DNA of 34,339 bases from Solirubrobacterales bacterium (lineage in GTDB: Bacteria > Actinomycetota > Thermoleophilia > Solirubrobacterales > Solirubrobacteraceae): the NCBI GenBank assembly GCA_019239445.1, contig JAFAZV010000270.1, forward strand, positions 1-34,339, read 5' to 3'. The position numbers and the translations under genes are program-made. The notes under the pieces are model-generated. The model did not search any database and had not been told where the DNA came from. It saw nothing but the letters and a program-made list of their open reading frames with translations. Shown here in pieces: positions 1-34,339 of this stretch. Position 1 is the stretch's first letter. The number at the start of each line of letters is the position of its first letter.

Positions 1-666
1 ACGGTTCTCACGCGCGTCCGCGTCGACGCCCACGACTCGTCGTTCGTGCGGCCGACGAAGCCGATCGGCCGCTTCTTCGCTGACGAGCGAGCGGCTCGTG
101 CCGCGGTCAGTGGTCAGCTTGCTGTGGCCCCCGACGCTGGACGAGGCTGGCGTGCGGTAGTGCCAAGCCCGAAGCCGCAGCAGATCGTTGATGTGTCGGC
201 AATCAAGCTGCTCCTCGACCGCGGCATGGTGGTGATCGCGGCCGGCGGCGGCGGTATCCCAGTCGCCCGCGGCAAGCGAGGCCTGGTCGGGCAGCAGGCG
301 GTGATCGACAAAGACCGCGCATCCGCGGTTCTAGCGCAAGCCGTCGACGCCGACCTGCTGGTGATGCTGACCGCTGTCGAATGCGTAGCGGTCGATTTCG
401 GAACCCGCTGGCAACGCGACATGGCGCGGCTCACGATCTCGGACGCACGGGAGCTCCATGCCTCCGGCGAGTTTCCCGCCGGGAGCATGGGACCCAAGGT
501 CGAGTCGGCGATCACCTTCGTTCAGGGCGGCGGGCGCGGCGCGATCGTCACCTGCGCCGAGCGGCTGCGCGACGCGATTCGGGGAACCGCGGGCACGCGC
601 CTCGTTCCGGATGCGCAAGGACCCTCGGCGACGGTTTGGAGCGGCGCCGGCACGGTGGCCGCATGA
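1..666 (+). CDS. arcC: Carbamate kinase (C-terminal part; 5' end outside window)
   Basis: Frame 1 open from base 1 (TVLTRVRVDAHDSSFVRPTKPIGRFF...); motifs GMVVIAAGGGGIPV, DKDRASAVLA, LLVMLTAVE, GSMGPKVESAITFV typical of carbamate kinase. Confidence 0.93.
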   Translation, partial: TVLTRVRVDAHDSSFVRPTKPIGRFFADERAARAAVSGQLAVAPDAGRGWRAVVPSPKPQQIVDVSAIKLLLDRGMVVIAAGGGGIPVARGKRGLVGQQAVIDKDRASAVLAQAVDADLLVMLTAVECVAVDFGTRWQRDMARLTISDARELHASGEFPAGSMGPKVESAITFVQGGGRGAIVTCAERLRDAIRGTAGTRLVPDAQGPSATVWSGAGTVAA

Positions 667-2117
667 GCTGGCACATCCGGGTACTCGCGAACCGCTACGC
701 CGACAGCGTCCGGCTGATGAGCATCTCGCGAGCGATCCGCGAGCAGCAGGACGTTCGTCGCTGCGAGCTCGGCATGGGAACGGCTGCAAACCTCGAGTTC
801 CTCGCTGGGCTGGGCGCAGACGCGCAGGCCTCGCCTGTTGACCTGGTCATCGCCGTCGAAGCGGACGACGGCGCCGCTTCAAACGCGCTGGTCTTGGCCG
901 GGCAGCAACTCGAGGCACTGCACGCGCCGAGGGGCGCCGACGAGCGTGGCGCTGTTAAGGCGCGCTCGCTCGGCCAGGCTGCCCGGTTGCTCGACGCCGC
1001 GAACATCGCGCTGATCTCGGTACCAGGCGAGTACGCCGCACTCGAGGCGCACCAGGCGCTGTCGGCGGGTTTGCACGTGTTCCTCTTCTCCGATCACGTC
1101 CCGCTCGAGGCAGAACTCGAGCTGAAACGGCGCGGGGCCCACCTCGGGCTTCTCGTCATGGGCCCCGAATGCGGTACGGCTATGCTCGGAGGCATCGGGC
1201 TCGGCTTCGCCAACGTCGTCGCACCCGGACCGGTCGGAATTGTCGCCGCGGCGGGGACGGGAGCCCAGGAAAGCGCGTGTCTGCTCGACGCCGCCGGCGT
1301 GGGGGTCTCCCACATCGTTGGCGTGGGTGGACGCGACCTGTCGGCCGAAGTCGGAGGGATCATGTTCCGACGCGGGATGCAGCTGCTGGCCGAAGATCCC
1401 GGCACCGAGACGCTCCTGCTCGTTTCGAAGCCACCGTCCCCCGACGCCGTACGCGCGCTGGCGGGCGACGTTCCGGAGGGCGTCCGAGTGATCGCGGCCT
1501 TCGTGGGGTGGGAGGGCGGCGAGGCTCCATTCGAGGTGCATTCAAGCCTCGAAGCCGGTGCCGCGGCCGCCGCTGGCACTGCGCCCCCCGACGCCTCGAA
1601 TCTCGCGCGGGCCGTCGACGCGCGGCGGGCGCAAACCTCGGGGTATGCGCTGCTCGGCCTCTACTCCGGCGGGTCGCTCGCCCACGAGGCGGCGACGATC
1701 CTCGAACCCGTGCTCGGGCCGATTGCGGGCAATGTGGGCGGTGGACCGTCCGATGAGCCGAGCGGCCACCGCATCTTCGACCTCGGCGAGGAGCAGTTCA
1801 CGCAGGGCCGGCCGCACCCGATGGTCGACCTCACCGCCCGAGTCGAGATGCTCGAGCGCGCCGCCGCCGATGAGCGGACCGGTTGCATCCTGATGGACGT
1901 CGTGCTCGGCTACGGTGCTCACCCCGATCCAGCCGGGGGCTTGTTCGACGCTGTGCGCCATGCGTCGAAGGGCGCGGCCGTGATCGCCCATGTCTGCGGG
2001 ACGGGGGGCGATCCGCAAGACGGGGCCCGGCAGCAGAACAGGCTTCGCGACGCCGGAGCGCTCGTGGCCCCCTCGAACGCGGCAGCCGCGCGGCTGGCCC
2101 TGCGTGCGGTCGGTTAG
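663..2117 (+). CDS. fdrA: FdrA-like acyl-CoA synthetase/carbamoyltransferase-subunit family protein
   Basis: ATGA overlap with previous gene; MGPECGTAMLGGIGLGFANVV, GIVAAAGTGAQE, GVGGRDL, SKPPSPDAV motifs of the succinyl-CoA-synthetase-like FdrA family. Confidence 0.88.
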   Translation: MSWHIRVLANRYADSVRLMSISRAIREQQDVRRCELGMGTAANLEFLAGLGADAQASPVDLVIAVEADDGAASNALVLAGQQLEALHAPRGADERGAVKARSLGQAARLLDAANIALISVPGEYAALEAHQALSAGLHVFLFSDHVPLEAELELKRRGAHLGLLVMGPECGTAMLGGIGLGFANVVAPGPVGIVAAAGTGAQESACLLDAAGVGVSHIVGVGGRDLSAEVGGIMFRRGMQLLAEDPGTETLLLVSKPPSPDAVRALAGDVPEGVRVIAAFVGWEGGEAPFEVHSSLEAGAAAAAGTAPPDASNLARAVDARRAQTSGYALLGLYSGGSLAHEAATILEPVLGPIAGNVGGGPSDEPSGHRIFDLGEEQFTQGRPHPMVDLTARVEMLERAAADERTGCILMDVVLGYGAHPDPAGGLFDAVRHASKGAAVIAHVCGTGGDPQDGARQQNRLRDAGALVAPSNAAAARLALRAVG

Positions 2118-2122
2118 TCGCC

Positions 2123-3316
2123 TTGCGGATCGCGATGCTCACGTACTCGCTGCGACCGCGCGGGGGCGTCGTCCACGCGCTCGAGGTCGCGGAGGCACTT
2201 TTCCGGCGCGGACACGAGGTCGAGTTGATGGCGCTCGGCCGTCCGCAGGACGTTTTCTTCCGCGACCCCGCGGTGCCGTGGCGGATCGTGCGCTACGAAC
2301 CGACCGATGCGCCCTTCGACACGCGCGTGCAGGCGATGCTCGACGCGTATCGCGATGGACTCGCCGCAGTGCTGCGGGACTTCGACGTGATCCACGCTCA
2401 GGATTGCTTGTCGGCAAACGCAGCGCTCGCCCTGCGCGACGCCGGGCTGATACCGCATGTGATTCGCACCGTTCACCATGTCGACGCGTTCACGTCGCCG
2501 TCGCTGATCGAGTGTCAGCGCCGCTCGATCCTCGATCCAGACGCCCTCCTGTGCGTCTCGGCACCGTGGCGCGCGTGGCTCGCGGGCGAGTTCGGGCGCC
2601 GAGCGCTGCTGGTACCGAACGGCGTTGACACGCGGCGCTATCGTCCCCCGGCCGATAGCGCCGAGCGTAGAAGTGACCGGATCGCGAGCGGATGCGACGC
2701 CTGCTTCACGGTTCTGGCGGTCGGCGGCGTCGAGCCTCGCAAAGGTTCGCTCACGCTGCTAGAAGCGTTCGCCGAGCTTCGCGAACTTGTGCGCGCCGTC
2801 GATCCGCTGTTAGTCATCGCGGGCGGCGCGACGCTGTTCGATTACCGGCACGAAGTGGAGCGCTTCCACTCCCGTGTGCGCGCCCTTGGGCTCGACGCGC
2901 GGGTACGGGTGCTCGGCTCTCTGCCGTGCCACGAGTTGGAGCGGCTCTACCGTGCCGCCGACGTGTTTGCCTTCCCCTCGATCACAGAGGGCTTCGGCCT
3001 CGCGGCGCTCGAGGCCGCGGCTTCGGGGCTGCCGGTGGTGGCGTCTGACCTGGAGGCTTTCAGGACCTTTCTCGAGCATGAACGTAGCGCGCTCCTGGTG
3101 CCGGTCGGCGACAGCGGTGCACTCGCCGACGCGCTTGTTCATCTGGCGTCGGACGCGCGTGAGCGTCAGCGCCTGGCCGCCGTCGGCCCGGAGCTCGCGC
3201 GCCGGTTCAGCTGGGATGACGCCGCGATCACCCACGAGCGCGTCTACGCCCAGCTCTTTACGCTCGGCCTCAACTCCGGCGGATCGCCTGCACCCGTGGC
3301 CGGGATCAGCGGCTGA
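2123..3316 (+). CDS. Family GT4-type glycosyltransferase, resembling the MSMEG_0565 family
   Basis: TTG start (alternative ATG at 2135); MLTYSLRPRGGVVHALEVAEAL, FDVIHAQDCLSANAAL, RTVHHVDAFTSPSLIECQ, PNGVDTRRY, FPSITEGFGLAALEAAASGLPVV. Confidence 0.85.
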   Translation: MRIAMLTYSLRPRGGVVHALEVAEALFRRGHEVELMALGRPQDVFFRDPAVPWRIVRYEPTDAPFDTRVQAMLDAYRDGLAAVLRDFDVIHAQDCLSANAALALRDAGLIPHVIRTVHHVDAFTSPSLIECQRRSILDPDALLCVSAPWRAWLAGEFGRRALLVPNGVDTRRYRPPADSAERRSDRIASGCDACFTVLAVGGVEPRKGSLTLLEAFAELRELVRAVDPLLVIAGGATLFDYRHEVERFHSRVRALGLDARVRVLGSLPCHELERLYRAADVFAFPSITEGFGLAALEAAASGLPVVASDLEAFRTFLEHERSALLVPVGDSGALADALVHLASDARERQRLAAVGPELARRFSWDDAAITHERVYAQLFTLGLNSGGSPAPVAGISG

Positions 3317-3317
3317 C

Positions 3318-3740
3318 ATGGCGGAGCAACTCGAAGTCAGCGCAAGCTGGATGGGCGGCTACATGTCGCGCGTTTGTGCCCGTGGTCACGAGATCGTGAT
3401 CGACGAGCCTTCATCGGCGGGCGGAAGCGACGGCGGGATGATGCCAACGGAAGCGTTCTGCGCCTCGATCGCAGCTTGCTTCTGCCTCGCGCTGGCGCAC
3501 GTGGCCGGCAAGCGCGGGCGGGAGCTGCCCGGGCTCCATGTCGTGGTGCGAGCGCAGCGCGCGGGGCGGGAGCTGCGCTATGCGCGCTTCGAGATCGAGG
3601 CGCAGGCTGACGTCGCCGAAGAGGTGCTGGGGAACCTGATCGAGCCAGCGCGCCGCGTGTGCTGGGTGTCGAACACGCTGGCCAGCGGAGTGCAGCTCAG
3701 CTATCGTTACACTCGCGTGGACGGCCATACACGAAGGTAG
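3318..3740 (+). CDS. OsmC family protein
   Basis: 140 aa; GGSDGGMMPTEAFCASIAACFCLAL resembles the OsmC/Ohr GPSPxExLLAALAxC motif. Confidence 0.75.
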   Translation: MAEQLEVSASWMGGYMSRVCARGHEIVIDEPSSAGGSDGGMMPTEAFCASIAACFCLALAHVAGKRGRELPGLHVVVRAQRAGRELRYARFEIEAQADVAEEVLGNLIEPARRVCWVSNTLASGVQLSYRYTRVDGHTRR

Positions 3741-3754
3741 AAAGGACCACCCGG

Positions 3755-4294
3755 GTGCTCCAGAATCGCTCGGAGCTTGAGCAGATGCTCCGCGGCCCCG
3801 GCAGCCTGGGCGCCGTCTTCGCGCGTCATGCCTACGGGATGCGCCGATGGGTCGAGTTGTTCGCCGTTCGCCTCCCGCAGATCGCCGACGCCCAGCTGAC
3901 GGAACTGGTGGCGTCGATCGTATGCCTGAACGCCAAGCACACGGTGCTATTCCGCGAGCGGGCGCTCGCCCACGGGGTCAACCCAGACGCATACGTCTGC
4001 CCGCCTGAGGGTCAGCTCATCTACGAGCGGATGGCACCGCTGGATGCCCAGCAGACGCTCGCTTATGCGCTCGGGTCGCTCGAGCACTTCGCGGATCTGC
4101 TCGCGGTTTACGCCGAGGTCGCTCGCGATCAGCGCGATGCCGAGGTCCTTGCCGCTGTGCGGGCCGACAACGATCGCTCCATCGCCCGGCTTCGCGAGGT
4201 TGTGGGGCATCCGGCTGGCCCATCGGCGGCCGCGCACGAGCTCTACCGCTTGCGTGAGCTGGCTGAGACGCCGCTGTATGCCAACGGGCACTGA
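3755..4294 (+). CDS. Ferritin-like (four-helix) protein of unknown function
   Basis: GTG start after gaaggtagaaagg; all-helical 179 aa with LNAKHTVLFRERA and SLEHFADLLAVYAEV helices carrying E/H residues. Confidence 0.5.
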   Translation: MLQNRSELEQMLRGPGSLGAVFARHAYGMRRWVELFAVRLPQIADAQLTELVASIVCLNAKHTVLFRERALAHGVNPDAYVCPPEGQLIYERMAPLDAQQTLAYALGSLEHFADLLAVYAEVARDQRDAEVLAAVRADNDRSIARLREVVGHPAGPSAAAHELYRLRELAETPLYANGH

Positions 4295-5141
4295 CACCGT
4301 CGCTAGCCCTACCTTCCTCGAGCTGCAGCGCGAGCTTGCCGTCCTCTCGCCTCGCGCCTGGCGCTTCGGCGCGCTGACGCTGGCGTCGCGCGCGGGGGCG
4401 CTGGTGAGCGAGGGATTGCGGATCGGCCACCGGTACGGGTTCGACTCCGGCTTGTTCATGGCGCACGTCTACGAGAACGCACCACGCGGGCGGACACGTG
4501 TGGGCACGGCGATCGACCGCCGCCTCCTCGCCCGGCGGACCTGTCAGGCGTTCCGCGAGATCCGCGTTCTTGCCCGGGACGCGCTCGATGAGGCGCTCGC
4601 GGCCGACGCATCTGGAGCTCCGGTCATCGCCGATCTCGCTGCAGGTCCGGCGCCTTACCTGTTCGAGGCGCTGTCCGCGCATCCCGCTGCCGTGGCGATC
4701 GTTGCCGACATCGATCCAGTTGCGCTCGCGCAAGCGCGTGCCGCGGCGAGGAACGTCGGCCTGGAGGGTCGCGCGACGTTTGTCAACGCCAACGCGTTTG
4801 AGCGCACTGCGCTGGCCGAACTGGAGCCCCGCCCCACGATCGTCATTGAGCTCGGGTTGTACGGCATTTATCCGGACGACGCGATGATCGAGCGCCATTT
4901 CCGCGATCTCGCCGAGACCGTCTCGCCGCAGCAGATCGTGCTCAACGTCCAGACCGAGAATCCCGAGATCGAGCACATCGCGAGGGTGTGGCGCAACGCA
5001 CGCGGCCAGCGCTGCGTGTGGCGGCTGCGGCCCCTCGAGCTGATCCTCCGATGGGCTGGCGCCGCAGGCTACGAAGCTGCGTCGATACGTGCGGACCGTC
5101 ACCGCATCTACCGCGTGGCGCGGCTCGAGCGGAGTCGCTGA
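4278..5141 (+). CDS. Class I SAM-dependent methyltransferase (Methyltransf_20-like)
   Basis: ATG overlaps previous gene; FMAHVYENAPRGRTRVGTAIDRRLL, VIADLAAGPAPYLFEAL, VADIDPVALAQAR Rossmann motifs. Confidence 0.7.
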   Translation: MPTGTDTVASPTFLELQRELAVLSPRAWRFGALTLASRAGALVSEGLRIGHRYGFDSGLFMAHVYENAPRGRTRVGTAIDRRLLARRTCQAFREIRVLARDALDEALAADASGAPVIADLAAGPAPYLFEALSAHPAAVAIVADIDPVALAQARAAARNVGLEGRATFVNANAFERTALAELEPRPTIVIELGLYGIYPDDAMIERHFRDLAETVSPQQIVLNVQTENPEIEHIARVWRNARGQRCVWRLRPLELILRWAGAAGYEAASIRADRHRIYRVARLERSR

Positions 5142-5150
5142 GGCGCAGCC

Positions 5151-6503
5151 GTGAGCGTCCTTACCTGGACCGAGCCGCGGCCGAGCGCCGTCGCGATCTC
5201 GGACCGCCTACGCCGGGTCCAGGCGAGCCACCACGGCATGTGGAACTACGTCACCTACCGCGACGCGATCCACATCCTCCAGATCGACCCGAGCACTATC
5301 TACCCCGATGGAAGCACGCGACTGGACCCAAACTCGTGGGCGGATCTTGGCTGGCTGACGTGCTTCTGCGGCCCACCCGCCTCGGCAGTACAGGCGATGA
5401 AGGATGCGGTGAGCGCGCCGTCGTTGAATCAGTACACGCCTGACCTGATCGAGCCGCTGCGCGAGCTCGCGGCGGTACATCTTGGCCGCGCGCGAGGGGA
5501 GGACTTCGAAGTCGTGGGCACCGAGGGCGCGCAGGCCGCGCTCGCGCTCGCGCTGCTGGCGACGGTGAATCCCGGCGACGAGGTGATCGTCAGCGACCCC
5601 GGTTACTTCCATGTTCCTTCCGCCGTGCTCGCCGCCGGCGGCGTGCCGGTGGTCGTGCGGATCGATGCTGGAAGCGGCTTTCGTTTCGATCCGGACGCCG
5701 TGGCGAGCGCGCTCACCCGCCGCACGGCAGCAATTTGCTTGATCGATCCGGTGAACCCATACGGAACCATGCAGAGCGCCGACGAGCTGGAGGCGTTCGC
5801 CGCGCTGGCCGAGCGTCACGATCTGCTGCTCCTACACGACGTCACCCACGGGCCGCTAGCGCTCGACGCAGGTCGAGCCTTCAGCCCCCTCCCGGCGCTC
5901 GCGCGAACCGAGCGAGCCGTGGCGCTCATGTCCGTCTCTCACTGCTATGGGATGGCCGGGGCACGGCTCGGGTTCCTTGGCGGGCCGCCAGGTTTCGTCC
6001 GCGGCTGCCTTCAGCTCAAGGCCGCGCTTACTCGCCTGAACACGAATTTGATCTCTCAGCATGGTGCCTTGGCCGCACTGGGCGACGCCGACTACCTACG
6101 TCGCGCCGAGCAGACCATCGTCGGAAACCTCTCCCACCTGGAGGAGACGCTGAAGCGCGTTCCCGGCGTCCGCCTCGTCGTGCGCCCGCAGCGTGGACTG
6201 GCGTGCGCGATTGACGTATCCGAAACCGGCGCAAGCGCACAAGAGCTGATGGTTGCCCTGTTCGCGCGTCGCGTGGCCGTCTACCCCGGTGATGGCCTGG
6301 GCGAGACGATTGCGGCCAGCACCATCCGGGTGAACCTCTCCCGCCCGGATGCATGGGCCATGGAGCACCTGCGCGCGGTGCTCCTCGACGCCGTGGAGGA
6401 GGCCGCGTCCGGCCGCTGGCGGGCGCCGGTGGCATCGCTACTCGAACGCAAGGGCACTGAGCGCGCCGCCATGCTAGCGCGGCAGATGCGAGGCTCGCGA
6501 TGA
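5151..6503 (+). CDS. PLP-dependent aminotransferase class I/II homologue with His in place of the PLP lysine
   Basis: DPVNPYGTM (Asn-Pro-x-Gly), LLLLHDVTHG (Asp), SVSHCYGMAGARLGF (canonical SxSKxxGxxGxRxG), IRVNLSRPD (Arg). GTG start. Confidence 0.85.
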   Translation: MSVLTWTEPRPSAVAISDRLRRVQASHHGMWNYVTYRDAIHILQIDPSTIYPDGSTRLDPNSWADLGWLTCFCGPPASAVQAMKDAVSAPSLNQYTPDLIEPLRELAAVHLGRARGEDFEVVGTEGAQAALALALLATVNPGDEVIVSDPGYFHVPSAVLAAGGVPVVVRIDAGSGFRFDPDAVASALTRRTAAICLIDPVNPYGTMQSADELEAFAALAERHDLLLLHDVTHGPLALDAGRAFSPLPALARTERAVALMSVSHCYGMAGARLGFLGGPPGFVRGCLQLKAALTRLNTNLISQHGALAALGDADYLRRAEQTIVGNLSHLEETLKRVPGVRLVVRPQRGLACAIDVSETGASAQELMVALFARRVAVYPGDGLGETIAASTIRVNLSRPDAWAMEHLRAVLLDAVEEAASGRWRAPVASLLERKGTERAAMLARQMRGSR

Positions 6504-7669
6504 ACGTGCGCGAGTTGATCGCTGACCACGGCTCGCCGCTGTGGCTCGCCGACGCAGACCTTTTCAGCGCGAACCTTCGGGCATTCGAGTCAGTATGGAA
6601 GGGACATTGGCCGCAGTCGCGGATCGCGTACTCCTACAAGACGAACCGCTTGGCGTGGTTCCTGCACCGCGTCGAGCGCGCCGGCGGCTCGGCCGAGGTG
6701 GTGTGTCTTGCCGAGTACGAACTTGCGCGCCGTGTGGTCGCAGATCCGACGAGGATCGTCGTCGATGGTCCGGCCAAGCCTGAGCCCTTGCTCACGCGTG
6801 CCGGCGCAGACGGCGCGCTCGTGATTGCGGATTCACTGGCCGAGCTCGAGCGGGCGGCGGTCGCCGGCGTCAGACGCGTGGGTTTACGGGTAGCCGTGAA
6901 CAGCTTCACCGGGACGCCGAGTCGGTTCGGGATCCCGCCGGCGGAGATCCTCGCGGCTGCGCGGGCTGCCGCGGCCCTCGGCCTGTCGGTGCGCGCGCTG
7001 TCGGTTCACCTCGTGTCAACTGATTTCGAAGCGACCAGCGGGCGCGTCGTCGTATCGTGGCCACGCGCGCCCGACGAGCACGCCGCGGCGGCGGCGCTGC
7101 TCGCCCGCCTCGCTTCCCAGTTGGGGCTCGAGTCGCACGCCATCGACGAGATCGACCTCGGCGGCGGGCTTCCTGCGGCCTCGGCATGCGCCGGCCATGC
7201 ACGCGCCGTGACTCGGGCGCTGCGAGACCACGGCTTCTCAGGCGGGCTGCTGCTCGAGCCGGGCCGCGCCGTTGCGGCAGACGCCGTCGATCTCGCGTTA
7301 TCGGTCGTGGCGATCAAGAGCCTGGCCTGTGGAGCGCGCTGCGTGATCTGCGACGCTGGCACGAACTTCCTGCCCGGGGCGCTGACGGGCCCGCCCCGCC
7401 TCGACGTGCCCGGCCGCCGCGGCCCCCGTTCACCTGCGCTCGTCACGGGGCCGCTGTGCCTGAACGCTGATGTCGTGCATCCGTGTGCGCAGCTGCCGGC
7501 GCTCGAACCCGGCGACCTGCTGCTCGCGCGCGCCGTGGGTGCGTATCAGCAGAGCGCCTCGACCGAATTCGGGGAGGCCCGGCCGCGCGTTCTCGTCAGC
7601 GAGCGAGGAACTTGGAGGCCGGCGGATGATCTCCATCACCGCAGGCAAGTCGAACGTCAGGCAGCCTAG
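6500..7669 (+). CDS. Fold-type III PLP-dependent decarboxylase (diaminopimelate/ornithine decarboxylase-like)
   Basis: ATGA overlap; YSYKTN (PLP Lys), IDLGGGLP, LLEPGRAVA, GPLCLNADVVHPC, GDLLLARAVGAY. Confidence 0.85.
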   Translation: MNVRELIADHGSPLWLADADLFSANLRAFESVWKGHWPQSRIAYSYKTNRLAWFLHRVERAGGSAEVVCLAEYELARRVVADPTRIVVDGPAKPEPLLTRAGADGALVIADSLAELERAAVAGVRRVGLRVAVNSFTGTPSRFGIPPAEILAAARAAAALGLSVRALSVHLVSTDFEATSGRVVVSWPRAPDEHAAAAALLARLASQLGLESHAIDEIDLGGGLPAASACAGHARAVTRALRDHGFSGGLLLEPGRAVAADAVDLALSVVAIKSLACGARCVICDAGTNFLPGALTGPPRLDVPGRRGPRSPALVTGPLCLNADVVHPCAQLPALEPGDLLLARAVGAYQQSASTEFGEARPRVLVSERGTWRPADDLHHRRQVERQAA

Positions 7670-7691
7670 GTGGTTCGCTAAGAGAGGAGCA

Positions 7692-9059
7692 ATGATGACC
7701 GAGCGCTTGATCGTCATCGGAGGGGGTGGCGCGGGAACCGCGGCATCCACGATCGCCAAACGCGCGAATCCCAACCTTCACGTCAGCGTCTTCACCGAGT
7801 ACCCGGACATCGCCTATTCGCCGTGTGGAATTCCGTACGCCCATGGACGCGAGATACCGGAGTTCGAGAACCTGTTCCTCTCCACCGTGCAGCGCTACGT
7901 CGATGACGGGCTCGACATGCGGATGGAAACCTGCGTCACAGACATCGACCTCGCCCGCCGCACGATTACTGCACGCAACGCCCACGAGGGCTTCGACAAG
8001 CTCATCCTGTGCACCGGATTCGTCTGGGAGCAGCCCGACGTACCCGGCGCGAATCTCGAAGGCCTGCATTACGTGAAGGACATTCGCCGCGCGATGGAAT
8101 TCGACAAGGAGCTCGACACAATGAAGCGGGCGGTGGTAATCGGCGGCATGTGGCTCGGCGTCGAGATGTCGGGCGCTCTCGCGCGACGCGGCCTTGAGGT
8201 CGACTTCATCGACGACGGGCCATGGCTGCTCTCTGAGCTCGTCGATCCGGACGTCGCGGAGCCCGCGCAGCAGGCGCTCGAGCGCCTCGGCGTAAACGTT
8301 CGTACGGGAACCAAGCTGATCGGCTTTGAGGGGTCCGACGGCCGTATGCGCGCAGTGTCGACGAGCGCGGGCGAGCTCGCCTGCGACGTGGCAGTCATCT
8401 GCCTGCACAAGCTCCCGAACACGACGCTAGCTTCGGCCATCGGGCTCGAGCTCGGCACCACCGGCGGGGTCGTCGTCGATGACCACATGCGCACCTCCGC
8501 GCCCGGCGTCTGGGCGGCCGGGGACGTGGTCGAGGTCCCGCACGGCCTGTCGATGCTTCCGATCCGGGGGCTCACTGGATCCCATGCCTACGCACAGGGG
8601 CGCGTGGCTGGAGCCAACGCAGCCGGCGAGGATCGTTCGTATGACCCGGTGTGGATTCCTTGGGCGTTCATGTCCGGCGACTACACGATCGGCGGATTCT
8701 CCATCGGCGAGACCTTGGCCGAGGCGATGGGCATCCCCTACGTGCTCGCGAGCGGAGTCGGCGTGTCTCGCGCTCGCTACTTCCCGGGCGCGGCGCGAAC
8801 GCACGTGAAGCTGCTCGCGGAGCCTGGGACGCTTCGGCTGATCGGCGCGCAGCTGCACGGAGGCGAGGGAATCAAGGAGCGTTGTGACTTCCTCGCGTTC
8901 GTTGGCAAGCGCGGAGCGACGCTCGAGGACCTTGCCTGGATGGAGAACATCTACTCTCCGCCGATCGGCGCCCTGTTCGAGCCGATCCAGATCGCGGCCC
9001 AGGCCGGCCTGGCAGAGCAGAAGGTGCACCAGCCGGAGCGCGAGAAGGTGACCATATGA
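7692..9059 (+). CDS. FAD-dependent pyridine-nucleotide disulfide oxidoreductase (CoA-disulfide reductase/NADH oxidase-like)
   Basis: RBS gagaggagc; LIVIGGGGAGTAAS, YSPCGIPY (redox Cys), VVIGGMWLGVEMSGALARRG, VWAAGDVVEVPH. Confidence 0.88.
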   Translation: MMTERLIVIGGGGAGTAASTIAKRANPNLHVSVFTEYPDIAYSPCGIPYAHGREIPEFENLFLSTVQRYVDDGLDMRMETCVTDIDLARRTITARNAHEGFDKLILCTGFVWEQPDVPGANLEGLHYVKDIRRAMEFDKELDTMKRAVVIGGMWLGVEMSGALARRGLEVDFIDDGPWLLSELVDPDVAEPAQQALERLGVNVRTGTKLIGFEGSDGRMRAVSTSAGELACDVAVICLHKLPNTTLASAIGLELGTTGGVVVDDHMRTSAPGVWAAGDVVEVPHGLSMLPIRGLTGSHAYAQGRVAGANAAGEDRSYDPVWIPWAFMSGDYTIGGFSIGETLAEAMGIPYVLASGVGVSRARYFPGAARTHVKLLAEPGTLRLIGAQLHGGEGIKERCDFLAFVGKRGATLEDLAWMENIYSPPIGALFEPIQIAAQAGLAEQKVHQPEREKVTI

Positions 9060-9382
9060 CGCTTTCCGAGCGCAAACAGCGCCTGCGCGAGCGCTCGGAG
9101 TACGTGCTACGGCTAGCTGCGATGGATGAGGTTGCGCGCCGATACCCCGACCAGGCAACCAAAGCTGCCCTTCCCCGAACGAACCCGTTCTGGCGCTGGG
9201 TGTTCGTCCCCCTGTACCGCCGCGTGCCGTGGTCGTTCAAGCGTGACGCGATGCGCAGACTGAAGATGACGGCTCAAGGTTGGCCGCAAGACGCACGCCG
9301 CTTTGGTGAGCCGTGGCGGCCACCAGCGCCGCCGGCGCGTCCCACCGCTCTCGAAGGTGCTCGGGGGGCGCCTGCATCCTGA
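9056..9382 (+). CDS. Hypothetical basic protein, 108 aa
   Basis: ATGA overlap with upstream ORF and continuity of the operon; no recognised motif (MTLSERKQRLRERSEYVLRLAAMDEVARRYPD...). Confidence 0.55.
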   Translation: MTLSERKQRLRERSEYVLRLAAMDEVARRYPDQATKAALPRTNPFWRWVFVPLYRRVPWSFKRDAMRRLKMTAQGWPQDARRFGEPWRPPAPPARPTALEGARGAPAS

Positions 9383-9930
9383 GCGACGGGGCGTTCACGG
9401 TCACGCGCGATTTGCTGCGTGCGGAACTGGCCGGAGATCTCAGCCGCGGCGGATATGTCCTGCGCAGCGACGCCTCGGCCTCCGTGACCCGGCGCTACTT
9501 CGACAAGTTCCTCGTCCTCAGTCGACCCGGTCTGCTCACGCGCGCGGCGCGACTGCTCGCGGACCTCGTCGCCGAGGATTGCGAGCGACTTGCCGTCACG
9601 GGAGTGCCCTCTGCGACGCTGGCAACCGCTCTCGCACAGGAAACCGGGCTGACGCTGCTACTCGGGCGGGAACGGCAAGCAGGCGCGTTCGGGGGTGAGC
9701 TTTCGGCGGGCACACGCGCGACGCTGGTTGAGGACGTTGTCTTCAGCGGCCAGACAGCACTGGCAGGCGCCCGCGCGCTGCGCGAAGCGGGCGCTGAGCC
9801 GCTGGAAGTCGTCGCTCTGCTCGACCGTCAGTCTGGCGCGGCCCAGCTGCTCGCGTCCGAGGGACTGCCACTACGAGCGTTGTTCACCGAGGCGCAGCTG
9901 TTGGAACAGCCCGGCCGGCCGCCGCTATGA
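9313..9930 (+). CDS. Orotate phosphoribosyltransferase-like (type I PRTase fold) protein; start uncertain
   Basis: RYFDKFLVLSRPGLL, AVTGVPSATLATALAQETG, TLVEDVVFSGQTALAGARALREAGAE resembling the PRPP motif. GTG at 9313 overlaps the previous ORF by 70 nt; a later non-ATG start is possible. Confidence 0.75.
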   Translation: MAATSAAGASHRSRRCSGGACILSDGAFTVTRDLLRAELAGDLSRGGYVLRSDASASVTRRYFDKFLVLSRPGLLTRAARLLADLVAEDCERLAVTGVPSATLATALAQETGLTLLLGRERQAGAFGGELSAGTRATLVEDVVFSGQTALAGARALREAGAEPLEVVALLDRQSGAAQLLASEGLPLRALFTEAQLLEQPGRPPL

Positions 9931-11174
9931 CTGAGCCGCCAATTGGTGAGCAGTCCGCCAATGCCAGCGCGAAACGAGTGCGCGAGCGACTGGCCGAGCT
10001 CGCCACGATCGGCGGCGAGGGCGGCGGCGGTGTCACCCGCCTCGCCTACACCGAAGCTGAACGTGAGGCCCATCGTCGTTTCGCCGATTGGGCAACTCTC
10101 GAGGGGGCCCGGTGCCATGTCGACCCGGCGGGCAACACAGTCGCCATTTTCCGCGACGGCGCTCCCTACTTCCTCATCGGTTCGCACCTCGACACAGTCA
10201 TGCACGGCGGCCGATACGACGGTGCCGCAGGCGTCGTCGCCGCGCTGGAGGCGGCAAGCGCGCTGAGCGAGACGCGCCACGGCGTTCGTGTGGTTGCGTT
10301 CGCGGCAGAAGAGGGAGCGCGGTTCGGCCGCCCGACGATCGGCAGTTCGCTGGCCGCCGGAGTACTAAATGATCTCGGTCTCGGAGCACTGCGCGACGCA
10401 GACGGAGTCACGCCAGCGGCCGCGGCGGCCGAAGTCGGCCTCAGCCCGACCGAGACTCAGCCTTGGCTCGATAGCGACGTGGCGTGCTTCTTTGAGCTAC
10501 ACATCGAACAGGGACGCCAGCTCGAGAGCGGCGCGGCGCGCATCGGGCTCGTTGATGCGATCGCGGGCAGCGTACGGCTCCAGTTTGAGCTCACCGGCAG
10601 AGCAGATCACTCCGGCGCGACGCCCATGCGGATGCGCGCCGATGCGCTGGCTGCCGCGAGTGAGCTCGTGCTCGCCGTCGAGGAGATCGCGCGGCGACAT
10701 CGATCAACCGTCGCGACGGTCGGTCGTGTGCAGGTCCGCCCAAACAGCGTAACCACGATCCCCGGCCACGTGATGCTGTGGGTCGACTTGCGCGACGTCG
10801 ATCCCGACCTTCAACGACGCGCTGCGCGCCAGGTGCTCGAGACAGCCATGGACATCACCGAAGCTCGAGGCCTGCACATGGGCAGTCGCGTGCTCTCCGA
10901 ACAGCCGCCGATCGTATTGCCGGCGTGGCCACGCGCGATCCTCTACGACGACTGCCGAGCGCGCAACCTGACCTACCGCGTGCTCTCGAGCGGCGCCGGA
11001 CATGATGCCGCCGTGGTCGCGCGACGGGCCCCCGCGGCGATGTTGTTCATTCCGTGCGTTGATGGGGTCAGCCATTCTCCCCGCGAACAGGCCAGTCCCG
11101 AAGACATTGCCCTCGGCGCCGAGGTTCTCTGCAGCGCGCTGCGCCGGACCGACGCGATCATCGCCAGCCAATGA
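9927..11174 (+). CDS. M20-family Zn-dependent N-carbamoyl-L-amino-acid hydrolase/allantoate amidohydrolase
   Basis: ATGA overlap; GSHLDTVMHGGRYDGAAGVVAALEA, AAEEGARFG, FELHIEQGRQLE, GRADHSGATPMRMRADAL, SGAGHDAAVVA, DGVSHSPRE. Confidence 0.92.
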   Translation: MTEPPIGEQSANASAKRVRERLAELATIGGEGGGGVTRLAYTEAEREAHRRFADWATLEGARCHVDPAGNTVAIFRDGAPYFLIGSHLDTVMHGGRYDGAAGVVAALEAASALSETRHGVRVVAFAAEEGARFGRPTIGSSLAAGVLNDLGLGALRDADGVTPAAAAAEVGLSPTETQPWLDSDVACFFELHIEQGRQLESGAARIGLVDAIAGSVRLQFELTGRADHSGATPMRMRADALAAASELVLAVEEIARRHRSTVATVGRVQVRPNSVTTIPGHVMLWVDLRDVDPDLQRRAARQVLETAMDITEARGLHMGSRVLSEQPPIVLPAWPRAILYDDCRARNLTYRVLSSGAGHDAAVVARRAPAAMLFIPCVDGVSHSPREQASPEDIALGAEVLCSALRRTDAIIASQ

Positions 11175-11256
11175 GCGAACGTCGCCGGCGCGACCGGATC
11201 CGCGCGCCGACGCCACCCGTCCGACCGCCACAGGCGGGGGAGGATCATTTGCGCAT

Positions 11257-11442
11257 ATGCGCGAGCTAAGGCGGTTCTTCCGAGCGAACCCTCAGGTGCT
11301 GGTACTGCTGCTCATATGCCTGATCTTGGGGCTCGGAACCTTCCTGGCCGTGATCTTCGGCATCATCAGTTCGGGCACGGGCTCGAATTCTGGCGAGCCG
11401 TCCGGCGCCGTGGGCGCCTTGGCGGTGCTCGTAGGCGCATAG
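11257..11442 (+). CDS. Small single-pass membrane protein, 61 aa
   Basis: ATG after gcgggggaggatc; MRELRRFFRANPQVLVLLLICLILGLGTFLAVIFGIISSGTGS... with one clear TM helix. Confidence 0.55.
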   Translation: MRELRRFFRANPQVLVLLLICLILGLGTFLAVIFGIISSGTGSNSGEPSGAVGALAVLVGA

Positions 11443-11738
11443 CTGCCCCGTCTCGGTCAGCGAGCGACACGTTCGCGGCCGGCATCGCCAGCCACGGCGC
11501 GGATCGGTGAGATGCAGTGTGCTGGGGGCGGCGGAATCGATCCCGGACGCCGTGCGCGCTCCCAGCGCAACGGTTGGCGGTGAGGATGCGGCTCGGGGTG
11601 GCGCTGGGGCTGTGGTCCGGGCTCGCGGTGGAGATACGGCCCGGGGCTCTGCTCGTCGCGCCGCGCTTCCGCTGGATGGTCGGCGAGGAGATCGTCAACT
11701 CGGCTCAACCAGGCGCGCCAGCGCTTGCTTGAAGACTG

Positions 11739-11750
11739 GAACATATGTTC
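11739..11750. promoter_or_regulatory. Perfect palindrome GAACATATGTTC matching the Gram-positive LexA box core GAAC-N4-GTTC
   Basis: Direct reading; no convincing SOS gene adjacent. Confidence 0.3.
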
Positions 11751-11829
11751 GTGAGAGTAGAGGGCCGAGCGGACGGAACCGTGGGACGGGCGTGGCCCGG
11801 CGCACGCGAAGACGGGGTGCCGACGGCTG

Positions 11830-13008
11830 TTACGTCGGCGAGCCCAGCTGGGACCAGATCTCGAGCTTGCTGCTGACGCGCTCGATCACGGCGTCGGTGA
11901 ACTCGGTCGTGCCGGCGTGGCCGCCGAGGTCGGGTGTCTTGATGCCGGCGCCGACGGTTTCGAGGGCGGCCTCGTAGACGGCACGCGCCGCGCGTTCGAC
12001 GGTGGCACCGCTGTCGCGGGAGCGATGCGGCAGGGCGCTGGCACGTCCTGGATGGTTGGCCGAGTGCGTCGGTCCGGCCTCGGCGCGCTCGCCGGCTTGG
12101 CTGAGCAACGCCCCGACGGCGAGGATCATCGCGAGCGGGTTGGCGAGATCCTTGCCCTGCAGCGCCGGCGCGGTCCCATGAGGCGCCTCGGCCATGGCGA
12201 CCGTGGTGTCGTAGCGCTCGTCGAAGGCGAGGAGGATGGACTCGGCGCCGGCGATCGACCCGTACATCGGGAGCACGAGGTCCGAGAGGCAGTCGCCGTC
12301 GCGATTCAGCGCAGGGATCACTAGGGGCGCGTCCGTGGCGCCCGAGAGCAGGCCGGCGTAAGTGGCGTCGATCAGCACCGGCTGGTAGGGGACCTCTGGG
12401 TAGCGGGCGGCGGCGGCGTCGATCTCCTCCTTGAGCATGCCTTCGTACACGGGCGACACCGTCCATTTCGGGCCGCCATAGACACGGGCGCTCATCCTCT
12501 CGGCGGTGCGGAAGGTGTACTCCGCGACGGCTCGGCAGGTCGAGCGGGTGACGCGCTCGGTGCGGTAGGCGACCTCGTCCGCGGCGCCCGCGTGGCCTTC
12601 GCGCCACTGCTCAGCGCCGTAAGCGTCCCCGACCGCCATCCGCACGACCGATATCGGGTGGTGGACGCCGGCGATCGGTGTGACGCCGGGTAGACGCCGT
12701 CCGGTCCTGACGATCACCTTGCCGTCGACCCGTTCGCGCAGGATGCGGTTCGGCGATCCGACATCGTCCGCGCCCTCGGGCGTGATCGTCGCGGCTTTCA
12801 GGCCAAGACCGGCCTCGCGCATCGCTTCCGCCGCGTCGACCACGACCTGATTCTGCGTCGCGCGGCGGTTCTCGAGCGAGAGGTCGAAGCGTTCCAGCCC
12901 GGGCTCGAGGCCGAGCAAGCCAGGATCCAGGAGGCGGAGAGCTTGCTCGAGCAGCTCCTGACCGGTCTCGTCTCCCTCGAGCACGATGACCCTGAGCGTC
13001 CCGGCCAT
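11830..13008 (-). CDS. Isocitrate/isopropylmalate dehydrogenase family protein
   Basis: GSPNRILRE, YGGPKWTVSPVYEGML, LIDATYAGL, NRDGDCLSDLVLPMYGSI, AEAPHGTAPALQGKDLANPLAMILA, GIKTPDLGGHAGTTEFTDAVI. Confidence 0.85.
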   Translation of the reverse strand: MAGTLRVIVLEGDETGQELLEQALRLLDPGLLGLEPGLERFDLSLENRRATQNQVVVDAAEAMREAGLGLKAATITPEGADDVGSPNRILRERVDGKVIVRTGRRLPGVTPIAGVHHPISVVRMAVGDAYGAEQWREGHAGAADEVAYRTERVTRSTCRAVAEYTFRTAERMSARVYGGPKWTVSPVYEGMLKEEIDAAAARYPEVPYQPVLIDATYAGLLSGATDAPLVIPALNRDGDCLSDLVLPMYGSIAGAESILLAFDERYDTTVAMAEAPHGTAPALQGKDLANPLAMILAVGALLSQAGERAEAGPTHSANHPGRASALPHRSRDSGATVERAARAVYEAALETVGAGIKTPDLGGHAGTTEFTDAVIERVSSKLEIWSQLGSPT

Positions 13009-13037
13009 ATCGGTGACGATACTCGAGGGGAAGCCAG

Positions 13038-13607
13038 CTAAGCCGCCGGCAGGAGAACCTCACGCCGCTCGGCGAGCGCGGCGATGACGTTCGCCAGGTG
13101 CTCGTCAAAGTCGATTCCGAGCTCGTCGGCGCCATGCTGGAGCTCCTCGCGGTTAACGGCGGCGGCGAAGCTCGGCTGGCGCAGCTTCTTCTTGACCGAC
13201 TTCGGCGTCATGCCGACCAGGCCCTCGGGTCGGACGTAGGCGACGGCGAGGACAAAGCCGGAAAGCTCGTCGACCGCATACAGCGTCTTCTCCATCGGCG
13301 TTTCGCGCGGGACGCCGAGGAAGTCGGCGTGCGACGCGACCGCCCGCACGAGCTCGGGTGGATAGCCGCGCGCCTCGAGCTCGCGCAGTGCGTAGCGAGG
13401 ATGGCCGTCGTCGAGGTTCGGGTAGCGCTCGTAGTCGAGGTCGTGCAGTAGGCCGGTCACGCCCCACAGTTCCGGATCGCCGTCGAAGCGGGGGGCGTAG
13501 GCGCGCATCGCGGCCTCTACGGCGAGCATGTGGCGGCGCAGCGGTTCCGACTGCGTCCATTCGCAAAGGAGGGTCCAGGCGTCTTCTCGCGAAACCTGTT
13601 CGGGCAT
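13038..13607 (-). CDS. HD-domain (HDIG-type) hydrolase
   Basis: RRHMLAVEAAMRAYA, GLLHDLDYERYP, HPRYALRELEARGYPPELVRAVASHA. Confidence 0.82.
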   Translation of the reverse strand: MPEQVSREDAWTLLCEWTQSEPLRRHMLAVEAAMRAYAPRFDGDPELWGVTGLLHDLDYERYPNLDDGHPRYALRELEARGYPPELVRAVASHADFLGVPRETPMEKTLYAVDELSGFVLAVAYVRPEGLVGMTPKSVKKKLRQPSFAAAVNREELQHGADELGIDFDEHLANVIAALAERREVLLPAA

Positions 13608-13755
13608 GGCTGTTACCCTAGCTCAGCGCTCAGGACTGGAGCAGGCGCCGGAGCGAACGAGCAATGTCGCCAACGGACACCGTCCGCCGACTGCTACAAA
13701 TCCGGCGCGCGCCCTGAAGGCCACCCGTCCCCCTATCCCGGCGCCTGAGATCCCG

Positions 13756-15057
13756 ATGGAGAAATTCGTAATCGAAGGCGGTGTGCCGCTGTCCGGCACG
13801 ATCGTGCCCGCCGGCAACAAGAACGGGGCGCTTCCGGTCCTCGCAGCCTGCCTGCTCACCGACGACGAAGTCATTCTGCGCAACGTGCCGCGGATCAACG
13901 ATGTCGAGGCAATGGCCCTGTTGCTCGAGTCTCTCGGGGCGCGGGTGCGCTGGCTTGGCGAGCAGGAGGTCGCCGTCGACGCCTCGACGGTCGACAGCCA
14001 CGAGGTGGACCGCGAGCTGGCGGAGCGGATCAGGGCGTCGTTTCTCCTTGCCGGGCCGTTGCTGGCCCGGTTCGGGCGGGCGTACATGCCGCCCCCCGGC
14101 GGGGACGTGATCGGCCGGCGCCGGCTTGATCCGCACCTGGACGCGTTCCGGGCGCTCGGCGCGACGGTCAGGCACGGGCACGACATCGAGCTCGAGGCGC
14201 CGGCGCTGGGTCTGCGCAACTGTGACTTTCTGATGGACGAGCCGTCCGTGATGGGGACCGAGAACGCGCTCATGGCCGCTGCGCTAACGCCCGGGCCGAC
14301 GGTGATCCGCAACGCGGCGTCAGAGCCCCATGTGCAGGATCTTGCGCGGATGCTCGTCGCGATGGGAGCGTCGATCGACGGGATCGGCTCAAACGTGATG
14401 ACCGTCCACGGCACCACGAGCCTGCGCGGCTGTACACACACCATTGCTCCGGATCACATCGAGATCGGCTCATTCATGGCTCTTGCTGGCGTGACCGGCG
14501 GAGAGCTCATCGTCAAGGACACAGTCCCCCAGGATCTGCGCATGATCCGGCTGGTGTTCGACCGTCTCGGGCTGCGCAGCGAGCAGCGCGGCGCTGAGGT
14601 GATCGTGCCCGGCCGCCAGGAGCTTGTGGTCCGTAACGACCTGGGCGACTACATGCCGAAGGTCGAAGACGGTCCGTGGCCGGCGTTTCCGGCCGACCTG
14701 ACGAGCATCGCGCTTGCCCTCGCGACGCAGGCCGCGGGGTCGGTGATCATCCACGAGAAGATGTTCGAGAACCGCCTGTTCTTCACCGACAAGCTGCAGC
14801 TGATGGGAGCCGCGATTACGATCTGCGATCCGCATCGGGCGATCGTCGTCGGGCCACGGCAGCTTCACGCGGCCCGGCTCGAATCCCCCGACATCCGCGC
14901 CGGGATGGCGATGCTGATCGCCGCGCTGTGCGCCGAAGGACTGACCGAGATCGGCAACATCCGCCAGATCGACCGCGGCTATGAGCGGATCGACGAGCGC
15001 TTGCGGCAGCTGGGGGCGCGGATCGAGCGGGTGGATGACGTGCCCGCTCACGTCTGA
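13756..15057 (+). CDS. murA: UDP-N-acetylglucosamine 1-carboxyvinyltransferase
   Basis: MEKFVIEGGVPLSGTIVPAGNKNGALPVLAACLL; PPGGDVIGRRRLDPHL; MFENRLFFTDKLQLMGA; IDRGYERIDERLRQLGARIER. Confidence 0.92.
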   Translation: MEKFVIEGGVPLSGTIVPAGNKNGALPVLAACLLTDDEVILRNVPRINDVEAMALLLESLGARVRWLGEQEVAVDASTVDSHEVDRELAERIRASFLLAGPLLARFGRAYMPPPGGDVIGRRRLDPHLDAFRALGATVRHGHDIELEAPALGLRNCDFLMDEPSVMGTENALMAAALTPGPTVIRNAASEPHVQDLARMLVAMGASIDGIGSNVMTVHGTTSLRGCTHTIAPDHIEIGSFMALAGVTGGELIVKDTVPQDLRMIRLVFDRLGLRSEQRGAEVIVPGRQELVVRNDLGDYMPKVEDGPWPAFPADLTSIALALATQAAGSVIIHEKMFENRLFFTDKLQLMGAAITICDPHRAIVVGPRQLHAARLESPDIRAGMAMLIAALCAEGLTEIGNIRQIDRGYERIDERLRQLGARIERVDDVPAHV

Positions 15058-15070
15058 GGCGCTCCTGCGG

Positions 15071-15086
15071 CCGCGCGTCAGCGCGG
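15071..15086 (+). other. Short perfect inverted repeat ccgcgc-gtca-gcgcgg between murA and hisZ
   Basis: 6-bp perfect stem, 4-nt loop; no T-tract. Confidence 0.3.
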
Positions 15087-15123
15087 CGGATCCAAGGCCG
15101 CCACACGTAGCATCCGGGCGAGC

Positions 15124-16092
15124 ATGATCCACCGGATACCCAGCGGCACGCGCGACGTCCTGCCCGACGAAATGCGCGAGCTGCGCGCCATGACCGACCG
15201 GATGCGCGCTGTGTTCGAGCGTGCCGGGTACGGCGAGATCTACACGCCGGTGCTCGAGTACGAGGGAACGTTCGAGCGGGCGAATCTCGCAGCGCCGCGG
15301 CCGGCGTACAGGATGTTCGACGAGGACGGACAGGTGCTGGTGCTGCGCTCCGATATGACCGTGCCGATCGCGCGGCTGGTGTCGACGCGCTATCAGGCCG
15401 CGACGCCTCCGCTGCGCTTCTCCTACATCGCGTACGCGTATCGCGGAGTGCGACCGCAACGAGGTCACTCGCGGGAGTTGCTGCAGGCCGGTGTGGAGCT
15501 GATCGGCGCGCCGGGGGCCGTGGGCACGGCGGAGGCGCTGACGGTGCTGTGTCACGCGCTCGATGCCGCCGGCCTCAAGACCTACCGAGTCGGCCTCGGA
15601 GACGCGTCGCTCTACCCAGCGCTGTTGCAGGCAGTCGGGGTCGAGGCTGAGCAGCGCGAGCGGATCCTCTCCGAGCTCGTGACCGGTGACTTCGTTGGCG
15701 TCGAGCGTGAGCTCGAATCGCTCCACCTGGCCCAGGACGAGCGCGAGCTGCTGCTGCGCGTGCCGCGGACGCGCGGCGGTCCCGAGGTTCTCGAGGGCTT
15801 GAGCGGAGCGCTGCACGCGGCTGGAACCGGGATGCGCGCGGTGCAGGCGCTGCTGCCAGGTCCCGTGGCCGAGCGGATCATCTTCGACTTCGGACTCGTG
15901 CGAAGCCTCGGCTACTACACCGGCGCGGTGTTCCAGGTATATGACCCGGCCTATGGCGTCCCGATCGGGAGCGGCGGCCGGTACGACGACCTGCTCGGCC
16001 GGTTCGGTCGTCCGCTGCCGGCGGTCGGCTTCGCGCTGAATGTCGAGCGCGTGCACATCGCGCTGACAGGCGAGGAGCGCGGGCTGGCGTGA
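15124..16092 (+). CDS. hisZ: ATP phosphoribosyltransferase regulatory subunit
   Basis: HisRS-like core without an evident anticodon domain (322 aa): IPSGTRDVLPDEM, FRFSYIAYAYRG-type motif 2, IGSGGRYDDLLGRFG; followed by short-form hisG. Confidence 0.9.
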   Translation: MIHRIPSGTRDVLPDEMRELRAMTDRMRAVFERAGYGEIYTPVLEYEGTFERANLAAPRPAYRMFDEDGQVLVLRSDMTVPIARLVSTRYQAATPPLRFSYIAYAYRGVRPQRGHSRELLQAGVELIGAPGAVGTAEALTVLCHALDAAGLKTYRVGLGDASLYPALLQAVGVEAEQRERILSELVTGDFVGVERELESLHLAQDERELLLRVPRTRGGPEVLEGLSGALHAAGTGMRAVQALLPGPVAERIIFDFGLVRSLGYYTGAVFQVYDPAYGVPIGSGGRYDDLLGRFGRPLPAVGFALNVERVHIALTGEERGLA

Positions 16093-16715
16093 ACGAGCTG
16101 CGGATCGCGGTGCCGCGGGGTGTGCTCCTCGACGAAACGCTCGACCTGCTCGACCGGCTCGGGCTCGACACGAGCGAAGTTCGGGCCAATGAGCGCAAGC
16201 TACTGTTCGAGGAGGTCGGGATCGTGACCATGCGACCTTCCGACGTGCCGACGTACGTAGCGGCCGGAGCCGCCGACATCGGGATCACCGGCAAGGACGT
16301 GCTGATGGAGCAGCCGGAGACCGAGGTGCTCGAGCTCGTCGACCTCGGCTACGGGCAGTGCAAGATGGTGCTGGCGACCGTTGCGGGAGAGGACCGGGCG
16401 GCGGAGGCACTGCGCCGGCTCGGAGTGGTGCGGATCGCGACCAAGTACCCACGGGTCGCGGCCCGGCACTTCCTCGAGACCGGTCGCCAGGCGGAGATCG
16501 TCGAGGTCAAGGGATCGGTCGAGCTCGCCCCGCTGACGGGCCTGGTCGAGGGCATCGTCGATCTCACCGCAACCGGCACGACGTTGCGCGAGAACGGTCT
16601 CGTCGTACGGGAGGAGATCGCCGAATGCACGGCGCGGCTGATCGCAAACCCGGTGGCGCACAGGCTCAAGGCACGCGCGATCGACGGGCTGCTGGAGCGA
16701 CTGAGTGCGGTGTGA
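16089..16715 (+). CDS. hisG: ATP phosphoribosyltransferase catalytic subunit, short form
   Basis: 208 aa; LRIAVPRGVLLDETLDLL, ADIGITGKDVLME, RIATKYPRVAARHF, VKGSVELAPLTGLVEGIVDLTATGTTLRENGL. Confidence 0.95.
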   Translation: MNELRIAVPRGVLLDETLDLLDRLGLDTSEVRANERKLLFEEVGIVTMRPSDVPTYVAAGAADIGITGKDVLMEQPETEVLELVDLGYGQCKMVLATVAGEDRAAEALRRLGVVRIATKYPRVAARHFLETGRQAEIVEVKGSVELAPLTGLVEGIVDLTATGTTLRENGLVVREEIAECTARLIANPVAHRLKARAIDGLLERLSAV

Positions 16716-17964
16716 GCGAATCCGGCTGACGGGAGACCCCGGCGCCGCCGCGCGCCGGCTTCGCGCGCTTGTGCCTTCACCCAGCTCGGTGCAGGACGCC
16801 GTGGCCGAGATCGTCGCGCAGGTGCGAGGACAGGGCGACGCGGCGATCGCCGGGTATACGCGGCGCTTCGACACCCAGGATGCCGAGCCGGCAGCGCTGC
16901 GCGTAGATTTGGAAGCCCTTGCGAGCGCCGCCCTCGGCCTCGAGCCAGATCTCGCGGCGGGTCTGAAGGAAGCGATACACAACGTCGGGGTTGTTGCGGG
17001 CGCGTGGCGAGAGGAGAACGACCACGTCGTCGAGCTCGGACGGCACCGTGTCACGTTGCGCACGGCACCAGTCGCTCGCGCCGCAGTCTACGTTCCGGGA
17101 GGACGGGCCCCGTATCCCAGCACGGTGGTGATGGGTGTCGTCACCGCCCGGGCTGCCGGCGTTCGCGAGGTGGTGGTCTGCGCGCCGCCGGGTCACGACG
17201 GGGAGCTCCACCCGGTGATCCTGGGTGCGTGTCAACTCACGGGTGCGCGGGAGGTCTACCGGATGGGAGGAGCGCAGGCGATCGCGGCGCTGGCGTATGG
17301 GAGTGAATCCGTGACACCCGTCGACGTGATCGTCGGTCCGGGCAACCTGTACGTGCAGGAGGCCAAGCGCCAGGTCTCGGCTCAGGTCGGGATCGACGCG
17401 TTCGCCGGGCCGAGCGACCTCGTGGTCATCGCCGACGACGGAGCTGATCCAGAGCTTCTCCGGCTCGACCTGCTGGCGCAGGCCGAGCATGGGCCGGGTG
17501 CGCTGGTGATCGGCGTTTCGAGCTCGACATCGCTGCTTGGCGGGATCGCGGAGCAGCTCGCCGCGGCACCTGAGACCGGCGCGGTGGCCGCGCTGGTGCA
17601 GGTTGGAAACGCACGCCAGGCGCTTGCGCTGGCGCAGGCGTTCGCGCCCGAGCACCTCGAGCTCGTCGGCCCCGCCGCTGAGGCTCTGGCCCCGGAGATC
17701 ACGGCCGCGGGCTGCGTGTTCGTCGGCGCCAATGCCGGAACGGCGTTCGGCGACTACATCGCGGGCTCGAACCACGTGCTTCCGACGAACGGCGCGGCGC
17801 GGTTTGCCTCCGCGTTGTCGCCGCGCCACTTTCGCCGCAGCTTCACCGAAGTCCGGGTCGACGACGGCAGCGCGCTGGCGCGAGCTGCGGCGCCGATCGC
17901 GCGGGCGGAGGGATTCGAGTTGCACGCCCGGTCGATGGAGGCCCGCATCCGCGAGAATGGCTAG
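16705..17964 (+). CDS. hisD: Histidinol dehydrogenase
   Basis: YVPGGRAPYPSTVVMGVVTARAAGVREVVVC, VDVIVGPGNLYVQEAKRQV, GPSDLVVIAD, LAQAEHGP, GSNHVLPTNGAARF. Confidence 0.96.
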   Translation: MRCERIRLTGDPGAAARRLRALVPSPSSVQDAVAEIVAQVRGQGDAAIAGYTRRFDTQDAEPAALRVDLEALASAALGLEPDLAAGLKEAIHNVGVVAGAWREENDHVVELGRHRVTLRTAPVARAAVYVPGGRAPYPSTVVMGVVTARAAGVREVVVCAPPGHDGELHPVILGACQLTGAREVYRMGGAQAIAALAYGSESVTPVDVIVGPGNLYVQEAKRQVSAQVGIDAFAGPSDLVVIADDGADPELLRLDLLAQAEHGPGALVIGVSSSTSLLGGIAEQLAAAPETGAVAALVQVGNARQALALAQAFAPEHLELVGPAAEALAPEITAAGCVFVGANAGTAFGDYIAGSNHVLPTNGAARFASALSPRHFRRSFTEVRVDDGSALARAAAPIARAEGFELHARSMEARIRENG

Positions 17965-17966
17965 GC

Positions 17967-18557
17967 ATGGCGCGTACGGCTGAAATCGACCGCAGCACGC
18001 GGGAGACCGATGTGCACGTTGCGTTGAGGCTCGAAGGCGACGGCCGTGGTGAGCGCGAGACCGGTGTCGGCTTCTTCGATCACATGCTCGACCTGTTGGC
18101 TCGTCACGCTCGCCTCGAGCTGCACGTACGGGCGAGCGGCGACCTGCATACGGGTGCTCATCACACGGTCGAGGACGTCGGCATCTGCATCGGGCAGGCA
18201 CTCGATCGCGCGCTCGGCGACCGGGCCGGGATCGGGCGCTTCGGCCAGGCCACGGTGCCTATGGACGAAGCGCGCGCCGCGTGCGCTATCGACATCTCCG
18301 GCCGTGGGCTGTGCGTGTTCGCCGGGACGCTGCCCGCGGGCGCGATCGGGAACTTCGACCACGAGCTTTTGGAGGAGTTCTTCCGCGCGCTGGCGGTGAA
18401 CGCCAAGCTGACGCTCCATCTCACGCTCGAGGCAGGATCCAACGCGCACCACATGATCGAGTCCGCGTTCAAGGCGGCGGCCCGTGCGCTGCGGATGGCG
18501 GTGGCGCTCGATTCGACCGAGCGAGGCGTTCCCAGCACCAAGGGGATGCTGCGGTGA
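17967..18557 (+). CDS. hisB: Imidazoleglycerol-phosphate dehydratase
   Basis: ARTAEIDRSTRETDVHVAL, GVGFFDHMLDLLARHA, HHTVEDVGICIGQAL, GSNAHHMIESAFKAAARAL. Confidence 0.96.
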   Translation: MARTAEIDRSTRETDVHVALRLEGDGRGERETGVGFFDHMLDLLARHARLELHVRASGDLHTGAHHTVEDVGICIGQALDRALGDRAGIGRFGQATVPMDEARAACAIDISGRGLCVFAGTLPAGAIGNFDHELLEEFFRALAVNAKLTLHLTLEAGSNAHHMIESAFKAAARALRMAVALDSTERGVPSTKGMLR

Positions 18558-19219
18558 GCGCGACGCTGCGGATCGCGGTCGTCGACTACGGAATGGGAAA
18601 CCGGCGCTCGGTCCAGAAGGCGCTCGAGCATGTCGGCGCACAGGCGACGATCACGCGCGAGCACGAGGAGCTGGGGCTCGCCGACGGCCTCGTACTACCG
18701 GGCGTAGGCGCGTTCCCGCAGGCGATGGCGAATCTCGAGGCGCTCGGCCTGCGGGAGCTGATTCTGGCTCGAGCCGCCGCGGGCACGCCAGTGTTAGGAA
18801 TCTGCCTTGGAATGCAGCTCCTGTTCGAGCGCTCGATCGAGCTCGAGCCCACCGACGGCCTCGGCCTGATCCCGGGCGAGGTCACCTGGCTGGACGCCGG
18901 CGGCCGGCGCATCCCGCACATTGGCTGGAACGAGGTTCGCTTCGGACGCGCCTCTCGTCTCACTGAGGGTCTACCGCTCCACGGCGCGGCGTTCTACCAC
19001 GTTCACTCGCTGGCGGTCAGGCCGAGCGACCCGCGCGACGTGATCGCCACCACCGAGTACGGCGAGCGGTTCGCGACGATCGTCGAGCGTGACGCCGTAC
19101 TCGGCGTGCAGTTCCATCCCGAGAAGTCGTCGCTGATCGGATTGCGGATGCTCGCCAACTTCGGGGCGATCTGCGGCGGAAGGGCGCGGGAGCCGGCCGG
19201 CGCGGCGGCGCGGCGATGA
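18554..19219 (+). CDS. hisH: Imidazole glycerol phosphate synthase glutamine amidotransferase subunit
   Basis: GTG start overlapping hisB stop; IAVVDYGMGNRRSV, LPGVGAFPQAM, GICLGMQLLFE, GVQFHPEKS. Confidence 0.95.
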   Translation: MSATLRIAVVDYGMGNRRSVQKALEHVGAQATITREHEELGLADGLVLPGVGAFPQAMANLEALGLRELILARAAAGTPVLGICLGMQLLFERSIELEPTDGLGLIPGEVTWLDAGGRRIPHIGWNEVRFGRASRLTEGLPLHGAAFYHVHSLAVRPSDPRDVIATTEYGERFATIVERDAVLGVQFHPEKSSLIGLRMLANFGAICGGRAREPAGAAARR

Positions 19220-19947
19220 TCCTTCTACCTTCGGTGGACATCCTCGGCGGCAAGACGGTCCGCCTCGCCCAGGGCGACTTCGACGCCCAAACGACCTACG
19301 ACGCCGATCCCATCGACGCCGCGCGACGGTGGGTGGCCGAAGGCGCGCGCGCGCTACATGTGGTCGACCTCGACGGCGCGCGCAGCGGCACACCATCGAA
19401 TCTGGCTCATGTCGAGAAGATCACGGGCGAGGTCGAGGTGCCGGTTCAGGTCGGTGGCGGCCTGCGCACGATCGAGGCGGTGAATCAGGCGCTGGCGGCG
19501 GGGGCCGCTCGTGTCGTGCTCGGCACGGCCGCGTTCAGCGACCTCGACTTCCTCGACACCGCGGTAGCGGAGCATGCGGATCGGGTCGTGATATCGCTCG
19601 ACGCCCGCAACGGGCTGCTGGCGCGCTCGGGGTGGACCGAGCAGACGGATATCCCGGTCGAATCGGTCGTGCAGCTGATGCACGATCGCGGCGTACGGCG
19701 GTTCGTGTTCTCGAGCATCGACGCGGATGGAACCCTGGGAGGTCCTGATGTGGAAGGCACGAAACGGATCGCGCGAGCGATCCGCGGGAGCTTCATCTAC
19801 TCAGGCGGAATCTCGACGCTCGAGGATCTGCTCCTGCTGGCGAGCTTGCGCCAGGTCAACCTGTCCGGCGTGATCGTTGGCAAGGCGCTCTACGAACGCA
19901 GGTTCACCGTGGCCGAGGCGCATTCGGTCCTCGACGGCCTCACCTAG
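19216..19947 (+). CDS. hisA: 1-(5-phosphoribosyl)-5-[(5-phosphoribosylamino)methylideneamino]imidazole-4-carboxamide isomerase
   Basis: [55 protein letters not shown]. Confidence 0.95.
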
Positions 19948-19951
19948 CGGC

Positions 19952-20713
19952 TTGCACTACAAGCGCGTCATCCCGTGCCTCGACGTCGACGCCGGACGCG
20001 TGGTCAAGGGGATCGGCTTCCTCGACCTCCGGGACGCGGGCGACCCGGTCGAGCTCGCGTCGCGCTACGACGAGGCGGGCGCCGACGAACTCGTGTTCCT
20101 CGACATCACGGCGACCTCGGACAAGCGCGAGACGGTGGTCGAACTCGCGCGCCGCGCCGCTGATGAGGTCTTCATCCCGTTCACCATCGGCGGTGGCGTC
20201 CGATCGATCGCCGACGCGCAAGCGGTGCTCGATGCCGGCGCGGACAAAGTGTCAATCAATTCTGCGGCGTTGGCCCGGCCAGCGCTGATCGACGAGCTGG
20301 CGCGAACGTTCGGCGCGCAATGCGTGGTCTTGGCGATCGACGCCAAGGCCCAAGAGGGGGGAAGCTGGGAGGCCTACGTAGCCGGCGGGCGGCACGCGAC
20401 CGGTCGGGACGCGGTGGTCTGGGCACAAGAAGGGACCGAACGCGGCGCGGGCGAGATACTGCTCACGAGCATGGATCGCGACGGCACGAGCGACGGCTAC
20501 GACCTCGAGCTCATACGAGCTGTTGCGCGGGCAGTGCGGGTGCCTGTGATCGCCTCAGGCGGGGCGGGTGAACCCGAGCATCTGGCGGCGGCGCTCGAGG
20601 CCGGGGCGGATGCCGCACTGTGCGCGTCGATATTTCACTACGGGCACCACACGGTTCCGGAGGTCAAGCGGCGACTGGCGGCACGCGGCGTCGCGATCAG
20701 ACCTAGCGCTTAA
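19952..20713 (+). CDS. hisF: Imidazole glycerol phosphate synthase cyclase subunit
   Basis: TTG start; [90 protein letters not shown]. Confidence 0.96.
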
Positions 20714-20763
20714 CCCGCGCGCGGGGGGAGTGTCGTCCACGCGGGAGTTCGCAGGGCTGACCA

Positions 20764-20785
20764 GCGGCCGTGCTCACCCGGCCGC
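20764..20785 (+). terminator. Possible hairpin after hisF (gcggccg-tgctcacc-cggccgc)
   Basis: Perfect 7-bp inverted repeat ~50 nt after hisF stop; only a weak downstream A/T-rich stretch. Confidence 0.3.
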
Positions 20786-20835
20786 GTCGGCAATGATCAA
20801 GTTATTTGTTGTATCCGGCTGCGAGAGCGCCGCGA

Positions 20836-21084
20836 CTAAGCGGCCTCTTCCACGTATCCGGCCGCCGAGCACGTATCGCAGTACGCGGCGGGCGGAACAC
20901 GAGGCTCGTAGCAGCCGGGCCGACAGCAGGTTGACGACCGCTTGGGCCGGCCCCGACCAATGCGAGCAGCGGCAGCATCCTTGAGCTCCTCGCGCATGCG
21001 ATCGAGCTCGGCTGCATGCTCCGCGCAGAACCGACGACCCTTGATGGCCGGCTGCTGACAGTGACTTCCACTACGACAACGCAT
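20836..21084 (-). CDS. Small Cys-rich, putative double zinc-binding protein with AT-hook-like linker (82 aa)
   Basis: MRCRSGSHCQQPAIKGRRFCAEHAAEL...RIGRGRPKRSSTCCRPGCYEPRVPPAAYCDTCSAAGYVEEAA: two Cys-rich modules flanking GRGRPKR. Confidence 0.7.
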   Translation of the reverse strand: MRCRSGSHCQQPAIKGRRFCAEHAAELDRMREELKDAAAARIGRGRPKRSSTCCRPGCYEPRVPPAAYCDTCSAAGYVEEAA

Positions 21085-21110
21085 AGACCCGTAAGGATAG
21101 CAAAAGCGCC

Positions 21111-21124
21111 CGAACGCACGTTCC
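21111..21124 (-). promoter_or_regulatory. LexA/SOS-box-like operator CGAACGCACGTTCC upstream of the small Cys-rich protein
   Basis: Matches the remembered Bacillus SOS-box consensus CGAACRNRYGTTYC; right edge of site 26 nt from the start codon; putative -10 TATCCT lies between site and ATG. Confidence 0.55.
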
Positions 21125-21203
21125 GAAGTGGCTATTTTGCGAGGATTTTTGCGGTTCTGCGAGCGTGTCAGCTCGAGGACTTGTGACCATTGGCACGCGC
21201 GGT

Positions 21204-22520
21204 CTAGCTCGCGTGATGCGGCTGCAGCTGGTACAGGGTCGTATAGCCAGCCAGGTAGATGGCGTGGAAATCGCTGATCACGGGGTTGAAGGCGCCATCG
21301 GAGAATGAGAACACCTGTCTGCCGGTGCGCGCGTCGAGGCCAGCGGTCGACTTCTTGCCCAGGTCCGAGAAGTAGATGATGCCGTCCACGATCGTCGGAG
21401 ACCCAGAGATCTTGCCGCCGGAGTTGTGAGTCCAGCGGATCGAACCGGAGCGCGCGTCGAAGGCGTACATGTTGCCGTCGTAGGAGCCGATATAGACGGT
21501 GGGGCCGAGTCCGGGAGTGTCCTGCACCGCCGGCGAGGCGTAGACATAGGCGCCGGTGCCGGTCGCCCAGGCGAGCTGACCGGTGCGGGCCGCGAACGAG
21601 TACACACGGCCATCGGTGTTACCCATATACACCCGGCCGAAGGCAACTGCCGGCGTCGAGTAGAACTCGCCCGAGCCGAATCCGAACTGCGCGCCGCTCG
21701 TACTCACCGCCCACAGCTGGTGACCGCTATCCGCCTTCAGCGCGTACGCACGGCCGGCGTAGTCGCCGAAGAAGAGGACGCCGTCCGAATAGGCGAGCCC
21801 GCCCTTGACCGCGCCGGAGGCGTGATAGCTCCACAGGAGGTGGCCGTCGCGGGCGCGCAGGGCTCGCACGGTGCCGTCCTGATCGCCGAAATACACGGTT
21901 CCGTTCCAGACCAGCGGCGAAGACTCGGTGCCGGGCGCGATCGGGCGCGACCAAACCTGGTGGCCGCCGCGCATGCTCAACGCCACGAAGCGCCCATTGC
22001 CAGGATGCTGGCCGGCGTGGGGGTCGGTCGAGAGCAGCGGGAAGAAAACCATCTGCTCCGCGACGCCAACCGCCGGTGAGGCGGCGGCGAGGGACCCGAC
22101 CCTGCGCTCCCAGATCTTGCGTCCGCTCAGCTTGTCGATCGCCTTAGCGGAGCCGTTGTCGTCGAGCAGGTACAGCGTCGTGCCAGAGATCACGGGCGGG
22201 AACTCGAGCAGCTCGTAGTCTTGAAAGCGCCAGCCGACGCGGAAAGGTGGAACGAGGCCGTGCGGCTCGTTGAACACACGCGTACGCGCAGCATCGAACC
22301 CGTAGCGCGGCCAAACAAACGTGTCAACCGGCTTTGGCTTCTTTGGCGGCGGCGGACTCGGGGTCGGTCGGGTGAAGGAGAGGTTGGGGTGGGACACGTT
22401 GCCCGGCTTGTGCAGGAGAACGAATGCCACCGCGCCTCCTGCTGCTACGAGCAGGACGGCGACGGCGGCCAGTCCCCACCGCAGCCCGCGCCGCGTACCG
22501 GGGCCAAGCATGCGAGCCAT
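21204..22520 (-). CDS. Membrane-anchored PQQ-binding-like beta-propeller repeat protein
   Basis: N-terminal TM (GLRWGLAAVAVLLVAAGGAVAFVLL) and repeated blades (GDQDGTVRALRARDGHLLWSY, GNTDGRVYSFAARTGQLAWAT, GSYDGNMYAFDARSGSIRWTH). Upstream start at 22556 is possible. Confidence 0.88.
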   Translation of the reverse strand: MARMLGPGTRRGLRWGLAAVAVLLVAAGGAVAFVLLHKPGNVSHPNLSFTRPTPSPPPPKKPKPVDTFVWPRYGFDAARTRVFNEPHGLVPPFRVGWRFQDYELLEFPPVISGTTLYLLDDNGSAKAIDKLSGRKIWERRVGSLAAASPAVGVAEQMVFFPLLSTDPHAGQHPGNGRFVALSMRGGHQVWSRPIAPGTESSPLVWNGTVYFGDQDGTVRALRARDGHLLWSYHASGAVKGGLAYSDGVLFFGDYAGRAYALKADSGHQLWAVSTSGAQFGFGSGEFYSTPAVAFGRVYMGNTDGRVYSFAARTGQLAWATGTGAYVYASPAVQDTPGLGPTVYIGSYDGNMYAFDARSGSIRWTHNSGGKISGSPTIVDGIIYFSDLGKKSTAGLDARTGRQVFSFSDGAFNPVISDFHAIYLAGYTTLYQLQPHHAS

Positions 22521-22558
22521 GCTAGCCAGGCACCCGGAAAGCACGCCAAGATCCAACC

Positions 22559-23779
22559 GTGGAAGTTCCGTCGCGACGCGAGCTCATCGAGCGGGTGCGC
22601 GCGCTGCCGGGCGCGGCAGCGTTGTTCGAGCGATTGAGGGACGAATCGGGAGTCCATCTCGTCGGCGGTGCCGTGCGCGACGTACTCATCGGTCGCGAGC
22701 CGCGTGAGCTCGACCTGGTAGTCGAAGGCGACCCCGCACCTGTGGCGGCGCAGCTCGGCGGGTCGATCCGCGAGCACGACCGCTTCGGTACCTCGACGGT
22801 GACGGTGAGCGGACGAACCTACGACCTCGCCCGCGCGAGGCGGGAGACGTACTCCCACCCCGGCGCGCTGCCTGACGTGACGCCGGCAGGTCTGCGTGAA
22901 GATCTGTGGCGGCGCGACTTCAGTGTCAACGCCGGCGCGATCGCGCTTGCCGGCAAGCGAGCCGGCGAGCTCCAAGCCGTGCCGTCAATGCTGCCCGATC
23001 TCAAGGCGCAGCAGCTGCGGGTTCTGCACGACCGGAGCTTCACCGACGACCCGACGCGGCTGCTCCGGCTGGCCCGCTACGGCTCGAGGCTCGGGTTCGG
23101 GGTCGAGCCGCACACGCGCGAGCTCGTCGATGCCGCGCTCGAGGATGAGGCGCTGAGCACGGTCAGCGGCGCCCGCCTCGGGGCGGAGCTGCGGCTGCTC
23201 GCCCGTGAGCCTGATCCGCCGATGGCGCTCGCCGCGCTGCGAGCGCTCGGTCTCGACCGCCCGCTCGGCCTCGACGCTGGGCCTGAGTCGGTTCAGCTGG
23301 CGCGGCTCGGGCTGGCGCTGCTGCCGGATGGCGAGCGGGCCGATCGCGTGGCTCTGGCGGCCGCGCTGCAGGGGATCGACCCCGGGGCACTCGCCGCGCA
23401 GCTGGACGAGCTCACCTTCTCGGCCGCTGATCGCGACGTCATCGCGGCGGCCGCAACCGGTGCGCAGCGGCTGGCGGAACGGCTCGCCGTCGCGGCAAGC
23501 CCGTCGGAGATCGCTCGCGCGGTTGGCGCCTCGCCGGCCGAGATGGTCGCGCTGGCCGGGGCCCTCGGGCGGGAGGCGCAGGCGCGTGAGTGGCTGGAGG
23601 AGCTCCGCCATGTCCGGCTCGAGATCGACGGACACGATCTCCTGGCGGCGGGGGTTCCGCCCGGTCCGGCGATTGGGAGGGGGTTGAGCGCAGCGCTGGC
23701 CGACAAGCTCGACGGCCGGGCCAGCGGGCGTGACCAGGAGCTCGCGAGCGCGGTGCGGGCGGCGCGCGGCAGCGAGTAG
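22559..23779 (+). CDS. CCA tRNA nucleotidyltransferase/poly(A) polymerase family protein
   Basis: VHLVGGAVRDVLIGREPRELDLVVEGD, RRDFSVNAGAIAL, DLKAQQLRVLHDRSFTDDPTRLLRLARYGSRLGF. Confidence 0.9.
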   Translation: MEVPSRRELIERVRALPGAAALFERLRDESGVHLVGGAVRDVLIGREPRELDLVVEGDPAPVAAQLGGSIREHDRFGTSTVTVSGRTYDLARARRETYSHPGALPDVTPAGLREDLWRRDFSVNAGAIALAGKRAGELQAVPSMLPDLKAQQLRVLHDRSFTDDPTRLLRLARYGSRLGFGVEPHTRELVDAALEDEALSTVSGARLGAELRLLAREPDPPMALAALRALGLDRPLGLDAGPESVQLARLGLALLPDGERADRVALAAALQGIDPGALAAQLDELTFSAADRDVIAAAATGAQRLAERLAVAASPSEIARAVGASPAEMVALAGALGREAQAREWLEELRHVRLEIDGHDLLAAGVPPGPAIGRGLSAALADKLDGRASGRDQELASAVRAARGSE

Positions 23780-23790
23780 CCTGCCGCCCG

Positions 23791-24810
23791 ATGCTCGCAG
23801 CTCCGAACCGGCTGCGCTGGCGCGGTCAGGCCGGCCATTACGAGGTCTACTACCTGACGCTCACCGACCCTGCCAGCGGCATCGGGCTGTGGATCCGCTA
23901 CACGATGCTCGCGCCGTCGGCGTCGCCGGCCGAAGCGGCGACCGCGTCGCTGTGGCTCGCGGCGATGGACCCGCGCGCGGGGCGCACGTCGACGATCACG
24001 CGCAAGACAACGCTCCCTATCGCCGCGCTTCAGAGCCGCGGCGAGCCGTTTGAGCTCAGGATCGATGGCGCCACCCTCAGCGACAGCGGCATGACGGGAG
24101 GCTTTGAGGACGTGGCCTGGGACCTGCGCTGGGATGACTCAGGCCGGGGGTATGAGCACGTCTCGCCCGTGCTGCGTCGGGCCGGCATAGCCAAGACGAT
24201 TCTTGTGCTGCCGCACGCTGACTTGCGGATAGACGGGTCGGTGTCGCTCCCCGATGAGCGGCTCGAGGTACGCCAGGCACGCGGCGGACAGGCGCACCTT
24301 TGGGGCTCCAAGCACGCGAGCCGATGGGCGTGGGCGCACTGCAACGACTTCGTCCTGACCGACGGCAAGCCGGCAGCACCCGGGACGTTCGTCGACGCGG
24401 TATCCGTGATCCTGCCCCGCTTCGGGCGGCAGGTCGGTCCTAGCACCCCGGTGCTCGCGCGTATCGAGGGGCGCGACTTCGAGTCCACGTCGCCGCTGCG
24501 GGTGATCGCCAACGACAGCACGTTCGCGCTGACCGGGTGGCGCTTCGAAGCCATCGACGGCGAGCGCAAGCTGGTGGGCGAGGTCGATGCCGACCGGCGG
24601 CTGCTGGCCGGCGTCACCTACACCGATCCCGACGGCGAACGTGCCTACTGCTACAACAGCGAGACGGCGTCGATGCGGTTGCACCTGTACGAGCGCGCGC
24701 CCAGAGTGGGAGGCTGGGCGCTGCGGGACACGTTCGTAGCGAACGGTCGGGCGCACTTCGAGTACGGACAGCGGGACGAGGTTCCCGGCCTCGAGCTGCT
24801 GACGCGATGA
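23791..24810 (+). CDS. CrtC/AttH-like (lipocalin-like fold) protein, function unknown
   Basis: MLAAPNRLRWRGQAGHYEVYYLTLTDPASGIGLWIRYTM, long beta-rich protein with HADLRIDGSV and HLWGSKHASRWAWAHCNDF. Confidence 0.45.
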   Translation: MLAAPNRLRWRGQAGHYEVYYLTLTDPASGIGLWIRYTMLAPSASPAEAATASLWLAAMDPRAGRTSTITRKTTLPIAALQSRGEPFELRIDGATLSDSGMTGGFEDVAWDLRWDDSGRGYEHVSPVLRRAGIAKTILVLPHADLRIDGSVSLPDERLEVRQARGGQAHLWGSKHASRWAWAHCNDFVLTDGKPAAPGTFVDAVSVILPRFGRQVGPSTPVLARIEGRDFESTSPLRVIANDSTFALTGWRFEAIDGERKLVGEVDADRRLLAGVTYTDPDGERAYCYNSETASMRLHLYERAPRVGGWALRDTFVANGRAHFEYGQRDEVPGLELLTR

Positions 24811-25538
24811 ACTCCGTCGACGCCATCAAGGACCACCTGAAGCTCGAGCTGCCCGGCGCCCACGTCGTCTTCACGACCCGCCGCGGCGGGTTCTCGCTCG
24901 GGCCGTACCGAAGCCTTAACCTCGGCCGCTTCACCGACGATGACCCGGACGCCGTCGAGCGAAACCGAGCCGCGCTGGCGAGCGGCTTGGGCGTGCGCTT
25001 TGCCTATGCCCGCCAGGTGCACGGCGCCCATGTGGCCCGCGTGCTCGACGTCCCGGCCAACGGCTCGCCGGCTGAGGCGGCCGACGGCCAGGCGACGGCG
25101 CTACGCGACGTCGCGCCGATGGTCTTGACCGCGGACTGCCTACCGATCGCGGTGGCCGGGGGCGGGGCGGTGGCGATGCTGCACGCGGGTTGGCGCGGGC
25201 TGGCCGCAGGCGTGATCGGCGAGGGGGTGCGCGCGGTGCGCGGGCTACAGACGGACGGCGGGGCGCCGCTGCACGCGGCGATCGGACCCGGCGCAGGCGC
25301 CTGCTGCTATGAGGTGAGCGACGAAGTCAGGCATGTGTTCGCGTCCTACGGCCCGGCAGCACGCCGAAGCCGCAACCTCGACCTCAAGGCAATCGCCCAA
25401 CGGCAGCTCGAGGCCGCCGGAGTCGGTTCGATCGATGACGTCGGGCTGTGCACGATCTGCTCGGAATCGCTGTTCTTCTCTCACCGGCGGGACCGCGGGA
25501 TCACCGGCCGCCAGGCGGGCCTGGTTTGGTCGAGCTAG
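24807..25538 (+). CDS. pgeF: Peptidoglycan editing factor / laccase-domain protein (YfiH family)
   Basis: ATGA overlap; FTTRRGGFSLGPYRSLNLG, RQVHGAHV, TADCLPI, MLHAGWRGLAAGV, GPGAGACCYEVSDEV. Confidence 0.93.
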   Translation: MNSVDAIKDHLKLELPGAHVVFTTRRGGFSLGPYRSLNLGRFTDDDPDAVERNRAALASGLGVRFAYARQVHGAHVARVLDVPANGSPAEAADGQATALRDVAPMVLTADCLPIAVAGGGAVAMLHAGWRGLAAGVIGEGVRAVRGLQTDGGAPLHAAIGPGAGACCYEVSDEVRHVFASYGPAARRSRNLDLKAIAQRQLEAAGVGSIDDVGLCTICSESLFFSHRRDRGITGRQAGLVWSS

Positions 25539-26176
25539 TCACTGGCCTCGACGCGACGCGCGTGCGGGCGAACCTCGAGTCCGCGCGCCGCGAGATCGAG
25601 CGAGCCGGGCGCTCGCCGGACTCGGTGGAGATCCTGGCGGCGGTGAAGTACGTGCCGGTGGACGAGCTGGGGGCTCTCGAGAGGGCGGGCGTCTCCGTGC
25701 TGGGCGAGAATCGCGCGCAGGAGCTGGTGGCGAAAGCGGATGCCTACGCGGGGCGCTTTACCTGGGACTTCATCGGGCATCTGCAGAGCCGCAAGGTCCG
25801 CCAGATCTTGCCTCATGTTCGCTACATCCACTCGGTCGCCAGCGACTCGGTGCTGGCTCAGCTCGAGCGCCACGGAAGCCCCGAGACCGCGGTCCTGATC
25901 GAGGTCAACGTATCGGGCGAGGTGGGCAAGAGCGGCATCGCGCCCGAGGAGCTCGGGGCCTTCATTAGACGGTGTCCGGTCCAGGCGGTGGGCCTCATGA
26001 CCATGCCTCCGCTGGCGACCGATCCCGAACAGAGCCGGCCTTACTTCGCGTCGCTGCGCGAGCTGGCGACGCGGTACGGCCTGCCGCAGCTCTCGATGGG
26101 TACCAGCCAGGATTACGTCGTCGCCGTACAGGAAGGCGCGACGATCATCCGTCTCGGGACGACCCTGTACAGCTGA
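25526..26176 (+). CDS. YggS-family PLP homeostasis protein
   Basis: TTG start overlapping pgeF; LAAVKYVPVDEL (PLP Lys), LGENRAQELVAKAD, WDFIGHLQSRKVRQIL, LSMGTSQDYVVAVQEGATIIRLGTTLY. Confidence 0.92.
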   Translation: MVELVTGLDATRVRANLESARREIERAGRSPDSVEILAAVKYVPVDELGALERAGVSVLGENRAQELVAKADAYAGRFTWDFIGHLQSRKVRQILPHVRYIHSVASDSVLAQLERHGSPETAVLIEVNVSGEVGKSGIAPEELGAFIRRCPVQAVGLMTMPPLATDPEQSRPYFASLRELATRYGLPQLSMGTSQDYVVAVQEGATIIRLGTTLYS

Positions 26177-26251
26177 TCTGCCAACCCGCCGCTCTGGTCG
26201 TCATAATCCCGGCAGGGAATCCGGCGAGCCCAGCGAAACCCACCCACGACC

Positions 26252-26815
26252 ATGGCCTTTCGCGACACCTGGCACCGCACGCTCGTGTACTTCGGCCTCG
26301 CGGAGGACGAAGCTTATGAAGACGAGGTCGAGCCGTACGAGGAGCCCGAAGAGGAGGTGCAGGAGAGCTATCGCGAGCGGCCCAACGTGCGCCGCCTCAG
26401 CGCCCGGCGTCGTCGGGACGACATCGACGACATCTTCGCTGACGATGCGGCGAGCGAGCGGCGGTCGAGCGCTCTGCGGCCGGTCGGCGGGACGCGTGGC
26501 AACGGCGGGACGCGGGGCAACGGCCGAAGCGGGAACGACGTCCGCGTCCACTTTGTCGCGCCCAAGAGTTTCAACGACGTCCAGGACGTGGCGGACAAGT
26601 TCAAGGACTCGATCCCGGTCATCCTCAATCTTCAGAGCACGGACACCGACCTGTCCAAGCGCCTGATCGACTTCTCCAGCGGCCTGACCTACGCGCTCGA
26701 TGGCGGCATGCAGCGGATCGCCGACAAGGTGTTCCTCCTCACCCCGCACAATGTCGAGGTCTCGGCCGAAGAGCGCGCGCGCTTGGTCGAAAAGGGCTTC
26801 TTCAATCAGTCTTAG
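26252..26815 (+). CDS. sepF: Cell division protein SepF
   Basis: Acidic N-terminus plus VHFVAPKSFNDVQDVADKFKDSIPVILNLQSTDTDLSKRLIDFSSGLTYALDGGMQRIADKVFLLTPHNVEVS. Confidence 0.94.
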   Translation: MAFRDTWHRTLVYFGLAEDEAYEDEVEPYEEPEEEVQESYRERPNVRRLSARRRRDDIDDIFADDAASERRSSALRPVGGTRGNGGTRGNGRSGNDVRVHFVAPKSFNDVQDVADKFKDSIPVILNLQSTDTDLSKRLIDFSSGLTYALDGGMQRIADKVFLLTPHNVEVSAEERARLVEKGFFNQS

Positions 26816-26841
26816 AGACTGTCGGCGGTAACGTTCCGCCG

Positions 26842-27606
26842 ATGCGACTCGGCCTCATCGGAGCCGGCAACATGGCCCGTGCGCTTGCGCGCGGCTGGGG
26901 CGAGCCGGTGCTCGTCTCAGACTCGGGATCGGGGTCTGGGCGCGCGCAGGCCCTGGCAGCAGAAGTGGGCGGCGAGGCGCTCGCCTCGAACCTGGCGCTT
27001 GCCGAACGCGCCGAGCTCGTCGTTTTGTGCCACAAGCCGGCGCAGCTCCACCTCATCGCAGGCGAGATAGCGCCAGCCGCGAGAGCGGTGCTGTCGGTGC
27101 TCGGAGGCGTGAACACGGCGGCGCTGCAGGAGGCCTATGCCGCAACGCCACTCGTGCGCGCGATGCCGAACACGCCGGTTGAGGTCCGGCGCGGCGTCGT
27201 TTGCTACTCGGTGCCGCCGGAAACTCCTGCAGAGTTCGAATCCGAGGTGCGGTCGCTGCTCGAGCGGCTCGGCACCGCCGTGAAGATCGAGGAACGCTTG
27301 ATGCCGGCCGCCACTGCCGTGACCGGCGTCGGGCCCGCTTACGGCGCGCTCGTGGCCGAGGCGCAGGTCGACGCCGCTGTGCGGCATGGACTGCCCCCTT
27401 CTCTGGCGGGATCGCTCGTTGCGGAGACGATGGCCGGAACCGCGGCGCTGCTGGAGGTGCGCGGATACGACACGCTGCGCGTCCGCCGCGAGGTCACCTC
27501 GCCGGGCGGGGGCACGGCTCGCGGCCTCGCCGCGCTGGAGCGCGGTGGCCTCCGCAGCGCGTTCCAGGACGCGAGCGATGCGCTGCTCGGCTGGAGTTCG
27601 AGCTGA
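26842..27606 (+). CDS. proC: Pyrroline-5-carboxylate reductase
   Basis: LGLIGAGNMARALARGW, VVLCHKPAQL, LVRAMPNTPVEVRRGV, VTSPGGGTARGLAALERGGLRSAF. Confidence 0.93.
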   Translation: MRLGLIGAGNMARALARGWGEPVLVSDSGSGSGRAQALAAEVGGEALASNLALAERAELVVLCHKPAQLHLIAGEIAPAARAVLSVLGGVNTAALQEAYAATPLVRAMPNTPVEVRRGVVCYSVPPETPAEFESEVRSLLERLGTAVKIEERLMPAATAVTGVGPAYGALVAEAQVDAAVRHGLPPSLAGSLVAETMAGTAALLEVRGYDTLRVRREVTSPGGGTARGLAALERGGLRSAFQDASDALLGWSSS

Positions 27607-27908
27607 TGCTTGCGCCAGCGCTTACGCGCGTCGACGTCGCCAACTACGTCGACGCCCTGTTCACCGTCTACATCATCCTGATCTTCGTCTACATCCTGCT
27701 CAATCTGCTGCTCGGGTTCGGCCTGCGGCTGCCGTACTCGCGCTGGTCGGACGCCGTGCTCGGCTTCCTGCGCGACGTGTGCGACCCCTACCTGCGGATC
27801 TTCCGTCGCTTCATCCCGCCTATCGGGATGTTCGACCTCTCGCCGATGATCGCGATCATCGTCCTCTACTTCGTGCGGACGCTCGTCGTGGGCGCGATCG
27901 CCGGCTGA
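27606..27908 (+). CDS. YggT family membrane protein
   Basis: 100 aa; CDPYLRIFRRFIPPIGMFDLSPMIAIIVLYFVRTLV. Confidence 0.9.
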   Translation: MLAPALTRVDVANYVDALFTVYIILIFVYILLNLLLGFGLRLPYSRWSDAVLGFLRDVCDPYLRIFRRFIPPIGMFDLSPMIAIIVLYFVRTLVVGAIAG

Positions 27909-27924
27909 GCCTGCGCGGGCCGCG

Positions 27925-28416
27925 GTGGCGATGTCTCTGCAGGCGCGCAAGTCGCCCAGGTTGAGGTCGGCCGCGTTCGCGCGCGCGGGCGTTGTGGCCG
28001 CGATCGTGGTCGGGCTCGACCAGCTGACCAAGCACGCGATCACGGCCGGGATCGACCCCGGAGAGCATCGCGACGTCGTGCTCGGGATCAAGCTCGTGCA
28101 CGTGCGCAACAAGGGCGTCGCGTTCGGCTTCTTCTCCGGCGGCGGGACGATCGTGCTCGTGTTCACGCTCCTCGCGTTGCTGGCACTCATCGGCTACCTC
28201 GCGTTACGCCCTGAGCGGCCATGGTTATGGCTCCCGACCGGAATGCTGATCGGCGGCGCACTGGGCAACTTGATCGACCGGCTCGTCAATGGCGCGGTGA
28301 CGGACTTCATCAAACTGCCGCTGTGGCCCGCGTTCAACTTGGCGGACACGTCGATCACCGTCGGCGTCCTCGTTCTGGTCTGGGTGCTCGAGGGACCGCG
28401 ACGTGCCCGGCGCTGA
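27925..28416 (+). CDS. lspA: Lipoprotein signal peptidase
   Basis: GLDQLTKHAI, VRNKGVAFGFFSGGG, GGALGNLIDRLVNGAVTDFI, FNLADTSITVG. GTG start (alternative ATG 27931). Confidence 0.94.
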   Translation: MAMSLQARKSPRLRSAAFARAGVVAAIVVGLDQLTKHAITAGIDPGEHRDVVLGIKLVHVRNKGVAFGFFSGGGTIVLVFTLLALLALIGYLALRPERPWLWLPTGMLIGGALGNLIDRLVNGAVTDFIKLPLWPAFNLADTSITVGVLVLVWVLEGPRRARR

Positions 28417-29413
28417 CACAACCTCGAGTGGCCGGCGCGCGAGCAACGAGCGACTCGAGCTCGAGGTCCCGAGCGAGGCGGCCGGCGTTCGGCTCGACTC
28501 GTTCCTGGCCGGACCGTTGGGTTCCCGCGCCCAGGCACAGCAGCTGATCGAATCGGGGCTGGTGCGCGTGGATGGAGAACCACGCCCCAAGCGCCACCCT
28601 GTGCGCGGCGGCGAGCGGATCTCGGTGGTCAGGCGGTTAGCCGAGCAGCCAGCTCCGTCAGCGCCCGATCTCGGCTTCGCGGTTCCGTTCGAGGATGAGC
28701 ATCTGCTGATCGTGGACAAGCCCGCCGGCCTGGTCGTGCACCCGGCGCGCGGGCACCGTACGGGGACCCTGGCCCAAGCGCTCGGCGGCCGCGGCGCGGG
28801 AGGGGAGGAGTGGCGGGCCGGGATCGTCCACCGTCTCGACCGCGACACATCCGGCTTGCTGGTCGTTGCCAAGAGCGAGGCCGTGCACCGGGCGCTGAAG
28901 GCTTTGATCGCCCGGCGCGAGATGCGGCGCGAATACCTGGCGCTCGTCGCCGGCATCCCGCCGGCGCGCACGGGCACGATCGACGCTCCGATCGGGCGTC
29001 ATCGCCACGAGCGCGTGCTGATGTCGATCCACTCCGACGACCCGCGCGAGGCGCGGACGCATTTCGAGTTGGAGCAGGCGCTCGGCGATGCGACGTTGCT
29101 GCGCGTCGTGCTCGAGACAGGCCGGACTCACCAGATTCGCGTCCACATGGCGTCGATCGGGCATCCCGTGGTGGGCGATCGCACCTACGGCGGCCCGGTC
29201 CGCTACGGGCTGACGCGTCAGTTCCTGCATGCTGCCCGGCTCGGGTTCGTGCACCCGGTGAGCGACGCGCCGATCGACGTTCGCTCGCCGCTGCCGCCCG
29301 ATCTCGCCTCCGCTCTGGCCTCTGCCTCCGGACGCGCGACGCCTGACCCGGAGGCGGCGGCGGCCCTCCGCTCATCGGCGAGTCACCCAGCCGAGGAGCC
29401 GGAACGCGGCTGA
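28403..29413 (+). CDS. RluA/RluD family 23S rRNA pseudouridine synthase
   Basis: N-terminal S4-like domain; VDKPAGLVVHPARGHRTGTLAQAL, GIVHRLDRDTSGLLVVAKS, TGRTHQIRVHMASIGHPVVGDRTYG. Confidence 0.95.
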   Translation: MPGADTTSSGRRASNERLELEVPSEAAGVRLDSFLAGPLGSRAQAQQLIESGLVRVDGEPRPKRHPVRGGERISVVRRLAEQPAPSAPDLGFAVPFEDEHLLIVDKPAGLVVHPARGHRTGTLAQALGGRGAGGEEWRAGIVHRLDRDTSGLLVVAKSEAVHRALKALIARREMRREYLALVAGIPPARTGTIDAPIGRHRHERVLMSIHSDDPREARTHFELEQALGDATLLRVVLETGRTHQIRVHMASIGHPVVGDRTYGGPVRYGLTRQFLHAARLGFVHPVSDAPIDVRSPLPPDLASALASASGRATPDPEAAAALRSSASHPAEEPERG

Positions 29414-29866
29414 GACGAGCGGCCAGAGCGGCCGCGGCCCGACGGCGAGCCGGAATACGTCTCGGTACTCGTCCAGCGAAGCCGTCACCTGCGCAATCGG
29501 CGGCTGGCGAGCGCCGTGCTGCGAGAGGCGATCGATGGAGCGAAACCAGTCGATCGTGCGCAGCGCAGGCTGCGTACGCCACAGGGCGCGGGCATCCGCG
29601 TTGCTCGCGTTCCACATCTTGTGCGGCACCCCGCGGGGAACCTTCACTGCCTCGCCCGCGGCAAGGTGTCGTTCCGCTCCGCCGATGAGCGCATCGAGAG
29701 AGCCGGCGTAGACCTCGAAGTACTCGTCCTGGCTTGGATGCAGGTGCGGCGGCGGCGGCGCCGCCGCTCCAGGTGTCCAGAAACCCTCGACCTCGAGCTC
29801 GTCCTCCGTCTCGCGCAGCACCCGGACGGCCTCGTGCGTTCCGAGGTGGAGCAGCTCGCCCTCCAT
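29372..29866 (-). CDS. Cupin-domain protein
   Basis: PPPHLHPSQDEYFEVYAGSLDALIGG...LAAGEAVKVPRGVPHKMWN. Confidence 0.82.
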   Translation of the reverse strand: MEGELLHLGTHEAVRVLRETEDELEVEGFWTPGAAAPPPPHLHPSQDEYFEVYAGSLDALIGGAERHLAAGEAVKVPRGVPHKMWNASNADARALWRTQPALRTIDWFRSIDRLSQHGARQPPIAQVTASLDEYRDVFRLAVGPRPLWPLVSAAFRLLGWVTRR

Positions 29867-29968
29867 CTCGCGATGACTCTACCTGTGTACCGCCGCCGCG
29901 GATCTCGCTGCAGTCTGGCCGGATGGGGGGTCGCGAACCGCGGCCGACCGGGTTTAGTCTGCCGAGAA

Positions 29969-30616
29969 ATGTTCGAGGAAGACGAGGACTCCGAAACCCC
30001 GTCAGAGCGAGCGTTCGACTACGCGCGCACGGTAGCCCTCAGCGACGGCGTGTTCGCGATCGCGCTGACCCTTCTCGTGTTCACGATCACCTTCCCGGAG
30101 CTTCAGGGAGTTGCTCGCCGGCGCCTCGGGCATGAGCTGGAGAATCGGCTGCCTGAGCTCTTCTCGTGGGCCTTGAGCTTCGCGGTCTTGGGCTTGCTCT
30201 GGCTTCGACATCATGGGTTCTTCCGCGATCTGCGCACGATCGATGCGCGCATGGCCAGGTTGAACCTCGTGTACCTGGCCCTGATCGCGTTCCTGCCCTA
30301 TCCGACGAGGCTCGTTGGCCAATACGGGAACCGCTCCGTCGCGGTCGTCTCATACGCCGCGACGGTGGTTCTGATCGGGCTGGTAACGGGTTGGATGCGC
30401 ATCCATGCGAGCCGAGCGGGCCTGCTGCCGCCGTCGGCGGTCGGAGACTGGCGCGATCATGCCCTGATCCCGGTCGTGTTCCTGCTCTCGATTCCCGTGG
30501 CGATGTTCGTCAGCGCCGACGTGGCCAAATGGTGTTGGCTGCTGGCCGTGATCGTCGGTCTCCTCATGCGCGGTCGACGCAGGTCGGGCGCCAGGCGACG
30601 CAGGCGCAGATCTTGA
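29969..30616 (+). CDS. TMEM175/DUF1211-type membrane protein
   Basis: VALSDGVFAIALTLLVFTI near N-terminus (TMEM175-type FSDG motif), multiple TM helices, LLWLRHHGFFRDL. Confidence 0.8.
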   Translation: MFEEDEDSETPSERAFDYARTVALSDGVFAIALTLLVFTITFPELQGVARRRLGHELENRLPELFSWALSFAVLGLLWLRHHGFFRDLRTIDARMARLNLVYLALIAFLPYPTRLVGQYGNRSVAVVSYAATVVLIGLVTGWMRIHASRAGLLPPSAVGDWRDHALIPVVFLLSIPVAMFVSADVAKWCWLLAVIVGLLMRGRRRSGARRRRRRS

Positions 30617-30625
30617 TTGCTTGCG

Positions 30626-31366
30626 TCACGGGCTGAAGACCCGGATGCCCGCCGCGCGCCGGTAGACGAGCCACGTCACCAGCGCCAGCCCAGCAGCTCC
30701 GAGCAGAGGTGCGACCAGGCTCGTCTTCAGCAGCAGCGCTCCGATCAGCGCCCCAGCGAGCATCGCGATCACGGCGCTCGAGCGGCGCGGTGATCCTGCG
30801 CCCGATCCGCCGAACAGGCGCGAATCGGCGGCCAGGGCGGTGAGAGTCATGGTGAGCACGGTGGTGGTCAGGTCCGCGACCCCCATCCGGCGCACGGTGG
30901 CATTGCGAACGCCCATCGCCAGGGCCAGCGCAGCGATGAGAACGTAGCCCGTGACCCGCCCTGGTTGAACCGCGACAATCCCTGCGACGATCGCGCAGCC
31001 GGCTGTGAGGCTCGCCTCGATGATCAGCGCGATGGCGACGTGCACCGGCTGACGATCCGGATACGCCTTAGCCAGCGCGCCTCCAGCGGCCGCCCCAAAG
31101 ACGAAGGCGGCCAGAGAGATGATCGGCGCGAGGACGGGCAGCCCCTGGATGTTTGCGAGGCCAAAGCCGAGCAACACGACGTTGCCGGTCATGTTGGCGG
31201 TGAACACCCGGCCCAGGCCGAGATAGCTGACCGCGTCAACGAGGCCGGTGGTGAAGGTGAGCAGCAACAGAGCCCAGGCCAGGGGATGGCGCACGGTGGC
31301 GGCGGCACGGCGAAGCGCGCCCTCGTCGAGGCGCGATGGATCAGGAGCGCTGGCGCTACCGTTCAT
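30626..31366 (-). CDS. YoaK/DUF1275 family membrane protein
   Basis: ALLLLTFTTGLVDAVSYLGLGRVFTANMTGNVVLLGFGLA, MGVRNATVRRMGVADLTTTVLTMTLTALAADS. Confidence 0.9.
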   Translation of the reverse strand: MNGSASAPDPSRLDEGALRRAAATVRHPLAWALLLLTFTTGLVDAVSYLGLGRVFTANMTGNVVLLGFGLANIQGLPVLAPIISLAAFVFGAAAGGALAKAYPDRQPVHVAIALIIEASLTAGCAIVAGIVAVQPGRVTGYVLIAALALAMGVRNATVRRMGVADLTTTVLTMTLTALAADSRLFGGSGAGSPRRSSAVIAMLAGALIGALLLKTSLVAPLLGAAGLALVTWLVYRRAAGIRVFSP

Positions 31367-31530
31367 GGAGGACCTCCGTTGACGCGGACCTGGAACGCGG
31401 GCTCCCGATGGCGATGTCGAGCGTCAAGCCGCGGGCGCGCTCCTGGCAAAGCCTAGAAATGTCCCCGCGTGTCCGGAGGGTTCGAGCCCGCGGCCGGTTT
31501 CTCGAGGCCGCAGGTCTGAGGCCGTGCGTC

Positions 31531-31574
31531 TTAAAAAGCCGGCGGGGCGGCCCGTCCAAAAGCCGCCCCGCCGG
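31531..31574 (-). terminator. Strong intrinsic terminator (leftward)
   Basis: Perfect 13-bp inverted repeat ccggcggggcggc / gccgccccgccgg with 10-nt loop; minus-strand 3' side reads ggc-TTTTT-aa. Confidence 0.75.
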
Positions 31575-31598
31575 TCAGGTTGCGAACCGAGCCACCGG

Positions 31599-31656
31599 AG
31601 GTAGGGGAAGGGAGGTTCGGCCCGCGAAGCGGAACGTCACCAAGGTAGGGGAAGGG
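31599..31656 (+). repeat. Two copies of aggtaggggaaggg, 44 bp apart
   Basis: Identical 14-mers at 31599-31612 and 31643-31656; each is in a hairpin loop region of the candidate minus-strand RNA. Confidence 0.85.
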
Positions 31657-31831
31657 TGACTGCCCCGCTGGACCCGGAAACGTAGCGCTTCTGGGAGAGT
31701 TGCGTAAACTTTTTTCCGAAATTCTTCTGTAATCGACCCCGCCCGCACGGATCGCGCCCTGCCTTGGCAACAGCCGAGGTTCGCGAGCACCCGGCGGCCG
31801 GGTACAACTTGAAATCAAGGGAGTAGGAGCA

Positions 31832-32994
31832 GTGGCTCAAATCGGAATCAAGGAGCTGCTGGAGGCCGGCGTGCATTTCGGCCACCAGACGCGCCGCTGG
31901 AACCCCAAGATGCGCCGCTTCATCTTCGGTGAGCGGGACGGCATCTACATCATCGACCTACTGCAGACGCAGGAGCTGCTCGACAGCGCGCAACGCTTCG
32001 CCTCGACCGTCGCTCATCGGGGCGGGACCGTGCTGTTTGTCGGGACCAAGAAGCAGGCCCGCGACGCGATCGAGGAGACCGCGCGCGCGGCCGACATGCC
32101 CTACGTCAACCACCGCTGGCTCGGCGGGCTGTTGACCAACTTCCAGACCATCTCGCTGCGGATCAAGCGCCTGCACGACCTCGAACGCTACGAGACCGAA
32201 GGGCAGCTGCAGCTGCTGCCGACGCGCGAGCGAATGGCCGCGCAGGCGGATTTGGAGAAGCTGCGCGCCAACCTCGGCGGCGTGAAGAACATGCAGCGCG
32301 TGCCGGACGCCGTGTTCGTGATCGACCTGAAGACCGAGGCGATCGCAGTACGCGAGGCGCAGCGGCTGCGCATCCCGATCATCGGGCTGGTCGACACGAA
32401 CTGTGACCCCGACGGGATCGAATACGTGATCCCCGGCAACGACGACGCGATTCGCTCCTGCGGCGCGATCACGCGCGCGATCGGTGACGTGGTGGCGCAG
32501 GGACACAATGTGTTCCGCGAGGAGGAGGAGCGCGCGCGGATCGAGCGTGAGCGCCAGGAGGCCGAGGAGCGGGCGCGCCAAGAGGCTGAGCAGCGGGCTC
32601 GCCAAGAAGCCGAGGAGCGGGCTCGGCAGGAGGCCGAGGAACAGGCCCGCCGTCAGGCCGAGGAGGCTGCCGCCGCGGCTGCGGCTCCGGCCGAGGCAGC
32701 GCCCGCGGCTGCGGCTCCGGCCGAGGCAGCGCCCGCGCCCGCGGCTCCGGCCGAGGCAGCGCTCGCCGCGCAAGCCCCGGCGCCGGTCGCCGAACCGGCG
32801 CTACCCGCAGCCGAAGCGCCGGCGCCACCAGCCGCCGAAGCCGAGGCGCCACCACCGCTCCAGCCCGAGCCTACACCCAGTGAGGCGCCGGCCGGTGGCC
32901 AAGACGCCTCCGGCGCGCAGCCCGCGCCCGAACCCGCGTCCGGCGCCCAAGCCGCGCCCGAACCCGCCACCCCCGCCAGCCGAGAGGAGCAGGC

Positions 32995-32998
<4 letters not shown>
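31832..32998 (+). CDS. rpsB: 30S ribosomal protein S2 with long low-complexity C-terminal extension
   Basis: IKELLEAGVHFGHQTRRWNPKM, FVGTKKQARDAIEETA, VNHRWLGGLLTNFQTI, IPIIGLVDTNCDPDGIEYVIPGNDDAIRS; SD gggagtaggag. Tail begins ~32510. Confidence 0.97.
32555..32674 (+). repeat. 24-bp tandem repeat within rpsB (QEAEERAR octapeptide, ~4-5 imperfect copies)
   Basis: caggaggccgaggagcgggcgcgc / caagaggctgagcagcgggctcgc / caagaagccgaggagcgggctcgg / caggaggccgaggaacaggcccgc / partial. Confidence 0.85.
32671..32760 (+). repeat. 30-bp tandem repeat within rpsB (Ala/Pro/Glu decapeptide, 3 copies)
   Basis: cgccgcggctgcggctccggccgaggcagc / gcccgcggctgcggctccggccgaggcagc / gcccgcgcccgcggctccggccgaggcagc. 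Confidence 0.9.

Positions 32999-34339
<1,341 letters not shown>

What the first reader, a model, noticed from the sequence alone, without database searches (positions are those of the whole stretch)
1..11174. Twelve-gene coupled operon combining carbamate/carbamoyl chemistry, two PLP-fold proteins, a flavoprotein, a PRTase and a glycosyltransferase: candidate undescribed nitrogen pathway
Seen: consecutive same-strand genes with ATGA-type overlaps or gaps of at most ~23 nt from carbamate kinase to the M20 amidohydrolase. Established: carbamate kinase and FdrA act together in allantoin-derived oxamate/carbamoyl-phosphate metabolism in enterobacteria, and M20 hydrolases of this type remove N-carbamoyl groups. 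Inference: the operon breaks down or salvages a ureido/N-carbamoyl compound with ATP recovery, but the glycosyltransferase, OsmC, ferritin-like, methyltransferase, aminotransferase-like, decarboxylase-like and OPRT-like members do not fit allantoin, hydantoin or pyrimidine pathways I know, so the substrate is unknown.
Basis: partly seen in the sequence, partly recalled or inferred. Interest (0 to 1): 0.8.

Follow-up and report, generated by a model that had tools for sequence, protein, structure and literature searches.

The report
Nitrile-type nitrogen cluster making carbamoyl phosphate
The window holds half of a large conserved bacterial gene cluster in which the poorly understood 'Nit1C' genes, known from cyanide-eating bacteria, are joined to enzymes that turn a carbamoyl group into ATP and ammonia, which suggests a so far undescribed way to recover nitrogen and energy from a nitrile or ureide compound.

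Summary
All twelve genes are present and tightly coupled, but the window is a whole contig whose left end cuts the carbamate-kinase gene. Contig C21 of the same genome and six Thermoleophilia relatives supply the missing divergent half: a PuuR-like regulator, MSMEG_0572, an unknown protein, an amidohydrolase, radical SAM MSMEG_0568, GNAT and an AIR-synthase-like protein; in relatives AllG and AllH follow. The operon's glycosyltransferase is MSMEG_0565-family. So this is a relative of Nit1C/gpr (cyanide assimilation, nitrogen starvation) joined to a complete oxamate-transcarbamylase-like complex (AllF=FdrA, AllG, AllH) plus carbamate kinase. The core recurs in four further actinobacterial families and on a Methylocystis plasmid; its AllG forms a separate subfamily. 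Each complete cluster has one candidate for the nitrile step: nitrilase, nitrile hydratase or this amidohydrolase. Other lineages embed coenzyme M genes. The PRTase and M20 genes occur only in this genome; the 'aminotransferase' lacks its PLP lysine. Likely function: recover nitrogen from a nitrile or ureide as carbamoyl phosphate, then ATP, ammonia and CO2. Substrate and direction unproven. New variant of a known kind.

The parts
1..666 (+). carbamate kinase (AllK/ArcC-like), 3' two thirds; 5' part lies on contig C21 of the same genome
   Evidence: TIGR00746 1.7e-68; C21 minus-strand end encodes residues 1-69; syntenic intact copies in L007/L008
663..2117 (+). AllF/FdrA, oxamate-transcarbamylase-type subunit (SCS-alpha-like fold)
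   Evidence: PRK06091 FdrA 4.7e-117; E. coli FdrA structure 3dmy 1.6e-71
2135..3316 (+). MSMEG_0565-family glycosyltransferase (Nit1C/gpr-associated)
   Evidence: TIGR04047 391 bits, cut-off 260
3318..3740 (+). OsmC-family protein
   Evidence: PF02566 8e-16
3755..4294 (+). ferritin-like helical-bundle protein; Thermoleophilia clusters only
   Evidence: AlphaFold pLDDT 85, Foldseek 3ez0 TM 0.77; conservation
4278..5141 (+). Methyltransf_20 family methyltransferase; Thermoleophilia clusters only
   Evidence: PF12147 3e-40; 60-70% identical in 6 relatives
5151..6503 (+). fold-type I aminotransferase relative (GntC/VioD-like) with His in place of the PLP lysine
   Evidence: PF00155 6e-35; SVSHCYGMAGARLG aligned to FAKTYAMTGWRVG of 1j32; His kept in 9 of 10 orthologues
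6500..7669 (+). DAP/Orn-decarboxylase-fold PLP protein with intact YSYKTN lysine motif
   Evidence: PF02784/PF00278; motif
7692..9059 (+). CoA-disulfide/persulfide-reductase-like flavoprotein with the single redox Cys (AYSPCGIPY)
   Evidence: TIGR03385 6e-68; PDB matches incl. 8a56 CoA-persulfide reductase; Cys invariant in 17 loci
9056..9382 (+). g10, conserved ~100 aa protein of unknown function
   Evidence: no family; homologues in other cluster loci incl. Methylocystis
9313..9930 (+). orotate-PRTase-like protein; coupled here but absent from every other cluster examined; start uncertain (GTG 9313 or TTG 9412)
   Evidence: PRK13809 1e-14; absence
9927..11174 (+). M20 carbamoylase/allantoate-amidohydrolase-family protein; seen only in this genome's locus
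   Evidence: TIGR01879 352 bits, cut-off 204; absence elsewhere

Best explanation
The operon is the right arm of a bidirectional nitrogen-scavenging cluster related to Nit1C/gpr. Its left arm (DsrE-like, x5, amidohydrolase, radical SAM, GNAT, AIRS-like, then AllG-AllH) carries the Nit1C core without a nitrilase. A nitrile- or ureide-type substrate is processed so that its nitrogen ends as a carbamoyl group. The AllF-AllG-AllH complex moves that group to phosphate, giving carbamoyl phosphate. Carbamate kinase then makes ATP plus carbamate, which falls to ammonia and CO2. The nitrile step is filled by nitrilase, nitrile hydratase or the amidohydrolase in different lineages. The CoA-disulfide-reductase-like flavoprotein, OsmC and DsrE proteins probably serve a thiol/persulfide carrier or redox protection. 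Shown: gene content, conservation, linkage, motif retention, a separate AllG subfamily. Inferred: direction (catabolic), substrate class and every reaction. Not part of the conserved unit: PRTase and M20.
For: The left arm is on C21 of the same genome and adjoins CK/FdrA in G009, G016 (partly), G404, G122, G147 and G167. AllG and AllH (Pfam 'oxamate carbamoyltransferase subunits') adjoin AIRS in G016, G122, G404, G147 and G167. The same core occurs in families f5, f25, f44, f46 and f49 and on a Methylocystis iwaonis plasmid. AllG lies within 15 kb of the rSAM in 9 of 13 sampled genomes that have AllG and a strong rSAM match (chance about 5e-17). Cluster AllGs fall in a group (support 100/100) apart from 21 other AllGs; G016, G433 and G757 each have one of each kind. 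E. coli AllFGH makes carbamoyl phosphate from oxalurate and works with kinase AllK (PMC11326118). Nit1C is linked to growth on cyanide via nitrilase NitC (PMC11049912) and gpr is induced by nitrogen starvation (PMC6039565). Nitrile hydratase sits inside the cluster of G560, G502 and G521. A cydAB-like oxidase adjoins the Methylocystis cluster. Amidohydrolase metal ligands and the flavoprotein Cys are conserved.
Against: There is no expression, metabolite or enzyme evidence. OXTCase activity is reversible, so the complex could carbamoylate something in a biosynthesis. AllG of the window genome itself is not assembled. Carbamate kinase was not found in the Methylocystis cluster, nor AllH in several loci. 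The amidohydrolase has no PDB relative at E<=1e-3, so its reaction is a guess. The role of the GT, MT, AT-like and DC proteins is not explained. The gpr cluster's measured phenotype is peroxide resistance, not nitrile use.
Confidence: 0.5

Rival explanations
1. Biosynthetic direction: the cluster makes a nitrogen-starvation/redox cofactor or glycosylated small molecule. GT, GNAT, AIRS, rSAM, methyltransferase and the PLP-fold proteins build it, and AllFGH carbamoylates an intermediate with carbamoyl phosphate.
For: GT4, GNAT, rSAM and ATP-dependent AIRS-like enzymes are typical of cofactor or natural-product synthesis. The GT is weakly similar to MshA and BshA thiol-synthesis enzymes. Coenzyme M biosynthesis genes are embedded in other lineages. 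The gpr operon protects against peroxide (PMC6039565). OXTCase works in both directions (PMC11326118).
Against: Nit1C is needed for growth on cyanide in Pseudomonas (PMC11049912). Nitrilase or nitrile hydratase is in some of the same clusters. The homologous AllFGH/kinase set is catabolic in E. coli.
Confidence: 0.25
2. Ureide catabolism without nitriles: the amidohydrolase opens a cyclic ureide or imide to an N-carbamoyl product that AllFGH phosphorolyses, as in the oxamate branch of allantoin breakdown. The M20 carbamoylase of this genome would be an extra exit.
For: AllFGHK is known only from oxalurate breakdown (PMC11326118). M20 of the carbamoylase family is coupled to the operon here. 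The amidohydrolase superfamily includes many ring-opening enzymes (general knowledge).
Against: No allantoin or hydantoin genes were seen in any cluster. M20 is absent from all other clusters examined. The AllG subfamily is distinct from the general one. The Nit1C core and nitrile hydratase linkage is unexplained by this.
Confidence: 0.2
3. Two unrelated operons (a Nit1C remnant and an FdrA/CK operon) happen to lie head to head in a few relatives.
For: Distribution is patchy: an orthologue of the methyltransferase was found in 3 of the 25 same-genus genomes searched, the window's own included.
Against: Linkage is kept across six families with rearranged gene order and in a second phylum; chance about 5e-17.
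Confidence: 0.04

Closest known systems
Nit1C cluster (Podar 2005; NitBCDEFGH, cyanide assimilation in Pseudomonas)
   Same: DsrE-like ORF1/NitB, radical SAM/NitD, GNAT/NitE, AIRS-like/NitF and, as in Burkholderia-type and Agrobacterium clusters, the MSMEG_0565-type glycosyltransferase
   Different: No nitrilase in the actinobacterial versions, no MSMEG_0570, a CoADR-like flavoprotein in place of the MSMEG_0569 oxidoreductase, plus AllFGH, carbamate kinase, OsmC, x5, g10 and a built-in regulator
gpr cluster MSMEG_0565-0572 (GlnR-dependent peroxide resistance)
   Same: Same core families; an OsmC and a thiol-reductase-like protein here fit a redox role
   Different: Lacks the carbamoyl module; regulated by GlnR/SoxR, whereas here a PuuR-like XRE-cupin regulator is built in
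E. coli allFGHK (oxamic transcarbamylase + carbamate kinase)
   Same: AllF, AllG, AllH and kinase families all present in the locus
   Different: Distinct AllG subfamily; no allantoin genes; joined to Nit1C genes; substrate unknown
Bacterial coenzyme M biosynthesis (xcbB1-C1-D1-E1-F1)
   Same: ComA, ASL-type lyase, ADSL-type lyase and DUF7714 (perhaps XcbF1, from its length and position) adjoin OsmC in f25, f44 and f49 clusters and in Methylocystis
   Different: Not in the window's lineage, where AT-like + DC genes stand in the cluster instead and ComA lies elsewhere without xcb neighbours

Membership tests
Nit1C cluster | MSMEG_0572/Sll0783 DsrE-like protein | tested here: met
   TIGR04044 206 bits, cut-off 110, in L008; orthologue (85%) on C21
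Nit1C cluster | MSMEG_0568 radical SAM | tested here: met
   TIGR04043 376 bits in L008, 367 bits on C21, cut-off 304
Nit1C cluster | GNAT and AIRS-like proteins | tested here: met
   TIGR04045 over cut-off in L008; TIGR04049 best hit on truncated AIRS genes, below the full-length cut-off
Nit1C cluster | subfamily 1 nitrilase in the cluster | tested here: not met
   No PF00795 match on the cluster contigs of the seven Thermoleophilia genomes; present in the Methylocystis relative
Nit1C cluster | ~100 aa MSMEG_0570 and MSMEG_0569-type flavoprotein | tested here: not met
   g10 has no family match; g9 is CoADR-like
AllFGHK oxamic transcarbamylase system | AllF (FdrA) and carbamate kinase | tested here: met
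AllFGHK oxamic transcarbamylase system | AllG and AllH | tested here: met
   PF06545 and PF11392 over cut-off in relatives, AllG-AllH also in the same genus; not assembled in the window genome
AllFGHK oxamic transcarbamylase system | oxalurate/oxamate as substrate, allantoin genes nearby | tested here: inconclusive
   No allantoin genes seen in any cluster; AllG subfamily separate; activity not testable here
Coenzyme M biosynthesis | ComA + two aspartase/fumarase-family lyases together | tested here: not met
   Absent from Thermoleophilia clusters; present in f25, f44, f49 and Methylocystis
Fold-type I aminotransferase (g7) | catalytic PLP lysine | tested here: not met
   Lys to His

The most novel reading that the evidence does not exclude
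Thiol-borne cyanide assimilation with energy recovery. Cyanide is captured on a low-molecular-weight thiol carrier (coenzyme M in some lineages, an unknown thiol here) as a thiocyanate ester. A nitrile hydratase or the amidohydrolase hydrates it to a thiocarbamate. AllFGH, whose AllF has the succinyl-CoA-synthetase-alpha fold, phosphorolyses that to carbamoyl phosphate and free thiol. Carbamate kinase makes ATP, and the flavoprotein keeps the thiol reduced. This would be a new carbamoyl carrier chemistry and an ATP-yielding use of cyanide.
Probability: 0.1. Interest if true: 0.9.

Novelty: new variant of a known kind. Interest (0 to 1): 0.62.

Why it matters
The accessory genes of Nit1C have had no known biochemistry since the cluster was described in 2005, and AllFGH has only one known role. 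Their stable linkage in two phyla, sometimes with nitrile hydratase and coenzyme M genes, gives concrete, testable hypotheses about what Nit1C makes or breaks, and suggests that nitrile or ureide nitrogen can be taken up with ATP recovery. It also shows that a set of genes annotated as FdrA, DUF1116 or CoA-disulfide reductase in Actinomycetota belongs to one uncharacterised pathway.

Tried and rejected
A plain allantoin, hydantoin or pyrimidine pathway: no partner genes, AllG subfamily distinct. M20 and PRTase as core members: absent from all other clusters. Nitrilase hidden elsewhere in the locus: none on cluster contigs. Coenzyme M made by the window's lineage: ComA is present in the genome (G000:C382) but without xcb lyases, so it was not claimed. 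Fold of x5 (model pLDDT 81): no PDB match at E<=0.001, left as unknown. g5 by sequence against PDB: nothing significant. Amidohydrolase against PDB by profile: no match; against plasmids: none. Literature for an earlier description of the joint cluster: only three papers in the library use 'allFGH', and one paper holds three of the four terms FdrA, carbamate kinase, nitrilase, radical SAM; read in part, it (PMC12625717, on nitrifiers) does not describe this cluster; the library is incomplete. Centring a genome search on Pseudomonadota was not possible with the tool; the plasmid collection was used instead. The last whole-genome search was left unused.
Full report
Observation. The window is the complete contig G000:C373 of a 4.3-Mb, 462-contig genome; close relatives are Solirubrobacterales MAGs. 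Gene 1 is therefore cut. The genome's only matching 5' fragment of a carbamate kinase is at the end of contig C21. About 34 codons are missing between the two contigs, so adjacency is inferred from synteny with G016 and G009, where the gene is intact.

What lies to the left. C21 and the relatives carry a regulator (XRE-cupin, PuuR-like) just upstream of the kinase and, divergently, MSMEG_0572/Sll0783, an unknown 224-aa protein (x5), an amidohydrolase (PF04909), radical SAM MSMEG_0568 and GNAT MSMEG_0567; a convergent sll0787-type AIRS-like gene follows. These are the core families of the Nit1C cluster (PMC1199592) and of gpr, MSMEG_0565-0572 (PMC6039565). The operon's own glycosyltransferase is MSMEG_0565-type (391 bits, cut-off 260). 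Next to AIRS in G016, G122, G404, G147 and G167 are AllG and AllH, the other two subunits of oxamic transcarbamylase. The window genome shows no AllG, as expected if it lies in the unassembled stretch beyond C21.

Conservation. The order AIRS-GNAT-rSAM-amidohydrolase-x5-DsrE | regulator-CK-FdrA-GT-OsmC-g5-MT-AT-DC-flavoprotein-g10 is the same in complete or partial loci of six relatives from two families (f1, f5; Thermoleophilia) at 46-93% identity. In a sample of 397 Actinomycetota genomes, 22 have the radical SAM over its cut-off and 48 have AllG. Thirteen genomes have both AllG and a strong rSAM match (220 bits or more); in 9 of them the two lie within 15 kb (families f5, f25, f44, f46, f49). 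Chance expectation for 9 or more of 13 is about 5e-17, taking 30 kb of a 4-Mb genome as the target. Two of the other four (G502, G638) are split over short contigs. A maximum-likelihood tree puts all 15 cluster AllGs, with three f5 sequences nested among them, apart from 21 other AllGs with full support; G016, G433 and G757 carry one of each kind. The set recurs in an alphaproteobacterium: plasmid NZ_AP027143.1 of Methylocystis iwaonis has g9, g10, DsrE, AllG, AllF, GT, x5, regulator, AIRS, GNAT, rSAM, OsmC, a Nit6803 nitrilase, coenzyme M genes and an adjacent cydAB-like oxidase. Bd-type oxidases of the CioAB kind are the usual cyanide-insensitive respiration partner (general knowledge); whether this one is cyanide-insensitive was not tested.

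Core and periphery. Presence table. Core in nearly all loci: AIRS, GNAT, rSAM, DsrE, regulator, CK, AllF, AllG, GT, OsmC, flavoprotein g9, and x5. Small or divergent proteins such as g10 and AllH are under-detected by that table; pairwise searches show g10 in most of the loci. Thermoleophilia only: AT-like g7 and DC g8 (f1, f5), ferritin-like g5 and methyltransferase g6 (f1 and one f5 genus). Window genome only: PRTase g11 and M20 g12, which therefore should not be used to infer the pathway.

The nitrile slot. Each complete cluster examined has one candidate: the amidohydrolase (f1, f5, f25, f44, f46, and the more canonical clusters of G603 and G746, in which no nitrilase ORF was seen), a nitrilase-family enzyme (G476/G679, by inspection of ORFs, with two such genes in G476; Agrobacterium and Methylocystis), or a cobalt-type nitrile hydratase with CbtA transporter (G560, G502, G521). 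This pattern suggests that the amidohydrolase stands in for a nitrile- or amide-hydrolysing step; its HxH, H, H, D metal ligands are kept in 14 loci. It is an argument from position, not a test of activity.

Thiol hints. g9 keeps the single redox Cys of CoA-disulfide/persulfide reductases in all 17 loci. OsmC and DsrE proteins are core. Clusters of f25, f44 and f49 and of Methylocystis contain ComA, two aspartase/fumarase-family lyases and DUF7714 next to OsmC; f46 has the lyases and DUF7714. These are the bacterial coenzyme M genes as described for Mycolicibacterium (PMC8727900); the match of DUF7714 to the ~308-aa XcbF1 rests on length and position only. In Thermoleophilia a ComA gene exists in most of these genomes but, in the five examined, not beside such lyases, so no CoM claim is made for the window.

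Pseudo-aminotransferase. g7 aligns with 1j32 so that the PLP lysine of FAKTYAMTGWR is His in VSHCYGMAGAR, and His is kept in 9 of 10 orthologues. It may act like ColD (His instead of Lys; from general knowledge) or be non-catalytic; it should not be called an aminotransferase.

Mechanism. Known biochemistry: AllFGH makes carbamoyl phosphate and oxamate from oxalurate, and AllK is the catabolic carbamate kinase (PMC11326118); Nit1C is needed for growth on cyanide in Pseudomonas (PMC11049912); the M. smegmatis relative is strongly induced by nitrogen starvation and protects from peroxide (PMC6039565). The simplest synthesis is that this cluster recovers nitrogen from a nitrile- or ureide-type compound as carbamoyl phosphate and hence ATP, ammonia and CO2. 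Shown: content, linkage, conservation, motifs. Inferred: direction, substrate class, all reactions. A biosynthetic reading is the main rival. A thiol-borne carbamoyl route is the boldest reading not excluded.

Verdict. The locus fails strict Nit1C membership (no nitrilase, no MSMEG_0569/0570) and is best called a Nit1C/gpr-related cluster with an oxamate-transcarbamylase-type carbamoyl module: a new variant of a known kind.

Noticed in passing
L161 13119-33088 (NZ_AP027143.1, Methylocystis iwaonis plasmid): The same core set in a methanotroph, with nitrilase, coenzyme M genes and a neighbouring cydAB-like oxidase; its AllF is annotated only as 'oxidoreductase'.
   Followed up: partly
L111 15624-18149 (G560), L134 (G502), L135 (G521): CbtA plus nitrile hydratase beta, alpha (CTLCSC motif) and activator genes inserted between GT and AllH of the cluster.
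   Followed up: partly
window 5151-6503: Aminotransferase-fold protein with conserved Lys-to-His change at the PLP site.
   Followed up: partly
G000:C382 7322-8029 (L127) and other Thermoleophilia genomes: ComA-family gene without coenzyme M partner genes next to it; role unknown.
   Followed up: no
L160 (G075), L045, L046: AllG genes that nest among the cluster AllGs in the tree but were not seen next to such a cluster.
   Followed up: no
G626, G470, G510, G636, G665, G490, G459, G607, G500 (L114-L122): MSMEG_0568-like radical SAM (about 265-330 bits) in a different context without the other core genes (G665 has an AIRS-like neighbour).
   Followed up: no
window 32773-32847 (-): ARAGORN calls a tRNA-Arg (tcg) inside the low-complexity 3' part of the rpsB-like gene (31832-32998, +); probably a false positive.
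   Followed up: no
window 15124-20713: Histidine biosynthesis run (HisZ-like, HisG, HisD, then HisH/HisA/HisF-like frames by inspection) downstream of murA.
   Followed up: no
L027 4817-5554 and L063/L064 stitched 20202-20972: TauE/SafE-like membrane proteins (by eye) beside or inside two of the clusters, possible anion or sulfonate exporters.
   Followed up: no
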